This document shows positions 1 through 60,373 of a stretch of DNA of 60,373 bases, piece by piece. Positions within the stretch are counted from its first letter, which is position 1; every line of letters starts with the position of its first letter. The position numbers were made by a program, and so were the translations under genes. The notes beneath the pieces were generated by a model that was given only the letters and a program-made list of their open reading frames with translations, did no database searches and was not told the origin of the DNA. Location: contig NZ_LIUF01000008.1 in NCBI RefSeq assembly GCF_001280425.1, positions 1-60,373 of the forward strand, in the 5' to 3' direction. This DNA comes from Haloarcula rubripromontorii (lineage in GTDB: Archaea > Halobacteriota > Halobacteria > Halobacteriales > Haloarculaceae).

Positions 1-1000
<1,000 letters not shown>

Positions 1001-1039
1001 ATTCATACGCACTGTGACTCATTCACCGACGATTTACTC

Positions 1040-1135
1040 GTCGCTGAACGAGTCCAGGCGCAAACTGGATCGCACGGACACACGGTGGAGTCAATCGAGA
1101 CTGGTACCCTCGCGGTTCGATTCCGCGACTCGACG
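1040..1135 (+). ncRNA. tRNA-like processing element (t-element) in the 23S-5S spacer
   Basis: A perfect 5-bp T-arm with a 7-nt loop (CGCGGTTCGATTCCGCG, 1111-1127) is followed by an acceptor-like strand (1128-1135) that can pair with 1040-1053. A D-arm-like CCAG/CTGG stem lies between them. The element ends exactly at the 5S 5' end. In Haloferax volcanii, tRNase Z recognises such a tRNA-like element to mature the 5S 5' end, so this is read as the equivalent signal and not as a decoding tRNA. No credible anticodon arm is seen. Confidence 0.7.
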
Positions 1136-1257
1136 TTAGGCGGCCATAGCGGTGGGGTTGCCTCCCGTACCCATCCCGAACACGGAAGATAAGCCCACCA
1201 GCGTTCCGGGGAGTACTGGAGTGCGCGAGCCTCTGGGAAACGCGGTTCGCCGCCACC
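1136..1257 (+). rRNA. 5S rRNA
   Basis: A 122-nt gene starting TTAGGCGGCCATAGCGG and ending CGCCGCCACC. The two ends pair, and the internal CCCGAACACGGAAGATAAG and GGGGAGTACTGG blocks are typical of haloarchaeal 5S rRNA. It lies directly after the t-element and is followed by a terminator-like hairpin. Confidence 0.96.
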
Positions 1258-1272
1258 ATTCATACCTTTCAT

Positions 1273-1315
1273 AGCCCACTCAGGAGAGACTTCTCTCCCG
1301 AGTGGGCTTTCCGTA
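1273..1315 (+). terminator. Long hairpin plus T-run after the rRNA operon
   Basis: AGCCCACTC (1273-1281) pairs with GAGTGGGCT (1300-1308). An inner GGAGAG/CTCTCC stem surrounds a 4-nt loop, and TTTCCGTATTTG follows. It sits 15 nt after the 5S gene and is a good candidate terminator or 3'-processing site. Confidence 0.75.
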
Positions 1316-1361
1316 TTTGTACAGCGGTTGGCAACTACATAATCGCCCGAGTGGGTGCTGT

Positions 1362-1615
1362 ATGGCTCGCGAAGTCAAGCTGACCTCACGGAACTTCTCG
1401 AAACGGCGACGTACCCGATCTCGGTCGCGACTGCGCGTCAGGAGTTTGAGGATGTACGGCTCGTGTACGCGGACGGTACCGAACCGTTAGCTGCGGCACT
1501 GGATCGGATCGAGGACGAGCGGTTTGACTCTCCCGACGAAGCGCAATCGTCGATCTACAACTCTATTCCGTTTGAAGGGGTCAGTGAGCCGGGCCAGTCA
1601 GAGGGCGAGGGCTGA
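1362..1615 (+). pseudogene. DUF5789 family protein, apparently frameshifted near its start
   Basis: The C-terminal reading frame ends in GEG after a SEPGQSEG stretch and carries the LLETATYPIS and DGTEPLAAALDRIED blocks of the small haloarchaeal DUF5789 family. The family's usual N-terminus MAREVKL is present too, starting at ATG 1362, but in another frame. The frames meet around 1380-1386, so the gene looks shifted by a 1- or 2-base change. A GTG at 1355 is in frame with the C-terminal part and would give an 86-aa product with an altered N-terminus. The gene lies between 5S and tRNA-Cys, which are usually adjacent. A sequencing error is possible. Confidence 0.6.
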
Positions 1616-1661
1616 TCGAATCCGCTACGCTTAAACGACCGAACTGAATACTTCTATTCGC

Positions 1662-1737
1662 GCCAAGGTGGCAGAGTCTGGCCTAACGCAGCGGCCTGCA
1701 GAGCCGCCCACCGCCGGTTCAAATCCGGCCCTTGGCT
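1662..1737 (+). tRNA. tRNA-Cys (GCA)
   Basis: Acceptor strands GCCAAGG (1662-1668) and CCTTGGC (1730-1736) pair fully. The anticodon loop CTGCAGA holds GCA, the T-arm is GCCGG-TTCAAAT-CCGGC, and the discriminator base is T, as expected for cysteine. CCA is not encoded and no intron is visible. The 3' 45 nt form the integration target of the element that follows, and the gene remains intact after integration. Confidence 0.97.
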
Positions 1738-1738
1738 T
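1693..1738 (+). other. attL: 46-bp integration site inside tRNA-Cys
   Basis: The segment from the anticodon stem to one base past the tRNA recurs at 59866-59911 with a single difference (C1711 versus T59884). The copies are in direct orientation, 58,173 bp apart. A tyrosine integrase gene starts 99 bp downstream, as is usual for tRNA-targeted archaeal elements. Confidence 0.93.
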
Positions 1739-1836
1739 GATTTCACCGTTCTCAAGGCTTCTAAAGGCATTTTTCGTCAAAGCTGGTCGTGGTCACAAAC
1801 TCCCGAAAGGGGCCGTTCACGGTAGGATTGACCACT

Positions 1837-2970
1837 ATGAGCCGCGACAAATCGCAAGACGGCGAAGGGCAAGTCCGTGGAATCCCCACGGCCACCCAGC
1901 CGTCCAAGGTTGCATTGACCGAGAAGCAGATCACCGACTACCAACACCACCGCAAGCGGATGCTAAAGTGGTGCCTCAACCTCGGCAAAAATCCCGATGA
2001 AGCCGTGGGGTACTCCGAGGACACCATCCGCGTCCGTGCGGGTCACATCGACCGCTTCTACCGGTGGGTCTGGAACAACGCGTCGGACGGGTACACCACG
2101 CAAGTCACCGAAGATCAGGCAGATCAGTATCTCAAGGAGTTGGCCTACCGAGATGACCTGTCGAGGAGCACGGCGAACAAGTACAAGAAGGCCCTCCAGA
2201 TGCTCTTCAAGTGGAGGTCGCACGATCTCGGCGAAGACCACGACTGGGATCCCGCCCTCACGTTCGCCACCAGCGACAGCTCCAGCCAGCCCCGAGACTA
2301 CCTCTCCCGCGACGAACGTCAGCAACTCCGTGAAGGCGTCCTCGAACTCGGCGACGAGATTCCCTCCTACAAGTCCGTCTCACCCGAGGAACGCCGCCGC
2401 ATCAAGAAACTCCTCGCCGTCCGCCTCTCGAAGCCGCTCAGCGAGATCGGCAAGGACGACTGGAAGGAAGAACGGTCGTGGAAGTACCCCTCGATGGTGT
2501 TCACCGCACTCGACGCCGGCCTCCGCCCGGTCGAAGTCGGGCGCGCGACGACGGAGTGGGTGGACATCAGCAACGAGGTGCTGCGCATCCCGAAGGGCGA
2601 GTCCAGCAAGAACCGGGAGAACTGGACGGTCGCACTCTCGGAACGCACGGCGGACTACCTCGACCGCTGGCTCACCGAGCGCGAGTCGTACACCAAGTAC
2701 GACGACACGGACGCCCTCTGGCTCACGCGGCGCGGTAACCCGTACTCCTCGTCGAGCTGTAACGGCCTCCTCAGCCGGGTGCTGGAACACACCGACATCG
2801 ACAGGGACGTGACGTGGTACGCCATCCGACACTCGGTCGGGACGTACATGTCGGCGGAGGCCGGTCTCGGCGCGACGCAACAGCAGTTGCGCCACAAGTC
2901 GTCGCAGACCACCCTCAAGTACGATCAGGCCCCACCAGAGGAGCGGCGCGACGCCCTAGACAAGATGTGA
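1837..2970 (+). CDS. Tyrosine recombinase (integrase)
   Basis: A 377-aa phage-type integrase predicted to recombine attL and attR for integration and excision. The N-terminal half (residues about 30-140) is a SAM-like core-binding domain. The catalytic half shows Arg about 230 in GLRPVEVG, a YAIRHS motif with Arg about 331 (Tyr-x-x-Arg replaces the usual His-x-x-Arg, as in many haloarchaeal integrases), LRHKSS with His about 353, and the nucleophile Tyr about 362 in LKYDQ. ATG 1837 is preferred; an in-frame GTG at 1789 would add 16 unlikely residues. The gene sits just inside attL and reads into the element. Its stop is 8 bp from the convergent stop of the next gene. Confidence 0.93.
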   Translation: MSRDKSQDGEGQVRGIPTATQPSKVALTEKQITDYQHHRKRMLKWCLNLGKNPDEAVGYSEDTIRVRAGHIDRFYRWVWNNASDGYTTQVTEDQADQYLKELAYRDDLSRSTANKYKKALQMLFKWRSHDLGEDHDWDPALTFATSDSSSQPRDYLSRDERQQLREGVLELGDEIPSYKSVSPEERRRIKKLLAVRLSKPLSEIGKDDWKEERSWKYPSMVFTALDAGLRPVEVGRATTEWVDISNEVLRIPKGESSKNRENWTVALSERTADYLDRWLTERESYTKYDDTDALWLTRRGNPYSSSSCNGLLSRVLEHTDIDRDVTWYAIRHSVGTYMSAEAGLGATQQQLRHKSSQTTLKYDQAPPEERRDALDKM

Positions 2971-2978
2971 CGAGACTC

Positions 2979-3326
2979 CTACCCGACGATCTCTGACTCG
3001 GGGACGGGATCAATGGCATCGACGCGTGCCCGCCGGTCGTCGATCGCCGACGGCCCAGCCTCCAGCCAGCGCGCCCACACGTGCCACCTGAACGGCGCGC
3101 GCTCTGATGCGAACAACACTCCGCTCATCCACGGATACTCACCGCTTCGGCGAGCGAACGGGGCCGCCAGCGAACGCGTCTCGCGCTCGCCGTCGGACTC
3201 GGCGATCTCGACGTTCTCGATTCGGACACCCATCTCGCGGCCATCGGCGAGCTGGATCACGGCCCATCCGCCACGATCGACCGCTCGGTGAACGCCGTCG
3301 ACGATCCCCACCGGCGAATCACTCAT
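2979..3326 (-). CDS. Hypothetical protein (115 aa)
   Basis: A small acidic protein of unknown family. It opens MSDSPVGIVDGVHRAVDRGG, has a WAVIQLADGREMGVRIENVEI stretch likely to form beta strands, and is Trp- and Arg-rich near the C-terminus. The start at 3326 is chosen because GAGGT lies upstream at a suitable distance and the ATG overlaps the stop of the preceding minus-strand gene by 8 nt, a coupling typical of this element. The two genes probably form a two-gene operon. No function is proposed. Confidence 0.6.
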   Translation of the reverse strand: MSDSPVGIVDGVHRAVDRGGWAVIQLADGREMGVRIENVEIAESDGERETRSLAAPFARRSGEYPWMSGVLFASERAPFRWHVWARWLEAGPSAIDDRRARVDAIDPVPESEIVG

Positions 3327-3660
3327 CGCTGACCACCTCGAGGCCCTCCAGCGGTTCGCTCTCGCCACCCGGGCCGACAATATTCAACTCCATCTTCTCG
3401 CCGAGACTGTCGTTGCTGTAGATCAGATACGCGAACTGGGACTCGCCACCCCCGAGCAAGATGTAGATGCTGACGATGACGCCAACCTCGCCGTCGGAGG
3501 CAACCTCCAACTCTCCCTCTTCGGTGACGCGCCCAATGATGTCATAGCTGTCCGTATGGACACCAATCACCCGCCCCTCGCGCAGGCGGAGCAGGTGCTT
3601 GGGTTCCGGGTTCTCGATTCGCTCTTCGATGCGCTCGTCGTCGATGGTTGCCGTGTTCAT
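3319..3660 (-). CDS. Hypothetical protein (113 aa)
   Basis: An unrecognised acidic protein, MNTATIDDERIEERIE onward, with alternating hydrophobic segments (REGRVIGVHTDSYDIIGRV, GVIVSIYILLGGG) that suggest a small beta-barrel. ATG 3660 is preferred over the in-frame ATG 3681: a TATA-like TTTAT on the minus strand (3695-3691) lies about 33 nt upstream and AGGAG precedes the ATG, whereas 3681 is too close to that box. It is transcribed with the downstream 115-aa gene. Confidence 0.65.
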   Translation of the reverse strand: MNTATIDDERIEERIENPEPKHLLRLREGRVIGVHTDSYDIIGRVTEEGELEVASDGEVGVIVSIYILLGGGESQFAYLIYSNDSLGEKMELNIVGPGGESEPLEGLEVVSDE

Positions 3661-3687
3661 CGGCGCTCCTGCGGTAGACATGACCCC

Positions 3688-3738
3688 CAGATAAAGGCAC
3701 GAACGGCTGCAGTACCCTGCCTCACGAACCTTTATCTG
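3688..3738. promoter_or_regulatory. Inverted TATA-like repeats
   Basis: CAGATAAAGG (3688-3697) and its exact reverse complement CCTTTATCTG (3729-3738) are separated by 31 bp. The left copy is the probable TATA box of the minus-strand gene starting at 3660. The right copy could be a divergent promoter or half of an operator. Confidence 0.5.
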
Positions 3739-3776
3739 CCACCGACAGGCCAAACATCCGTGGCAACAACTGAGAC

Positions 3777-4240
3777 TCAATCCCCGTGGGAGTGCTGGAG
3801 CGCGAACACTGCATCCCAGCCCGTCTGCCCCGACGCGTCCAGCACGTCCTCGCGACGGGGGAACATCCCGATGGCCTCGTCGAGCAACCGTCCAACGTCG
3901 TCCTCCTCGAGCCACGTCAGGGAGCCCGAGAGCGACGGCTCCGAGGCTTCCCGAACATACTCGACCTACACGTCGGACTCGCCCTCCTCGCACGCGTAGC
4001 GCACGTAGGCGACCAGCAACACGACGCGCTCCACCGCCTTCGAGCGCACCTTCTCCATCCGGAGGAGGTTGTCGAGATGAATCCTGATCCTGAGGAGTTG
4101 TAACTCGTAGTCTCTCCATCGGGAACCACTCCTGCTCGAGGAGCCAGCGGGGAACCTCTTCGCGTCGATGTTGGAGCCCCTGCTCGCCGTCGAGACTGAT
4201 CGGGAACCTTCCTGTGCGTAGACCCTTGGGGAACCCTGCC
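3777..4240 (-). pseudogene. Decayed gene with frameshift and internal stop
   Basis: Two minus-strand reading frames together give a plausible protein. Upstream, REEVPRWLLEQEW is in one frame. Past about 4115, DYELQLLRIRIHLDNLLRM and then VERVVLLVAYVRYACEEGE continue in another. That frame meets TAG at 3968-3966 and then resumes as SGSLTWLEEDDVGRLLDEAI, ending at TGA 3779-3777. The final part is acidic and haloarchaeal in character, whereas the longer overlapping frame is Arg/Gly-rich and looks like a shadow. No start codon could be fixed. Family unknown. Confidence 0.5.
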
Positions 4241-4263
4241 TGTACGCGAGAGAGAAGAGTGGG

Positions 4264-4470
4264 TTACTCGTCGTCGAGATCGATGTCGAGGGCTTCTGCT
4301 ACTTCTTCGGTGGTGTACTGCTTGTCTTCGTCGTTGATCTCGTCGATGCGGGCCTCGATGGCTTGTTCTTCTCTCGGGGTCATTTCGTCGTCGCTGGTCA
4401 CGTGGATGTGTAGGTGTTCTTGGTGCTTAGTGTTCTGGGCGCGCTGGAGTACCTGCTCCGCTGCCTGCAC
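4264..4470 (-). CDS. Hypothetical protein (68 aa), possibly N-terminally truncated
   Basis: A short, very acidic protein. It has a His/Gln-rich stretch (KHQEHLHIHVTSDD) followed by a helical EEQAIEARIDEINDEDKQYT segment, and ends IDLDDE. The only start available is GTG 4470. The open frame continues upstream without a start (…HHVLEKEESTRLD), so this may be the tail of a longer, damaged gene. Not recognised. Confidence 0.45.
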   Translation of the reverse strand: MQAAEQVLQRAQNTKHQEHLHIHVTSDDEMTPREEQAIEARIDEINDEDKQYTTEEVAEALDIDLDDE

Positions 4471-4815
4471 GTCGAGACGCGTGGACTCCTCTTTCTCGAG
4501 GACATGGTGGGATCCCTGCTTGCGGTGACGCGGGTCTGTCTTACCTCTCGACAGATGGTGACGAGACTCTGTTCCTCGAGGTTCCTGTTCTTGGCCCGGG
4601 GATGATCTGGGGCTCGGCCCTTGACTCTGAGAGCCTCTGTGTCCAGTCGCACGTCGGCGCCAGTCACTCGGCGAGCAATCGCGGAGCTACCCTTTTTATG
4701 ACGGGGGCCGCCTGTCCCCCCGTAGGGGGGACAGGTCTTCGGCCTCGGACGGAGCGCCGATTTTCTATCAAATCCTGTGAAATATCTTATAAGTGTTTGA
4801 CACGTACATTCAGGT
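4471..4815. other. Gene-poor interval with a perfect hairpin and a promoter
   Basis: No convincing coding frame was found in this 345-bp stretch. CCTGTCCCCCC (4711-4721) and GGGGGGACAGG (4725-4735) form an 11-bp perfect stem with a 3-nt loop. A TATA box CTTATAAG lies at 4786-4793, about 27 nt upstream of the GTG at 4816. Confidence 0.7.
4786..4793 (+). promoter_or_regulatory. TATA box for the gene at 4816
   Basis: CTTATAAG is centred about 27 nt before GTG 4816, the archaeal spacing for a leaderless transcript. It supports the GTG as the true start. Confidence 0.75.
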
Positions 4816-5604
4816 GTGAACGAGGAAGTACAGCAACCCGATCTGGACGATCTCTCCGAGCGCATCCTTGCGTTCGTGCGAGCGACGGGCGAGGACGGTG
4901 CTACGGTGAGCGACATCGTGGACGCGTACGATGACCTGACCGAGGACGACAGGGGCCGGATTCACGACCGGATCAACCGCAAGCTGGAGCCGTCGGGTCA
5001 CGTGGAGCGCGAAGAGGACGCCATCGAGACCGATGGTGGCGTATCTGACGCACACGTGTTCCGACTGACGGAGTGGGGCGAGATGTACCTCAACGAGCGC
5101 GACGAACCCGTGACGGACGCCGCGGAGGCGGCAGACGTGCAGGTGGGGCTGGCGGAGGCAGTTGGCCGTATCGAGGATGTGGAGACACGCGTGGACGTAA
5201 TGGAGTCCGAGGTTGGCGAGCGACTGGAGGGATTCGGCGACCGGCTTGGGCGCGCCGAGGACGAGGTTGAGGGCGCAGCGGAGGCCGTGCAGGGTGCGGT
5301 GTCGACGGCGGACACCGCCCGGGAGGACGCCGAGGAGGCCGTGGACGAGGTAGAGGAGCTACGCGAGCAAGTCGAGGATCTTGATGACGCGGTGGCCATA
5401 CTGGAGAAGCAACTGGAGGACGAGAAGGAGCGCCGGGAGGAGATGCTCGGTGATCTGGACGAGACCGATGGAACCGTTGCGGCGCGTTTAGAGTGGATTG
5501 AAGAGAACGTGCGGTGGTTCCGGCAGAAGGTAGACGAGTTCGACGGGCTGTTTGACGAGCTATCCGAGTCGTCGCTTCTGCGCGGTTGGCGACGTGGCGA
5601 GTGA
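4816..5604 (+). CDS. Winged-helix protein with long coiled coil (262 aa)
   Basis: Residues about 10-100 look like a winged-helix domain (ILAFVRATGEDGATVSDIVDAY as helix-turn-helix, then a wing ending VFRLTEWGEMYL). Residues about 105-235 are an almost unbroken heptad-like coiled coil rich in Glu, Ala and Val, and the tail is SSLLRGWRRGE. Similar architectures occur in haloarchaeal plasmid and virus genes as DNA-binding or partition-like factors, but no specific family is recognised. The start is GTG, backed by the TATA box at 4786. It is convergent with the next gene (stops 4 bp apart) and has its own promoter. Confidence 0.75.
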   Translation: MNEEVQQPDLDDLSERILAFVRATGEDGATVSDIVDAYDDLTEDDRGRIHDRINRKLEPSGHVEREEDAIETDGGVSDAHVFRLTEWGEMYLNERDEPVTDAAEAADVQVGLAEAVGRIEDVETRVDVMESEVGERLEGFGDRLGRAEDEVEGAAEAVQGAVSTADTAREDAEEAVDEVEELREQVEDLDDAVAILEKQLEDEKERREEMLGDLDETDGTVAARLEWIEENVRWFRQKVDEFDGLFDELSESSLLRGWRRGE

Positions 5605-5608
5605 CCCT

Positions 5609-6268
5609 CTATTCACCGACGTGGATGTCGTCCAGCGCGCGCTGGACGCCCGGGCGGTCGATGATTCTGTCGAGGGTGCGGCAGTAGCCCTCCCACGCGT
5701 TCACCGCCCAGTCGTCGTTCGTGGAGGAGATTCCGCGTCCATCGGGCGCGAGAACGGTGCCGTGCGGGAGGTCTGCGAGGTGTTCGCCGAGGGCGTGGCG
5801 GCGCGCTTCGGCGAGGGCCATCGCCGAGGGGTGGGCTTCGGGCGCGATGCAGACGGCGTGCAGGCCGGTGGGTATCGCGTCGTCCTCGCTCGCGAAGGCG
5901 AGCAGGCGGATGGTGACGCCGTACCGCAACCCGCCGTCGACGCCGAGGACGGCATCGCCGGGCACGTACGCGATGTAGTCGCGGTGGGTGTCGACGGCGG
6001 TGGCGGGCATCGACGTGGTGACTTCTTCGACGTTGACCGCCCAGTCGTCCATCTCGGGCGCGCTGTGGTCTTGCCAGTTGATGTGTTCGACGACGGAATC
6101 AGCGCGAATCACGGGGTAGTGGTTGTCCGTGTTGAGCGCGGTGAGGGTGCCGTCGACGGCGGTGACGTCGAATTCGTGTTCACGGCAGTCGTCGGTTTGG
6201 GTGGCGAGGTGGTCTGTCAAGGTGAGCGCGTCGGGCGCGCTGTCGGGGAGGTAGTCGGTGGGCTGCAT
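5609..6268 (-). CDS. Hypothetical protein (219 aa)
   Basis: An unrecognised, soluble acidic protein. It contains a repeated DDWAV motif (DDWAVNVEE near residue 75 and NDDWAVNAWEGY near 185), a VCIAPEAHPSAMALAEARRHAL segment and no membrane segment. It follows the 83-aa gene on the same strand, and the upstream TGA (6273-6271) overlaps a possible GTG start at 6274. ATG 6268 is the alternative chosen here. The two genes are probably co-transcribed. Function unknown. Confidence 0.65.
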   Translation of the reverse strand: MQPTDYLPDSAPDALTLTDHLATQTDDCREHEFDVTAVDGTLTALNTDNHYPVIRADSVVEHINWQDHSAPEMDDWAVNVEEVTTSMPATAVDTHRDYIAYVPGDAVLGVDGGLRYGVTIRLLAFASEDDAIPTGLHAVCIAPEAHPSAMALAEARRHALGEHLADLPHGTVLAPDGRGISSTNDDWAVNAWEGYCRTLDRIIDRPGVQRALDDIHVGE

Positions 6269-6270
6269 CG

Positions 6271-6522
6271 TCACACCTTCTCCTCCTCGTTTTCTTCCTC
6301 CACGCGTGCGGTCATGCGGTCGTCTTCGTCGGCGATGATGGCTGCCTCGACGCCGTCTCCTTCCCGGCTGATGAGGATCGTCGTGTCGCCGTCGGGCCGG
6401 TGGGTGAGATTCACCGTGAGGTCAGAGTCCGCGAGATCGAACTCTTGGTACTCGTATTCGCCGTTGGAGTCGAATTCGCGGTCTCGGGGTCTGATCATCC
6501 GTGGATAGTCAGGGGTATTCAT
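6271..6522 (-). CDS. Hypothetical protein (83 aa)
   Basis: A small protein, MNTPDYPRMIRPRDREFD onward, with beta-strand-like DSDLTVNLTHRPDGDTTILISR and an acidic tail ending EEENEEEKV. ATG 6522 is chosen because CCTTTATCCC on the minus strand lies about 30 nt upstream, matching a promoter form seen repeatedly in this element. It is the first gene of a two-gene operon with the 219-aa gene. Confidence 0.65.
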   Translation of the reverse strand: MNTPDYPRMIRPRDREFDSNGEYEYQEFDLADSDLTVNLTHRPDGDTTILISREGDGVEAAIIADEDDRMTARVEEENEEEKV

Positions 6523-6528
6523 ACGCAC

Positions 6529-7245
6529 TTCTGGGGTATCCGGTGATGGGATAAAGGGATCTGCCGGCGGGCTGCTCGGATAGTGGCCGGTGGTTCGATT
6601 TGGACATAATCGGCCGCATCTGTGTGGGTGTTGACTATTTCTTCCTCCCTTGACCGAGGTCGTGCCCCGGTTTCTTCGCCAATCCCGAACCGCGCAAAAT
6701 TGGAGAATAAGATAGTACTACATCGTGGAAAACTAACCACAAGGTGTGACACTCCGGAATTGCTACTTCGTTTTTTCCTCCCGAATTTACCGAAGCACGG
6801 ATCCTACAATCACTCTTCTTGATTTGTTCTGACTATTAATCTCCGCTCTTCGACCGTGATTCTCAATGGAGTTCGTTCTGTCACTCCACGTATCTTGGAA
6901 CGCCAGAACACTCCAACTCTTCAGAACAGAATCGTCCTTCTGAACCAACATAGGGGAAGTTACGACATCAGGATGGGCCAAAGGCAAAGATTAAAGTTGG
7001 TCGGGTGGTTATAGTCTACTAACGCCTGAAGAGGCGGAATTGGACGATGAAGACGATACGTTGGTATTCGCGACGGCAAGTTCGGCGTCACGCGCCCGGC
7101 GTTCTGTGGAAGGGTCGGCGGGCTCGTGACGCGGGCAGAGTCGCCGCGGTGGACGCAAAGCGACTCCAGTTGCCCATTCTCAAGTGGGCGGGAGTTCGTC
7201 TTGAAACCTGCGTCTGCCGCGCTCTAGTCAGCCCCACTCTCAACC
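6529..7245. other. 717-bp gene-free region; long leader before the ubiquitin-like operon
   Basis: The left 450 bp is AT-richer than its surroundings and holds no credible gene. From about 7010 the DNA becomes GC-rich. TTATAG at 7009-7014 is a reasonable TATA box and would start transcription near 7035, which leaves a leader of about 210 nt before ATG 7246. No good TATA box lies closer to 7246. A weak frame from ATG 7047 overlaps the next gene's start and is basic, unlike its neighbours, so it is not called. Confidence 0.5.
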
Positions 7246-7530
7246 ATGAGTGAACCTAACGACGCCGCCGAGCGCGGCACCGATCAAGGCGCATCGACCG
7301 TCACGTTCACCGTCAAATCTGGACGTGGAGATAATCAGGAGTTCGAGTTCGAGAAGGGCACCAAGGTAGGTGATGCCGCTAAGGAGGTCGCCGAGGAATA
7401 CGGGTACGACCCCAACGACCCTACCTTCGTCCACCCCGAGGAGGGAGAACTCGACCGCAACAAGCCTCTCGCACCGTACCACCTTGACGGTGATACTGTA
7501 ACCCTCGTCAACGAGGAGAAAGGCGTCTAA
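7246..7530 (+). CDS. Ubiquitin-like protein (BilA-like)
   Basis: A 94-aa beta-grasp protein, presumed to be the modifier of a conjugation pathway. After a flexible acidic tail (residues 1-17) the order is strand STVTFTVKSGR, strand QEFEFEKGTKV, helix GDAAKEVAEEYG, then LDRNKPLAPYHLDGDTVTLVNEEKGV. This matches bacterial Ubl families found beside E1/E2 genes. The C-terminus is Lys-Gly-Val and not Gly-Gly, so either the last Val must be trimmed (the JAMM protein of the operon is a candidate) or conjugation uses an unusual end. First gene of a four-gene operon; the E2 gene follows after 2 bp. Confidence 0.8.
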   Translation: MSEPNDAAERGTDQGASTVTFTVKSGRGDNQEFEFEKGTKVGDAAKEVAEEYGYDPNDPTFVHPEEGELDRNKPLAPYHLDGDTVTLVNEEKGV

Positions 7531-7532
7531 GC

Positions 7533-8024
7533 GTGCAAGCTGACGTCACCCGAACGGTGGTAGAAAAGCAGCTCGCGGACGTGCGCGAGCTGGCCCAGAC
7601 GAACAACTGGGAGGTCGAAGCCGACCTCGAAGCACTCGCTGTCGAAGTCCGGATGCAGAGTCCCGTTGACGACGAAGAATATGTCATCCATCTCGACTGC
7701 GAAGGATTCGACGAAAAACCACCCTACGTCGAGATGGTGCATCCAGAAACAGGCGAGGTCGGCGACTACGAGGCGTACTTCGATGACCGGGGAAAGAACC
7801 CCAACATTATCGCGTATGGGGATGGGAAGAAAGACCCAGTCCTCTGTCACCAGTACAACCGACGCATCTACGAGGACGACGCCACACCCCATGGAAACTG
7901 GACGATGGCCGACTGGCAATCCGACGCGGACAATCTGACCACGCTCGGTGACATCGTTGCCGACATCTACCACCGAATCAGCGATCCGGAACGCTATCAA
8001 GGGAGGTATGACGGCCAACGATGA
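7533..8024 (+). CDS. E2-like ubiquitin-conjugating protein (BilB-like)
   Basis: A 163-aa protein fitting the prokaryotic E2/UBC fold: N-terminal helix (QLADVRELAQTNNW), strands with YVIHLDCEGFDEKPPYVEMVHP (a Pro-Pro turn followed by His-Pro, as in E2 cores), then DPVLCHQYNRRIYED with Cys105 as the likely catalytic cysteine, NWTMADWQ, and a helix LTTLGDIVADIYHRI. In E2 enzymes the active Cys likewise precedes a W-x-P-like segment and the closing helix. The start is GTG 2 bp after the Ubl stop. The stop overlaps the ATG of the JAMM gene. Assignment relies on context plus pattern. Confidence 0.75.
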   Translation: MQADVTRTVVEKQLADVRELAQTNNWEVEADLEALAVEVRMQSPVDDEEYVIHLDCEGFDEKPPYVEMVHPETGEVGDYEAYFDDRGKNPNIIAYGDGKKDPVLCHQYNRRIYEDDATPHGNWTMADWQSDADNLTTLGDIVADIYHRISDPERYQGRYDGQR

Positions 8025-8611
8025 GCGTCATCACTACCCTTCATACTGCCATTAGGCGTATCTTCAGTGCTCACCCTCCTGATAGGCCAGAGGAGGAGTG
8101 GATGACGCCGCGTCTCCTCGTCACCGCGGACGTCTGTAGCAAGACGCGTCGGGGCCTTCGCAGCCACTCGCCTCCACACGAAGACCACGAGGGTGTTGTC
8201 TACTGGGCGGGCCGGTCTATCCCGGACGAATCCACGAAGGTCGCCCTCTCGGTCGTCGTTCCAGAGGCCACCACAACCCCCGGATCGTACGACGTCTCTT
8301 CGGTGGCGAACGCGGCGGTGATTAACGCCATCCACGAACACGATCTCGAGCTGATAGCCACCGTTCACAGCCATCCCGGTGAGAGGACGAGCCACTCTGA
8401 TCTGGACAGCGAGGCAGCTCAACTGCCACACGACGGGTACTTCTCGATCGTCGTTCCGAACTATGCGGAGGACGGAGTCCGCCCCTACACCGAATGTGGC
8501 GTCCACGTCTACCGCGATGGTACGTTCGTCGAGTTGGACGCGTCGGCGATCGAAGACCGGGTCGAGACGCTCCCTTCCGCCCCCTCCTACGTCGACACCA
8601 GAGAACAATGA
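8021..8611 (+). CDS. JAMM/MPN-domain isopeptidase (BilC-like)
   Basis: A 196-aa Zn metalloprotease of the JAB/MPN fold. Glu57 lies in HEGVVYWAG, and the core motif HSHPGERTSHSDLD gives His116, His118, Ser126 and Asp129, the complete JAMM signature E…HxHx7Sx2D. It should remove or mature the ubiquitin-like protein, as BilC does in bacterial systems. GGAGGT lies 14 nt upstream of the ATG. The start overlaps the E2 stop (ATGA) and the stop overlaps the E1 start (ATGA), so the genes are translationally coupled. Confidence 0.88.
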   Translation: MSVITTLHTAIRRIFSAHPPDRPEEEWMTPRLLVTADVCSKTRRGLRSHSPPHEDHEGVVYWAGRSIPDESTKVALSVVVPEATTTPGSYDVSSVANAAVINAIHEHDLELIATVHSHPGERTSHSDLDSEAAQLPHDGYFSIVVPNYAEDGVRPYTECGVHVYRDGTFVELDASAIEDRVETLPSAPSYVDTREQ

Positions 8612-10020
8612 CGAAACTACCACCTCCGGGCGAGTTCTACGCCGCTCGTGACGATCGAACGAACAGGCTCAGCGATGGGACGGACTATCGCGACGCGGCG
8701 ATCCTCGTTGCGGGCGAGCGAGAGGTGCTCTCAACGTACGCCGGCCGGGTCGCCGCGCGAACGACCCTGAATCTCCTCAGTCGGTTCGCCCGCAACGTTG
8801 ACGTTGCGTTTCCCTCCGTCGCGGCTGACGACGAATTGGGGCCGGCAGCACCGACGCTCGCAGAACAGTCGCTCCGTGAAATGTGGGCCGCTGATCCACA
8901 CGGCCGCTTCGGCTGGACGCGCTCCCCAGATCCCGTGTCGTACGACTGTATAGTCGCCGTCGGGAATCCCGACCTTGAAACGCGAGCCACTCCAACAATC
9001 CGGCTTGATGGTGGAGGGTGGCTCGCCCGTGTCGTTCGGGACGAGTCCGTGGAGATCGTCTCGGCCAGTACCGAGAACCCAATCGGGCCTGTAGTAGCTG
9101 GGTGTCTTGGAAGTGCCGAGGTCTTCAAGACCGTTGTCGGGGCACCCGAGACAGCCCTCACGGATGCGATCACCTACGACGCGTTCAACCACAAGGCGCA
9201 TGAGGATGTCATCTCGCCAGCCCATCCCGAACTCCCCACATCGATCAATTTAGGGACGGTACGAATGGTTGGCGTCGGCTCCGTTGGCTCCGCAGCTGCG
9301 TACTTCCTCCGACGACTCCCAATAGAAGGAACTCTCCAGCTAATCGACTACGACCCGGTGGAACTGGTAAATCTCAACCGGTCGCCACTGTTCACCGCCA
9401 GCCATGCGCTCGAGGGAACCGCCAAGGTCGAGGCTGCCCGTGAGTTTCTGACCGGTCACATGGACGTCCAGACCTTCGAGGACGGCTACGACGCGTTTAC
9501 TGCCACTGATCCAGAGCAGGCGGATGTCGTCCTCCCACTCGCGAACGAGCGGAACGTCCGCCGCAGCATCCAATACGACCGCCCGCCGCTGATGATACAT
9601 GCCTCGACTGGGCAGTCAGACGTATTCGTCCGACGGAATATCCCGCTCGAGGAACCTTGCCTCCTGTGTCACTTCCCTCCCGACACCGCTGAAACAGACG
9701 CGGCCTGTGCCGCGGGGGGAGCACCAGCCGGTGACGAGTCAGAGGACGAAGGGCCGGACGCTGCTTTTCCCTTCGCGTCGTTTCTGGCAGGGTGTTTCAT
9801 CGCCGCCGAACTTGCAAAACTCCCGTTCGACGAGCACCCGTTTGTCGAGCCCATTGCGCTCGTCCGAACGTTGACCGATCTAAGCGGCGTCGGTGCAGTA
9901 ATGCAGTACGCCTCCAGCGGGAGCGATGACTGCTCCTTCTGTCCAGAGGAGTACCCAGAAGCGCATCGGGCTACCATTGAAGGAACTCGGTTCGCACATC
10001 TTACTGGAGTCGACCTATAA
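8608..10020 (+). CDS. E1-like ThiF-family adenylyltransferase (BilD-like)
   Basis: A 470-aa protein whose C-terminal half is a ThiF/E1 Rossmann domain: the ATP-binding GVGSVG loop at about 222-227 is followed by LQLIDYDPVELVNLNRS, the adenylation signature with acidic residue and Asn-Arg. Two CxxC pairs (PCLLC about 351-354, DCSFC about 442-445) probably bind structural zinc, and a Cys about 371 (DAACAAGG) could be the thioester residue. The N-terminal 210 residues are a separate, unrecognised domain. It would activate the Ubl and pass it to the E2. ATG 8608 overlaps the JAMM stop; upstream extensions lie inside that gene. Confidence 0.87.
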   Translation: MTKLPPPGEFYAARDDRTNRLSDGTDYRDAAILVAGEREVLSTYAGRVAARTTLNLLSRFARNVDVAFPSVAADDELGPAAPTLAEQSLREMWAADPHGRFGWTRSPDPVSYDCIVAVGNPDLETRATPTIRLDGGGWLARVVRDESVEIVSASTENPIGPVVAGCLGSAEVFKTVVGAPETALTDAITYDAFNHKAHEDVISPAHPELPTSINLGTVRMVGVGSVGSAAAYFLRRLPIEGTLQLIDYDPVELVNLNRSPLFTASHALEGTAKVEAAREFLTGHMDVQTFEDGYDAFTATDPEQADVVLPLANERNVRRSIQYDRPPLMIHASTGQSDVFVRRNIPLEEPCLLCHFPPDTAETDAACAAGGAPAGDESEDEGPDAAFPFASFLAGCFIAAELAKLPFDEHPFVEPIALVRTLTDLSGVGAVMQYASSGSDDCSFCPEEYPEAHRATIEGTRFAHLTGVDL

Positions 10021-10056
10021 CCAGCTGACCACTCGAATCCGGCTGCGTGGAGCTAG

Positions 10057-10077
10057 GACAGGTAGCGATGACCTGTC
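10057..10077. terminator. Hairpin between convergent E1-like and Argonaute genes
   Basis: GACAGGT (10057-10063) pairs with ACCTGTC (10071-10077) around a 7-nt loop in the 145-bp gap between two converging stops. It is symmetric, so it may serve both transcripts. Confidence 0.45.
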
Positions 10078-10165
10078 TTCAGTCGTCAACTTCCGTTACG
10101 GTCACCGGGTGTAGCATCTCGGCACCTCTGCCGGTCTCTACGATAGCGTCGTAGATCTCCCTCAA

Positions 10166-12916
10166 CTACAGGAAACCAATGTTCTTCCGGAGTCGTGACG
10201 TCGATGGTAGGTATCCCTCTGCAGCAGCTTCACTCGCCCTGTCCGCATAATAGGTCGTTATCGGAAGTCGGGCAGTCGCGCTGATTGCACCGATATGAGA
10301 TTGAGAGAGGAGATACACCTGTGATGTGAGGGTTTCGATGTCTGTAGTTCCCTCCTTTCGCTCCACCTGAATTGGCTGGGGAAGACCGGTGTACTGGCTG
10401 GTTGCTTGCGACTCCGGTTTTCCGAATGAAGCTAAGATGGCGTGTGCTTCCTTCTCGTTCAGGGCCGCGATTCCTTTGTCCGGAACGTTTGCCTGACCAC
10501 CCTGTAGGTTGAGGACGCGTGCAGGTGACTGCTTCCGGATCTCAACGATGTCGTAGGTGATCGAAAATTCCTCGAGAAGTTCCTTGACAGGCCCCAGATT
10601 CTCGTTCATGAAGCCGTCACGGTGGATGACGATGTGCCCGGGATACGACTCCCGTTCCTGTTTGTACCCCACGATAGCCTGTCGGACGATGTCCTTGAGC
10701 TTGCCGGGTGGAATCTTCTCCCCGGCCTGAGGATTCGCGGATGTGTAGCCGAGAATCGTGCCATCGTCGTAGATGCTCGTCGTGGAGGCAGCAACGTGAA
10801 CGCGATCGTCACTATCCTTCGGGTACCGATGGGAAACGTCAATCCCGATGAAGAGGTCTGCCTCCCCGGGCATAGAGTCCTCCGCGGTAAACGGAACGCC
10901 ACCGGCGGCTGCAACGAGTCCAAGAGCGATGTTCGGGAGAGCGTTGTCGTCGCCAAGCGTGTCGATGTGCGCCATCTGACTGTCGACACGTTTCTGTCGG
11001 AGTGCTTTCTTCACCTCGTGGTAGATGTCGCTCGGATCGCTCGCGCCGAGATTGAATCCGTCTGGTGGAAGAATCACGCACGCGGCTGTGTACTTGTTGT
11101 CATCCGGGATGTCGTAAATCAGATCGCCGTAGATTGCATCGGCGCTGTCATCGATGTTGTACTCGTAACGGTCGACACTGTCGGCTTCAGAACCGATTCG
11201 GGAGAGAATCCTCTCGAGATTTTCCCATCGATCTTCGTGTGGGCCCTTGTTTGGATGGATGATACAGACGTTGAACTCGTCTGGAGGCTGGTAGACCGAA
11301 TTCGAAGTAATTCGTTTCGGGTGGTCACCCGACTGTCCTTCACCGAACTGGAGGATGTCAGCGTCCTTCTCAAAGAGTCGTTCGATGGAGTATGTCTCGC
11401 TCTCGGACAATGGGGTTGGATCAAACACCACATTCAAGTCCTGCAGCGGAACCGCGTCAAGGTCTTCCACGAACGTGGTGCTTCGCTCAAGACATCGCTG
11501 TGCGGACAGCCGAGTCTTCCCTTGTATGTCGCTATTGAACTCTGAAGCAAATGATTTGAGATTCTCGAAATGCGGCTGGAGAACGAGCAACTCTTGGGGA
11601 TATGCTTCCGTGTTGAGACTCCCCTGTTTCGTGACCTGCACGACACGATTGTTGGCCTGCTCGAATTCATCGATCGTTGTCGGAGCGACCTTTTTCGCCC
11701 CTCTATGATATTCGACGACACTCTGATTGCCCAACTGCCGAAGTTTGTCTTGGGCCTTTGCCTGCAGGAGTTCGTCGAAATATGCTCCCTTCCCGGATTC
11801 TCGATAGCTAACGTTCAAACGGAGCCCTCGATACAGCCGCGACTGATCCACGTCATCGAGCCGGTAATCCGAGATAATCTTGTGACGGAAGTCGATGAAG
11901 AGGTAGACGCGTCCCTTAGTGGTCACAGAAAAGGCGAGGTTATACCTCTCGTGTAACCGGAAACCTTCCTTCTCTACGATCGGCTCTTGTGACAGTATCT
12001 TGTGAATACCGTGATCCGTGCGGTAGTCGTCGGACAGTTGGCGCTTGGCGACTGTCTCGAGAAAGTCCTTGAGGATCCTCCGATCCTCGTAGCGTTCGTA
12101 ATCGAGTTGGCGGGAATCTTCTACGTGGTTGATCCGGAAGTCGTCGAGACTGACCGATGTAGGGTCGATTCGGTCGAGACTGACAAGCCGGAGCGGTTCG
12201 ACTACCGCGACGACCGGTGGCTGGTCGTGTTGACGGATAATCTCTCGACGGGCCTTGTACGTGTCTCGGAGAGCCTCCTCCTCATCATCCGGAAGATAGC
12301 CGTCGATCGTGACTAGTTCGTACTCATAGATTTGTAGTGGTGGGACGCGTCCCTTACTCGCAAAGCCGGTCAGGGCGTGTCCGGTCGTGGTCATCGCCGG
12401 ATCAGGGACGTCTGCGAGAGCGTCGTCGATTTCATCGTCAAGCGAGGAGGTATCTTCCTCCTGCCCACCGTCATTTGACTGTGTCTTCGTCTCGAGTGGC
12501 GCACCGTCTAGCGAAGTATCCTGCGAGGAGGGATTCGGAGTGTCTGATTCTGACGTACCATCTCCAATACCACTATCTTCGGGCGTTCCCCGGCTGATTT
12601 GGGTATCCTCGGTCGCATTCAGGTTGTAAAACACTCGGCCACTCGATTCATTCGTGGTGAATCGAATATCCGAGAGCGTGTATGTCGCGTCCCGGTCGAA
12701 GTCGTGTTCATAGACTTCCTCGGGAGTACTATTCGACCAGAGGGTGATATACCGGCTTGTCCCTGTTCCGTCCGTGTACTGTAGCTTCTTGTTGCCCGGG
12801 CCTTGGCTCGGATTGCTGTACGCGCCCTCGACCTGAATGACGACGGTGTACGTCTGATACTCCTCGAGGTCTTGCGATACGTCAGTCTCGTCCAATCGGA
12901 TTTCTTCGTCAGTCAT
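10166..12916 (-). CDS. ago: Long prokaryotic Argonaute with N-terminal OB-like domain
   Basis: A 916-aa long Argonaute, a nucleic-acid-guided nuclease. The first 100 residues (YTVVIQVEGAYSNP … YITLWSN … YTLSDIRFTTN) look like an OB-fold ssDNA-binding domain, as reported for halophilic Agos of the NgAgo type. An acidic linker follows. PIWI is C-terminal: GIDVSHRYP (Asp about 693), AGEKIPPG (Glu about 733), HRDGF (Asp about 767) and ITTYYADRAS (Asp about 892) give an apparently complete DEDD tetrad, so slicing should be possible. ATG 12916 is chosen; it overlaps the DUF2797 stop by 8 nt, and the longer frame extends into that gene. Last gene of the seven-gene cluster. Confidence 0.93.
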   Translation of the reverse strand: MTDEEIRLDETDVSQDLEEYQTYTVVIQVEGAYSNPSQGPGNKKLQYTDGTGTSRYITLWSNSTPEEVYEHDFDRDATYTLSDIRFTTNESSGRVFYNLNATEDTQISRGTPEDSGIGDGTSESDTPNPSSQDTSLDGAPLETKTQSNDGGQEEDTSSLDDEIDDALADVPDPAMTTTGHALTGFASKGRVPPLQIYEYELVTIDGYLPDDEEEALRDTYKARREIIRQHDQPPVVAVVEPLRLVSLDRIDPTSVSLDDFRINHVEDSRQLDYERYEDRRILKDFLETVAKRQLSDDYRTDHGIHKILSQEPIVEKEGFRLHERYNLAFSVTTKGRVYLFIDFRHKIISDYRLDDVDQSRLYRGLRLNVSYRESGKGAYFDELLQAKAQDKLRQLGNQSVVEYHRGAKKVAPTTIDEFEQANNRVVQVTKQGSLNTEAYPQELLVLQPHFENLKSFASEFNSDIQGKTRLSAQRCLERSTTFVEDLDAVPLQDLNVVFDPTPLSESETYSIERLFEKDADILQFGEGQSGDHPKRITSNSVYQPPDEFNVCIIHPNKGPHEDRWENLERILSRIGSEADSVDRYEYNIDDSADAIYGDLIYDIPDDNKYTAACVILPPDGFNLGASDPSDIYHEVKKALRQKRVDSQMAHIDTLGDDNALPNIALGLVAAAGGVPFTAEDSMPGEADLFIGIDVSHRYPKDSDDRVHVAASTTSIYDDGTILGYTSANPQAGEKIPPGKLKDIVRQAIVGYKQERESYPGHIVIHRDGFMNENLGPVKELLEEFSITYDIVEIRKQSPARVLNLQGGQANVPDKGIAALNEKEAHAILASFGKPESQATSQYTGLPQPIQVERKEGTTDIETLTSQVYLLSQSHIGAISATARLPITTYYADRASEAAAEGYLPSTSRLRKNIGFL

Positions 12917-13814
12917 GAGTAGAGTCTGTGTCGGGGATTGAGAGACCGCTCGTCGTCTCGAACGTAATTTTCGCTCCAGCGTGCCGTTTGACGTTGAATG
13001 TGAACGATTCGGTCGCAATGACGCTCCCCCGAATGCCGACTACACGTCCCTCCTGACGATCCCCGGTAGCCAGCTCCGAGTGCGTCGACACTACTTCATT
13101 ATTCACATCACTTGCTCGGTGAGAAACCGATACAATCCGTTCCCGGACTTTGTCGGTAGAGAGTCCCTCTAACGCGTAGCAATCCTTGAGCCGTTCAGGG
13201 AAGTATGTAGCTGCTTCACGGGCGGTCTGTACGAGTTGCTCGACCGGCTGTTCGGTCGGGACATACCACGAGTTGTCCGCCTTGCTCGGATACTCCTCGG
13301 CGAGTTGGGTCTCGATGAGCCCGGCGACCTTCCGATTGTGGCACTCGCCGATGATGATCGCGTGGGTTGCCCCCTGCTCAGCCCATCGTGTGTGCCGGCG
13401 GTCAGCGCGAGTAATCCCAACCTTGACCTTGTCCTTGGCGACGAGATAAACAACGAAGTTGTGGGCACACGCGTCTCGTTTGTACTCGGGGTAAGGGCAG
13501 TTACGCCACGAACACTCGGTGCCCGGATTCCAGATGCAGGGAGTCATCGGAGGTGTCCCTGCGCAGTTACTGCACAGACCCCGATCTAGGTCGACGTCCG
13601 CCCCACAAGAGGGACACACTTCATCCTCGTGAATTGTGATGCGAACGTCTTCACCGATCAGCGCGTCGCAGTTTATGGGGTGTTCAAACCCGAAGAATTG
13701 CAACGCGGGTCGCCCTTTGTACCACGTGATGTGGTCAAGATACCCCTCGCGCTGGTGCGTGTAACTAGCATCTTTCTCTCCGAACGAGTTCAGGCCAACT
13801 TGATAACCGCTCAT
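12909..13814 (-). CDS. DUF2797-family protein with zinc motifs
   Basis: A 301-aa protein. The middle contains several Cys pairs (CPSC 67-70, CSNC 81-84, further Cys at about 93, 101, 106 and 116) suggesting zinc ribbons. It is followed by VVYLVAKDKVKVGITRADRRHTRW (about 121-144) and EQGATHAIII, the DUF2797 hallmark. The YL…KVGIT…R arrangement resembles the GIY-YIG nuclease fold, which is an inference. DUF2797 genes are usually lone chromosomal genes; here one is translationally coupled to Argonaute. GAGGT lies just before ATG 13814. The 150-bp gap upstream separates it from the PLD gene. Confidence 0.82.
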   Translation of the reverse strand: MSGYQVGLNSFGEKDASYTHQREGYLDHITWYKGRPALQFFGFEHPINCDALIGEDVRITIHEDEVCPSCGADVDLDRGLCSNCAGTPPMTPCIWNPGTECSWRNCPYPEYKRDACAHNFVVYLVAKDKVKVGITRADRRHTRWAEQGATHAIIIGECHNRKVAGLIETQLAEEYPSKADNSWYVPTEQPVEQLVQTAREAATYFPERLKDCYALEGLSTDKVRERIVSVSHRASDVNNEVVSTHSELATGDRQEGRVVGIRGSVIATESFTFNVKRHAGAKITFETTSGLSIPDTDSTHD

Positions 13815-13964
13815 GTTACCTCAGGGAGAGATGCGCATGTTCGTGAGATTGGGAAGACAGACGGATGACTGCTGTACCGGTCGTTTCTCGGCACAGATGT
13901 TCGTCGAGCTCGGGGTTGTTACCATCACTTCTGCCATACCGTCTCGTCCGGGAGGTAATGAATA

Positions 13965-16007
13965 TCATGACAGGATTCGAGAGAGGAATCCGCGGCCACC
14001 TTCGTTGATGTCGAAGGGGAACCAATCTTCGACCGCATCTTCCTCCTTGATGATGACTTGGTGTCCGTCGTTGCTCGCTCGCGCTTCGTTCGGGAGGCTT
14101 CGAGCGTACTCACGGACGGAGCTGTAGACGCTAAGGGACTCGTCAAACTTGGCGACTAGCTTACCGTTTCGGCGCTGGAACTCAACGAGATTGCCGTCGA
14201 CGGCGTCTTGCCAGAGGTACTTCCCGAGGTCATACTTCTCCTCAGCGGGGCGTTCGGGGAAGTATTCCGGCAGTTCACGACCGGCACGCTCGTACAGATC
14301 TGCGAAGACGTTCCGTGCCTCCGCGAGCGTGTCGTCGTCTTCCTCTCGGATCACGATGTCACGGTCACGGAACTCCTGAGCGAACCACGTGAACAGCGGG
14401 TTTGAGCGTTCGGTCAGCTTGCTCGCGTACTCTGCTGTCTTGTGTGTCTGCTCGAACTGGACATCCAGATACAGCGTCTTTGCCCGGTGCTGAATGCGAG
14501 ACCGCGGCAAGTTGTCGTTGCTGATAAACGCGAGTGCGGGGAAGTCGGCATCGCCCGTCCAGTGTTTCTGGCGGAAGTTGAGGTAAGCTTCGGTGTCGAT
14601 GTCACTCGGGTTCATGTCGTCGAAGACGACCGGGAACACCGAGTCCACCCGTCGTACGGAACGAAGCGTCGTCGTGTTGAGTTTGTCTCCGTCCTCCGGT
14701 TCGGACACGTGACCGTCGGAGAGCATGTGGAATGCATACCGTGCGAGTGTTCCCTTTCCGCTCCCCGGCTCACCGTAGATGTAGAGGCTCGGCAGGAATT
14801 TGTCGAGGTCGATACCGCGGTTTTTGTAGACGCTAGCATAACGATTAGCGAACGGTGCCCAGAAGAACCAGATGATCGCCTCAAACATCTGTGCCTTTAC
14901 GGCCACCGGATGCGCTGTCTTGCCGAACTTATCCACGGCCTCAAAGTACTCCTCGAGCTGTTCGAGTGCCGCGTCGACGCGTTCGGGGTCGTCCGGTACC
15001 TCGCGCATCAACTCAAGCTGAAGGTCGTCAGGCGTCTGCAACACCAGCTGATCGTCATCGGTGAACCACATCTTCGGAGCGCCGAACTTCTCCTTCGCGT
15101 GCTGACTGACCGCACCGGGGGACGCTCGAAGTTCGCTTCCTTCGATAGAACCGTCGAGCGATCGAAACTCGTCCTTCCAATCGTTGGGCACGTTCTCGTA
15201 CCCCTGTAGCGTTTGGGAGATCTGGACGTCGCTCTCCTCCTCATCGTCTGTGATCGAGACTGTGAGGTCTGCCTCCTCCTCCTCGAAGTCTCCAATGATG
15301 GTCGCTTTCCGGACGTTCGCCTCATCGAGTCGCTCCGTGAGTGCCTGCTCGACTTCGGCTTCCTCCGACTCCGAAGTTGTCCGTCCCGCGATCCACGCGT
15401 GAACTTCTTCTTCCTGTTTCTCTTCGGGGAGCTCTTCGACGCGTTCAGTGAGATCCTCCATGAACACCTCACCGTAATCGCGCATCTCCTCGTACCATTC
15501 CTCGAAGACGGCGTCAAGGCGTTGGCCGCCATCAGTGTAGAAGACAACGATGACGTTCTTCTGGTAAGTCGATTTCCACGCCTTCTTGCTGAGATTCGGT
15601 GATCCCACGATGTTCGTCCGTGTACCGTCCTCGTGTTCGAGGATGTAGAGTTTGGAGTGTACCTCGTTGTTGTTGATTGCGGGGAGAACGATCTGGAGGC
15701 GTTCCTCGCGCTGGAGTCGTTCGAGGCGGGCGGCGAGCTGCTCCTTGCCCCGGAGCGACTCTCGATAGTCCTTCGTGCTGTCGCCGACCACGACTTCCAT
15801 CTCGTCAACATCAATGTCGGCGAAAACGCTGTCGAGCATTTCCGGTGACTCGGAATAGGTGACGGCGCGAATTTTGCGCACATCTTCCGTAAAGTACGTC
15901 TCGAAGTTCTGCCACCGTTTCAGCGTCGCCAGCTCGAGCGTGGCTTTTTCGCCAGTGTCGGCGAACTCCACCTCCGCTTCCAGCATCGTGTTGGGATTGT
16001 CGCTCAT
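13965..16007 (-). CDS. PLD-type nuclease fused to a P-loop ATPase
   Basis: A 680-aa two-part protein. Residues about 25-170 form a phospholipase-D-like domain with a single HKD half-motif (VHSKLYILE, His117/Lys119, then GSPNLS 135-140), so an active site would need a dimer. An acidic linker follows. Around residue 410, YIYGEPGSGKGTLARYA is a Walker A, FPVVFDDMNPS is a Walker B, and ALAFISNDNLPRSR is sensor-1-like with arginines. This resembles AAA+/SF3-like motors that act on DNA. It follows herA by 24 bp on the same strand. Most likely an ATP-driven nuclease of the Argonaute cluster. Confidence 0.8.
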   Translation of the reverse strand: MSDNPNTMLEAEVEFADTGEKATLELATLKRWQNFETYFTEDVRKIRAVTYSESPEMLDSVFADIDVDEMEVVVGDSTKDYRESLRGKEQLAARLERLQREERLQIVLPAINNNEVHSKLYILEHEDGTRTNIVGSPNLSKKAWKSTYQKNVIVVFYTDGGQRLDAVFEEWYEEMRDYGEVFMEDLTERVEELPEEKQEEEVHAWIAGRTTSESEEAEVEQALTERLDEANVRKATIIGDFEEEEADLTVSITDDEEESDVQISQTLQGYENVPNDWKDEFRSLDGSIEGSELRASPGAVSQHAKEKFGAPKMWFTDDDQLVLQTPDDLQLELMREVPDDPERVDAALEQLEEYFEAVDKFGKTAHPVAVKAQMFEAIIWFFWAPFANRYASVYKNRGIDLDKFLPSLYIYGEPGSGKGTLARYAFHMLSDGHVSEPEDGDKLNTTTLRSVRRVDSVFPVVFDDMNPSDIDTEAYLNFRQKHWTGDADFPALAFISNDNLPRSRIQHRAKTLYLDVQFEQTHKTAEYASKLTERSNPLFTWFAQEFRDRDIVIREEDDDTLAEARNVFADLYERAGRELPEYFPERPAEEKYDLGKYLWQDAVDGNLVEFQRRNGKLVAKFDESLSVYSSVREYARSLPNEARASNDGHQVIIKEEDAVEDWFPFDINEGGRGFLSRILS

Positions 16008-16031
16008 GGGTTGACCACCTGTTTAGGATCG

Positions 16032-17891
16032 TCAGTCGTGTCGTACCACGGGGTAGTCGAGTCCACGAATCTCGACCGGCCGGACGTTCGGCGCCTTAAT
16101 CACCGCCTGCCCCTGCGAGAACGTCGCAAGATCCTCAGGAGCATACCGACCGGGAATCGGGATGTCCTCTCCTATTTCCTCCTCGAGCTGGAGGTATATG
16201 CGCGTCCGCAACTGTGAGCGAATCTGGTCGTCGATGTCAGTTGGCTCCTGCGTCACCAGCGCGAGGCCGAGGTTGTATTTGCGGCCACGCTTGGCGATTC
16301 TCCGGAACGACTGGACGATCGAGCGGGTTTGCACGGTCGACGTGTCGCCGAGGAACTCGTGGGCTTCGTCAAGACCGAGCAAGAGCGGCGTATCAGCGAC
16401 GTGTGGATCGGGGTCGTCCGTGGCGAGCTTGTTCTCCACGATGTAGGTCAGCAGCGCCATCACAACCAGCCGCATCTCCATGTCTTCGGGGTCGCCGAGG
16501 TGGTTCACCGGGACAATCGTGACGCGACCCGGCTGGAATAACTCGTTCGAGACATCGGTGAGCGACTGGGTGCCCGAGTCGAAAACGTCGGTGAAATAGC
16601 TCTTCTCGACCCGGCGAGTCATCCCCCGCCACATATTCTGGTTGATGTCGTGGCGAGTCTGGAGGCGATCCTCGTTGTCGTCAAGGTAGTCGATGAAGCC
16701 TTCGTACGTGGGCGTCGGATCATCACCGAAGTACGATTCGATGCAATCACGGATAGCCGCACGCGTCGGAGGCTTGGGATCGAACGGCATGATGAGTTCG
16801 GGGTTCGACTGAACAAGGTCAAACGGGATGCCGAACTCGCGGAGATTGTTGATGTCAGGTACCGTTTTCCCATCTACGGCTGGGGCGAACGTCTGGAGAT
16901 CGTGCGATCCGCAAGCCCCTGTGTTAATACCTCCAACTTCGATTCCCTCCTCGTCAAGGCGCTGGCGAACGTCGTCCGGGAGGTCTTCCGGGGCGGGATC
17001 GTCACCGAGGCCACTGTACTCGGCTTCGGGATCAACAATGACCATTCCCAGTAGCCGATCTTCGGTGCCGTCGTCCGCAACGGGGATTTCATAGGTCTGG
17101 TCAGTCGCCAGTTGCCGGTATAGATTCTTGGTGAAATGGGTCTTCCCAGCGTCCGTCGACCCAGTCACGAGCGTGTGCGTATAGATCGCGGGCGTCGACG
17201 CGCTCCCCGTCCCGTCGGGCAGTTGGAAGGCTAGTGGGCTGTCCGGGGGGTGTCGTTCCCCGCCCACAGCAAGGTGGCCGACGAACGGGCCACTGTCGGG
17301 AAGGTTCAGGCCAGTCTGCAGGAACGCGTCTCCGGTGGCTTCGTAGATCTGCGTAAATGGCTTCGGAACGCGGTCGACCGTTGACCGCTCGAGGTCGTCC
17401 TCGTCTATGCCCTCCACAATTGCGATGGGATCGAGTTCGGCGGCCTGCACGTATTGGCGCTCGTCGATTGTCTCGCCATCGATCCCCCTACGGATGTCCG
17501 ACTTATCATCGATGTCTGCGCGCTGTTCGTAGCCGATTTCGATGACCTCGGTGAGGAGTTCAGCGTGAGACTCGTTTTCTCTACCCGGGTACGGGATCTG
17601 GATGTAGTCGCCGAGGCGAAGGGCGTCCCGCGTGTCACTTCGAATGTAGCCGATGATCTCGTGAGCGCCGCGGCGGACGCTGAGCCCCTCGCTGGCAGTG
17701 ACGTGCCCTAGCGGCTCGGTCGTCGCAGTCGTTCGGAGCCCCCGGGTCTGGGGCCTCCCTCCGAATTCGAGGTTGACGGTTCCGTCTTGTCCATCGGTCT
17801 TGTCCGATTCGTTCTCGTCCTCGCCCTCTGCAAGGTCGTTCATTCGGTCGACGAACTGGTCGAAGTCCTCGTCGGTGTCGCTGTCACTCAT
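16032..17891 (-). CDS. herA: HerA-family DNA translocase
   Basis: A 619-aa HerA/FtsK-superfamily hexameric DNA pump. An N-terminal HAS-barrel-like segment (about 65-160) precedes the P-loop GSTDAGKT (244-251). The Walker B is LLLGLDEAHEFLGD, followed by RRIAKRGRKYNLGLALVTQEP with the sensor Gln and arginine finger region. HerA works with NurA in archaeal end resection. The start ATG overlaps the stop of nurA by 4 nt, so the two are co-translated. This copy belongs to the element and is probably a second copy beside a chromosomal one. Confidence 0.93.
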   Translation of the reverse strand: MSDSDTDEDFDQFVDRMNDLAEGEDENESDKTDGQDGTVNLEFGGRPQTRGLRTTATTEPLGHVTASEGLSVRRGAHEIIGYIRSDTRDALRLGDYIQIPYPGRENESHAELLTEVIEIGYEQRADIDDKSDIRRGIDGETIDERQYVQAAELDPIAIVEGIDEDDLERSTVDRVPKPFTQIYEATGDAFLQTGLNLPDSGPFVGHLAVGGERHPPDSPLAFQLPDGTGSASTPAIYTHTLVTGSTDAGKTHFTKNLYRQLATDQTYEIPVADDGTEDRLLGMVIVDPEAEYSGLGDDPAPEDLPDDVRQRLDEEGIEVGGINTGACGSHDLQTFAPAVDGKTVPDINNLREFGIPFDLVQSNPELIMPFDPKPPTRAAIRDCIESYFGDDPTPTYEGFIDYLDDNEDRLQTRHDINQNMWRGMTRRVEKSYFTDVFDSGTQSLTDVSNELFQPGRVTIVPVNHLGDPEDMEMRLVVMALLTYIVENKLATDDPDPHVADTPLLLGLDEAHEFLGDTSTVQTRSIVQSFRRIAKRGRKYNLGLALVTQEPTDIDDQIRSQLRTRIYLQLEEEIGEDIPIPGRYAPEDLATFSQGQAVIKAPNVRPVEIRGLDYPVVRHD

Positions 17892-19258
17892 AGTTTGGTA
17901 GTAGGTTCCGTGCTGTCAGTTGACTGTTCGGTGGAGGAGTCGGTTGCTTCCCGTCCGTTGGATGTCCCCGAGTCATCCGAGGCAACGATGTCTGGCTCTC
18001 TCGCAAGGCTGGGGCCGCCGCCGAAACCCCATCGCCTGTCCGTATTGTAGTCACCGACCTCCTCGGTGCCTCGAATAAGGCTGACGAGGTGGCGGCGGGC
18101 CTCGCGGGAGATTCGTGCCCGGTCGTCGGCCCTCTTCACGGCGAACGGTACGTCTCCGGCCTCCGCGATGTGGGCCAGTGCGAGCTGCTGGAGACGTAGC
18201 CGATCCTCTCTCGAGTCCACCAACATCAGCGGAGCCTCAACGCGGAGGACAATATCGTCGGGTAGCCGAACGAAGAAGAACGCTCGCCGGAAATCCCGTG
18301 GTTCGCGATCCTCCGCCATCTGGAAGCCACCGAGCGGCTCGACATCGTTCCCGTAGACGCGCTGGTTAGAGCGAACGAGCCACGACGTGAACGTCAGGTG
18401 GTCGGGCTCGCTGTCCGCTAGTAGGGACGAGATGAACTGGGAATCGTCATCCCACGGGATACGTGGCGAGTCGTCGAGAGCGTCTGTCTTTGCGGTCAGC
18501 GCAGCCACGACATCATCGGAGCGGAGCGTCTTAGCGAACCCGAGTGTTGGCAGACCTCGGCTGGCTAACGTGTCGATCGCGTCGAGACGAGACTGGATGG
18601 CAGAGGCGGCGACCCCCATTTTCTCGATCTCCTCAAATTCGATCGCGGCGTCCGCACTGCGACTCGTCCGCGTCATATTGACGAACGGGAGCACAGACAT
18701 TGGATAGAGGCTCCCATCGAGGAAGAGGGGGCCGTCAATCACATCCGCTAGTCGCTTGCTGTGCCAGCACTCGGCGGGGACGCGTGCCGAGGCGCCGACC
18801 CATCGGTCGAGTTCGCTCCGGGCGGGCGCCTCCTCAACGGGAACGAGCGTGAGGCTTACGTCGCCGTCAATCAGGTCGACCGGTGAGTCGACATCCTCGA
18901 AATCGGCGTGAACGGCCGCCGTCAGGGTCTCCAGTTCTTCAACGCTCTCATCGCAGTCGCCGAGGGCCCCGCCGCTAGCCACGGCGGCCGAAGCCACCAT
19001 TCCGTTGCGGAATTTCTTGGACGGTACCGTGCTGGCATCGACGCCGTACCAGCAGTCGAAGAGCGCGCCATCGGCGAGTTCCGCCGCCGATTCGCGGTAG
19101 ACGCGTGGGGGCTCAAGGGTATCAATCTCGCCTCCATCACGCGCCATATAGCCGCGGAATAGCTCTCGTGCATTCGGAATGTCGTCGTCTCCATCGGCAT
19201 TCTCGTCGATGAAGCGGAACACCTCTTCAAGCGCGGAGACGGCGTCGTGCGAGACCAT
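17888..19258 (-). CDS. nurA: NurA-domain 5'-3' nuclease
   Basis: A 456-aa protein with the NurA fold. A first acidic motif lies in YGVDASTVPSKKF (Asp about 74), a second region is PLFLDGSLYP, and the C-terminal block RLPDDIVLRVEAPLML … LQQLALAHIAEAGDVP is characteristic of NurA. NurA degrades DNA as a ring loaded on HerA. The gene sits between rad50-like (1 bp gap after its stop) and herA (4-nt overlap). The length is near that of haloarchaeal homologues. Confidence 0.88.
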   Translation of the reverse strand: MVSHDAVSALEEVFRFIDENADGDDDIPNARELFRGYMARDGGEIDTLEPPRVYRESAAELADGALFDCWYGVDASTVPSKKFRNGMVASAAVASGGALGDCDESVEELETLTAAVHADFEDVDSPVDLIDGDVSLTLVPVEEAPARSELDRWVGASARVPAECWHSKRLADVIDGPLFLDGSLYPMSVLPFVNMTRTSRSADAAIEFEEIEKMGVAASAIQSRLDAIDTLASRGLPTLGFAKTLRSDDVVAALTAKTDALDDSPRIPWDDDSQFISSLLADSEPDHLTFTSWLVRSNQRVYGNDVEPLGGFQMAEDREPRDFRRAFFFVRLPDDIVLRVEAPLMLVDSREDRLRLQQLALAHIAEAGDVPFAVKRADDRARISREARRHLVSLIRGTEEVGDYNTDRRWGFGGGPSLAREPDIVASDDSGTSNGREATDSSTEQSTDSTEPTTKL

Positions 19259-19260
19259 GG

Positions 19261-22200
19261 TTAATCATCCCCGGCAGCAGCCCCTTCACTGGGGTCGCTC
19301 GTGTCGTCCTGCTCGACATCAGTCTCGACCGTAGAGGCTCCGTCACCGTCGTCCATCTCGACGTGAATGCGGTGATCGGCATCTTGGATGAGACCCTCAT
19401 AGCGGTCGACGACGAACACCTGCGGCACGTTCCAATCACGGATGCTGTCGACGGCCTCCTCGAGCTGGTCGATATGGGCCTCGTCGAGGTGGTTGGTCGG
19501 TTCGTCGAGAATGAAGGGTGGAAGCCGATCGTCGCGCCCCTCGGCCTGATCGGCAAGGACACGGTAGACACCCGCTCGAAGGGCGATCGTCACAAGGACG
19601 CCCTCGCCGCCGCTGGCTTTGTGCGGGTCGCGTGCGGTGTCTGTTCCGCTGACCAGCCGGAGATTGTAGTCCTCGTCAATGTCGACCGCCTCATACGTGC
19701 TGTTCTGGTAGAGATCGCGGAATACCTTGTTCGTGTGGTGCTTCAGACGGTCGAGAACACGCTTTCGCATCCGCGTCTGTACCTCTTCGTAGGTGTCGGT
19801 AATCGCCTCAAAGTCGCCGAGAAGGGACTGGGCCCACTTGATCTGCTCCTCAAGGCCAGACTTCTGGTCGCGCTTGTCTCGGAGCCGGCCGAGCCGATCC
19901 TCAGCCTTACTTTTGGCTGCCTGCGCGTCGTCCCGCTTCTCCCGGGCGGTCTCGAGTTGGCCATCTAAGTCCTCGATCAGGCTCTCTGCCTGCTGCTCCT
20001 GCTCTCGCAGCTCCTCCATCGTCGTATCGTCGAGTTCCGTCTCCAGCGATTCGATCTCGTCCTCGAGCTGCTGTAGTTCGTCGCGCTTCTCCTCGAGCTG
20101 CTCTTCCTTGTCGTCGCGCCGCGAACGATGCCCTTCACGATCGCTCTCCAGCGTGTCGATTTCGCTGTGAGCGTCACGAGCATCACGGGCGGCGTCGCGG
20201 GCCGACTCCACGGTAGTTAGCTTCTCCTCTGCGTCCTCGAGTTCGTCCTCTGCGTCCTCGACCGCGTCCCGGGCCTCGTCGATTTCGGCCTGCTTATCCT
20301 CGATGTGGGACTCCACCTCTTCGATTTCGTCTTCGACATCCGCCAGCTCATCGCGCGCCGCCTCGAGTTCGCGTTCGGCATCTTCGACCGCCTCGACGGT
20401 GTCCTCGACCGCTGTGATGGCTTCGATTGCCTCTTCGCCATCTTCGATTGCGGCTTCGAGGCGTTCGATGTCATCGGTCAGAGATTCGACGTCTTCCTTC
20501 AGGGCGTCTCGGGAATCGCGCGCCGCCTCGATGTCGGCCTCAAGTTCATCGATCTCGTTCGCGGCGTCGGCTAGTGCTCGGTAGCTGGCCGCCTCGAAGA
20601 GCGCCTCCGCGACCGCTTGGACGCGGGCGAGTCGCTCGTCCGCGGTGTCGAGGTCTTCTCTGGCCACTTCGGCAGTCGACCGAGCGGCGTTCCTCTCGTC
20701 CTCCAGCCGATCTATGTGTTCGCCGTAGTCGTGAGTGGCGCCGATGTCGCCCCCGTCAAGTGGCCACTCGCTATTCGCCAGTGACCGCAGATCCTCGACC
20801 CGTGCCGTCGTACGCCCTACGATCTCACGTGCGTCCGCAAGATCTTCGGCCGCTCCACGGTGGTTGTCGAGAGCGGCTTCTAGCTCGTCCGGGAGACTCC
20901 CGGTGAATACGGTATCGATGTCTTCAGCGGAGACGGAGAATCCGAGTGTGGTCGCTTTCTCGTTGGCTCGGTTGACCGCTGCCTCGAACGCCGCCTCAGG
21001 GTCGTCCACGTCGGCCTCGAGGCTCTGACGGATGTCTTCGTGTCGGTCGCGTGCGTCAGACAGCTCTGTCTCCATCTCGCTGATCTCGTCAGCGAGGCGT
21101 GAACGACGGTCGCGCTTGGTTTCCCGCTCCGATTCGAGATCAGATTTCTCGTCTCGAAGGTCGTTCATCCTGCTGCGGACGGCTGCCTCGTGATCATCAA
21201 TGTCGCCCAGTGGGGCCTCGAGATAGTCACGCAGCAGATCGTCGCGCTCGTCTCGATACTGTTCGAGTTCCTCCTCTGCGTCGTCTAACGCCGATTCGGC
21301 CTCCTTGACGGCGCTGCGAGCGTCCTCTTGCCGATCCTCAGCGTCGTCGAGATCATCTTTGAGGTCGTCAAGTTCGTCCTCTAGTCGGCCGACCGTCTCC
21401 TGCGCGCTATTGAGGGCGCTTCGCTTCTGTTCAGCGTTGCTACTTACTGCGTCATATCTGTCCTCGTAGTGGTCGACCGCCTCGCTGGCCTCTTCAGCGT
21501 CCGTGAGATCAAATTCGTCAATCTCGTCGTCAAGATCGACGATGCGCTCCCGGTGATCGCTGATTTTCGCGTCGCACCGATCGATATTCTCCCCCAACTC
21601 CTCGATCTCCGTTTCGAGGTCGCTGATGGCATTTTTGACGTCGTCGCGGTCGTCGCGCAAGTCATCGAGTTCGGACTTCCGTTGCTGGTGATCGTCGATG
21701 TCGTCCTTGATGTCCCGCAGTCGCTCGCGGGCCTCCTCGATGCCGTCGGACAGTTTTTCCATGCGCCCGTCCAGTTCCTCGACCTCCTCGGCTTTCGCCT
21801 GCATCGTAGCCTTCGGATCGTCTGCCTCGAGTTGGCGGATGTCGTCACGGACAGTCGAGAGACGCGACCGCTTGTCTTCCAACCAGTCCTCGACAGGGCT
21901 GGAAACCTCGTTGATGTCCGCCTCGTACTCATCGGGAGCAGTCAGGCCGAGCAGGTTGTCGAGGATCTCCGCACGCTTCTTCGGGGTGGCCTCGATCAGC
22001 CGGTTCAGTTCCGTCTGCTGGGCGTAGGTGCTGTTGGCGAACGCCTCGTAGTCCATCCCCAGTAGCCGCGTTACTTTCTCCTCGATGTCGGTCGACTTCT
22101 CCGAGTATGTTTCCCCAGTATCGAGGTTAGTCATCTCGGCTTGGGCCCTCGCGCCCCCGTCACTGCGCCGGGAGACGTCGACTGTAATCTGGTACCGAGT

Positions 22201-22446
22201 GTCGCCGACGCTGAAGACGAGTTCGGAAGTAGCACTGTCTGCGCCGTCCTGAATCAGGTCGACGAGTTCGTGCGCACCAATGCGATTCCGGCCGCGGTAG
22301 GGGTACAGTGTCGTGTACAGCGCGCGGGCGATAGTCGACTTACCGGCACCGTTGGGGCCGTAAATCAGCGTTAGTCCTTCACCGAACTCGATTTCCAGTT
22401 CGTCGTAGGATTGGAAATTGGATAGGGTGAGCCGTTCGAACTTCAT
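19261..22446 (-). CDS. rad50: Rad50-like SMC ATPase without zinc hook
   Basis: A 1061-aa SMC-type ATPase. The N-terminal lobe has FQSYDELEIEFGEG and Walker A GPNGAGKS (30-37); AQQTELNRLIEATPKKRAEIL is Rad50-like. A long Glu/Asp/Arg coiled coil spans about 180-880. The C-terminal lobe has ASGGEGVLVTIALRAG (signature) and PFILDEPTNHLDEAH (Walker B and D-loop). The canonical hook CxxC at the middle of the coil is missing: the only Cys seen in the coil is in NIDRCDAKISD, and the expected apex region reads EALFEAASYRALADA. Partner of the adjacent Mre11-like protein (4-nt overlap). Confidence 0.9.
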   Translation of the reverse strand: MKFERLTLSNFQSYDELEIEFGEGLTLIYGPNGAGKSTIARALYTTLYPYRGRNRIGAHELVDLIQDGADSATSELVFSVGDTRYQITVDVSRRSDGGARAQAEMTNLDTGETYSEKSTDIEEKVTRLLGMDYEAFANSTYAQQTELNRLIEATPKKRAEILDNLLGLTAPDEYEADINEVSSPVEDWLEDKRSRLSTVRDDIRQLEADDPKATMQAKAEEVEELDGRMEKLSDGIEEARERLRDIKDDIDDHQQRKSELDDLRDDRDDVKNAISDLETEIEELGENIDRCDAKISDHRERIVDLDDEIDEFDLTDAEEASEAVDHYEDRYDAVSSNAEQKRSALNSAQETVGRLEDELDDLKDDLDDAEDRQEDARSAVKEAESALDDAEEELEQYRDERDDLLRDYLEAPLGDIDDHEAAVRSRMNDLRDEKSDLESERETKRDRRSRLADEISEMETELSDARDRHEDIRQSLEADVDDPEAAFEAAVNRANEKATTLGFSVSAEDIDTVFTGSLPDELEAALDNHRGAAEDLADAREIVGRTTARVEDLRSLANSEWPLDGGDIGATHDYGEHIDRLEDERNAARSTAEVAREDLDTADERLARVQAVAEALFEAASYRALADAANEIDELEADIEAARDSRDALKEDVESLTDDIERLEAAIEDGEEAIEAITAVEDTVEAVEDAERELEAARDELADVEDEIEEVESHIEDKQAEIDEARDAVEDAEDELEDAEEKLTTVESARDAARDARDAHSEIDTLESDREGHRSRRDDKEEQLEEKRDELQQLEDEIESLETELDDTTMEELREQEQQAESLIEDLDGQLETAREKRDDAQAAKSKAEDRLGRLRDKRDQKSGLEEQIKWAQSLLGDFEAITDTYEEVQTRMRKRVLDRLKHHTNKVFRDLYQNSTYEAVDIDEDYNLRLVSGTDTARDPHKASGGEGVLVTIALRAGVYRVLADQAEGRDDRLPPFILDEPTNHLDEAHIDQLEEAVDSIRDWNVPQVFVVDRYEGLIQDADHRIHVEMDDGDGASTVETDVEQDDTSDPSEGAAAGDD

Positions 22447-23648
22447 GCGTCTCCCTCCGTTGAGGTGTCGCCAAATCGCTCGGAAGCCAGTTCGTGGAAT
22501 CGTTCCTTGGCGTTCGCACGCCGCCGCGTATCGGCGAGGTCGGGATCTGCGTTACGCAACATATCTTCAAGTTCGCGAGCCTCCTCGCTGATGTCCAGCT
22601 CGCCGACCGCGTCGTTTAGCTCGGCGTCGACGTCAATCTCGCTCTCGGTGTCGAGGTCACCGAGATCACCCGTGATGGCCTCGACTACCCGTTCGTCGGT
22701 TACGTCAGCATGGACAACATCGCGTGCGTGCAGGTAGTCGAGGATTCCCTGCTTGGTCACGCCGTTCTCGGCACCGCTGACGTCCACGAACACAACCGCA
22801 TCCTCCACGGGCCCCTTCTCCTGTATCTTGCGCTCGACGAGATCGAACGTGTCGGACTCACCGAACTCGATGTCGATCTCGATGAACTCGCGTGTGTCGA
22901 GCAGCAGTCGCTCGCGGTTGATGGGCGAGTCCTCGTCCGGTCGGATGGTGAGTAGATCGACTGACGGCTGCGGCGTGTCACGCGTCGTCCGCTCGGTCGA
23001 TCCCGGGTACCATACGGGGACACCGCGACAGGTGTCGCCCATTCGCTCGTGGCAGTCACCCAGCGCGATGCCGTCGACGTCTGTCCCGAAGCGGTCGAAC
23101 ACGGGGTCGAGGTCGAGGATGTTAGAGGAATCGTGTCCGACTGGATCTATTGGTGGGGAGAACAGCTGGTGCATGGCGACCAGCCGAACTAATCCTTCGT
23201 CGGCTGGCTCGAGCGAGAAGTCGGCGTCCTCCCAGTCTGGGCCCTTGACGGAATCGATACCATACAAAGCGACATCTCCGTTGATCGTTGTCGGCGTATG
23301 CGTGAGGCGAATTGCGTCGCCCGTGAGAACGAACTCGTCCACGAAGTCGGTGTTCCGTCGGAGTTCGTGGTTTCCGACGATGACGTAGAACGGGATGTTC
23401 GCCTTGCGAAGTTCGCGCAGGGCCTCGTGGCACGCGTAAACATCGTCGAAGCTCGTGAGTTGGTCATCGAAGAGATCACCAGTGTGTAACACAGCGTCGA
23501 CCGGCTCGTTGTCATGGTCGGGATGTTCTCCACGAGCGATTTCTAACGTTTGCTCGAACGCGTCGAAGAAGTCCTCCCGTCGCGTCGTGTTCCGGTACTG
23601 CTGATAGCCGATGTGGGTGTCGCTAACGTGAAGGATGCGAGTCGTCAT
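22443..23648 (-). CDS. mre11: Mre11-like nuclease
   Basis: A 401-aa calcineurin-like phosphoesterase. The metal-binding motifs are SDTHIG (Asp10, His12), GDLFDD (Asp58), GNHE (Asn93, His94), VAMHQL (His160) and ALGDCHER (198-200), where the usual GHxH reads GDCH: one metal-ligand His is Asp. The capping region and an acidic, helical C-terminus for Rad50 binding follow. ATG 23648 is preferred over the in-frame GTG 23660 because GGAGGT lies 10 nt upstream of it. First gene of the minus-strand cluster; its promoter region faces the ATPase gene at 23879. Confidence 0.9.
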   Translation of the reverse strand: MTTRILHVSDTHIGYQQYRNTTRREDFFDAFEQTLEIARGEHPDHDNEPVDAVLHTGDLFDDQLTSFDDVYACHEALRELRKANIPFYVIVGNHELRRNTDFVDEFVLTGDAIRLTHTPTTINGDVALYGIDSVKGPDWEDADFSLEPADEGLVRLVAMHQLFSPPIDPVGHDSSNILDLDPVFDRFGTDVDGIALGDCHERMGDTCRGVPVWYPGSTERTTRDTPQPSVDLLTIRPDEDSPINRERLLLDTREFIEIDIEFGESDTFDLVERKIQEKGPVEDAVVFVDVSGAENGVTKQGILDYLHARDVVHADVTDERVVEAITGDLGDLDTESEIDVDAELNDAVGELDISEEARELEDMLRNADPDLADTRRRANAKERFHELASERFGDTSTEGDA

Positions 23649-23660
23649 GGTCGGTGGCAC

Positions 23661-23878
23661 CTCCGTCGCGGAGGATGAAGTCGCATGTCAGACATCTCTA
23701 TCTTCAGCAACTCTTGCCGGTCACTTATATTTATGGTTTAGAACATGAGCTTGCCCCAAAGTCCTACTATTGAGTCAAATTGTGAGCGCAAACGATACGG
23801 AGTGCTTCTCCGGAACGTCGTAGTAACGCTAAAATAGGACACCGAATAGAATATGGCTGTGGGAGTACAAACACGACT
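23661..23878. promoter_or_regulatory. Divergent promoter region between mre11-like and ATPase genes
   Basis: The minus strand holds TAAATATAAG about 80 nt before the mre11-like ATG, which implies a leader of about 55 nt containing GGAGGT. On the plus strand GAATAGAATATGG (about 23844-23856) lies about 27 nt upstream of ATG 23879. This is the only promoter clearly seen for the first five genes of the Argonaute cluster. Confidence 0.6.
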
Positions 23879-25279
23879 ATGCAAAGAACCGATTTCACGC
23901 CAGATTACAGGCAGCTGAATCCATGGTGGGATTCCGGCGATGTCTCCGAAGCAGACCGGTATCACTCCGAACGACGCTCCGATTACAAGTACAAACTAGA
24001 CCGAGTCCGTAACAACCGATTCGTGACTATCGCCGGGGCAGCGGGAAGCGGCAAAACAACGATTCTACACCAGATCGCCCACGATCTTACGATCGAGTAT
24101 GGCGTTTATCCGCAGAACGTCATGTATCTACCACTCGGAGATTCCCGATTCCAAATTGGTAGTGACGTACTGGCCGATGCTGTTGACGAGTTTGCCACAT
24201 ACTACTGGCGGCAAGACACCGATCCCGGAACCGGATACGTATTGATTGACGACGCACATGCGACCGATTCGTGGAGCGAGCAAGTGCGCGATTGTCTCGA
24301 TAAATACGACAATCTCACTATCGCCGTGACGCTGCCAACAGTAGCACGAGCGAACACTGACTCGATTGAAAAACTGAACATCGAGACATCTAGCGATCTC
24401 CTCCTTCCACCGAAGTATTACGACGTCATCACCGAAACCCGCGACATTGAGGTCAACAAGGAAGTAGTCAGGAGTGTCCGCGACGCGTTGGAATCTGCTG
24501 CAGATACCGGAGATGTCACAGGTCTTGAGTCGGCGGTCAATTCAGTACTGGATTCGATCGAATCAGCAAGTACACTGAAGCGCGGTGTGCGGGAGTTCCT
24601 CCAAGGAAGTGGACGCGATGTTACTATCGAGGATGTCCGCAACAATTTGGAGTTGACTGTCTATCGAGATGTCCCCCGCTATCAGCAATTCGACGACCGA
24701 AGCGATCTCTACGCGTTGTGTGCTATTGCAGCGATGTATCCGGGTCAAACGCTTGGTCTGAAAAACTTGAGTGAGATTTTGGACTGTGACCGTCGAACGT
24801 TGCAACGCTATATCGACGTTTTGGAGGACTTCTTCATCCTAACGCCCTCGTATCAATACAAGCACGAGCGTCGACGGAGCGTGCGGCTGTACGTTCGTGA
24901 CCCGGTGCTCATGGGCTCGCTTCTTGACCTTGACTATGACGGACTACTTCCGACAGATGTCGAGCAGAAGTTGATAACCGCAGTGACCTTTGACCACTTG
25001 AAGCGCCTTGGCTTCCGTTTTCACCGAAGTAACGCCCCGGTAGACTTCTGGGAGAGCGGAGATACTGACGTCGACTTCGTTCTGGAAACGGGTGACGGAA
25101 CGCCAATTCCGATAGTTACGCCCGACCCGAGCGGAGATAGAGCAGCAGGAGACCGTATAGAGGCGTTTTGTGAGGAACACGACTGCACGCTTGGAGTAAA
25201 GGTCTCGCGTGACGCCGAACCTGATATTGAAGAAAACATGGCCACGCTTCCGCTCTGGCTATTCCTCTTCATCATCTAA
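23879..25279 (+). CDS. AAA ATPase (AAA_14/DUF4143-like)
   Basis: A 466-aa protein with Walker A GAAGSGKT (53-60), Walker B YVLIDDAH (about 118-125), an arginine-rich sensor region, then a winged-helix segment (LSEILDCDRRTLQRYIDVLEDFFIL) and a C-terminal nuclease-like domain (FWESGDTDVDFVLE, with a DxD/E pattern as in DUF4143). Such proteins are common in archaea, often in mobile regions, with poorly known roles. Transcribed divergently from the Mre11-like gene and upstream of the methyltransferase, on the same strand. It may be a regulator or part of either neighbour system. Confidence 0.8.
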   Translation: MQRTDFTPDYRQLNPWWDSGDVSEADRYHSERRSDYKYKLDRVRNNRFVTIAGAAGSGKTTILHQIAHDLTIEYGVYPQNVMYLPLGDSRFQIGSDVLADAVDEFATYYWRQDTDPGTGYVLIDDAHATDSWSEQVRDCLDKYDNLTIAVTLPTVARANTDSIEKLNIETSSDLLLPPKYYDVITETRDIEVNKEVVRSVRDALESAADTGDVTGLESAVNSVLDSIESASTLKRGVREFLQGSGRDVTIEDVRNNLELTVYRDVPRYQQFDDRSDLYALCAIAAMYPGQTLGLKNLSEILDCDRRTLQRYIDVLEDFFILTPSYQYKHERRRSVRLYVRDPVLMGSLLDLDYDGLLPTDVEQKLITAVTFDHLKRLGFRFHRSNAPVDFWESGDTDVDFVLETGDGTPIPIVTPDPSGDRAAGDRIEAFCEEHDCTLGVKVSRDAEPDIEENMATLPLWLFLFII

Positions 25280-25418
25280 TTTCCTCGAACTTCTATCTCG
25301 AAACTGCACGCTCTTTGAGCAAGCCAACTCCATTGACGTAAGCGAACGACAGGCCCAGATCATAATATCAACTCCGTCTCAAAGCGGTTTTCTGGATTCG
25401 AGAATATCCCTGCCAATA

Positions 25419-26816
25419 ATGGCACAGGAGAGAACCGACATAGATGGTTTCTTCTCTCCGGATGAGTTGGAACCGCACCCTATCAACGACGACATCTATG
25501 ATGACCGTACAGAACCCGATAAGGCATTAGAAGCCAGCATCGAGAAACATGGTATTCTCAACCCAATTATCGTCGATCCACAACCCGACGCTGGGGAGGC
25601 GGACGATAAACCGACAATAATCTCCGGACATCGACGCGTCGAGGTCGCAAAGAAGCTAAATCTGGACGAAGTACCAGTAGAGGAACTTCGGCTGGCATCG
25701 GAGCTCGAACGTCGAGAGCTACTACTCGAGTATAACCGAAACCGAGACAAAACGTTCAGCCAGCGCATGCGAGAGGCGCGGGAGTTAGAGCGCATTGAGC
25801 GCGAGCGGGCCCAAGAACGACAGGGTACCCGCACCGACATCGTGGAAAATTCACCATCAAGTGCAGATACCTCGACAGACAAGGAATACGGGAAAACTCG
25901 CGATAAGGTGGCCGACGAGACAGGGTTCGGTTCTGGCCGCACCTTTGACAAGGCGAAAACGGTCTGGAAGGCGGCTCAAGACGGAGATACTGTGGCCCAA
26001 CACGAGGTCGCGAAACTCGACCGCGACAAACAATCGATTCACGGAGCTTACGAGCAAGTCAAAGATCGGTTAGAGCCGAGTTCCGAGGCGGACGAAGAGG
26101 CAAACGACACGGAGGAAGCGGACGCATCTTCGGAGACCGATGAGGACAATCCCGAACAACTCTCTCCAGAAGATGTGATCCTCTCCGCCTATGTCGGTGA
26201 AAATGCCAAGGTGTTCCCGAAGGTTCTCGATCTGCACGTTGAGTCCGGATCGCACATCGCCGATGTCACCTACGGCAATGGCTCTTTCTGGCGACGCGTC
26301 CCCTCGGACAAGTATGAGCTGACTGCGACTGATATTGATCCGGCGCGCTCGCCCGACTCAACGGATGGAGTCGACTGTCGCGACCTGCCGTACGATGACG
26401 AGTCGTTCGACTGCGTGGTACTTGATCCACCGTACAAAGGCGGGTTCTACGAGAGTGAGGACAAGCCCTCAGAGAACAAGTTTTGGATGACGGATCGGTA
26501 CGTCGGGGGCCTCGGCGAACAATCTGCAACCTATCACGAGGCGGTTATTAATATGTACGCAGCGGCGGGGAAAGAGGCTCACCGCGTGCTTGAAGAGGAT
26601 GGTGTACTCGTCGTCAAAACGCAGGACGAGGTGAGCGAGAACGAGCAGCGGTTCACTCATATTCAGATAACCGAGATATTCAGTGAGATGGGATTCCATG
26701 CTAAGGACTTGTTCGTGGTCGTCAGGCCCGATCGTCCGACGATTGGCCGCACGTACGAGCAACGACGAGCACGCAAGAACCACTCATTCTTCCTCGTGTT
26801 CGAAAAAAGGGAGTAA
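25419..26816 (+). CDS. ParB-like domain fused to a DNA methyltransferase
   Basis: A 465-aa protein. Residues 1-90 match the ParB/Srx N-terminal fold (ELEPHPINDDIYDD, IEKHGILNPIIVDP, IISGHRRVEVAKKLN). A charged linker with a HTH-like stretch (about 95-215) follows. The C-terminal part is a methyltransferase with SAM-binding-like GSHIADVTYGNGSFWRR, TATDIDP and the catalytic LDPPYKGGFY (Asp about 335), as in amino-methylases (m6A or m4C). ATG 25419 is used: the longer frame overlaps the ATPase gene and is low in acidic residues. It may protect DNA against the nuclease encoded at 27089. Confidence 0.85.
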   Translation: MAQERTDIDGFFSPDELEPHPINDDIYDDRTEPDKALEASIEKHGILNPIIVDPQPDAGEADDKPTIISGHRRVEVAKKLNLDEVPVEELRLASELERRELLLEYNRNRDKTFSQRMREARELERIERERAQERQGTRTDIVENSPSSADTSTDKEYGKTRDKVADETGFGSGRTFDKAKTVWKAAQDGDTVAQHEVAKLDRDKQSIHGAYEQVKDRLEPSSEADEEANDTEEADASSETDEDNPEQLSPEDVILSAYVGENAKVFPKVLDLHVESGSHIADVTYGNGSFWRRVPSDKYELTATDIDPARSPDSTDGVDCRDLPYDDESFDCVVLDPPYKGGFYESEDKPSENKFWMTDRYVGGLGEQSATYHEAVINMYAAAGKEAHRVLEEDGVLVVKTQDEVSENEQRFTHIQITEIFSEMGFHAKDLFVVVRPDRPTIGRTYEQRRARKNHSFFLVFEKRE

Positions 26817-27088
26817 GAGGGTAAGGAGACGATTTTCCGGAAGCGTTCTACTCATTCATAGCACATCCTGATAGACCGCAAGTTCGATGATCTATCCGAG
26901 ATCGCGATTCTGACAGAATTTTTATAACCGATCGGAGGATCCTCGAGACTGGCCCCAGCAATAGAAGCCAGCTGGTGCCGCGGTAGCGGCAACAAGATTC
27001 CGTTCACTGGAACCAATACAGGCATGTCTATACCAGTCAGCATCCGACAAGCGTTCGATTTCAGGCGTACAACACGAGGTGTTCGACA

Positions 27089-27601
27089 GTGAAGTCGTTG
27101 TATTCATGGCAGGAACAGATGCTCCCTCATATCGATCCACCCCCGCGCTGGAAGCGGGCCGAAACACACGTAATCAAAGAATATGGCCTTATTGAGGATC
27201 ACGCGTCGTGGCACGATGCGCGCACTGACGATGATGAACTGGTCGAGATCAAGTCCTGTGCGTGCGAATACGAAGATGGCTCGGTCGGAGAATTCGCTGT
27301 CTGGGAGTACCAGTGGGTAAAACTTGTTACTCGAGGGAAATTCGCACTTCTCGTCTATATCCCTGACGCAGATTGTACAGTCTTGGCGACAAAGATGGTC
27401 TTTCCCGGTCAGATAGGGAAGGCTGGAACAGTGTCTAAACGTAAGCATCCGACAATGGGGCGTCAGAGGCTTCGACGCGTTCCGTGGCCGGAGGTAATCT
27501 CACTGGACGAGATTGAACCCCGCAAACGTCACTACTTCACTGATTACTATTCTGAAGAGGAGGTAGAAAAGACGGCGTTCTGGTATCCGCCCAAAGAATA
27601 G
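27089..27601 (+). CDS. Putative PD-(D/E)XK restriction-type endonuclease
   Basis: A 170-aa protein with SWHDARTDDDELVEIKSCACEY, a plausible D…ExK nuclease core (Asp, then Glu-Ile-Lys at about 53-55), followed by VWEYQWVKLVTRGKFALLVYIP and a basic C-terminal region. It lies 270 bp after the ParB-methyltransferase on the same strand, so a restriction-modification pair is suggested. The start is GTG 27089; the frame stays open upstream without ATG, so the N-terminus is uncertain. Family not recognised. Confidence 0.55.
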   Translation: MKSLYSWQEQMLPHIDPPPRWKRAETHVIKEYGLIEDHASWHDARTDDDELVEIKSCACEYEDGSVGEFAVWEYQWVKLVTRGKFALLVYIPDADCTVLATKMVFPGQIGKAGTVSKRKHPTMGRQRLRRVPWPEVISLDEIEPRKRHYFTDYYSEEEVEKTAFWYPPKE

Positions 27602-28452
27602 GAGTCCGGGGAATACCTCCATTCCCTGTTCGGCGAGAAGGTTGTAGAACTCCCGCGCCGACATCGCTTCAAGGAACCCGCTCACAGACGCAGATTTGAC
27701 CTCTTCGTTCTCGTATGTCCTCCACGTCACCCCCTCCCTCGGACGCCGCGTACGGCACTACAGCGTTCGCCAGTACGGCGCGCCATCGCTTGCTGATGCC
27801 AACCGAGTCCTTTAGCTTTCGACGCCGCCTTATCTGATACCTTTTACCTCAGAAAGAAGACCCAGAATCCGGCCACACCGCATCGTGGACGCGAAACAGA
27901 TGCAGGGCTGGCGGGACGTGAAGCGTCCCACGCCCAGAAAGCAGGCGCAGGGAAGTGGGCTCTCCAGACCACGGGAACCAGCAACCGGCTCCATCCGATA
28001 GTAGGCCCTGAACCGGTGTAAACCTCACGCAGGACGGGGTTCGCCGCCGAGACCCGCCACGGTACTACGAACCCAGTCGGGAGGTGTTGGCCCTCTTTAC
28101 GCGGGCGCGTTGCCGCCGAACGTGCCGCTAACCCACCTTTGAGCGCCATAATCCTTAGATCTGGTTTCAGGAACCTCCCGACTAGGCCGGGAAATGTAGA
28201 GCGTGATTTGTTCCCCACATTTCCAACCGCCAGACAACGCCGGTGAATGTTGGGGGTGGTTTGACCCTAACAATCGCTCTACTGCCTGTTATTGAGCATA
28301 TGGTGGGGTTCTACTGCCGAAATCCTTCACCCCCCGCCCCCGATCCGGCAGAGAGGGGTATGTATCCCCCCACCTGCCCCCTCAACGCGCGTGCATAAGG
28401 GTGCAAAGACCACTACTGGTTGTGAGGAAGTCCAAAGGTGTGCGAGAAGGGG
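27602..28452. other. 850-bp gene-poor region with a possible gene fragment
   Basis: No convincing gene was found. On the minus strand, 27600-27730 reads EEVKSASVSGFLEAMSARE and then FYNLLAEQGMEVFPG, which resembles the C-terminal HTH of a small antitoxin-like (UPF0175-type) protein but has no proper start, so it is probably a remnant. The frame 27844-28218 (minus) is Pro/Ala/Arg-rich, unlike the acidic proteome, and is not called. Base composition is uneven, with runs of C (28330-28385). Confidence 0.5.
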
Positions 28453-28731
28453 TCAGGATTCGGCGAGTGCTGTTCGGAGTTCGCGCCACGCGTCGAGAGC
28501 CCGATCGCCCTTTGGGGTGATCTGATAGAGGCTGATGTGCCGGTCGTCAACCAGCTCGACGAGGCCTTGGTCACGCATCTTGGAGAGACGTTTGCTGACG
28601 TACGATCTGCTGCTGGAGACATCGTCTTCATCACTAAGGATGGAAGGCGTGCTCCGCCCGTCACGGAGATGATCAAGGAGCGTGGCGTCTGTCTTGGAGA
28701 GCTGTGGCGGTGCGTCAGTCTGACCCGTCAT
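28453..28731 (-). CDS. Winged-helix transcription regulator (92 aa)
   Basis: A small MarR/PadR-like winged-helix protein: LSKTDATLLDHLRDGRSTPS, then SSRSYVSKRLSKMRDQGLVELV as recognition helix, and a wing HISLYQITPKGDRALDAWREL. It is probably a dimeric repressor. ATG 28731 is used because a TATA-like CTTTTAC lies about 28-32 nt upstream on the minus strand. Divergent from the helicase/primase operon starting at 28921, so it may control that operon and itself. Confidence 0.8.
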   Translation of the reverse strand: MTGQTDAPPQLSKTDATLLDHLRDGRSTPSILSDEDDVSSSRSYVSKRLSKMRDQGLVELVDDRHISLYQITPKGDRALDAWRELRTALAES

Positions 28732-28802
28732 TGTGTGTTGGTTATAGATGGAGACGTAAAAGAGTACCCCGAGCCGTATATCTCCCACCCCCTGTAGCGT
28801 GT

Positions 28803-28812
28803 AGCTTTTATG
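28803..28812 (+). promoter_or_regulatory. TATA-like box of the helicase-primase operon
   Basis: GCTTTTATGT lies between the divergent regulator and the operon. It would give a start near 28835 and a leader of about 85 nt before ATG 28921. Confidence 0.45.
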
Positions 28813-28920
28813 TTGTTCCCGGATATGCTCGAGCGAGTCCGATGGGCTCTCCAGACCCGGGCGCCGTCCCTAATCGGCGCGCCCATTCCAGCTCGGAGGA
28901 CTCGCCCCTCTCCAGCGAAC

Positions 28921-29949
28921 ATGCAGGAAATCGAGGTAATTCAGCGACCGGGCGAAGGCGACGCAGGTGACGACGAGCTAGTCATCGACATTGGAAACAA
29001 CTATCACCTCAGCATCGAGGTCTCCGCTGACGAAATGCGCGTCCGTCTCCGCGACGCGTCGGACGACGAGATGCTGTACCGCGACGACTGGCAGCGCGAT
29101 TGGTTCGAGAGCGAGCAGAAGCGCAAGAAGTACGGCAACCAGATGGCGGACGCCGCCGACCGCGACGATCTCAACAGCGGCTGGCTGAAAACGAAGCTCC
29201 GCGAGCTGGCCCTGACGATGAAGGACGACGAGACGACGGAAATGACGCCCGATGCGAAGAAGCTCGTGGAGGAACTTACGAGCGACGTGAAGGCGTACCA
29301 GTCCGCCGACGGCCTCACCGTGATGGTATGGGTGGATTCACCCGCCTCGTCCCCCATCGACGACACGCGGATCTTCCGCTTCGATCTCTCCGAGTGGCGG
29401 AGCGACAGCGCCGAGACGGTGAAGGCGAAGTACTACCAGAACTTCCTCGTCGAGCCGGAGATCGGCGATCAGGACTGGAACGCGATCTGGGAGGACTGGA
29501 ACGCACAGAAGACCGTGGCGACGACCGAGCAGGCGACCGAGGAGGACATCATCGCCGACCGCGTGACGGATCGCGTCGCGCAGCGGTGCAGCACCGCGGT
29601 CACGCGCGACCGCGAACAGTTCGTCTCCCGGCACTGGGGCGCGCTGTACGAGGACGCCGACGAGAGCCGGTTCGACACGGAGACGGTGTGGGTCAAGTCC
29701 GAGGCCATCGAGGAGGTTGTCGAGGAGCAGACGGACAAGTCGGGCACCGGCTACCACGGGAAGTTGTCCGGCGCGCTTCAGCGCAACGACCACACGATCA
29801 ACAGCACCCACCGCGTCACCGTCGACGGGGAGCAGATTCACTGCTACCCGTTCGATCCGGAGGCGCTCAACATCGATGAGACTGACCTGATGGGAGGTGA
29901 TGACGAGGCTAGCGAAACGTCCGCCGACGAGCGGGTGATCGACGCATGA
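28921..29949 (+). CDS. Hypothetical protein of the replication module (342 aa)
   Basis: A very acidic protein with no clear catalytic motif. The N-terminal part (LVIDIGNNYHLSIEVSADEM) is beta-rich, the middle is helical with WQRDWFESEQKRKKYGNQM, and later come TVMVWVDSPAS and VTVDGEQIHCYPFDPE. ATG 28921 is chosen; in-frame starts at 28810 and 28825 would add an Arg/Pro-rich segment unlike the rest. The stop overlaps the helicase start (ATGATG), so it is co-translated with the UvrD-like helicase and is likely a replication accessory protein. Confidence 0.65.
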   Translation: MQEIEVIQRPGEGDAGDDELVIDIGNNYHLSIEVSADEMRVRLRDASDDEMLYRDDWQRDWFESEQKRKKYGNQMADAADRDDLNSGWLKTKLRELALTMKDDETTEMTPDAKKLVEELTSDVKAYQSADGLTVMVWVDSPASSPIDDTRIFRFDLSEWRSDSAETVKAKYYQNFLVEPEIGDQDWNAIWEDWNAQKTVATTEQATEEDIIADRVTDRVAQRCSTAVTRDREQFVSRHWGALYEDADESRFDTETVWVKSEAIEEVVEEQTDKSGTGYHGKLSGALQRNDHTINSTHRVTVDGEQIHCYPFDPEALNIDETDLMGGDDEASETSADERVIDA

Positions 29950-31721
29950 TGCCCGACGCCGACGAACTCAACGATGCGGACGTGTACCGCATCCGCGGCG
30001 TCCCGGGCGCGGGAAAGACCACGGAGATCCTCCAACGCACGGAGGAACTCCTCGATGACGAATACGAGCTGACCGACTTCCGCTGGATCAGCTTCACGAA
30101 CTCGCACGCCCGAGACCTCGTGACTGACCTCTGCGGCGGCGACGGCCCGTTCACGCCGGACGACTTCGACGCCGTGGCCGAGCGGGTCACGACCCTCCAC
30201 TCGCTCGTCAAGTCGCTCAACGGCGTCAACGGGGACGACATCGTGACGGGCGGGGGCGACGACGACACCATCCGCGAGTTCTTCACCGACCGCGGCATCC
30301 GATTCCAGCCCGCCGGTGATCCCCTGCGGAAGGCCGAGGAAGACGAATCACGGGAGATGAGCGAGGGCGAGAAGCTCCTCGCGATCGATCAGTGGCTGAT
30401 GCAGCACGGTGACGCCATCGAGGCCAGTCTCGTCGAACTCACGCCCGAGTGGATCGACGAGGCGCCCGTGGACACCACGTACGCGGGTTCGGAGGTTGCC
30501 GCCATCCTCGCCGAGTACCGCGCGTGGAAGGACGAGCAGGGGATCTACGAGCATCACGACTACATCTGCGAGTACGCGACGAAGCTCCACGAAGAGCCGG
30601 AGTACGCGCGCTGGCCCGACTGCAGCGTGCTATTCATCGACGAGTTTCAGGATTACGCACCGGCGGAGTACCTCATCCTCCGCGAGTGGATGGACGCAGA
30701 TCAGTACGACCTCGCCGTGATCGCCGGCGACGAGAATCAGTCCATCTACTCGTTCAAGGGCGCGAAGCCGTGGCTGTTCGACGAGACGCCCGCCGACGTC
30801 GAGAACATCCGCAGGCAGAGCTACCGATGCCCCAAGGCGGTCACTCGCGTCGCCCGGGGCATCCTTCCCGAGAGCGGGATCACCAGCGCGCTTGACGACG
30901 AGGGTGTTGCACGGGAGAAGTCCCTGTGGACGGACGTGGAGGCGGCGGAGCTTGCGCTCAGCCTCCTCGACCGCCACGATGCGGACGACGGCGGGGACGT
31001 GTACTTGCTCGCTCGCACGAACCGACACGCGAAGAGCATCGCTCGGGCACTCCGAAAGCAGGGTGTTCCGTTCTCGGGGATTGGCACGAAGTTCGCGCCA
31101 GCGTACGCCGATCCCGAGGAGACGCACCCGTGGACTGACCGCTGGATCGCCGTCGCCGAACTCCTCCGAGGGATGGCCGCTGGCACGGACGTCCTCAACT
31201 ACGAGGACGCCTACCAGCTCATCGACGCCGCAGTAGCGAGCGACCGCCGGTGGGAGCAGTGCGACGCCGAGTACGCTGGGCCGCCGGCGGACGTGGAGGA
31301 TGCACCCGACGTCCCGATCTGGACGGCCTTCCCGGGCTGCTCGGACATCACCGACATCGCGCAGAAGCTCGAGACCGGCGGATGGCGCAAGAAGATGGTG
31401 CTGACCGCCGCCGAGTCCCCGGACGTGGACATCCGCGAGGCCGCCGAGAACATCAAGATCGGCACCATCCACGCCGCGAAGGGGCGGCAGGCCCCTGCGG
31501 TCGTGACCTTCGCCGGATACCCCGCCAACCTCGCCGAGAAGTGGTGGGACGACGACGAGTTCCGCGCCGAGGAACGACGCCTGTACTACGTGGCCGCGAC
31601 TCGCGCCAGCGAGGAGTTGGTCATTGCCCGCGAGTTCTTCGACGGGCGCCAGATGCCGCTGTTCCGAGATGGTCTCCCGCACAGCGCGTCGAACAGCCCG
31701 AACACCCAACACGCAGACTAG
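29946..31721 (+). CDS. UvrD/Rep-type superfamily 1 DNA helicase
   Basis: A 591-aa SF1A helicase with all main motifs: GVPGAGKTT (18-26), WISFTNSHA (Ia), VLFIDEFQDY (II), VIAGDENQSIYSFKGA (III), QSYRCPKAVTRVA (IV), IKIGTIHAAKGRQAPAVV (V) and RLYYVAATRASEELVI (VI). It unwinds DNA 3'-5' and probably serves replication of the excised element. Second gene of the module between the 342-aa protein and the primase. Confidence 0.93.
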   Translation: MMPDADELNDADVYRIRGVPGAGKTTEILQRTEELLDDEYELTDFRWISFTNSHARDLVTDLCGGDGPFTPDDFDAVAERVTTLHSLVKSLNGVNGDDIVTGGGDDDTIREFFTDRGIRFQPAGDPLRKAEEDESREMSEGEKLLAIDQWLMQHGDAIEASLVELTPEWIDEAPVDTTYAGSEVAAILAEYRAWKDEQGIYEHHDYICEYATKLHEEPEYARWPDCSVLFIDEFQDYAPAEYLILREWMDADQYDLAVIAGDENQSIYSFKGAKPWLFDETPADVENIRRQSYRCPKAVTRVARGILPESGITSALDDEGVAREKSLWTDVEAAELALSLLDRHDADDGGDVYLLARTNRHAKSIARALRKQGVPFSGIGTKFAPAYADPEETHPWTDRWIAVAELLRGMAAGTDVLNYEDAYQLIDAAVASDRRWEQCDAEYAGPPADVEDAPDVPIWTAFPGCSDITDIAQKLETGGWRKKMVLTAAESPDVDIREAAENIKIGTIHAAKGRQAPAVVTFAGYPANLAEKWWDDDEFRAEERRLYYVAATRASEELVIAREFFDGRQMPLFRDGLPHSASNSPNTQHAD

Positions 31722-31725
31722 GACA

Positions 31726-33555
31726 ATGGCGCACGACAAACTCACCGAATCCGACTGGAACGAGATCATCACCGACGCCCGCGACGACGCGGGACTCGAC
31801 AGCGACGCCGGCGTCCCCGAAGACCTCCTCGCCGAACACGCGGGCAAGCGGTTCTTCGAGGTGGCCGATGACGCCCGCGCTCGGGTTAAGCGAGCGGTCG
31901 CGAAGGACTGGTTGGCGCGCGACGATGGGCAGTACTGGCTCGCGGGCAACCGTCCGGGGCAGGACGACGAGGAACGCTCTGAGCCCGACAGCAAGGAGAA
32001 CGACGCTCCCGATGAATCCGACAGCGACGAACCAACGGTCTCCGTTGACCGCGCTCTCGCGGCGATGAACGTCGCGTGCCGGTACTACCACGAACAGCTC
32101 GACCGTGACCTCGCCGGCGTCGACGACGTCGAAGTTGACACGCCCCGCGAGTACTTCGCCGAGGTGCGCGGCTGGAGCGACGACCTGATCGCGGAGAAGA
32201 TGGTTGGGTGGGCGCCTGCGGACGGCGAGGCCCTGATGGTTCACCTCCACGAGCAGGGGTTCAGCCGCGAGGAGATGCTGGCGACCGGCCTGTTCGGCGA
32301 GAACGACGACGGCAACCTCTACACGATGTGGCAGGGCCGGTACGTCATCCCGTACATCTACGATGGCGAGCCCGTGTTCGCCATCTCGCGGGACTCTGGC
32401 CACCCGGCCGACTGGAAGGACGGCAAGTACGACAAGCCGCTCATCAGCCGCGACAACGTGCCTCTGAAGGAACCCATCTGCGGCCTTGACTCCATCGAGG
32501 AGGGCGAGCCGACCGTCATCACCGAGGGCATCGCAGACGCGTACACGCTCCACGATCAGGGCGTCTCGGCAATCTCTCCGGTTACCACCCAGTTCAGCGG
32601 TGACGCGCAGGAACGACTCGTCCGCGTCCTCGACGACTACGAGATCGACCGGGTGTTCATCCTCCAAGACTCCGAGGAGCCGAACGTCGCGCGTCTCGAG
32701 CGAGATGATCCCAGCCGCATCACGGACGTGCTCAGCATCGAGCAGCACGGACACGGCATCAAGGGTGCGGTCAAGACGGGCGAATACCTCGCCGACCGCG
32801 GCATCGAGGCACGGGTGGGAACGCCGCCGCGCCCCGGTGGGGACAAGATGGACGTCGACGACTACGTGCAGGAGTTGGACGGCAACATCCGCCCACTCGC
32901 CGCCTCCGCAAAGCCAGCTGGAGACCACCCTGCCGCCAGCGAGGAAGCCCGCAAGAACGCCGCCCGGGAGCAGTCGCGCCGCGAACGCAATCGGCACGAG
33001 GACTCTGACACCGATTCTGACGACCATCAGCAGTCCAGACTGTGGGACTTAACGCTCCGTGACGTCACCGGGCTTAGCGAGGGCGACCGCCTCAACAACC
33101 CGCTCGGCCACCACGGCAGTCGAGAGGACTACTTCGTCGTCATCAGCGACGAACTCGCCTACGAACACAAGTATAAAGTGGCGTACAATGCGCTGACGTA
33201 CATCCTGTGCGAGGCAGGCGTCCGCCATCCCTCGGCACCCGAAGGCCCGCTCAGCCGCCGCGAGGTGTGGGAGGCGTGGAAGCACGCGAAGGAAGAACGG
33301 TACATCCCGGCGTCTGACCCGATTCCGTGGGCGGCCATTCGGCACATCGCCGACGAACACAACATCGGGCCGCTGTTCAACGACTACGGCCTTGACGCGG
33401 TGGTGTTCAACGCGACCCTCTCACGCATCGAGAACGAGTACGGTACTGAGGTTGGCCGCGACCGTCTCGGGAGCCTCGAAGATCAGCGTAAAGGCGAGGC
33501 CAAAGCTGACGGGAACGACGAGCTGGAGGACGCCGTAGATGAACTGCTCGGGTAG
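31726..33555 (+). CDS. TOPRIM-domain DNA primase-like protein
   Basis: A 609-aa protein. The N-terminal 90 residues are an acidic winged-helix-like region. Residues about 130-400 resemble the DnaG/phage primase core: a DLIAEKMVGWAP region, YVIPYIYDGEPVFAISRD, then TOPRIM with TVITEGIADAYTLHDQGVSA (catalytic Glu), VFILQDSEEPN (DxD-like) and KMDVDDYVQ. The C-terminal part (about 430-600) is unrecognised. It likely primes element replication together with the helicase ending 4 bp upstream. Confidence 0.82.
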   Translation: MAHDKLTESDWNEIITDARDDAGLDSDAGVPEDLLAEHAGKRFFEVADDARARVKRAVAKDWLARDDGQYWLAGNRPGQDDEERSEPDSKENDAPDESDSDEPTVSVDRALAAMNVACRYYHEQLDRDLAGVDDVEVDTPREYFAEVRGWSDDLIAEKMVGWAPADGEALMVHLHEQGFSREEMLATGLFGENDDGNLYTMWQGRYVIPYIYDGEPVFAISRDSGHPADWKDGKYDKPLISRDNVPLKEPICGLDSIEEGEPTVITEGIADAYTLHDQGVSAISPVTTQFSGDAQERLVRVLDDYEIDRVFILQDSEEPNVARLERDDPSRITDVLSIEQHGHGIKGAVKTGEYLADRGIEARVGTPPRPGGDKMDVDDYVQELDGNIRPLAASAKPAGDHPAASEEARKNAAREQSRRERNRHEDSDTDSDDHQQSRLWDLTLRDVTGLSEGDRLNNPLGHHGSREDYFVVISDELAYEHKYKVAYNALTYILCEAGVRHPSAPEGPLSRREVWEAWKHAKEERYIPASDPIPWAAIRHIADEHNIGPLFNDYGLDAVVFNATLSRIENEYGTEVGRDRLGSLEDQRKGEAKADGNDELEDAVDELLG

Positions 33556-33697
33556 CCACCTCCCACAAACCGCTTTTCTGTCAACGTGGGGTAATTACTG
33601 TTGGTGGCAGAAGTCCGGTTCACGCGAAGTCCTAACATTCAACATCTACATCTTCTGCGGAGATCAGCGTTGAAGTCCTTCGATAGATGGCACGCCA

Positions 33698-34291
33698 TTA
33701 ATGGTCGGTCGGTGGGAGGAGACCGCAGAGTATGGGTGCTTGGTCAAGTAGTGCATCAAAGAGCCGTTCTGCGTGCCGATACAACGCGTGATGTTCGTCA
33801 ACCGTGTATGTGATCTCTTCGCCGTTTGTTTGAGATATAAAGCCGTTGTCGAGAAGTGGTTCGAGCGTGGCATCAAGCGCAGCACCATCGCGTCCAGCCT
33901 CAACTTCGAATGTGTGCCGCTTAAACCGAGAACGAAAACCACGCGTGCAGCACTCCAGCACGTGAGCCCGCCGGTCGGCGAACAACTCGTTGAGGGCGGT
34001 TCGATGGGTACGCGACCAGTAATCGTCGAGACTAACGTAGGCACGTACGATTGGAGAGAGGTCGTTTAGCGTACCATCGGCGTGAACAATGCCAAGGTCG
34101 TTGAGGGCATTCAAGTCATAGGTATCAAGCGATTCCCCGAGCGGATGGAGAACGGTTTGGAGCGCCTCGTGAAACCGCGATGTGAGGAATACGCCAGCGA
34201 CGACATGTGCGTTGCCGATATTCCGGGTCGGATGTATCGACTCATGGTGATCAGGGTCGCGGTGATCAACGTGGGTTCGTGGATACGTCAT
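33698..34291 (-). CDS. Hypothetical protein, possible wHTH regulator (197 aa)
   Basis: Contains LNALNDLGIVHADGTLNDLSP and, near the C-terminus, LEPLLDNGFISQTNGEEITYTVDEHHALY, which look like winged-helix segments. It also has Cys-Cys in HVLECCTRGF. GGAGG lies 9 nt upstream of ATG 34291. It is divergent from the DUF499-PglZ-DUF1156 operon and may regulate it. Family not recognised. Confidence 0.6.
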   Translation of the reverse strand: MTYPRTHVDHRDPDHHESIHPTRNIGNAHVVAGVFLTSRFHEALQTVLHPLGESLDTYDLNALNDLGIVHADGTLNDLSPIVRAYVSLDDYWSRTHRTALNELFADRRAHVLECCTRGFRSRFKRHTFEVEAGRDGAALDATLEPLLDNGFISQTNGEEITYTVDEHHALYRHAERLFDALLDQAPILCGLLPPTDH

Positions 34292-34704
34292 ATTACGTCC
34301 TCCAACAACAGCTTACTAGGTATTAACATCATGAGCAGGTAGAAACTGATGCCTGCTCCAATTCCACCAAACGTCTTAATCAGGGCCACTGGTGGGAGAA
34401 GGTGACAAATGCGTTCCAGATGCAGTTAATCCGGATAGCTGTGTGAACCTCTCCTTCTCGGACTCGATTCTTATAAATAGTGTCAGCGATCGACTCGTCT
34501 CTATGTCAGGGCCCAAGAGCCGAACTACGCCGTCAAGGGCATCAGGAACGAGTTTTCGGCTGAATAAAACTGACCCAAACCTCAACAAGGCAATGGGTTA
34601 TTCTTTATCGCTGCCAGAATTGGATAGACGTTCGAACAGTACTGCGGGGGGTGCGTAGGCATGTGGAAAATATCAAGTGAGGCACTAACCGAGTAGTGAC
34701 TATC
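34292..34704. other. Intergenic region upstream of the BREX/Pgl-like operon
   Basis: A 413-bp stretch with one strong promoter (TTATAAATAG at 34471-34480) and a possible 51-codon gene behind it (34503-34658). AAAATATC (34667-34674) precedes ATG 34705 by about 35 nt and could be the operon's own TATA box. Confidence 0.55.
34503..34658 (+). CDS. Possible 51-aa protein behind a strong TATA box
   Basis: ATG 34503 lies 23-32 nt downstream of TTATAAATAG, ideal leaderless spacing. The product MSGPKSRTTPSRASGTSFRL onward is basic and Ser-rich, unlike the other proteins, so the transcript might instead be noncoding or a leader of the DUF499 gene. No family recognised. Confidence 0.3.
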   Translation: MSGPKSRTTPSRASGTSFRLNKTDPNLNKAMGYSLSLPELDRRSNSTAGGA

Positions 34705-37236
34705 ATGGAGATCTCGAATTTCCTCACCCCTCGCGACGAAGTCGTTGAGGGACGTTTTCAAGGGGTACTCCAAGCCCATAAGGTCGGGTCATCGGACGAC
34801 CGACTCGAGAACGATCCGAGTCGACTACTCTCGATGACCTATCCTTCGAACGCCCTGCAGACGGCATTCGACCACGTCGACAACAAACTTCGCGGCCGTG
34901 ACAGCCAAGGCGGCATCACGCTCTCCGGCCCCTACGGCGCCGGTAAGTCACACGGTCTCCTCACCCTATACCACCTGTTCGACAGCCCCGAACTCGCACA
35001 AGATTGGCTAGACGAGTGGGACATCCCACTCAACCTCCCCAATACGGCGCGTGCGTCAATTCTCTCTACCAGCAAGACCGACGCCGACCGTATCTGGGAA
35101 CCTATCTTCGAAGACCTCGGCCGTGAGGACATCCTTGACGACATCAACCGCTACCCGACGACCGACCACATTGAGGAACTCGCCGTCGACGAGACCGTCG
35201 CCATCTTCTTCGACGAGATCGAGACATGGTGGGAGTCGTTCAGCGATACCGCCGACGAGGAACTCGTCGAACGCAACGAGTTCTTCCTCCAGAACCTCTT
35301 CGAAGTGGCGAACGACCCCGACTTCAACCTGTTTACGTTCGTCACGTTGCTGGACAAGAGCGAAGATCTGAAACGCATCCTGAACCGCACCAGCCCGTAC
35401 GCCGTCGACCTCAACTCCACGGGCGACCGCGAACGCATCATTCTCCACCGCCTGTTCGAGACGCGTCGCGAAGACATCGACGAGAGTGCTGTCCGCGACG
35501 TTGTCCGCGAATACGTCGACAACTACTCTTACCCCATCGAGATCGAGGAAGAGAAACGATACGAGAACCGGATGGTGGAGACCTACCCGTTCCATCCCGA
35601 ACTCCTTGACCTGCTCGACAGCCTTTACGAAGGCGGACGCGAGCGGCAGAACGTGCGTGGCGCGATGAACGTGCTCGCCGACACCGTTCGCCGACTCCAC
35701 GACGAGACCGATCTCATCATCACGTCAGACATCAACGCCGCCGCGTTCCGAGGCATCAATCAGACACTCTTCAACCGCTATCGCTCCGACATCGAGGCAG
35801 TCGAGGACATCGACCACGGCGACGACCTCTTGAAGGTCATCTTGTTGTACACGCTCGATGAACGCCGGCAGGAAGCGTCAGTCACAGAGTGTCTGATCGG
35901 GACGTACAAGCCCGAGAAGACGTCCGTGTCGAAGCTCGACATGTCCCTCGGAAACCTATACGGCACAGCGCATTACCTTGACCGCGATAGCTCCAAGGAT
36001 AACTACTTCATCACCGAAGATCCGAAGCTCACCGCGCTCGTCACCCGCGAGCAAGAACGCGTTCTCGATGGCGACCACGAGGACATCGAAGGGAAGCTCG
36101 TCGATGTCGTCCGTGACGACGTGTGGGACGGCGACGTCAACGTGTACCCCGATGAGGACATCCCGGAGTCCAAGGAGATTCAAGTCTCTGTCCTGCTTGA
36201 CTACCTCTCCAACGGCGCGCTCCGGAGTGAGTTGGACGACTTCTTCGAGGGGCGCACCTATCAGAATACGGTACTATTCGTCGCGCCGAATCAGGAGATT
36301 CGCAGCGATGACGACATCATCAGTAAGGCCGCACGCGTCCTCGGTGCAGAAAACCTTCAGGGGAAGGTCGAAGACGAACAGGGCGAACTCGGGAAGATCA
36401 TCCGGGACGAGAGACGCGAACTCCGCAACGAACTCGAAGACCGGTACGGCAACTGGATCAAGTGGAGTGAGGATCCGCGTGGCGGTGTCCGGTTGCGAAA
36501 GAAGTCCGTTATCGCCGACGTCGATGATGTGAAGGACAAAGTTGGGCGCGACAAGACGTACGTCGGCGAGAAAATCCTTGACGAAGTTGAGGACGCCGAG
36601 AACGGCATCTCCCTTGACTCAATGCTGAACGATTTCCGGCAGTTCCGCCGGATGCCAGTCATCCTCGACAAGGGCGTATTTACGTCCGCTCTTAGCAAAC
36701 TCTACCGGGACGAGAAGGTCGTGCTTGAAGGAGACCGAGGAAAGTTCTATGCTTCCCACAAGAACGATCCACTCCCTGACCTTAACGACGGGCTGACCAT
36801 TCATAGCCCGATGAATCTCGACGAGGCTGTCTACACGAAGACAGAGACCACTACTTCTGGTATCTCCGAGGGAGGTGGCGGAACCACCACGGCCGGCGGT
36901 AGCAGTAGTGGCGGTCAGCAGGGACTCAGCGGCGGATCTAGTGGCGGCTCCAGTGAAGGATCGTCTGCTGGCGGCGAGGATGGTGGAAGTAGCGGTGGGA
37001 CGGTTGCAACACAGACCGAGACGAAGCAGGTCACCCTCGAAGGCCCGTCCGCACGCGTCCTTCGCAGTCACGCCGAGTCCCGGGTCAACGAAGACACGGA
37101 CACGGTCACACACGTCGACCTCTCCTACGACGTCGACGATCTCTCGAAGGAGGAACTCATCGAGCTGGTTGAACAGCTGCCCGGCGCGAACCACATCGAG
37201 GCAACGGTGGTGATTGAGCGTGAAGTTCAGGACTGA
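34705..37236 (+). CDS. DUF499-family ATPase (BrxC/PglY-like)
   Basis: An 843-aa AAA-type ATPase with Walker A GPYGAGKS (75-82) and Walker B VAIFFDEIETWW (Asp170, Glu171), then a long helical region and small C-terminal domain. A Gly/Ser-rich linker at about 700-760 (GGSSGGSSEGSSAGGEDG) separates the ends. DUF499 proteins occur with PglZ and DUF1156 methylases in phage-defence loci and are the counterpart of BrxC/PglY. ATG 34705 is preferred over the in-frame GTG 34696. The stop overlaps the PglZ start. Confidence 0.87.
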   Translation: MEISNFLTPRDEVVEGRFQGVLQAHKVGSSDDRLENDPSRLLSMTYPSNALQTAFDHVDNKLRGRDSQGGITLSGPYGAGKSHGLLTLYHLFDSPELAQDWLDEWDIPLNLPNTARASILSTSKTDADRIWEPIFEDLGREDILDDINRYPTTDHIEELAVDETVAIFFDEIETWWESFSDTADEELVERNEFFLQNLFEVANDPDFNLFTFVTLLDKSEDLKRILNRTSPYAVDLNSTGDRERIILHRLFETRREDIDESAVRDVVREYVDNYSYPIEIEEEKRYENRMVETYPFHPELLDLLDSLYEGGRERQNVRGAMNVLADTVRRLHDETDLIITSDINAAAFRGINQTLFNRYRSDIEAVEDIDHGDDLLKVILLYTLDERRQEASVTECLIGTYKPEKTSVSKLDMSLGNLYGTAHYLDRDSSKDNYFITEDPKLTALVTREQERVLDGDHEDIEGKLVDVVRDDVWDGDVNVYPDEDIPESKEIQVSVLLDYLSNGALRSELDDFFEGRTYQNTVLFVAPNQEIRSDDDIISKAARVLGAENLQGKVEDEQGELGKIIRDERRELRNELEDRYGNWIKWSEDPRGGVRLRKKSVIADVDDVKDKVGRDKTYVGEKILDEVEDAENGISLDSMLNDFRQFRRMPVILDKGVFTSALSKLYRDEKVVLEGDRGKFYASHKNDPLPDLNDGLTIHSPMNLDEAVYTKTETTTSGISEGGGGTTTAGGSSSGGQQGLSGGSSGGSSEGSSAGGEDGGSSGGTVATQTETKQVTLEGPSARVLRSHAESRVNEDTDTVTHVDLSYDVDDLSKEELIELVEQLPGANHIEATVVIEREVQD

Positions 37237-38110
37237 CGTACTCACTCGGCTGGTCGAGGACGATGACCCGGTTGAGAGTGTGTGGGACGCGATGTGGGGA
37301 ATCTGGTCGCCGGCGGGGGAGTCAGTAGCCGACCACTATAGGCGAGAGAACCAGATGGTGGAATACGAGCACCTCCTTCTCGACGTGTACGAGGAGTTCT
37401 ATACGGACATTCTGCCCGACCGGTGCGTGAACAATGCGTCTCTCGACATCCCGGACGACGGCGCGTTCGTGGTGATGGACGCAATGAGCGTCCGAGAGGC
37501 TGGACTGTTCGTCGACTTCCTCGCCGACGAAGGCTACGACCCGTCGGTGGGGTACTCGTTCTCGACGGTGCCGTCGGAGACGACGCCGTACCGCGAACGC
37601 GTCGGCTATTCAGACATCAAGCGTGAGTACAAAATGGGCACGGTGAAGAGCGACGATCCCTCGCTTGACGGCGACGAAGACCTCGTGTGGTGCCGATTCC
37701 CGGACGCTCTATTGGAAAACATTCAGGAGGGTAAAACGAAACTCTCGTCCATCGAGGAGATGTACGAGAAGACCGAGCGGACGTTCGGACGGATCCTTGA
37801 CCAGCTCGACGCTGAGCAGATTGTGGTCGGTGCCGACCACGGGTACGTCCGACTGGACGCTGGAAACACGTTCCCCGTAACGGAGCCACAGAAGAATCGA
37901 CTACAGGAAACGTTCAGCGGGCGGTTTGTGAGTGTCGCGGAGACGAACGCGGACGATCTCGTCGGCGAGAGCCTCGTCGTGGAAGCAGACGGGTACTATA
38001 TGCCAATCGGTCGGTACACGTGGCCAGCTCGCGGGAAGTACTCGACGTTCACGCACGGTGGCCTTAGTCTCCCTGAATGCATCACTCCCCGAATTACCAT
38101 CACTAACTAA
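37220..38110 (+). CDS. Short PglZ-domain protein
   Basis: A 296-aa alkaline-phosphatase-superfamily protein. AFVVMDAMSVREAGLF (Asp about 87 with following Ser) is the nucleophile/metal site, VVGADHGYVRL the second metal motif, and FTHGGLSLPECITPRI the C-terminal HGG motif of PglZ. It is much shorter than usual PglZ proteins and is essentially the core domain. GTG 37220 is chosen, overlapping the DUF499 stop by 17 nt; an in-frame TTG at 37214 is the alternative. The methyltransferase gene follows after 3 bp. Confidence 0.83.
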   Translation: MKFRTDVLTRLVEDDDPVESVWDAMWGIWSPAGESVADHYRRENQMVEYEHLLLDVYEEFYTDILPDRCVNNASLDIPDDGAFVVMDAMSVREAGLFVDFLADEGYDPSVGYSFSTVPSETTPYRERVGYSDIKREYKMGTVKSDDPSLDGDEDLVWCRFPDALLENIQEGKTKLSSIEEMYEKTERTFGRILDQLDAEQIVVGADHGYVRLDAGNTFPVTEPQKNRLQETFSGRFVSVAETNADDLVGESLVVEADGYYMPIGRYTWPARGKYSTFTHGGLSLPECITPRITITN

Positions 38111-38113
38111 CCT

Positions 38114-40777
38114 ATGTCCGAAGACAACGACCGTCGACCCCTCGAAATTTCGTTCCCTATCGACCAAGTGAACGAGATTGCGGAGAAGGAAGCACACGCG
38201 AAACGCTACTACCGGCCCGTCTACACGATGCACAAGTGGTGGGCGCGCCGCCTTGGGTCGGTGTTCCGGACGATGATCCTGTACGCTCTCGCAGACGAGG
38301 AGATGACGGTCGACGGCGAGCGTCAGTCCACATTCGGTGAGGACAACGGTCTTCCGGAGATTGACTGGGAGAATCCTGACGCGTTGTGGGAATATTACCT
38401 CGAAGATGTCGACTTCGACGGGAAAACCATCCTCGATCCGTTTATGGGAGGAGGGACAAGCATCGTAGAGTCGATTCGGATGGGGTGCAATGCCATCGGG
38501 AGTGAACTGAACCCTGTTGCGTGGTTCGTCGTGAAGAAGGAGGTTGAATCGGTCGACCTCGACGAACTTGACGCAACCCTAGCGAGTATTGAAGAAAGTG
38601 TCGGTCAAGAGATTCAGGATTACTACCGCACTGAGTGCCCGCACTGCGAGGGCGACGATCACTATGCGGACTCGATGTACCACTTCTGGGTCAATGAACT
38701 TCCCTGTCGGAACTGTGGGGAAGATGTTCCGCTATTCAAGGACTACCGGATCTCAAACGCCCGTTCATCCAAAGACGATCATTACAACGTCGCGTGTCCC
38801 GATTGCTGGCACGTCTTTGAGACCGATGACTACCGGACGGAGACCACTTGTCCTGAGTGTTCACACGAGTATGTTCCCAGTGATGCGGGCAACGTAAGTC
38901 GGGGTACGTACACCTGCCCCCACTGCGATGAGCACCCAGAGATGTCGATCATTGAGAGCGTAGAACGGTTCGGGAAAGCAAATCAATCACTCTACGCTGT
39001 CGAATACTATTGCCCGGAAGCCGACGAGAAAGGGTACAAATCGGCGACCGAATTCGACCGGAATCTCTTTGCGGAAGCTTCTGCCGAACTGGACGAGAAG
39101 CAAGACGATTTGCCGTACCCAACCACGGAACGCTATCGTGGGAGTTCTGACCGCGCTCGGAAACACGGATTCGAAACTTATGATCAGATGTTCAACGACC
39201 GGCAGTTGCTCTGCCTCTCGAAGCTGTTGGCAGAAATCAACGGTCTAGATGATCAGAATCTCAAAGAGTTCCTGCTGTTAGCGTTCTCTAGTTCACTGGC
39301 CTATAACAACCTCTTCTGTGAGTACGATAAGCCCTACAACAAACTGACCGGGATCTACAAGCGTCACACGATTACCGCACGACATACCCCGGTTGAGAAC
39401 AACGTTTGGGGAACGAAGTACGGCCGTGGGACATTCACGGGTGAGTTCGACAAGATGCGTGCAGGGAAGGAGTTCTGCCAGAATCCGTACGAGAAGTACG
39501 TCGAAGACGGAGAGACAAAGGAGGAGGATGGCGTCGGGAAAATCGAAGGCATCCTCGTTGACGATCCTGACGATCTTGGCGAAGAGGGGAACGTACACCT
39601 TCGGTGCGGAACTTCCGAGTACCTCCCCATTGAGGATAACAGCGTAGACGCGGTCATCACCGACCCGCCGTACTTTGACAACGTGATGTACTCCGAGACG
39701 GCGGACTTCTACTATGTCTGGCTGAAGCAAGTCCTCGAAGATAAGTACGATCACTTCACCGCCGAACTCACTCCCAAGGCTAGCGAGGTCGTTAGTGACC
39801 CAGCCGGCGAGGATAGCGTGGACACCTACCGCGACGAGGAACACTTCGTCACGGGTCTAACTAACGTCTTCGACCAGTCCAACCAGAAGCTGAAGGACGA
39901 CGGTGTGATGGCGTTCACGTACCACCACAAGTCCACCGAGGGCTGGAGTACCGTTCTCCAGTCCGTCCTTGACGCTGGGTTCTACGTCACCGCTCTGTAC
40001 CCGATTCGCGGCGAGATGCGTGGGAGCACCCACATCCACGACAAGGCCAACATCGAGTACGACATGATCGTTGTCTGCCGCGACCGCGACGACGATCCGG
40101 AGGAAGTGAGCTGGCGCTCGCTCGAGGACGACATCTACTTCCGCGCTAGCGAGGAGATCAGCCGCCTCGAAGAGAGCGGGTCGCGGCTCACGCAGGGCGA
40201 CGTGTTCGCTGTCACGATGGGCAAGTGCCTCGAAGTGTACTCCGAGCACTACCCGAACGTCACCGCCGACGGCGAACAGATGTCCGTCGAGCAGGCCCTC
40301 GAAACGATACGCGACATCGTCGACGAACAGCTGATGGCCGAACGCGTCCAGATCATGAGCGACGAGATGGACACCCTCAGCGCCATCTACCTCACGTACG
40401 TGCTCGGTCGGGGGAATACCGTGTCCTATAACGCGCTGAACAAAGATCTCCGCACACGCGGCGTCGACGTCTCCGAACTCGTCACAGAGAGCCTCCTTGA
40501 ACAGGACGGCGACCAGCTCCGTATCCTATCCCCCGGGAAGCGTGCCGACCGGATCGAGAATAAACGTGACCCGCTCGCCATCGACCAAGCCCACTACCTC
40601 AAGTACCTGTTCGAGACCGACCAGCTCGCACAGAAATTCGGGAAGTGGACGACAGAGGGATCGATTGCCGCGCTGCGCCGCCTCGCGGAAATCGAGAATG
40701 AGGATGACTACGCCGACATCGCGGACTATGTAGAAGAACGGTCGGACACCCAGCTCGACCTACAAGACTTCAGCTAA
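38114..40777 (+). CDS. DUF1156 DNA methyltransferase
   Basis: An 887-aa methyltransferase. The start EISFPIDQVNEIAEKEAHAK … KWWARRLGSVFR is the DUF1156 signature. The SAM region is LDPFMGGGTSIVE (Asp about 108) and the catalytic motif TDPPYFDNVMY (Asp about 517), with the motif order of amino-methylases. Between them are several zinc ribbons (CPHCEGD…CRNC, CPDC…CPEC, CPHCDEHP). Expected to modify host DNA so that the associated PglZ/ATPase spares it. Directly follows the PglZ gene. Confidence 0.9.
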   Translation: MSEDNDRRPLEISFPIDQVNEIAEKEAHAKRYYRPVYTMHKWWARRLGSVFRTMILYALADEEMTVDGERQSTFGEDNGLPEIDWENPDALWEYYLEDVDFDGKTILDPFMGGGTSIVESIRMGCNAIGSELNPVAWFVVKKEVESVDLDELDATLASIEESVGQEIQDYYRTECPHCEGDDHYADSMYHFWVNELPCRNCGEDVPLFKDYRISNARSSKDDHYNVACPDCWHVFETDDYRTETTCPECSHEYVPSDAGNVSRGTYTCPHCDEHPEMSIIESVERFGKANQSLYAVEYYCPEADEKGYKSATEFDRNLFAEASAELDEKQDDLPYPTTERYRGSSDRARKHGFETYDQMFNDRQLLCLSKLLAEINGLDDQNLKEFLLLAFSSSLAYNNLFCEYDKPYNKLTGIYKRHTITARHTPVENNVWGTKYGRGTFTGEFDKMRAGKEFCQNPYEKYVEDGETKEEDGVGKIEGILVDDPDDLGEEGNVHLRCGTSEYLPIEDNSVDAVITDPPYFDNVMYSETADFYYVWLKQVLEDKYDHFTAELTPKASEVVSDPAGEDSVDTYRDEEHFVTGLTNVFDQSNQKLKDDGVMAFTYHHKSTEGWSTVLQSVLDAGFYVTALYPIRGEMRGSTHIHDKANIEYDMIVVCRDRDDDPEEVSWRSLEDDIYFRASEEISRLEESGSRLTQGDVFAVTMGKCLEVYSEHYPNVTADGEQMSVEQALETIRDIVDEQLMAERVQIMSDEMDTLSAIYLTYVLGRGNTVSYNALNKDLRTRGVDVSELVTESLLEQDGDQLRILSPGKRADRIENKRDPLAIDQAHYLKYLFETDQLAQKFGKWTTEGSIAALRRLAEIENEDDYADIADYVEERSDTQLDLQDFS

Positions 40778-40885
40778 GCCGGTAGTACCCGGATCCGGCT
40801 GGCGGTGACCCCAGCTGAGGCGACATCTTGTAACGATCAAGGAGCCGGGTTTAAGTGGTATAACGACTCAGTTGACAGTAATCAG

Positions 40886-41284
40886 ATGAACTTCGACATT
40901 GGATACCACGTCGTCTCGCGCGATGTTCTCGAAGATGGGGATACCTTCGACACCGAGATGAGTATTGTCGAGTTTCTTCGCCGGGTTAACTCCATGGGCG
41001 ACATCCCCTTTGACGTGACTGTGTACGGCCTCGACTCCTATCTCCGGGGCGCCGAAGATGCTGACGAAATATGCGATCATCTCCACCGGCTACTCTCCGA
41101 ACGCGTCAACTTCCTCCTGAACCAGAACCCGCGCGTTCAGTTCGTCGTCGACGACGTCGAGTTCTGGGATGAGCCGGTCATCCCAGATGACGACGGGGAC
41201 GTTCAGTTGAACAAGGTCTTCCATGGGGCACTTGATCAAGAGGGCGCCGGCTGGTATTCGAGCCACCTGAACGTCACTTCGTAG
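40886..41284 (+). CDS. Hypothetical protein next to the PglZ operon (132 aa)
   Basis: Starts MNFDIGYHVVSRDVLEDGD, has a helical DEICDHLHRLLSERVNFLLNQ and ends SSHLNVTS. ATG 40886 is supported by TTAAGTGGTATAACG about 25-35 nt upstream. It lies 108 bp after the methyltransferase on the same strand with its own promoter. It could be an accessory of that system, but no homology is recognised. Confidence 0.6.
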   Translation: MNFDIGYHVVSRDVLEDGDTFDTEMSIVEFLRRVNSMGDIPFDVTVYGLDSYLRGAEDADEICDHLHRLLSERVNFLLNQNPRVQFVVDDVEFWDEPVIPDDDGDVQLNKVFHGALDQEGAGWYSSHLNVTS

Positions 41285-41427
41285 AGGCGTTTAATCGTCG
41301 GGGTAGGGCTTTTGTCCGATGCCGATCTCGGTATTCGGAGCAAGGTGTCGACCTTAAGAATCGTACAAGGCTCGTAGACTTCGTGGAAAATCCACCACGG
41401 GGTTAGTGAGGAGTTGCTTTCACAGTT

Positions 41428-42015
41428 TTACATCTCCTGTGCGTGGGCGTAGCCTCGCTCTCGGAGGAACTGGTAATGGTCGTGGTGGTTGCCGATGACA
41501 CCGTGACCAAGCTCGTCATCCCTTGTATAGTGCGCAAGCGTGTCCTCGTCAGTGACGACCGCGCCGAAGTAGTCGTCAAACTCTATTGTGATGTCGACGA
41601 GCTTCTCGCCATCAAGAAGACACCATGCATGCTCGATTGCAACGTCGAAGCCGGGTGGCACGGCAAATCCCTCTGCATATGCAAACCGATGATCGTATTT
41701 CCACAATTGAATCGCGTTAGCAAAGCAAGCCTTCTTTTGCGGTTTGGTTTCTCGGATGGCCTCGGCGATGAGTTTTCGCTCGTCGTCGGTCACGTCTTGC
41801 GATAGTGCGATGTTCCGTCCTTCAAGGCTGGTGTGTTCGACGTTGGTACTCGGCACCGACACACCGTGATCTGCTACGTATTCATGGACTGGGGAACAAT
41901 GGCGTCTCTCCCTTACGAATTCGGCTGCAGAGGCGCTGATTTCATTCCCATTTGAGCGAGAGGTTGCCTTCTTGCCTGTGCCAGTTTCTTCGGGAGCGTC
42001 TATGTCCTCCGTCAC
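41428..42015 (-). CDS. Putative papain-like cysteine hydrolase (195 aa)
   Basis: The core reads KKACFANAIQLWKYDHRFAYAEGFAV … FDVAIEHAWCLLDGEKLVDITIEF. A Cys near the start of a helix, a later His-Ala-Trp and an Asp fit the Cys-His-Asp triad order of papain-like or NlpC/P60-like hydrolases (inference). An upstream frame exists from GTG 42144, but the promoter repeat CAAACCCATTTTTAC (42051-42037) lies about 25 nt before GTG 42015, the same geometry as at the gene starting at 43762, so the shorter form is chosen. Confidence 0.6.
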   Translation of the reverse strand: MTEDIDAPEETGTGKKATSRSNGNEISASAAEFVRERRHCSPVHEYVADHGVSVPSTNVEHTSLEGRNIALSQDVTDDERKLIAEAIRETKPQKKACFANAIQLWKYDHRFAYAEGFAVPPGFDVAIEHAWCLLDGEKLVDITIEFDDYFGAVVTDEDTLAHYTRDDELGHGVIGNHHDHYQFLRERGYAHAQEM

Positions 42016-42036
42016 GGCCCCGGGTAGCCAGTAATG

Positions 42037-42051
42037 GTAAAAATGGGTTTG
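42037..42051 (-). promoter_or_regulatory. Repeated BRE/TATA promoter element, copy 1
   Basis: CAAACCCATTTTTAC on the minus strand, identical to 43787-43801 (minus). Its TATA part is about 25 nt upstream of GTG 42015. Confidence 0.6.
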
Positions 42052-42198
42052 CGCAGCAGGCTGCTCGGACAGGGTGTAATTCGGGCGGTTGCGGAACGTG
42101 GAGGGAGGAGACCATTTGATAGGTGTCGAGTCACGCACCGTCACTCCCTGATGGAGCCGGACGCATAGTGCGAGGACTGTAACCCAGACGGGTAACGG

Positions 42199-42534
42199 TC
42201 AGCTATCGATGTCGACTTCGAGAAGTGGGCTCTGTATCGCGGTTTCGATGGCCTCTTCTGGTGATTTTGAGATGAGGGTGTAGCTGGCTTCGTTCTCGCG
42301 AGTGAGGTACTCCCGTGCATCGATGGCCGTCTTGGCGTCTTCGAACCGCCAGACGCGGCGGAGTACGAGATTGTTGACTTCGATGATGGTATAGACGTCT
42401 GCGTCGTCAAATACCGCGACTACACTTTCTCTGTCGACTTCCGTGCCTGTTTCGTCGATGTATGTGTCTTCCACGACTGCAGTTGGTGATGGAGGGAGTG
42501 CGTCGGTTAAGGGCACTGTCCGAGGGGGTTCCAC
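42199..42534 (-). CDS. Hypothetical protein, possibly 5'-truncated (111 aa)
   Basis: An acidic protein with VVAVFDDADVYTIIEVNNLVL and RVWRFEDAKTAIDAREYLTREN. The same frame remains open and protein-like well upstream of the only start, GTG 42534 (PTLARDPDYIYRLEYVEPP), but has no ATG, GTG or TTG there. Either translation begins at 42534 or the gene has lost its 5' end. Several GGTACC repeats (42577-42621) mark that region. Not recognised. Confidence 0.5.
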   Translation of the reverse strand: MEPPRTVPLTDALPPSPTAVVEDTYIDETGTEVDRESVVAVFDDADVYTIIEVNNLVLRRVWRFEDAKTAIDAREYLTRENEASYTLISKSPEEAIETAIQSPLLEVDIDS

Positions 42535-42636
42535 GTATTCGAGACGGTAGATGTAATCAGGGTCTCGTGCGAGAGTAGGTTGGTACGCTGGTACCTCTAT
42601 TTTCTCTGGTACCTTGGTACCGACCGCGCTCGAGAG

Positions 42637-42741
42637 TTAGTCTGAGTTGTAGGTGATGCGGCCGTCGTTGCGTTCAGCGTGATCACGCTCGGCAAGAACG
42701 TCGATAACGCCGTGGATAGTGAGGAGTAGTTCATTGAGCAC
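42637..42741 (-). CDS. Small protein or fragment (34 aa)
   Basis: From GTG 42741 it reads MLNELLLTIHGVIDVLAERD and then HAERNDGRITYNSD, with codon use and acidity typical of haloarchaeal coding DNA. The frame is open upstream, so it could be the tail of a longer decayed gene. Function unknown. Confidence 0.4.
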   Translation of the reverse strand: MLNELLLTIHGVIDVLAERDHAERNDGRITYNSD

Positions 42742-42930
42742 ATCGGCGAGCGGTACAGCGAGCAGAGGTAACGCTCGTCGAGTTAGGGGAGACGAGTTTG
42801 GTACGGAGGCTGTCGTCGAGATGCAAGACCAAGGTTCCTCTGTCGCTGCCGTCGCCCCCGACCTCTGGTTCAGACTTTCTGCGACGACGCGTGCCGGCTT
42901 TTACGGTGTCTACGCGAGGAATAGTCGGGC

Positions 42931-43089
42931 GTGGTGCTTAATGGGAAGCCTGTGGACGAGTGCCCTGAGTGTGGCAAACGCGCTTATGACCACGTCGAAC
43001 CCGGCGAGAAGTATGAGGGTGATCCGATCGGCTACATCCGAGTGTGTGACCGAGGAGGGAGCGTTCTTTCACAGCTACAAGCAGGTTGA
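42931..43089 (+). CDS. Zinc-ribbon small protein (52 aa)
   Basis: A short frame with KPVDECPECGKRAYDHVEPG followed by YIRVCDRGGSVL. A CPxC pair and a later single Cys/His suggest zinc binding, as in the many haloarchaeal CPxCG-type small proteins. The start is GTG at 42931 or 42934; a stop lies 6 nt upstream in frame. A longer overlapping frame (42719-43096) has a non-haloarchaeal composition and is treated as its shadow. Confidence 0.6.
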   Translation: MVLNGKPVDECPECGKRAYDHVEPGEKYEGDPIGYIRVCDRGGSVLSQLQAG

Positions 43090-43244
43090 TTTGTAGTGCC
43101 CGGTTGTCACCGTGTGACCACGTTTTCTTTGTTACCTCGTCCTCGGTGGGTTCAAGGGCCCGTTAGTAACGAATCCCAGCGACCCCGGACATAACTGAAT
43201 GAATCTGTTGCGAGATTACGAAGCGAACTTGACTTAGTTCGTAG

Positions 43245-43412
43245 TTCTGCAACGAAGGTGTCCGTGCTGCCGAGAACGAGGACGCCGATTCTGTTCTCGG
43301 AGTCGAGAGTACTGGAGAGGCGAGGCTGCCGAATTATCTCGAGGAATATCAACTGTACAGAGTATCTGGATCACGGTATCCAGATAGGCGGTTGCTCACC
43401 CACGAAGATTAG
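43245..43412 (+). pseudogene. C-terminal fragment of an unknown protein
   Basis: Reads FCNEGVRAAENEDADSVLG, then ARLPNYLEEYQLYRVSGSRY and PDRRLLTHED to a TAG at 43410. The composition is clearly haloarchaeal coding, but there is no start codon after the in-frame TAG at 43242. Convergent with the gene ending at 43409. Confidence 0.45.
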
Positions 43413-43762
43413 TCCTCACGGTAGAGGTCTTGCATTCGCATCGCGGCATTTTCCTCGTCATAGTAGGTGATCTCCCAACCAGCAGCCATTAGTGGTTGAG
43501 TTGCGACTTCAGCGGCTTCTGACTCTACTTGCCCCGGCCATCCTGTGATCTCTTGAGCCACTTTGTCTGGCTTGATTTCGTAGAAGGTTTCTGTATCATC
43601 GGAGGAGATGTGCCGCCCCACGTATCCACCTCTGATACGTTCGAAGACGGTGAAGGTGTCTCCGTCTTCGGCTGCGAATTCCATGATACGCGTTCCGGTG
43701 CTAACTGCTGACTGTCCTTCTGCAGTGCTCATTTCGTCGTATTCGTCGGGGGTCTCGGGCAT
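43409..43762 (-). CDS. Hypothetical protein (117 aa)
   Basis: Acidic protein beginning MPETPDEYDEMSTAEGQSAV. A central GDTFTVFERIRGGYVGRHISSDDTETFYEI is beta-rich and EITYYDEENAAMRMQDLY closes it. The start is well supported by CAAACCCATTTTTAC (43801-43787, minus), whose TATA part is about 28 nt upstream. Not recognised. Confidence 0.7.
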   Translation of the reverse strand: MPETPDEYDEMSTAEGQSAVSTGTRIMEFAAEDGDTFTVFERIRGGYVGRHISSDDTETFYEIKPDKVAQEITGWPGQVESEAAEVATQPLMAAGWEITYYDEENAAMRMQDLYRED

Positions 43763-43786
43763 TCCGACGCGACTTTGCCCATCATC

Positions 43787-43801
43787 GTAAAAATGGGTTT
43801 G
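43787..43801 (-). promoter_or_regulatory. Repeated BRE/TATA promoter element, copy 2
   Basis: A 15-bp identical copy of 42037-42051 (minus), placed about 28 nt before ATG 43762. Confidence 0.65.
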
Positions 43802-43880
43802 TGCTGGATCTGCCGAGTAGGCGATTTGGAAGGATGCTCCCGGTCAGTCCGCTTATCCCATAGAGGGCCCCCAACTGGTG

Positions 43881-44180
43881 ATGCTGATGCAGGACACGAG
43901 GCGACATGAGAACTGCTTTCGCGAAGTGATCAGAGCTCACCAGCGAGTCGTGAATCGGTGGCGCAAGAAGCGTCCCTCTGCGTTGGAGGAGTTGGAGTCG
44001 ATTACAAAGAAGCACACGCAGGACGCACTTTACCGTCCCATCTCTCTTTCAGAAGGTGTGGAGGAAGAGTTCTATGTGGATGTCGACGAGGAGATGGATG
44101 GGGTTCGGTGGCCACACTCCAGTTCGAGCCTGAACTGGTCACATGCGTGCGAGTATTCCCAGCGACCGCCTCAGTTCTGA
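43881..44180 (+). CDS. Hypothetical protein (99 aa)
   Basis: A helical, charged protein (MLMQDTRRHENCFREVIRAH then RVVNRWRKKRPSALEELESI) with an acidic end. CTTATCCC at 43852-43859 lies about 25 nt upstream of ATG 43881 and 31 nt upstream of the alternative ATG 43887. It is divergent from the 117-aa gene. No family recognised. Confidence 0.55.
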   Translation: MLMQDTRRHENCFREVIRAHQRVVNRWRKKRPSALEELESITKKHTQDALYRPISLSEGVEEEFYVDVDEEMDGVRWPHSSSSLNWSHACEYSQRPPQF

Positions 44181-44222
44181 TACTCGCTGGCTGCCTCTTT
44201 TGCCGGTCAGCGGCGTAGTGTT

Positions 44223-44546
44223 ATGGTGGTGACGACGTACCGTACACCACGAAGGTTGGGTTGTAACGAGTGCGGGTACGTCTACACGCGTCCGGCGAGT
44301 CGGGCGCACGTCGATGCGGCGCGAGACCTATACCAGTACCTCGTGCAGGACTACTACCAGCCGCTCCCGTCCTCATGGGTGATGGTTCTGTTTCCTTCGA
44401 TGCACGACGGCGAGTTGGTGGTAGTCGTGTATCACGCGCGCGGCGAGGTCGAGCGGTTGATCCGCCGTCGGATCTGTGTCGAGTACGAAGTTGAGGAGAT
44501 CACGACTGGACGTCTGCTGTCGTCGGCGGTAAGTGCTGCTCGCTGA
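44223..44546 (+). CDS. Hypothetical protein with single CxxC (107 aa)
   Basis: Begins MVVTTYRTPRRLGCNECGYV, giving one CxxC that could be half of a zinc site in a dimer. It continues with ARDLYQYLVQDYYQPLPSSW and a beta-rich middle (SWVMVLFPSMHDGELVVVVYH). More basic than its neighbours. ATG 44223; no clear promoter. Unknown function. Confidence 0.5.
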   Translation: MVVTTYRTPRRLGCNECGYVYTRPASRAHVDAARDLYQYLVQDYYQPLPSSWVMVLFPSMHDGELVVVVYHARGEVERLIRRRICVEYEVEEITTGRLLSSAVSAAR

Positions 44547-44591
44547 CGGCTGGTGCCGGCGTCTAAGTAGCGGCAGAGTTATCAAAGTGGT

Positions 44592-44957
44592 ATGACCGAC
44601 GACGATGCCTGCGATGTGGACGCACTTGACGAGGCGTTGGAACGCGCGAAGGAGGCATTCATGCCGCCGGATGACCCCGACGAGTTGGAACCTGACTACC
44701 CGGCAGACTACACGCCCGAGGATCGAGTCGATCACGTCCTCAAAGGGGAGTACCCGCGTTGGCGCTCGATAGAGTGGATCGCGTCGGCCGCCGACACGGA
44801 TGTCGATCAGGTGCAGTCAGTGGTCAGGGAGCGTCTCTCGGATGGGGAATTGGAGGTGAGTGACGAGGGTGTCCGGCGGAACCGGTACCACGTCTACTTC
44901 GAAGAAGTCGAGGGGTTGACGGAGAAGGCCCGGAAGAACCCGCGTTGGTTGCGTTGA
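44592..44957 (+). CDS. Small winged-helix-like protein (121 aa)
   Basis: An acidic N-terminus is followed by RVDHVLKGEYPRWRSIEWIA, SAADTDVDQVQSVVRERLSD and GELEVSDEGVRRNRYHVYFE, a helix-turn-helix plus wing pattern. Possibly a transcription regulator. Its 3' end faces a 10-bp-stem hairpin shared with the convergent membrane protein gene. Confidence 0.6.
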   Translation: MTDDDACDVDALDEALERAKEAFMPPDDPDELEPDYPADYTPEDRVDHVLKGEYPRWRSIEWIASAADTDVDQVQSVVRERLSDGELEVSDEGVRRNRYHVYFEEVEGLTEKARKNPRWLR

Positions 44958-44981
44958 TTCATCGGTGATAGTGGCTGGGGT

Positions 44982-45012
44982 AGTGTCCGCGATCCCGGCG
45001 ACCGCGGACACT
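44982..45012. terminator. Hairpin between convergent genes
   Basis: AGTGTCCGCG (44982-44991) and CGCGGACACT (45003-45012) form a perfect 10-bp stem with an 11-nt loop, 25 nt after one stop and 21 nt before the other. Confidence 0.6.
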
Positions 45013-45032
45013 CCACATGGAGAGTGGCGATC

Positions 45033-45578
45033 CTAGAGGACGGTTGGTGCGGTTGCGAGTAATACCCCGGCAGCGAGGGCGGGCCACTCCGTTTCTGGGT
45101 TCCAGTCACTGGAGCTTTCGTGGACGAGCAGGATACCGAGGACGATCACTGCGCCCACCGTCTGGATCACAAGGTACTCGGCGACGCTCCGGACGGCAGA
45201 AGGTACAGCGAGAGTGATGACGGCGGATACGCCGGTCATAATGCCCACGCGAGCGGCGAGGGTTTTGTCCTTTGAGTCGAACTCGTTGCTTCCAACTTTC
45301 GCATACCCATCTCCTTGCTCGTACAGGTACTCGGCGACGAACCCGATCAGGACTCCTTGGATGGCCAGAATCACGATCCATTGGAGCCCCGAAGCGGCTC
45401 CCTCAAGCGAGCGGAGGGCATCGGTGAGTAGGACGATGTCGAAGTAGAGGCTGGCACAAATTACGATGGCTGCTGCGAGCAGGTAGACCTGCCAAGGTTT
45501 GTATTTACTGCGCTTAACGCGGCCATGGAGTCCCCGTAGCTGTTCCAGTAGCCCCATTTCTGTTCGTCGCGTTCTCAT
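45033..45578 (-). CDS. Membrane protein with four predicted segments (181 aa)
   Basis: Hydrophobic stretches at about 29-47 (VYLLAAAIVICASLYFDIV), 65-85 (LQWIVILAIQGVLIGFVAEY), 111-127 (VGIMTGVSAVITLAVPS) and 130-150 (YLVIQTVGAVIVLGILLV), possibly a fifth at the C-terminus, after a basic N-terminus. No signature identifies a transporter or effector. Small membrane proteins of this type occur in defence islands, but no link is shown here. ATG 45578; ATG 45557 is possible. Confidence 0.7.
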   Translation of the reverse strand: MRTRRTEMGLLEQLRGLHGRVKRSKYKPWQVYLLAAAIVICASLYFDIVLLTDALRSLEGAASGLQWIVILAIQGVLIGFVAEYLYEQGDGYAKVGSNEFDSKDKTLAARVGIMTGVSAVITLAVPSAVRSVAEYLVIQTVGAVIVLGILLVHESSSDWNPETEWPALAAGVLLATAPTVL

Positions 45579-45885
45579 TTCAACTCGAAGTAACTACCGC
45601 CGAGTGTGCTCGGTTGTTGACGAGGCGTATCGCCTATGGAGTTCATCAAGGTGCCACCCGTCTGTTCTGTCCGCGTTTCCAAGAACCAAGATGTCAGGGA
45701 GGTGTTCCAGTAGTCAGGAGTTCCCGACCCCGGCTGGACGGGCAGGGATCTAGTTCTGACCTGAGCGCAACGGGTTGCTATTCTCGGCGAGCGATGCTCA
45801 GGGGTGGTCAGATACCGGGGTTTCTGGCCACATCAGTAGCCCAGAACTGAGCTTATAAAGATTAGACACGTAATTACACACGTTG
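45579..45885. other. 307-bp intergenic region
   Basis: No coding frame supported. The right end contains CTTATAAAG (45851-45859), a TATA box about 30 nt upstream of ATG 45886. Confidence 0.6.
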
Positions 45886-46266
45886 ATGGAAGACCGCGAA
45901 AACGAGTTCGAGACCGACATCTGGCCGCTCGGTGGCTCCCGCGGAACCACCATCCCCCCGCGAATCTTGATGTGGACTCAAGCCCCCGACGTCGAGGACG
46001 CCGAAGTGCGCTGGCTCTACGATGACGACCGCCGCATCTACGTCGAGTTCGGGCGCGCGTCTGATGAGCGCGCGGACGACATCTACAGCCGCACCACCTC
46101 CATCCAGAAGCGTTCGGAGGGAAGTCGCGCGACCGCTATCCCCGTCGATGTCCTCCGCGGCGAGGGGGCGGCGGACGCCGACAAGGTGATCTGGAGGTTC
46201 GACTTGAACGAGAAGCATCCCGTCCGACCCGAGTTCATCTCCGAGGAGGAGGGTGATGACTCGTGA
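45886..46266 (+). CDS. AbrB/SpoVT-like protein upstream of the recombinase (126 aa)
   Basis: Two similar segments, GGSRGTTIPPRILMW (about 17-31) and EGSRATAIPVDVLRGEG (about 77-93), match the swapped-hairpin AbrB pattern (S-x-x-T-I-P), so one chain may form a full AbrB-like fold. That would make it a DNA-binding regulator. TATA box at 45851. The stop overlaps the recombinase start (GTGA), with GGTGAT upstream as ribosome-binding site, so the two act as a pair. Confidence 0.65.
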   Translation: MEDRENEFETDIWPLGGSRGTTIPPRILMWTQAPDVEDAEVRWLYDDDRRIYVEFGRASDERADDIYSRTTSIQKRSEGSRATAIPVDVLRGEGAADADKVIWRFDLNEKHPVRPEFISEEEGDDS

Positions 46267-47006
46267 AGCGAGCAGAGGGCTACACGCGTCTCTCCCAGTC
46301 CGGCGCCGAGGACAACATCCCGACGCAGGGGAGGCTTATCACCGACTACTGCCGGGAACACGACGAGCTGGAACTTCAGGCCATCCACAACGACGGAGAA
46401 CACGAGAGTGGTTACGATCCGGACAGGGACGCCTACCAGTCGTTGATCGACCGGATCCGGGCCGGTAACGTGGATGCGGTTGTCGTCAAGTCGCTCTCCC
46501 GCCTCGGGCGCGACTTCGACGAGCGAATGGACTTGATGATCACGATGCGACGGCGCGGCGTCGAACTGCACAGCCACCAGCGCGACCGCATCGACATCTC
46601 CGATCCGTGGGCCGCAGCAAAGGAGGCTATGCTGGCTGCCGCCGACGACGCGAAGAAGCAGGCGGAGATCGAGGACGCCATCGAGGAGATCGAGCGGCGG
46701 ATTGACCGCGGCGAGTATCAGGGGCGGCCGTGGACGGGAACCGAGTTCGATGACGCCGGCAGGTACCTCGTCCCCGCCCACAACGACGAGTGGGACGCCG
46801 TGATGGAAGTTGTTGAGCGATGGGAGGAGTCAGACGGCAAGGTCTCGAAGCGCGGGCTTGCTCGGGAGACCGGACTCTCTCGGGGGACTGTACGCCGAGT
46901 GATTGACCGGGTTGACAAGTACCGGGCTCTCGATGACGGCGCGAAGATCGGATGGGAGAGGCGCGTCGTCTGGCCGGACGAGGCACCCGCGCCCGCCGAC
47001 GACTGA
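46263..47006 (+). CDS. Serine recombinase (resolvase/invertase type)
   Basis: A 247-aa small serine recombinase. YTRLSQSGAEDNIPTQ carries the catalytic Ser (about 11), VDAVVVKSLSRLGRDFDERM the conserved S-R-x-x-R region, and VSKRGLARETGLSRGTVRRVID is the C-terminal HTH. Between them lies a Gln/Glu/Lys helical linker. Could resolve multimers or invert segments; no paired recombination sites were found. Start GTG 46263 overlaps the AbrB-like gene. Confidence 0.88.
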   Translation: MKRAEGYTRLSQSGAEDNIPTQGRLITDYCREHDELELQAIHNDGEHESGYDPDRDAYQSLIDRIRAGNVDAVVVKSLSRLGRDFDERMDLMITMRRRGVELHSHQRDRIDISDPWAAAKEAMLAAADDAKKQAEIEDAIEEIERRIDRGEYQGRPWTGTEFDDAGRYLVPAHNDEWDAVMEVVERWEESDGKVSKRGLARETGLSRGTVRRVIDRVDKYRALDDGAKIGWERRVVWPDEAPAPADD

Positions 47007-47015
47007 CTCGGCGAG

Positions 47016-47189
47016 CTACTCCTCGTTGTCGACGCGTTCCAACGCACTACGGACGGATTCCCTCGCGTTCTCGATGTCGGCGAGGGCTTCGTCGTCCACC
47101 TCGTCGAGACCTTCGGCGTTCTCGTGTGTCTTGGCGAGGCCGCTGGCCGCCATGGCGAGTTTCGCTTTGACTTCTTCGAGTTCGTCCAT
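47016..47189 (-). CDS. Small helical protein (57 aa)
   Basis: MDELEEVKAKLAMAASGLAK then NAEGLDEVDDEALADIENAR and VRSALERVDNEE: a short acidic coiled-coil protein. CTTATCCG (47220-47213, minus) lies about 27 nt upstream of ATG 47189, which fixes the start and rejects the longer upstream frame. Convergent with the recombinase, 9 bp apart. Confidence 0.65.
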   Translation of the reverse strand: MDELEEVKAKLAMAASGLAKTHENAEGLDEVDDEALADIENARESVRSALERVDNEE

Positions 47190-47508
47190 ACCTGCTTTGG
47201 TGCCTACCCTGTCGGATAAGTGCCGGCGTGTAGCCGGCGTTAATGCCCGCGGGGCAGCGTTTTTGATGCTCGCCGATGGAGACGCGTGTGCCGGGCGGGT
47301 TGGAGGAACGCAACGCCCACTCCGACACCCGCTTCGGTGATGGGCTAGGTGGAGTCCCCGTCCGTGCGCCTCGGGCGGCATCTCCACGGTTCTGGAGGAG
47401 CTTCCGTCCGCCGCGTTCGGCGGGCGGACTACGCTCCCGTCCTACTGCCCTTGACTATCCATATATATGTTGACAGGAACGAAGTGCCGCGACCGCGTAG
47501 ACGCGTGT
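47190..47508. other. 319-bp intergenic region with two stem-loops
   Basis: GCCGGC-GTGTA-GCCGGC at 47222-47238 and CCGTCCGCCG (47404-47413) pairing with CGGCGGGCGG (47418-47427, one T-G pair) are visible. TATATA (about 47461-47467) is followed about 45 nt later by ATG 47509. No gene supported inside. Confidence 0.5.
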
Positions 47509-47829
47509 ATGCTTGAGGACATCGAAGCCGACGACGGCGAAACGGAACCGTTGTCGCTCCCCGACTACGACGAAGAGAAACTGCGCGAGGAGAAGCGCAA
47601 GGAGCTGGCCGACCTCCCTGAAGAGGATCTGCGGGCGGAACTCGCCCGTCAGGACGAGGAGGAACGCGAGTGGCAGGACGAGTACGGCGTCGACGGCCCG
47701 GACGAGTTGGAGGCAACCATCGCCGAGGGGATGGACGCGGACGAGCGCCAGCAGAGGAGGCGTGTCGCGTACTACTGGCGGAAGAACCAGCACGTGCGCG
47801 AGATGATCGAGGAGGTGTTCGATGGTTAA
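47509..47829 (+). CDS. Hypothetical acidic helical protein (106 aa)
   Basis: MLEDIEADDGETEPLSLPDY followed by dense Glu/Lys/Arg helices (EEKLREEKRKELADLPEEDL, DADERQQRRRVAYYWRKNQH) and ending IEEVFDG. The in-frame ATG 47467 lies inside the TATATA box, so 47509 is preferred. The stop overlaps the DUF433-like gene, so the two are coupled. It might be the partner of that antitoxin-like protein, but no toxin motif is seen. Confidence 0.6.
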   Translation: MLEDIEADDGETEPLSLPDYDEEKLREEKRKELADLPEEDLRAELARQDEEEREWQDEYGVDGPDELEATIAEGMDADERQQRRRVAYYWRKNQHVREMIEEVFDG

Positions 47830-48205
47830 CGCGCACGTCGAGGTACCCGAGGATGGCGAGCCGCGCATCGCGGGCCGTCGGATCTCCGTGCTGTCTGTCG
47901 CCCTGCAGATCGGTGGCACCGACGTGACTATCGAGGAGTACGCGGACGAGCGTGATCTCGAAGTGGCAGACGTAACGGCGGCGCTGGCGTGGGCCGCCAA
48001 CCGCGAGGAGTGGATGGCCAGCCTGATCGAGGAGCGCGCGCTGGGGATGCAGGAGATGGCCGACCGGGATTACCCCGAGGGCGTCGCGGGGCCGGAGCTT
48101 GACACCGAGGACGTGGCGGACTTTCACAGGCGGGCGCAGCGGGCGCTCGCCGACATCGTCGAGGACTGGAGAAGGTATGGGGACACTCGGTTCGGCGAGG
48201 AATAG
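47822..48205 (+). CDS. DUF433-like protein (127 aa)
   Basis: PEDGEPRIAGRRISVLSVAL, then GTDVTIEEYADERDLEVADV and TAALAWAANREEW, follow the DUF433 pattern (G-x-P-x-I-x-G-x-R-I-x-V … Y), a HTH domain of putative antitoxins. The C-terminal 60 residues are extra. The usual DUF5615 toxin partner is not next to it. Overlaps the upstream 106-aa gene by 8 nt. Confidence 0.65.
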   Translation: MVNAHVEVPEDGEPRIAGRRISVLSVALQIGGTDVTIEEYADERDLEVADVTAALAWAANREEWMASLIEERALGMQEMADRDYPEGVAGPELDTEDVADFHRRAQRALADIVEDWRRYGDTRFGEE

Positions 48206-48616
48206 GCGCGGGGGCACGGGCCTCCCGTCCCGTGCCGGCGTCATCGTCCCGGGCGGCCTCCCTCTTCCACCCGGTATGTTTTTCGGGCAGGTTCGTACTT
48301 GAATGTCGGCGCGAGGGCTGCAGACACCACACCCCCATTTCATCTGTCCTGTATAGCCGGGGGTGTGTTTCACGTGTTCTGCCGTCCGGCGATTAGCACC
48401 CCCACCGTGTTTCATCTGCCACTCCCTGTTTCACGTGTTTCACGTGTCGGTCTCACCACGTTGAGAAATGGGATTATGGCGGTACAGGACTCCTACCCCG
48501 ATTGAAAGTGATTTTCGTTTGAAAGCGTATATGCCCCCATCTCCTACGAAGGGATGAGAAGAACACGACGCACCCGAGGTGACCCACGACGCTACGACAA
48601 ACCAACGTGATCCCCA
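48206..48616. other. 411-bp intergenic region with an iteron-like cluster
   Basis: No gene is supported. It contains five short direct repeats (see 48337-48450) and a TATA-like GCGTATATGCC near 48524-48534, about 85 nt before ATG 48617. Confidence 0.6.
48337..48450 (+). repeat. Five direct repeats, consensus TTTCAYSTG
   Basis: Copies start at about 48338 (TTTCATCTG), 48368 (TTTCACGTG), 48410 (TTTCATCTG), 48429 (TTTCACGTG) and 48438 (TTTCACGTG). Spacings are 30, 42, 19 and 9 nt, and all copies have the same orientation. Likely binding sites of a regulator or replication initiator. The stretch is otherwise gene-free. Confidence 0.65.
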
Positions 48617-49540
48617 ATGAGCGAGAACGAGTCACAGAACGAGCACAGTATCCGAGCAATCTGGCAGGGCGACGTAGCCCCCGTCGAGAACTATCGCATC
48701 CGCCCGCGGGAGGTCAGCGACGACCGCCTCGAGATGGGCCTCCTGATGCGCCTTGGCGGGCCGCGCGGCAAGTTCTACGTCCGCGCAGAAGTCGTGTTCA
48801 GCATCAACGAGGACGAGGACGGTCACCACGTCGAGATCCGGCGTCGTGGCGGTGACGTGGTGGATGAGTTCACCATCGACTGGACGACGGCTGACCCCGA
48901 CGACGCCACGGAGGCGACGCAGGCTCTCTGTGAGACCTACATCAACGCAGCCAGCGACTGGTACTCCTTCGCCGTCGGTGCCGAGCAGGCCGGGCGCGCG
49001 ACCGGCGCCGACGCGTCGGGCATCTGCACGACGTTCACTCCCGCGACGGACGATGGTGACTTCGGCTTCGTCTGCCCATCCTGCGAGCACGTGAACGCGC
49101 TGGAGGGAGATGTGATAGAGTTTGCCGACGTGTCGTCCGACTGTACCGAGTGCGGGTACATCGCGCTCCTTGACGGCGACGCGCTCGCCGCGTTCGACGC
49201 GGAGCTACGTCGGATTGATGCCGAGACCTGCCCCGAGATGCAGGCCGTGCGCCGCATCCACGAGGCACTTCACGGCGGCGTAGAGCCGGACACCGCCGTT
49301 GAGCTGTCTGTGGAAACCGTCGAGGACAAGGTGGGCGAGCAGGCGGATATGTTGGTGACGAGTCGTGGCCGCGAGGACTGCTGGCTGATCTCGTGGGGCG
49401 GTGCGGACGTTGAGGTGACCGTCGCTGAGGGCGGCAAGCTCTGGCAGATCGAGGTCACCAAACGTGGAGACACTCTCGTGAAGACGACGCACAACGACGA
49501 CGAGTTCCCAACCGCCGAGGAGGCGGGTGACCAACAATGA
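48617..49540 (+). CDS. Hypothetical protein with zinc ribbon (307 aa)
   Basis: The N-terminal part (KFYVRAEVVFSINEDEDGHH) is beta-rich. CPSCEHVNALEGDVIEFADV followed by CTECGY (about 155-178) is a four-Cys zinc ribbon. The C-terminal part (WLISWGGADVEVTVAEGGKL) is another beta domain. The last residues EEAGDQQ are encoded by the ribosome-binding region of the next gene, whose ATG overlaps this stop. First of a three-gene chain; unknown function. Confidence 0.65.
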   Translation: MSENESQNEHSIRAIWQGDVAPVENYRIRPREVSDDRLEMGLLMRLGGPRGKFYVRAEVVFSINEDEDGHHVEIRRRGGDVVDEFTIDWTTADPDDATEATQALCETYINAASDWYSFAVGAEQAGRATGADASGICTTFTPATDDGDFGFVCPSCEHVNALEGDVIEFADVSSDCTECGYIALLDGDALAAFDAELRRIDAETCPEMQAVRRIHEALHGGVEPDTAVELSVETVEDKVGEQADMLVTSRGREDCWLISWGGADVEVTVAEGGKLWQIEVTKRGDTLVKTTHNDDEFPTAEEAGDQQ

Positions 49541-49866
49541 GTGACGTAGAGTCTCTCCTCAACGAGGCACTCACCGAGTGCCAGCCGCTCGTCGATTTCG
49601 CCGGCGCCGAGAAGCTCGCCGGGGGCCGCCCCGCCACCCAACTCGACATCCGTGACGGCGAGGTCTTCGTCGAACTGTATGTCGCGGGTGACGGGGGAGT
49701 CGTCGTAATCGACTACGTGCCGGGGATGATGATCGGGGACACCGCGTATTGCGGCGACGTAGAAGAGACACACAAGGCAGTCGTTCGTCTCGCCCGTCAC
49801 ACGGAGTGCGAGGTACTTCGCGACGACTTCGACGTTCTCGCCGAGGAGGCAGGTGACCAACGATGA
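49537..49866 (+). CDS. Hypothetical protein (109 aa)
   Basis: MSDVESLLNEALTECQPLVD, then DIRDGEVFVELYVAGDGGVV and YVPGMMIGDTAYC: a beta-rich acidic protein. Its end (EEAGDQR) and downstream overlap repeat those of the previous gene almost exactly. Middle gene of the chain 48617-50156. Not recognised. Confidence 0.65.
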   Translation: MSDVESLLNEALTECQPLVDFAGAEKLAGGRPATQLDIRDGEVFVELYVAGDGGVVVIDYVPGMMIGDTAYCGDVEETHKAVVRLARHTECEVLRDDFDVLAEEAGDQR

Positions 49867-50156
49867 AGTACGGAACGTGGCTGAAGAAGGACGACGACCG
49901 CGCGGAGGTGATCACGAAGCCGAAAAAGAACCCGCGAACGTACCGGTACCCGTTCGTCAGGGTGAGTGACGCGTGGATGCTCACCCGGGAGCGGGCGTGG
50001 TACACGGAGCACGCGCTCACGTTCGCGGCTGGAGGTCTGGACGGGCCGCTCGTCCGCAAGCAGATGCATCCAGAGCAGACGACGTTCGACGACTTCGACG
50101 ACCGCCCTTCTGAGTACAGGCGGGTTGAGGTGGCGTCCACCGCGACGGCGGACTGA
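49863..50156 (+). CDS. Hypothetical protein (97 aa)
   Basis: MKYGTWLKKDDDRAEVITKP followed by YRYPFVRVSDAWMLTRERAW and an acidic tail. Aromatic-rich and less acidic than its neighbours. Starts at an ATG overlapping the preceding stop, with a ribosome-binding site inside the upstream gene. Unknown function. Confidence 0.6.
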   Translation: MKYGTWLKKDDDRAEVITKPKKNPRTYRYPFVRVSDAWMLTRERAWYTEHALTFAAGGLDGPLVRKQMHPEQTTFDDFDDRPSEYRRVEVASTATAD

Positions 50157-50200
50157 GCCGCGCCGCGTCCGCTGTTTCTCTAACCCCTTCGGACAGTGCC

Positions 50201-50208
50201 CTTATCCG
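50201..50208 (+). promoter_or_regulatory. TATA-like CTTATCCG box
   Basis: Centred 32 nt upstream of GTG 50237. The same motif occurs before the genes starting at 50717, 47189, 43881 and 6522. Confidence 0.55.
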
Positions 50209-50236
50209 ATCGCTTCTGCTGAATAGCGGGTGGAAC

Positions 50237-50695
50237 GTGACGCAGAACGACGAAGAGGTACTGAATGGATTCGTCGACAAGCGGACGCTCCACACAACAC
50301 TCACCGACATCAGAGAGCGCGTGGATGATGCCTTCGCGGAAACGTCGAAACACGGCCCTGATGACGGCGACTTCCACGTCGCCAACTACATCTGGGAGAC
50401 CGATCCCTATCCCGCCGGCACGATCACTGTCAAGCCCGAACGGGATGGTGGCGTCGTCGATCTACGCGTGTACCTGCGTGAGGACAGCGCGGTAGTGTCC
50501 GTCCTGTATCCTCGCGGACATCGTGGGTCTTGCGTGTTCGTCGGTAGGCGGGGCGTTGTTCTCGATGCCGTGTGCGAAGTTGCGACGTGGGATGAACCCT
50601 TCAACATTGAGGGAGACATACTGGAGCGTCATCTGGACGGAGGCCATTCTCCTTCTGCTGAGCAGTTTTTCGTCTGTACCTTTATCCGCGGGTAG
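50237..50695 (+). CDS. Hypothetical protein (152 aa)
   Basis: Reads MTQNDEEVLNGFVDKRTLHT onward with AGTITVKPERDGGVVDLRVY and DSAVVSVLYPRGHRGSCVFV, an alternating beta pattern, ending FFVCTFIRG. The start GTG is fixed by the CTTATCCG box. No family recognised. Followed by an independently promoted gene. Confidence 0.6.
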   Translation: MTQNDEEVLNGFVDKRTLHTTLTDIRERVDDAFAETSKHGPDDGDFHVANYIWETDPYPAGTITVKPERDGGVVDLRVYLREDSAVVSVLYPRGHRGSCVFVGRRGVVLDAVCEVATWDEPFNIEGDILERHLDGGHSPSAEQFFVCTFIRG

Positions 50696-50716
50696 TTCAA
50701 TCCCGGTAAGAATGCA

Positions 50717-51046
50717 GTGAGCGAAGACAAAACCTACGACAGCGACGAAGCGACTTACAACCAGCCGCATCGCGTCGAGACGTGCGACATCGACGCAATC
50801 GAGAACGACGCCATCCGCAAAGTCGCCCAGCGGTGGCGAGAAGCAGGACTCGAACTTGAAGCGGGCAACCAACTCGCCGGTGACTACGTCCACCACATCC
50901 ACAGCGGCGCGTCCGTCTACGAGTCGTTCGGGCAGTACGCCGTTCGCGGCTCGGACGGCGAGACCGCGTTCGACAACGCACGGGACGCCGCGCAGTACGC
51001 GTTCGGAATCACGGAGACGGTCAAAGAGGCCGGTGATGACTCGTGA
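50717..51046 (+). CDS. Hypothetical protein (109 aa), intact paralogue of a downstream fragment
   Basis: The segment LEAGNQLAGDYVHHIHSGAS followed by VYESFGQYAV and FDNARDAAQYAFG is matched by the fragment at 51581-51793. TTATCCG (50682-50688) lies about 32 nt upstream of GTG 50717. Ends in GDDS, encoded by the GGTGAT ribosome-binding site of the next gene. First of three overlapping genes. Function unknown. Confidence 0.65.
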   Translation: MSEDKTYDSDEATYNQPHRVETCDIDAIENDAIRKVAQRWREAGLELEAGNQLAGDYVHHIHSGASVYESFGQYAVRGSDGETAFDNARDAAQYAFGITETVKEAGDDS

Positions 51047-51285
51047 TGGGATACACTATCGACGAGTACGCACTACATCTCGCACACGCCAAGGCAGTGC
51101 AGTGGTACCTACGCGAGTACCCCGACGTGGCATTTATCGACGGCTCCCCCAAGGAGATCAGAGACGAAGTCTGGACAGACCCGGTTAGCACACACCAGTT
51201 GAAAGGCGTCAACGCGGGTGAGGAGGAGTTTCTCAAGCAACGATGGGATGAGTACGAGGCTCTGAAGGGCGGTGATGACGCGTGA
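51043..51285 (+). CDS. Hypothetical protein (80 aa)
   Basis: MGYTIDEYALHLAHAKAVQW then YLREYPDVAFIDGSPKEIRD, a helical protein ending EALKGGDDA. The start is GTG 51043 or ATG 51046, overlapping the previous stop. Its own tail holds GGTGAT for the following gene. Not recognised. Confidence 0.6.
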   Translation: MMGYTIDEYALHLAHAKAVQWYLREYPDVAFIDGSPKEIRDEVWTDPVSTHQLKGVNAGEEEFLKQRWDEYEALKGGDDA

Positions 51286-51557
51286 CCCGCTACGCCGACT
51301 TCCCGGACGAACTCCAGCACCTCATCGACGAACTCGAGCAGGAGGGATTCGGCATCGTCTACGGAGCAATCGGCGAATCCGATAGGCCCGCGTTCATCGC
51401 AGAACAGGGCGAGACCATCGTTCGCGTGGAAGACTGGACGCAGACGTGGGCCTTCACCCTCCGAGACCCCGACCGTCCGGATTACGACGATACGTGGGCG
51501 TACCCGCGTCGTGTCCGTGGCGAGGTCTTGGAATGGCTTGATGACTTCGAGGCTTAA
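51282..51557 (+). CDS. Hypothetical protein (91 aa)
   Basis: MTRYADFPDELQHLIDELEQ followed by GFGIVYGAIGESDRPAFIAE and WAFTLRDPDRPDYDDTWAYP: a small alpha/beta protein. GTG start overlapping the upstream stop. The degenerate paralogue fragment begins within 30 nt of its stop. Not recognised. Confidence 0.6.
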   Translation: MTRYADFPDELQHLIDELEQEGFGIVYGAIGESDRPAFIAEQGETIVRVEDWTQTWAFTLRDPDRPDYDDTWAYPRRVRGEVLEWLDDFEA

Positions 51558-51580
51558 CTCCCTATCACCTTCGAGGTATC

Positions 51581-51793
51581 GAGGCCGGAAACCATCTGCC
51601 GGGAGACTACGTATTCGACACCAACGCTGATGTCTCCGTCTACGAGCACACCCGGAAGTACATCGCCGATAACGGTCGCGACCACGATTCCCGATTTGAT
51701 TCCCCGCGGGACGCCGTACAGATGGCCCTTGGGTACTTCGAAGAGGCCCAAACGGGTGGTAATAGTGTGTGGCCACCGCTGTTGAGTCCGTAA
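51581..51793 (+). pseudogene. Truncated paralogue of the 50717 gene
   Basis: The frame reads EAGNHLPGDYVFDTNADVSV then YEHTRKYIADNG and FDSPRDAVQMALGYFEEAQT before a TAA at 51791. It aligns with EAGNQLAGDYV … ASVYESFGQYAV … FDNARDAAQYAFG of the 50717 gene. The first half is absent and no start codon is available, so this is a 5'-deleted duplicate. Confidence 0.7.
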
Positions 51794-51805
51794 TACGGGA
51801 CGCCC

Positions 51806-53239
51806 CTACTGGGAGATCAGTTGCTTCAGAGGGGAGATATTGACGTTCTGGCTGAACACGTTGTCCGGATCGTATTCGGCCTTGACTTCCGCGAGGCGGT
51901 CGTAGGCGTCGCCGTACACCTGATCGGCCCAGTCCTCCCACTCCTGCTCTTCGACGCCCGTGAAGCCGGCGTAGGCGCCTTCGGCACCGGCGTCGCGGAG
52001 CATGCGCTCGGTTTCGCGCGCCCACTCGAAGACTTCGGCGTTGTCGAAGTCCTCCCAGTTGGCCTCGACGGTGAGCATGTACTCCTTGTCGTCCCACTGG
52101 TAGGCGGCGTCGGGGCCGTGGCCGACGTTGCCGCCCATCGCCCAGATGCCGGTGGCAGCCAGCGGCGAGGGGGCCTTCTCGGCCTGCTCGTGGAAGATGT
52201 CGAGCACCTCGTCGGTCAGCTCGTCGACGTAGACCGAGCGGTGGCAGTACTTGCGCCCCCACGGGAACATCTGAGTGCCGAGGTCGTGGAGCATCTCGTA
52301 CGGCATCGGTTCGCTCATGTCGATGATGGGCTCGGCGATGCTGCGGAGGGGCTCGAACACCTCCATGCCCTCCTCGGGGTCGCCCGCGTAGCAGCCGAGG
52401 ATGCCGACGGCGTCCTGCCCGGCCAGTTCGTCGGGCATCGGCGGCAGGTTGGGCACCTCGGCGTCGAGTAGGATGGTCGTCGCCTCCTCGGGCGCGTCGG
52501 CGGAGAACTCGCGGTAGGCCTCCAGCACGTCCTCGGCCACGTCACCGGGGTAGAAGATGCCGAGGCCGCCGACGATGGGGCCGACCTCGTACAGCTCGAA
52601 CTCGAAGTTGGTGACGACGCCGAAGTTGCCACCGCCGCCGCGCACCGCCCAGAACAGGTCTTCGTTCTGGTCGGGCGAGGCCTTGACCAGCTCTCCCTCG
52701 GGCGTGACGAGTTCGACGCTCTGGAGGGCGTCGACGCCGAGGCCGTTCTTGCGGCGCATCCAGCCGATGCCGCCGCCGAGCGTCGAACCGGGGATGCCGA
52801 CGTCGCCGGCACTCCCGGTGGGGAACGCGAGGCCGTGCTGCTGGGTCTCGGCGAGCACGTCCTCGGCGCGGGTGCCCGGCTCAACGCGCGCGACCTGCTC
52901 CTCGGGATCGACATGAACACCGTCCATGTCCTCAAGGTCGATCACGAGGCCCTGATTGACGATAGCACTCCCAGCCTGATGGTGCGCACCGCCTCGGATG
53001 GAGATCTCGAGACCGTTCTCGCGAGCGAACTGGATAGCGGTCGCCACGTCGGTTGCGCCTTTCACGCGGGTGATGATGGCGGGATACTTGTTTATCAGCC
53101 CGTTCCAGACGTTACGAGCATCTTCGTACTCTTCGCTATCAGGGAGAATCAGATCTCCGCGCAGGTCGTCGTCGAGACTCTTGATAGCCCCTTCATCGAG
53201 TTCGGCAACCGTCCCAAGTGGATGCTTACGTTCAGACAT
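51806..53239 (-). CDS. FAD-linked oxidase (berberine-bridge type)
   Basis: A 477-aa FAD-dependent oxidoreductase. The FAD_binding_4 domain (about 50-220) has ISIRGGAHHQAGSAIVNQGL with the conserved R-G-G-x-H, PGTRAEDVLAETQQHGLAFP and GIPGSTLGGGIGWM. The C-terminal BBE motif YDPDNVFSQNVNISP is present. Family members oxidise sugars, alcohols or alkaloid-like substrates; the substrate cannot be told. No signal peptide. GC-rich metabolic cargo unlike the surrounding small genes, hence likely a separate acquisition. Confidence 0.88.
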   Translation of the reverse strand: MSERKHPLGTVAELDEGAIKSLDDDLRGDLILPDSEEYEDARNVWNGLINKYPAIITRVKGATDVATAIQFARENGLEISIRGGAHHQAGSAIVNQGLVIDLEDMDGVHVDPEEQVARVEPGTRAEDVLAETQQHGLAFPTGSAGDVGIPGSTLGGGIGWMRRKNGLGVDALQSVELVTPEGELVKASPDQNEDLFWAVRGGGGNFGVVTNFEFELYEVGPIVGGLGIFYPGDVAEDVLEAYREFSADAPEEATTILLDAEVPNLPPMPDELAGQDAVGILGCYAGDPEEGMEVFEPLRSIAEPIIDMSEPMPYEMLHDLGTQMFPWGRKYCHRSVYVDELTDEVLDIFHEQAEKAPSPLAATGIWAMGGNVGHGPDAAYQWDDKEYMLTVEANWEDFDNAEVFEWARETERMLRDAGAEGAYAGFTGVEEQEWEDWADQVYGDAYDRLAEVKAEYDPDNVFSQNVNISPLKQLISQ

Positions 53240-53309
53240 TCAGGAGTCAGAAGGCACAGTACCATCAGGTAGTCAACGGGTGAGATACTAACTCACCACC
53301 TGATACAGT

Positions 53310-53717
53310 TCAGTCGAACTTTCCGAGTCGCGACTGTGCTTTCCGCACGGCACTCCCGAGCGTCCCCGAGAAGCGCAGCCAGCCGCTGCTCGACGCGTCC
53401 GCGCTCTTCTCACCGTGATACGCAGAAATCCGAACCTTGTACGGCGGGAACGCCAGCGTCCGCTTCTGAATATCGAACTCGTCCTCCTTGACTGCGATCA
53501 CCGTCTTCCGGTAGTCGACGTTCAGGACTTGGAATCCGACATCGAACTGCTCGGCGTTTTGTTCGGCGTCCGCGATCGCCTTGTCCGTTGCTCGACCTCT
53601 CGTTAGGTAGGATGCTCCGAGTCCTTCGATGCGACGACCGTCATCGGCCTGTCCAACCGCTCGCACGACGAAGGGTCGGCTGTTGTGTAAGTAGTCAGTG
53701 TTCGTGATTTCCGTCAT
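53310..53717 (-). CDS. Hypothetical protein (135 aa)
   Basis: MTEITNTDYLHNSRPFVVRA, with RRIEGLGASYLTRGRATDKA and a basic C-terminal part (SGTLGSAVRKAQSRLGKFD). Less acidic than most genes here. Divergent from the 1166-aa NTPase gene; the 120-bp gap holds both promoters. Not recognised. Confidence 0.6.
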   Translation of the reverse strand: MTEITNTDYLHNSRPFVVRAVGQADDGRRIEGLGASYLTRGRATDKAIADAEQNAEQFDVGFQVLNVDYRKTVIAVKEDEFDIQKRTLAFPPYKVRISAYHGEKSADASSSGWLRFSGTLGSAVRKAQSRLGKFD

Positions 53718-53838
53718 GGGTAGTTCGCAACAGGATGGTTCGTCGGAGACATCCTATCTTCACTCCCCGACACACTATGTCGGAAGTTCGGCCGCTTCCG
53801 TCGAATTCATAGTACGGGGATTGTGAAACTGGCATCAA

Positions 53839-56800
53839 ATGGTAGAGAGTTCGGCTGATCTTGACGATGTTCTCGATCGGGTCGCGCAGCGTATCGAGTT
53901 TCTCGAGTTACTCTCTGATGGCGAGTGGATGACGAACGAGATCGTCGACGAACTTCCGCATTCTCGGTCGACGGTCTCTCGAGCCCTTCGTCAGCTGCAG
54001 GAGACCGATCTGATAGAGAAGAGAACAGACGGCTATACGGTTACACCACACGGTGCTCTCCTAACTGAACAGTACCGAGACTACAAATCCGAAGCTCGCT
54101 CGATATTCGGCGCCCGGCAACTACTCGAATCGCTTCCGGATGACGAGGAGGTCGCTCGAGAGTTCGTTGCGAACGCTCGGAAGATTGGGTCTGCGGAGTC
54201 GCCGCCGTTTCGGCCACTCGAGGTTATCTCGGAGCAGATAGCGACCGGTCGACGCGTCCACGCCTATCTGCCGACACTCTCCGGCCCGCATCTCCTCCGT
54301 GTCTTCCGCCGTCTCGTGGTCGAGGAAAACGGGTCACTGAAACTGTTCGTCTCGACCGACCTCGGCGAGTCGTTGTTATCGTACTACCCCGGGATACTCG
54401 GCGAGCTTGCCAACGGAGGAGACGTCGACATCCAGTTCGTGAATGGCCCCTCTTACGGTATCATCGTCTCCACACCGTCAGCGAACCGTGAAGCTACAGT
54501 GACCGTGTATTCTGAGGACGGGGCGATGCAAGGCGGTCTAGCAACGGACGATGATTCGGGTGTCGAGTGGGCGCTCGGGCGGGTTCGTGAGCTTGAATCC
54601 ACAGCTACTGACCGAACCGAGGATTTCAAAGCGATCCCGACAAGAGAGGAGCCACATCTCTCGCCGTTGGGAAACGAGTCCCCACACACAGCATCGGGAT
54701 CAGGGAAGTTCCCATTCGATCTTCGTGAGGAGGGCTTCGAGTTACTCTCGGAGACCGACTTCGCATCGGATGGGCTTCCCCCTGACACAGCACTACGCGT
54801 CGGGCTTTCCTTCGCCGAGATAGACGACGGGCTGGCCATCGAGCGGACGATCGAGTCGGACGGCCGGGAGGAACGCTCCCTGACGAGCGTACTCATCGAC
54901 CAATTACGCGACGGAGCGGACACTGTCCTCCTCGGGCCACCGGGATCAGGGAAGAGCACCGTCTGTAAGATGGTCGCTCGTGAGTGGGCTGTTCGTGATC
55001 GTGGCCCAGTCGTGTATCGTGAAGCCGACCACGGTCGATCCTTCGAGTCGGTCGCTGCACTTGAAGATTATCTACAGCGTTCTGAGGGCCACACGTTGGT
55101 AGTCGTTGAGGACGCTCTCCGTCTGGAGTCCCGTCAAATTCTCTCCGTCGTCGAGACATTCAGAGACGACGGTGATGTGACGTTCTTGCTCGACTCTCGA
55201 CAGCGGGAGTGGGACGATCCAACAGAACCTCTCAAAGATGCGCGGTTGGACTCCATTCGCCGGCAGGTGCTTTCACGGGTGTCGATGCCCGAACTCACCG
55301 AGCGTGAAGCTCAGAGTCTCGTCGATACGGCTGCCCAAGCAACGGATGGAACGATGGACTTGGACGGGGGAACGATCGTGGAACGCGTCCACGAGACCAG
55401 CCGCACTGATGATGCGGTAAGGCCGGGCGAGATGTTTCTGGCTCAGCAGCTCTTGTTGACCAGACTTGACTCGATGGCGCCGTACGAGACATCGACGGCG
55501 ACTACTTTCGAAGAAGACGTGCTGTACTGGTACGACGAGTTCGTTAACGCCGAGTCGGACTGCCTCGGCGATCTCGCTCTTCTCGTCAACGTCTTCAACG
55601 CTGCAGGTCTCCCCATCGCTCCAGAACTACTCCACAGTTTGTCTATCCAGTACGATACGGAGGTCGTTTCTCGGAGTCTCGAAAAGTTAGAGGGAACACT
55701 CCTCTTCGAATCGACGAACGAGGAGTTCGGGCGTGAATATCGGACGAACAGCGAACTCTGGTCTGTCCGTTTTCTCGAACAGTTTGTCCACTCGTCCCCC
55801 GACCCAGCTACGCGATTTGAACGATCCATCCAGCCCGTTCTATCTCTTGTCGACGAGCCAGTACATCGAGACCGTATCTCGAAGGAAATCGAACACGATA
55901 CTCCATACCTCAGTCAAATCGAATACCATCCGACAACGTGGAGCGAGGAGTTCGTCACGCGTCTCTTCCAGATCGGTCTGACCTATTACCGACTCGCACC
56001 GATGTTCGGCACCAGTTCGGAGACGGATCTGGAGCTCCCGTCCGAATGCTCCGACGTGCTGGCCGCTCGAATCTCCAGTTGGCGAGGACGGATGTACGAG
56101 GTTCACGGGATGCATGACACGGCGCTCGCGGAGTACGAGTTGCTCGAAGGAAAGCTGGATTCGCTGACCGAACTCCCATCCGACGAAGCCGAGCGACTCC
56201 GGTGTGACTGCTTGACAGGCAAAGTATCGATTCGCAGTGACCAAGGTCAGCTGGACGAAGCCGCTGTGTTCGCTGAAGAGGCCATCCAAGTCGTAAAGGA
56301 CGGTGACATCGACGACCGGGAGCCACCTGCTCGACTGGATTATGCCCATATTGCGTACAAACGGGCCGACTTCGACGAGGCGTTGGATCGGTACGAGGCC
56401 TGTATCGAGGCAGCGAAACGCGTCGGAAACAAAGAGGCACGCGCGCGTGCTTTGACTGCGTCCGGGGCGATTCTCTCGGAACGCGGGAAGTACGATCGTG
56501 CAACCCAACGATACAAGCAGGCACTTGATCTTTCCCGTGAAATCAACGATCGTCGAAACGAGGCTAATACACTGGGTAATATGGGCGTCTTGGCGCGAGA
56601 CAGGAGCGAACTTGAGCGAGCACTCGATCGGTTCAGGGAGAAACTGCGATTGGCCAGAGAATTAGGAGAACGACACACCGAAGCAAACGCACTGTGGAAC
56701 ATCGCGAGCGTTGAGTCGGAGCGTGGAAACCTCGAAACGGCGGTCGACCACGCGACGAAGGCGCTCGAACTGAGTCGAGAGGTGGACGTCCTGCGAGTTG

Positions 56801-57339
56801 TCGCAGAGTCACTCCATTTGCTCAGCGAAATCGAGCGCCAGCGCGGGAATCTGGAACAAAGCCGGCAGTACGCCGAGGACAGTCTAGACGCGTTCGAAGA
56901 AAGCGGTTACAAATACGGAGTGGCGGCTGCCTATCGAAACCTTGCCCGTATCGAACTGGAGGCAGAGCAGTACTACTCTGCACGGGAGCACGTCGAAGAA
57001 GCACGAACACTGGCCGAAGAGATGGAAACGCAGGCCGGCCTTGCTGCCTGTGACGAGATCGACTCACGAATCGCATATCAAGAGGGACGATTGTCGGAGG
57101 CGGAAGAACGAGCACAAGCCGGGCTGGAAACCTACCGTTCGACCGACCGAAGGAAGGGTGCTGCTGAAACACTTCGCGTCCTGTCGCTCGTAGCGTTCAA
57201 ACGAGGTAACTCAGATCGTGGTCGATCGTACCTCAACGAGGCGACGGAACTGGCTCACGAAGCCGGAGTTCAGCGTACAATCGATCGGATTGAGCGAACG
57301 GAGTCTCGCTACTGTAGCGTGAAAAAAGAGCAGGTATAG
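53839..57339 (+). CDS. wHTH-NTPase-TPR protein (1166 aa)
   Basis: A large three-part signalling protein. Residues 1-95 form a winged helix (IEFLELLSDGEWMTNEIVDE, RSTVSRALRQLQETDLIEKR), and 95-260 resemble the sensor half of haloarchaeal HTH regulators. The NTPase has Walker A GPPGSGKST (about 366-374), Walker B-like TLVVVEDALR and VTFLLDSRQREWDD, followed by helical subdomains. From about 740 to 1150 there are roughly ten TPR repeats (such as DFDEALDRYEACIEAAKRVG, KYDRATQRYKQALDLSREIN). This is the plan of STAND regulators and of some antiviral STAND sensors; no separate effector is visible. Confidence 0.85.
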   Translation: MVESSADLDDVLDRVAQRIEFLELLSDGEWMTNEIVDELPHSRSTVSRALRQLQETDLIEKRTDGYTVTPHGALLTEQYRDYKSEARSIFGARQLLESLPDDEEVAREFVANARKIGSAESPPFRPLEVISEQIATGRRVHAYLPTLSGPHLLRVFRRLVVEENGSLKLFVSTDLGESLLSYYPGILGELANGGDVDIQFVNGPSYGIIVSTPSANREATVTVYSEDGAMQGGLATDDDSGVEWALGRVRELESTATDRTEDFKAIPTREEPHLSPLGNESPHTASGSGKFPFDLREEGFELLSETDFASDGLPPDTALRVGLSFAEIDDGLAIERTIESDGREERSLTSVLIDQLRDGADTVLLGPPGSGKSTVCKMVAREWAVRDRGPVVYREADHGRSFESVAALEDYLQRSEGHTLVVVEDALRLESRQILSVVETFRDDGDVTFLLDSRQREWDDPTEPLKDARLDSIRRQVLSRVSMPELTEREAQSLVDTAAQATDGTMDLDGGTIVERVHETSRTDDAVRPGEMFLAQQLLLTRLDSMAPYETSTATTFEEDVLYWYDEFVNAESDCLGDLALLVNVFNAAGLPIAPELLHSLSIQYDTEVVSRSLEKLEGTLLFESTNEEFGREYRTNSELWSVRFLEQFVHSSPDPATRFERSIQPVLSLVDEPVHRDRISKEIEHDTPYLSQIEYHPTTWSEEFVTRLFQIGLTYYRLAPMFGTSSETDLELPSECSDVLAARISSWRGRMYEVHGMHDTALAEYELLEGKLDSLTELPSDEAERLRCDCLTGKVSIRSDQGQLDEAAVFAEEAIQVVKDGDIDDREPPARLDYAHIAYKRADFDEALDRYEACIEAAKRVGNKEARARALTASGAILSERGKYDRATQRYKQALDLSREINDRRNEANTLGNMGVLARDRSELERALDRFREKLRLARELGERHTEANALWNIASVESERGNLETAVDHATKALELSREVDVLRVVAESLHLLSEIERQRGNLEQSRQYAEDSLDAFEESGYKYGVAAAYRNLARIELEAEQYYSAREHVEEARTLAEEMETQAGLAACDEIDSRIAYQEGRLSEAEERAQAGLETYRSTDRRKGAAETLRVLSLVAFKRGNSDRGRSYLNEATELAHEAGVQRTIDRIERTESRYCSVKKEQV

Positions 57340-57344
57340 GTCGT

Positions 57345-58313
57345 TTACGTGGAGAACTCTGCCGGGACGTTGAAAGGCTCGAGGATGCCACCGTCGTAGG
57401 TGGCAGTCAGGGTTGCCTCGATCTGTTCGCCAGTGTCGTCCCTGACGACGACCGAGACGTCAACCTCGTCACCGTCCGCGTACTCGTCAGGGAACTCGCC
57501 CATCGAGCGGACAGACTCGGGCCAGTGCTCTGTCTTACCGCCGGGCGTGACGAACCGCACGTGAAGGTACTGTGGCCTGAACGGGACGACCTCTGCGGAG
57601 CCGTTGGCGGGGACGAGCACTTTCTCACTCGGATCGGACGGACGCTCGTCGGCCTCGGCTGGCGTGGTCGTGTTGGGAACACCGTCGGTGAGAAATACTG
57701 CTGAGTCACTATGCGCTCCCCACCTGTTAATGAACAGCGGGCCGTCGCCCGTGTTTTCGATGGTGACGAGCGCAGTGCCGAACTCCTCAGTGTACTCCTC
57801 GGCGGCCTCTTCAGTAGCTTCACGGTCGTTCTTCAGAGCCTGCGTGCGAAGTCGAGAAACCTCGGTCTGGGCGGAGAACGACGTACTTGTCGAGGCGATT
57901 GCGTTGTCCTCCTCGTCGACGGCAATCAGTTCGAACTCCTCTCCGTGTAGTGTCTGGTTGGCTGACCAGACAGTCGCTGTAGAGACGCCAGTCGAGAATT
58001 CCCCGCTACCAACTTGCTCTCCATCTTGGACGACATTGATTCGTGCGACTGTATCGTCGGACACGGTTACCTTGAGTTCGCGTCCTTCGAAGCCAATCTC
58101 GCCGAAGATACCTCCCGAGGAGGTATCAGAAGATCCATCGCCGTCTGCATCAGTCTTCGAGGTGTTTGTCTCTGGATTGTCCTGATCGCTGCTACTGCAT
58201 CCAGCCAGCCCAATCGTGAGGCCAGTCGTCGCGGCCAATACTGCGCGACGACTGATTTTCAGACTAGAACCTGTACTCTCGTTCGTAGAGTCGAGATCGG
58301 AGTTTCCCCGCAT
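57345..58313 (-). CDS. Tat-exported lipoprotein (322 aa)
   Basis: The N-terminus has ISRRAVLAATTGLTIGLAGC: twin arginine, hydrophobic core and a lipobox ending at the cysteine to be lipidated. A Ser/Thr/Asp-rich linker follows, typical of haloarchaeal surface lipoproteins. The mature part is beta-rich (RELKVTVSDDTVARINVVQD, FGTALVTIENTGDGPLFINR) and resembles Ig-like or DUF4352-type domains. ATG 58313 is preferred over the in-frame TTG 58322. Its stop is 5 bp from the convergent NTPase stop. Confidence 0.85.
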   Translation of the reverse strand: MRGNSDLDSTNESTGSSLKISRRAVLAATTGLTIGLAGCSSSDQDNPETNTSKTDADGDGSSDTSSGGIFGEIGFEGRELKVTVSDDTVARINVVQDGEQVGSGEFSTGVSTATVWSANQTLHGEEFELIAVDEEDNAIASTSTSFSAQTEVSRLRTQALKNDREATEEAAEEYTEEFGTALVTIENTGDGPLFINRWGAHSDSAVFLTDGVPNTTTPAEADERPSDPSEKVLVPANGSAEVVPFRPQYLHVRFVTPGGKTEHWPESVRSMGEFPDEYADGDEVDVSVVVRDDTGEQIEATLTATYDGGILEPFNVPAEFST

Positions 58314-58387
58314 CGGTTGCAATATCGAGGGGTATCAGGGTGTAGTCAGCGGATGAAGCACTGTCTCACTAATTGACTCACTGTAGA

Positions 58388-58482
58388 CATTCCCCACAAG
58401 CCCAACTGGTGAACTCACCTCGCGGGGCGACAACCTCGTCGCTGAACCCGAAGACCTCTGGATCTCCTACCGCGACGACTGA
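58388..58482 (+). pseudogene. C-terminal gene fragment
   Basis: The frame reads SPTGELTSRGDNLVAEPEDL then WISYRDD before TGA at 58480. Strongly protein-like but only about 30 codons with a stop just upstream. The opposite strand is also open here, so the call is tentative. Confidence 0.35.
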
Positions 58483-58528
58483 ACATGTTTCTAAAACCTC
58501 AACTGGATAGACTACGGCTTACCCGAGT

Positions 58529-58846
58529 ATGAACCTCGACGAAGTCCTCGACATCCTCGAAGGCGGCGAACTCAAGGTCTACGAAACGCCACTCGGAACG
58601 AAACTGTCGCTGAAGACCCCTACCGGAGAAGACTGGCACTTCGCCCCCGAAGAACGCGAAGCCGCACGAGACTTGATCGGGCGTTATGAGGACGTCGCCA
58701 CCCTCGCCTACGACGCCGACGACGATGACGAACTTGCCCGCATCCTCACTGAAGCCGACGATGACGCGTGGCGCGTGATTGGTCGCGTAGAGAATATCCC
58801 CGCCTCAACCGAAGAGGCACGAGAGTTGGTCAAGTCCAACGACTGA
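58529..58846 (+). CDS. Hypothetical protein (105 aa)
   Basis: MNLDEVLDILEGGELKVYET, then LSLKTPTGEDWHFAPEEREA and a helical acidic half (YDADDDDELARILTEADDDA). ATG 58529, with GGATAGAC about 25 nt upstream as a weak TATA box. Convergent with the 83-aa gene. Not recognised. Confidence 0.6.
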   Translation: MNLDEVLDILEGGELKVYETPLGTKLSLKTPTGEDWHFAPEEREAARDLIGRYEDVATLAYDADDDDELARILTEADDDAWRVIGRVENIPASTEEARELVKSND

Positions 58847-58852
58847 CCGCTG

Positions 58853-59104
58853 TCACTCGTCTTCGACGATGAACGCGACACCGTACTCGGTGTCAACCAC
58901 GCGAGTCTGCATCACCTCAACGTCGTCAGCCGCCTCCACGTCCCACTCCGAAATTTCCTCGGCCTCCCCTTCGGTCTCCGCGGGCACGATGTACGCACTC
59001 CCATCGCCCATCTGCCCCGTCGACACGTCATCCGGGTCATCCATACGCTCGCGCAACTCCTCCACCAACTCCCACATCGGGTCTTTGGGCAACTCTTCGT
59101 CCAT
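58853..59104 (-). CDS. Hypothetical protein (83 aa)
   Basis: MDEELPKDPMWELVEELRER, ending VVDTEYGVAFIVEDE; small and very acidic. ATG 59104 is used; an in-frame GTG at 59110 overlaps the stop of the upstream gene. Second gene of a two-gene operon. Not recognised. Confidence 0.6.
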   Translation of the reverse strand: MDEELPKDPMWELVEELRERMDDPDDVSTGQMGDGSAYIVPAETEGEAEEISEWDVEAADDVEVMQTRVVDTEYGVAFIVEDE

Positions 59105-59106
59105 CG

Positions 59107-59484
59107 TCACTCTCCTCCCGTGAACCCACTCACGTCAATCACGTCGCTCTCCGCAATTTTCTGGTTGATGTTCTCCACGGCTTTGTCGGCAGCAGCCTCG
59201 TGCTTGCGGAACCGTTCCTCCTTCATCACACACACGCCGTACTTGATGTCCTCACCATCGCCAGTTCCGCCGGTGATAACAGGGGTTGCGATGACGTCAG
59301 GGAATCGGTCATCCTCGTTCCACCGCGACTCGTTCATCCCCGCAGCCGCGTCCTGTGCGTGATCTTCATCCCACTCCTCCGCTTCGGGGCTGATGACGAA
59401 CTGGTGTTCCTTCCGCTCCAGTTCGGCGTCGATCTCATCCGCGAACTCACTCAGCGGCGACTCGAAAGCATCCATCCAGTGCAT
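59107..59484 (-). CDS. Hypothetical protein (125 aa)
   Basis: MHWMDAFESPLSEFADEIDA, DVIATPVITGGTGDGEDIKY and ERFRKHEAAADKAVENINQK: an acidic alpha/beta protein. TTTTAAAAGG on the minus strand (59520-59511) lies about 30 nt upstream of ATG 59484, so the longer frame from 59511 is rejected. Last gene of the element before attR. Confidence 0.65.
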   Translation of the reverse strand: MHWMDAFESPLSEFADEIDAELERKEHQFVISPEAEEWDEDHAQDAAAGMNESRWNEDDRFPDVIATPVITGGTGDGEDIKYGVCVMKEERFRKHEAAADKAVENINQKIAESDVIDVSGFTGGE

Positions 59485-59754
59485 TTCACTCCGATTTTGT
59501 GGAACTGCCACCTTTTAAAATTCCACATTCAAAACCTGCCGACGGCACCTCCGACGAACCGGGTCACCAACCCACTTGCACGAGGACGGGTCTGATGCTC
59601 CCCGAGTACAGGCTACCACGCACGGCCCTAGGCCGTCAAGTGCAGATCTTTATCACCTCGGAGTACAGTCTACCCAATAGACCACGACTACCGATGCCGC
59701 CGACGCACCCACGCGATGGCTTGGTCACGGATGCCCTTGCACGGGTGAAGAGAA

Positions 59755-59780
59755 AGCCAAGGGGCGGATTTGAACCGGCG
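59755..59780 (-). repeat. Inverted copy of the tRNA-Cys 3' end
   Basis: The minus strand reads CGCCGGTTCAAATCCG then CCCCTTGGCT, 25 of 26 bases identical to the attR and tRNA-Cys 3' end. The T-stem is broken by a C-C mismatch and no matching 5' half was found, so it is not an intact tRNA. Confidence 0.7.
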
Positions 59781-59865
59781 TCTCGGATCAGCGGCATCAA
59801 CCCGTTTGCGGCCAGCGGCGACGTTCAACCGCTCTTTCGCGGGAGTAGAGTCCGCAACCCCCCAA

Positions 59866-59911
59866 GGCCTGCAGAGCCGCCCATCGCCGGTTCAAATCCG
59901 GCCCTTGGCTT
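59866..59911 (+). other. attR: duplicated tRNA-Cys 3' segment
   Basis: A 46-bp direct copy of 1693-1738 with one difference (T59884). It is preceded by CCAAGG (59862-59867), which can pair with CCTTGG at the end of the copy. Marks the right boundary of the integrated element. Confidence 0.92.
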
Positions 59912-60164
59912 TTGAGTTTGTGACACGTCGAGGCCCTCCAGTGGATAATCCGGATGGACTCGCTTTCTGACGTGTATGTGACACCGCAAGAATCATTTGG
60001 GCCCATCGTGTGCACAGGGCAGAACAGACGAATGCGACCACTTACTCATCTCGGATAACCCCTGGGAGACGTTAGTCAGTATAGCCCCGGTAACCATCCG
60101 TCTTTAGCTAAGAGAGAAACCGCGTGACAGCAGCGGCTTATCGAGGCTTCTTTTCGAGAGGAAT

Positions 60165-60199
60165 GAGGAGGCGATAGCTGTGTCCAACAGAGCCTCCTC
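60165..60199. other. Hairpin just upstream of the IS transposase gene
   Basis: GAGGAGGC (60165-60172) and GCCTCCTC (60192-60199) form an 8-bp stem 11 nt before the transposase ATG. Such hairpins near IS ends limit read-through transcription. The IS left end itself could not be fixed. Confidence 0.45.
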
Positions 60200-60209
60200 A
60201 TCGAGAATC

Positions 60210-60373
60210 ATGCGTCGGCTCACTACACTGTTTCCCTCTGAGTTCCTCGAAGAGCACGCCGAGGAACTCGGCGTGGTCGAGCGAGAGGGTAAGCTCCAGA
60301 TTCCTGTCCTCGTGTGGGCGCTCGTGTTCGGCTTCGCCGCAGGCGAGAGCCGAACACTCGCTGGGTTTAGACG
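60210..60373 (+). CDS. IS4-family (ISH8-like) transposase, 5' part, runs off the window
   Basis: The visible 54 residues begin MRRLTTLFPSEFLEEHAEEL and continue VLVWALVFGFAAGESRTLAG, the very conserved N-terminus of haloarchaeal IS4-family transposases. The catalytic DDE domain would lie beyond the window. The frame is open to the last base, so no damage is seen. It lies about 300 bp outside attR. Confidence 0.85.
   Translation, partial: MRRLTTLFPSEFLEEHAEELGVVEREGKLQIPVLVWALVFGFAAGESRTLAGFR

Follow-up and report, generated by a model that had tools for sequence, protein, structure and literature searches.

An Argonaute gene row with Mre11-Rad50-NurA-HerA and an AgaP-family protein on a mobile element of Haloarcula rubripromontorii

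The closest described relative of the locus considered here is the pAgo-PLD (APAP) system of haloarchaea, in which a long-A prokaryotic Argonaute (pAgo) is partnered by the PLD protein AgaP (Cheng et al. 2024, PMC11442185). The Ago-AgaP pair of N. pellirubrum acted against both plasmid and virus in H. hispanica, and its AgaP is toxic without Ago (PMC11442185); the sole mention there of anything related to the additional genes described below is a helicase gene near some ago-agaP operons. Among DNA-guided pAgos of the CbAgo/TtAgo type, CbAgo and RecBCD together degrade DNA, with RecBCD degrading the breaks that CbAgo induces (PMC10164581), and guides are said to derive from RecBCD/AddAB products (PMC10164581; PMC12948488), so that bacterial work points to the host RecBCD or AddAB as guide source. 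Archaeal HerA-NurA degrades dsDNA by cutting both strands, does not produce 3' overhangs, and has been proposed to serve an antiviral role (PMC12977600). HerA and NurA are also encoded with Rad50 and Mre11 in the herA-rad50-mre11-nurA repair operon of thermophilic archaea, and HerA translocases are paired with other nucleases in the antiphage systems HerA-Sir2 (Nezha) and HerA-DUF4297.

The window, a stretch of 60,373 nucleotides from Haloarcula rubripromontorii, carries at positions 10166-23648 seven minus-strand ORFs encoding, in order, Mre11, a Rad50-like protein, NurA, HerA (a set abbreviated here as MRNH), a PLD-ATPase, a DUF2797 protein and Argonaute (Table 1), in agreement with the original prediction as to strand, position and families. 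The junctions from Mre11 to Ago measure -4, +2, -4, +24, +150 and -8 nt; the predicted spacing of mostly 1-4 nt thus holds for the first three but fails between the PLD-ATPase and DUF2797 genes, where the 150-nt gap allows separate transcription of DUF2797-Ago. Translation most likely starts at ATG 23648 for Mre11 (ORF open to GTG 23660) and at ATG 12916, rather than TTG 13018 to which the ORF is open, for Ago. Matches in a sigma-70 promoter and terminator scan were no commoner than in shuffled sequences, as expected for an archaeon. All genes are under purifying selection (dN/dS 0.05-0.21). A 58.2-kb element inserted at tRNA-Cys (gene at 1662-1737) carries the cluster, and the sequence right of attR directly follows tRNA-Cys in the sister-species genome G055, representing the empty site. 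Further defence-like genes occur on this mobile island.

Table 1. Coordinates of features in the window, with the evidence for each
Feature	Position	Strand	Evidence
attL, 3' end of tRNA-Cys, left element end	1693..1738	+	46-nt direct repeat, 45/46 with 59866-59911
Tyrosine integrase of element	1789..2970	+	PF00589 5.3e-18
Long-A Argonaute, 916 aa from ATG 12916	10166..12916	-	Piwi PF02171 1.4e-19; PADLOC pAgo 1263 bits
DUF2797 protein	12909..13814	-	PF10977 3.4e-32
AgaP-family PLD nuclease-ATPase (predicted)	13965..16007	-	RE_NgoFVII/PLDc_2 matches; PLD domain and P-loop ATPase (weak Pfam)
HerA-type translocase ATPase	16032..17891	-	HerA_C, DUF87; HerA models of PADLOC and NCBIfam
NurA nuclease (divergent, predicted)	17888..19258	-	Relatives match PF09376; Foldseek
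Rad50-like ATPase, 1061 aa	19261..22446	-	AAA_23 5.5e-22; SbcC_Walker_B; NCBIfam Rad50_Halo 1e-127
Mre11 nuclease	22443..23648	-	Metallophos 7.9e-14; NCBIfam Mre11_Halo 5e-64
AT-rich TATA-like element	23724..23732	-	About 76 nt upstream of Mre11 ATG; by eye in sequence only
DUF4143/AAA_14 ATPase, divergent	23879..25279	+	PF13635 2.3e-14
attR, right copy of tRNA-Cys end	59866..59911	+	46-nt direct repeat

Several features are shared with APAP: both are haloarchaeal, place a long-A pAgo with intact catalytic tetrad in one row with an AgaP-family PLD protein, and are often plasmid- or island-borne, and a divergent DUF4143 ATPase lies beside many loci, being a conserved neighbour of Mre11 or Ago in many of those related to the window's. 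The tetrad of the window Ago (DEDD: D693, E733, D767, D892) is complete and invariant in an alignment of 15 sequences, and its PIWI domain resembles those of CbAgo and CpAgo (E 1e-36 to 1e-38), CbAgo being among its nearest solved relatives. An active PIWI, as originally predicted, is consistent with this tetrad; the accompanying N-terminal OB-fold went unconfirmed, with no sequence match in Pfam or PDB. The protein shares only about 27% identity with NpAgo, and a search of 295 genomes of the phylum for its relatives outside Halobacteria yielded, beyond the order, only a single fragment at E 1e-10. It differs further from APAP in the DUF2797 gene upstream, which immediately precedes ago throughout this Ago clade and is restricted to it, matches above 200 bits occurring solely beside Ago. 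DUF2797 has at least eight cysteines invariant in alignment, and residues reminiscent of GIY-YIG motifs (Y123, KVGIT 131-135, R139, E168); as a GIY-YIG nuclease it found no Pfam match and, with a model of pLDDT 81, no PDB fold match.

The PLD-ATPase is homologous to those adjoining other haloarchaeal Agos, including that of N. pellirubrum, and on sequence grounds we assign it to the AgaP family, the partner in APAP. Its motif scan gave HSK117(x)15GSPN135, with a Walker A at 412, whereas published AgaP has HxK(x)49GSxN; the split form, with about 49 residues, was met among the proteins scanned only in G343. DUF2797 lies between AgaP and ago in the window; in G241 agaP and ago are immediate neighbours. 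The most conspicuous departure from APAP is the Mre11-Rad50-NurA-HerA set that precedes AgaP. MRNH and DUF2797 are additions to the Ago-AgaP row, and we found no description of them as such in the accessible literature.

Although the same four protein families make up one operon in thermophiles, the MRNH set of the window consists of divergent lineages on a mobile island, followed by AgaP, DUF2797 and Ago, and the genome retains chromosomal mre11-rad50 and nurA elsewhere. Its Rad50, unlike that of the repair operon, has no zinc hook: the head motifs are complete (Walker A GPNGAGKS, signature SGGE, Walker B FILDEP), but the motif scan found no CxxC, only a single Cys 291. The hook is missing also from Rad50 of G278, G061, G241 and G011, and present in other MRNH lineages. 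Mre11 has its phosphodiesterase motifs (DTHIG, GDLF, GNHE, GDCH); the last was considered as an oddity and dropped, chromosomal haloarchaeal Mre11 having GDNH (GDxH). The HerA and NurA genes lie side by side with a 4-nt overlap. Like HerA-Sir2 and HerA-DUF4297, the locus pairs a HerA translocase with a nuclease; here, in contrast, that nuclease is apparently NurA, in the same row as Mre11-Rad50 and Argonaute. Direct Pfam, PDB-sequence and profile-profile comparisons of this divergent ORF failed or were weak, and phage records gave no match. However, its relatives L059 (1.6e-8) and L062 (2e-7) and the genome's own chromosomal NurA (9.5e-25) match PF09376, and for a low-confidence model the two best Foldseek matches (E 1.5e-3) are NurA chains from the HerA-NurA complex of T. 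kodakarensis. These relatives and the fold search settle the ORF as a predicted NurA.

The order Mre11-Rad50-NurA-HerA-DUF2797-Ago recurs in Halorubrum sp. Hd13 and Halopenitus persicus. In G241 the same MRNH-AgaP cassette, HerA-AgaP junction included, accompanies another Ago (26% identity). Ago genes of other lineages share a strand and a row with Mre11-Rad50(-NurA-HerA) sets that are likewise of other lineages (G140, G068, G275, G334, G322, G343). Further Ago loci have AddAB-like genes (UvrD-PDDEXK plus PDDEXK) in place of MRNH. A split Ago near MRNH occurs in G061, G003, G065 and G068. The co-occurrence search suggested with the original prediction showed co-location far above chance. Of the 50 Halobacteria with Ago, 16 have Mre11 no more than 10 kb from it (expected 0.47), 21 have an AddA-type helicase-nuclease there (expected 0.30) and 35 have one or the other, leaving 15 Ago loci with neither machine at this distance and 11 within 20 kb. 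As a control from the same genomes, none of 53 copies of the restriction gene HsdR falls within 10 kb, and about three within 20 kb. The P values assume random placement, ignore genome relatedness and control for defence-island clustering by this one gene only. On the Ago tree the Mre11-Rad50 label changes at least 8-9 times and the AddAB label 8 times, and near Ago the two machines occur together less often than expected (2 overlaps against 6.7; P 0.004, without correction for relatedness). The association of Ago with end processors is not due to chance and has had many independent origins on the Ago tree; since order is also kept in related genomes, chance grouping is excluded for the row itself.

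The same comparison dissolves the strict seven-gene unit first envisaged. MRNH without Ago (e.g., G011, G179, G342) and Ago without MRNH are both common, which is the independence named in advance as refuting such a unit. The seven genes thus form no obligate set, and a fixed system is ruled out by the variation of parts among related loci. MRNH must accordingly have a use of its own. A functional link still stands, since the genes lie together far more often than chance would give and came together more than once. The proposal that the element brings its own archaeal end-processing machine is also supported, and haloarchaeal Ago loci repeatedly have either Mre11-Rad50(-NurA-HerA) or an AddAB-like UvrD/PD-(D/E)XK pair, an enzyme type that bacterial Agos depend on; "self-contained" is doubtful, the N. 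pellirubrum locus (G090), whose Ago-AgaP pair worked in another haloarchaeon (PMC11442185), lacking both machines within 10 kb.

We favour, somewhat above even confidence, the view that the cluster is an Argonaute-centred anti-plasmid or antiviral system of the haloarchaeal pAgo-PLD kind which has taken on a DNA double-strand-end processor of its own. This would feed guides to Ago, degrade cut DNA, or both. Mre11-Rad50 would bind exposed or blocked ends of invader DNA; HerA would pump the DNA into NurA, which would shred it; short single-stranded products, perhaps with help from DUF2797, would become Ago guides; and guide-loaded Ago, AgaP as a PLD nuclease, or both would cut further invader copies, creating new ends for Mre11-Rad50, so that guide supply and destruction would reinforce one another. 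An AddAB-like machine would fill the place of MRNH in other haloarchaea. The Ago loci with neither machine, the activity of the N. pellirubrum pair, the occurrence of MRNH without Ago, the 150-nt gap and the split Ago genes near MRNH weigh against this view. The analysis shows which genes are present, that their motifs are intact, that they are under purifying selection and mobile, and that Ago has come to lie beside one or other machine repeatedly and independently; a shared pathway, the direction of hand-off and each biochemical step are what we infer from them. A more specific version, in which MRNH or AddAB-like enzymes are a dedicated guide maker for haloarchaeal Argonaute immunity and turn invader ends into guides for the adjacent Ago, closing a cis-encoded loop of cutting, resection and reloading with the two machines as interchangeable parts of one system family, is plausible but held at rather less than even confidence.

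MRNH might instead act only downstream, destroying DNA broken by Ago or AgaP while guides come from replication or chromosomal nucleases. RecBCD acts so on CbAgo-induced breaks (PMC10164581), the two-strand cutting of HerA-NurA leaves no 3' overhangs (PMC12977600), and chromosomal Mre11, kept in all sampled genomes, and a NurA-family gene, found in 382 of 391, could supply guides. Gene context alone does not separate this from guide supply. A loop with both activities is the simpler reading of the bacterial data, and we regard degradation only as unlikely. Slightly less likely still is that MRNH(-AgaP) and DUF2797-Ago work in no common pathway but are two defence systems on one island, perhaps under one promoter. 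The free occurrence of each would fit, as would the defence-like company on the island and the constant pairing of DUF2797 with Ago, at a distance of 150 nt from the rest of the row. The two units even face each other from opposite strands in G268 and G003. Yet short-gap, one-strand rows recur in unrelated Ago lineages, no comparable proximity is seen for the restriction gene in the same genomes, and the machines that alternate near Ago, though unrelated, are of one biochemical type. The least probable of these alternatives, in our judgement, makes MRNH-AgaP one nuclease system to which Ago is an optional targeting addition that restrains and directs AgaP. G011 has Mre11-Rad50-NurA-HerA-AgaP and no Ago, G179, G342 and G253 have AgaP close to MRNH, again with no Ago, and, given the toxicity of the N. 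pellirubrum AgaP alone (PMC11442185), something must restrain AgaP in G011. Against this, the two closest relatives of the window locus have no AgaP although MRNH and Ago are retained, and many AgaP genes adjoin Ago where MRNH is absent.

An Argonaute served by a recruited end processor resembles the CbAgo/TtAgo type in its partnership, here predicted from gene context, with a DNA end-processing helicase-nuclease, and differs in that the processor is encoded beside Ago and is of archaeal Mre11-Rad50-NurA-HerA type. The locus also suggests that MRNH serves as a mobile module for defence and not as a repair operon. End processors of two alternative types stand beside Ago in many independent instances, and, as they are encoded there, guide supply and target destruction become genetically dissectable in one portable cassette; the pairing makes testable both the source of guides for archaeal Argonautes and the identity of the enzymes that destroy Ago-cut DNA.

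The original prediction of a seven-gene Argonaute (Ago) cluster was borne out with small corrections: all seven ORFs were found, on the minus strand of the 60,373-nt contig, with junctions from Mre11 to Ago of -4, +2, -4, +24, +150 and -8 nt. Purifying selection acts on every gene (dN/dS 0.05-0.21, against Halobacteria genomes G278 and/or G241). Ago residues D693, E733, D767 and D892 are unchanged in an alignment of 15 haloarchaeal Agos. The Rad50-like protein has intact ATPase motifs; a motif scan found no CxxC hook in it, and the hook is present in several other lineages examined. The NurA product has no direct Pfam match. Its assignment draws on relatives in the equal operon position (loci L059, 1.6e-8; L062, 2.2e-7) and on the chromosomal homologue (9.5e-25), all of which match the family, and on Foldseek, where the best hits of its low-confidence model (pLDDT 53) were to NurA in the HerA-NurA complex of T. 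kodakarensis.

Features of the window, with the basis of assignment or associated observations
Feature	Position	Strand	Remarks
Mre11	22443-23648	minus	
Rad50-like	19261-22446	minus	
NurA	17888-19258	minus	relatives and Foldseek
HerA	16032-17891	minus	
PLD-ATPase (AgaP family)	13965-16007	minus	
DUF2797	12909-13814	minus	
Ago	10166-12916	minus	
Complete integrated element at tRNA-Cys	1693-59911		att repeats of 46 nt and a tyrosine integrase; site unoccupied in sister species (G055)
JAB (Prok-JAB) and ThiF/E1-like genes	7246-10020		small protein upstream; convergent to Ago; resembles a ubiquitin-like operon
DUF499 protein and DUF1156/N6_N4 methyltransferase	34696-40777		further candidate defence or modification operon, same element
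STAND-type NTPase	53839-57339		1166 aa; TPR repeats, archaeal winged-helix N-terminus

The cluster is carried on an integrated element about 58.2 kb long, because the tRNA-Cys 3' end (1693-1738) recurs at 59866-59911 (45/46 identical), a tyrosine integrase gene lies just after the tRNA, the tRNA-Cys of the sister species is directly continued by sequence matching that right of attR (80% over 229 nt), and the first 1.5 kb of the element had no match in the relatives' loci examined. Our Ago search of Halobacteria found this Ago in no other listed genome of the genus, and the host retains separate chromosomal Mre11-Rad50 (C2:469745) and NurA (C1:209614) genes.

Ago matches occurred in 57 of 391 Halobacteria genomes and form several clades. 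The window clade, at about 38% identity or above, comprises 15 genomes including this one; a second set resembles NgAgo/NpAgo (about 27-30%), and there are further clades. DUF2797 lies directly upstream of Ago at every window-clade locus examined, and its matches above 200 bits among 145 genomes stand only beside Ago (6/6), remaining copies scoring below 33 bits. The closest relatives, Halorubrum sp. Hd13 (G278) and Halopenitus persicus (G061), share the row Mre11-Rad50-NurA-HerA-DUF2797-Ago without AgaP; G241 carries the same Mre11-Rad50-NurA-HerA (MRNH)-AgaP cassette (NurA 69%, AgaP 87%), with another Ago (26%) after it. Since HerA and NurA trees give the window/G278/G061 group, then G241, then G011, and the HerA-AgaP junction is similar in the window and G241, G278 and G061 probably lost AgaP while the 3' Ago module was swapped. 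The JAB-ThiF/E1-like arrangement convergent to Ago recurs in both relatives (L035 1-1709, L036 2-1689, L110, L111), with a polymerase-beta-type nucleotidyltransferase gene nearby in G278. Ago is split near residue 302 in H. persicus (L036), and forms two overlapping ORFs, broken after the N-terminal domain, in G003 (L037/L062) and G065 (L038).

Mapping of the genes around Ago loci, with Pfam annotation of neighbours, revealed two kinds of end processor. Mre11-Rad50 with NurA and HerA accompanies Ago in the window and in G278, G061, G241, G003, G065 (NurA and Mre11 placed from separate family searches), G268, G373, G094, G223, G150, G068 and G140, and in G275 and G334 its neighbour is a highly divergent PIWI protein; Mre11-Rad50 alone lies near Ago in G322, G343 and G074. 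The AddAB-like kind comprises UvrD-PDDEXK (AddA) plus a PDDEXK partner, either in the order Ago-AgaP-x685-PDDEXK-UvrD or as an AddA-AddB pair adjoining Ago. The divergent PIWI protein (L057, L058, L112; 762 aa, Piwi E 3e-5, MID_MedPIWI-like) is encoded first in its MRNH operon, adjoined by AgaP and an N6 methyltransferase. Two further proteins had no Pfam match. In the MRN-x-HerA lineage, a conserved protein of 221 aa is encoded between the NurA and HerA genes (L039 13944-14609 and homologues). In the NgAgo-like clade, a protein of 685 aa separates AgaP from the PDDEXK/UvrD genes (L052 10852-12909 and homologues) and may be an AddB-like protein or a new component.

Among 50 Ago genomes, Mre11 lay within 10 kb of Ago 16 times against 0.47 expected (74 copies), and AddA 21 times against 0.30 (47 copies); one or the other did so in 35/50 genomes, and in 39/50 within 20 kb, while the restriction-gene control HSDR_N (53 copies, same genomes) gave 0 within 10 kb and about 3 within 20 kb. 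Both machines together near Ago were rarer than expected (2 versus 6.7, P 0.004, genomes treated as unrelated), and a quick Ago tree with some long branches required 9 changes for the Mre11-Rad50 label and 8 for AddAB. NurA-family matches occur in 382/391 genomes. Proximity of Mre11 or AddA to Ago is far above expectation, but the seven families do not always occur together: G011 has MRNH-AgaP and no Ago. That MRNH and Ago are independent of each other and share an island we consider unlikely.

We favour a loop, drawn from family knowledge and the RecBCD-CbAgo precedent for its steps (PMC10164581, PMC12948488), in which MRNH would process the ends of invader DNA, the short products would become Ago guides, Ago and AgaP would cut further DNA, and the new ends would return to MRNH; MRNH may supply guides, remove cut DNA, or both. 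The proposal of a self-contained system bringing its own end processor is supported in part, as regards the coupling of Ago loci to such machines, but not as a strict need: the N. pellirubrum Ago-AgaP locus (G090) has neither MRNH nor an AddAB-like machine within 10 kb and works in another haloarchaeon, which is strong counter-evidence.

An AgaP-family protein with an active long-A Ago constitutes the APAP system, in which AgaP is toxic without Ago, the AgaP catalytic site is needed against plasmid and the Ago site against ssDNA virus; a helicase gene lies near some ago-agaP operons (PMC11442185). A 2018 pAgo survey listed a UvrD and PD-(D/E)XK orthogroup in pAgo operons (PMC6299218). Neither paper mentions HerA, NurA, Mre11, Rad50 or DUF2797, and in the open-access literature, preprints excluded, we found no remark on Ago coupling to two alternative DNA-end processors, of which an earlier description is possible. 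The cluster is a variant within the haloarchaeal pAgo-PLD (APAP) kind rather than a separate kind of system, and one instance of a widespread coupling between Argonaute loci and two alternative DNA-end processors.
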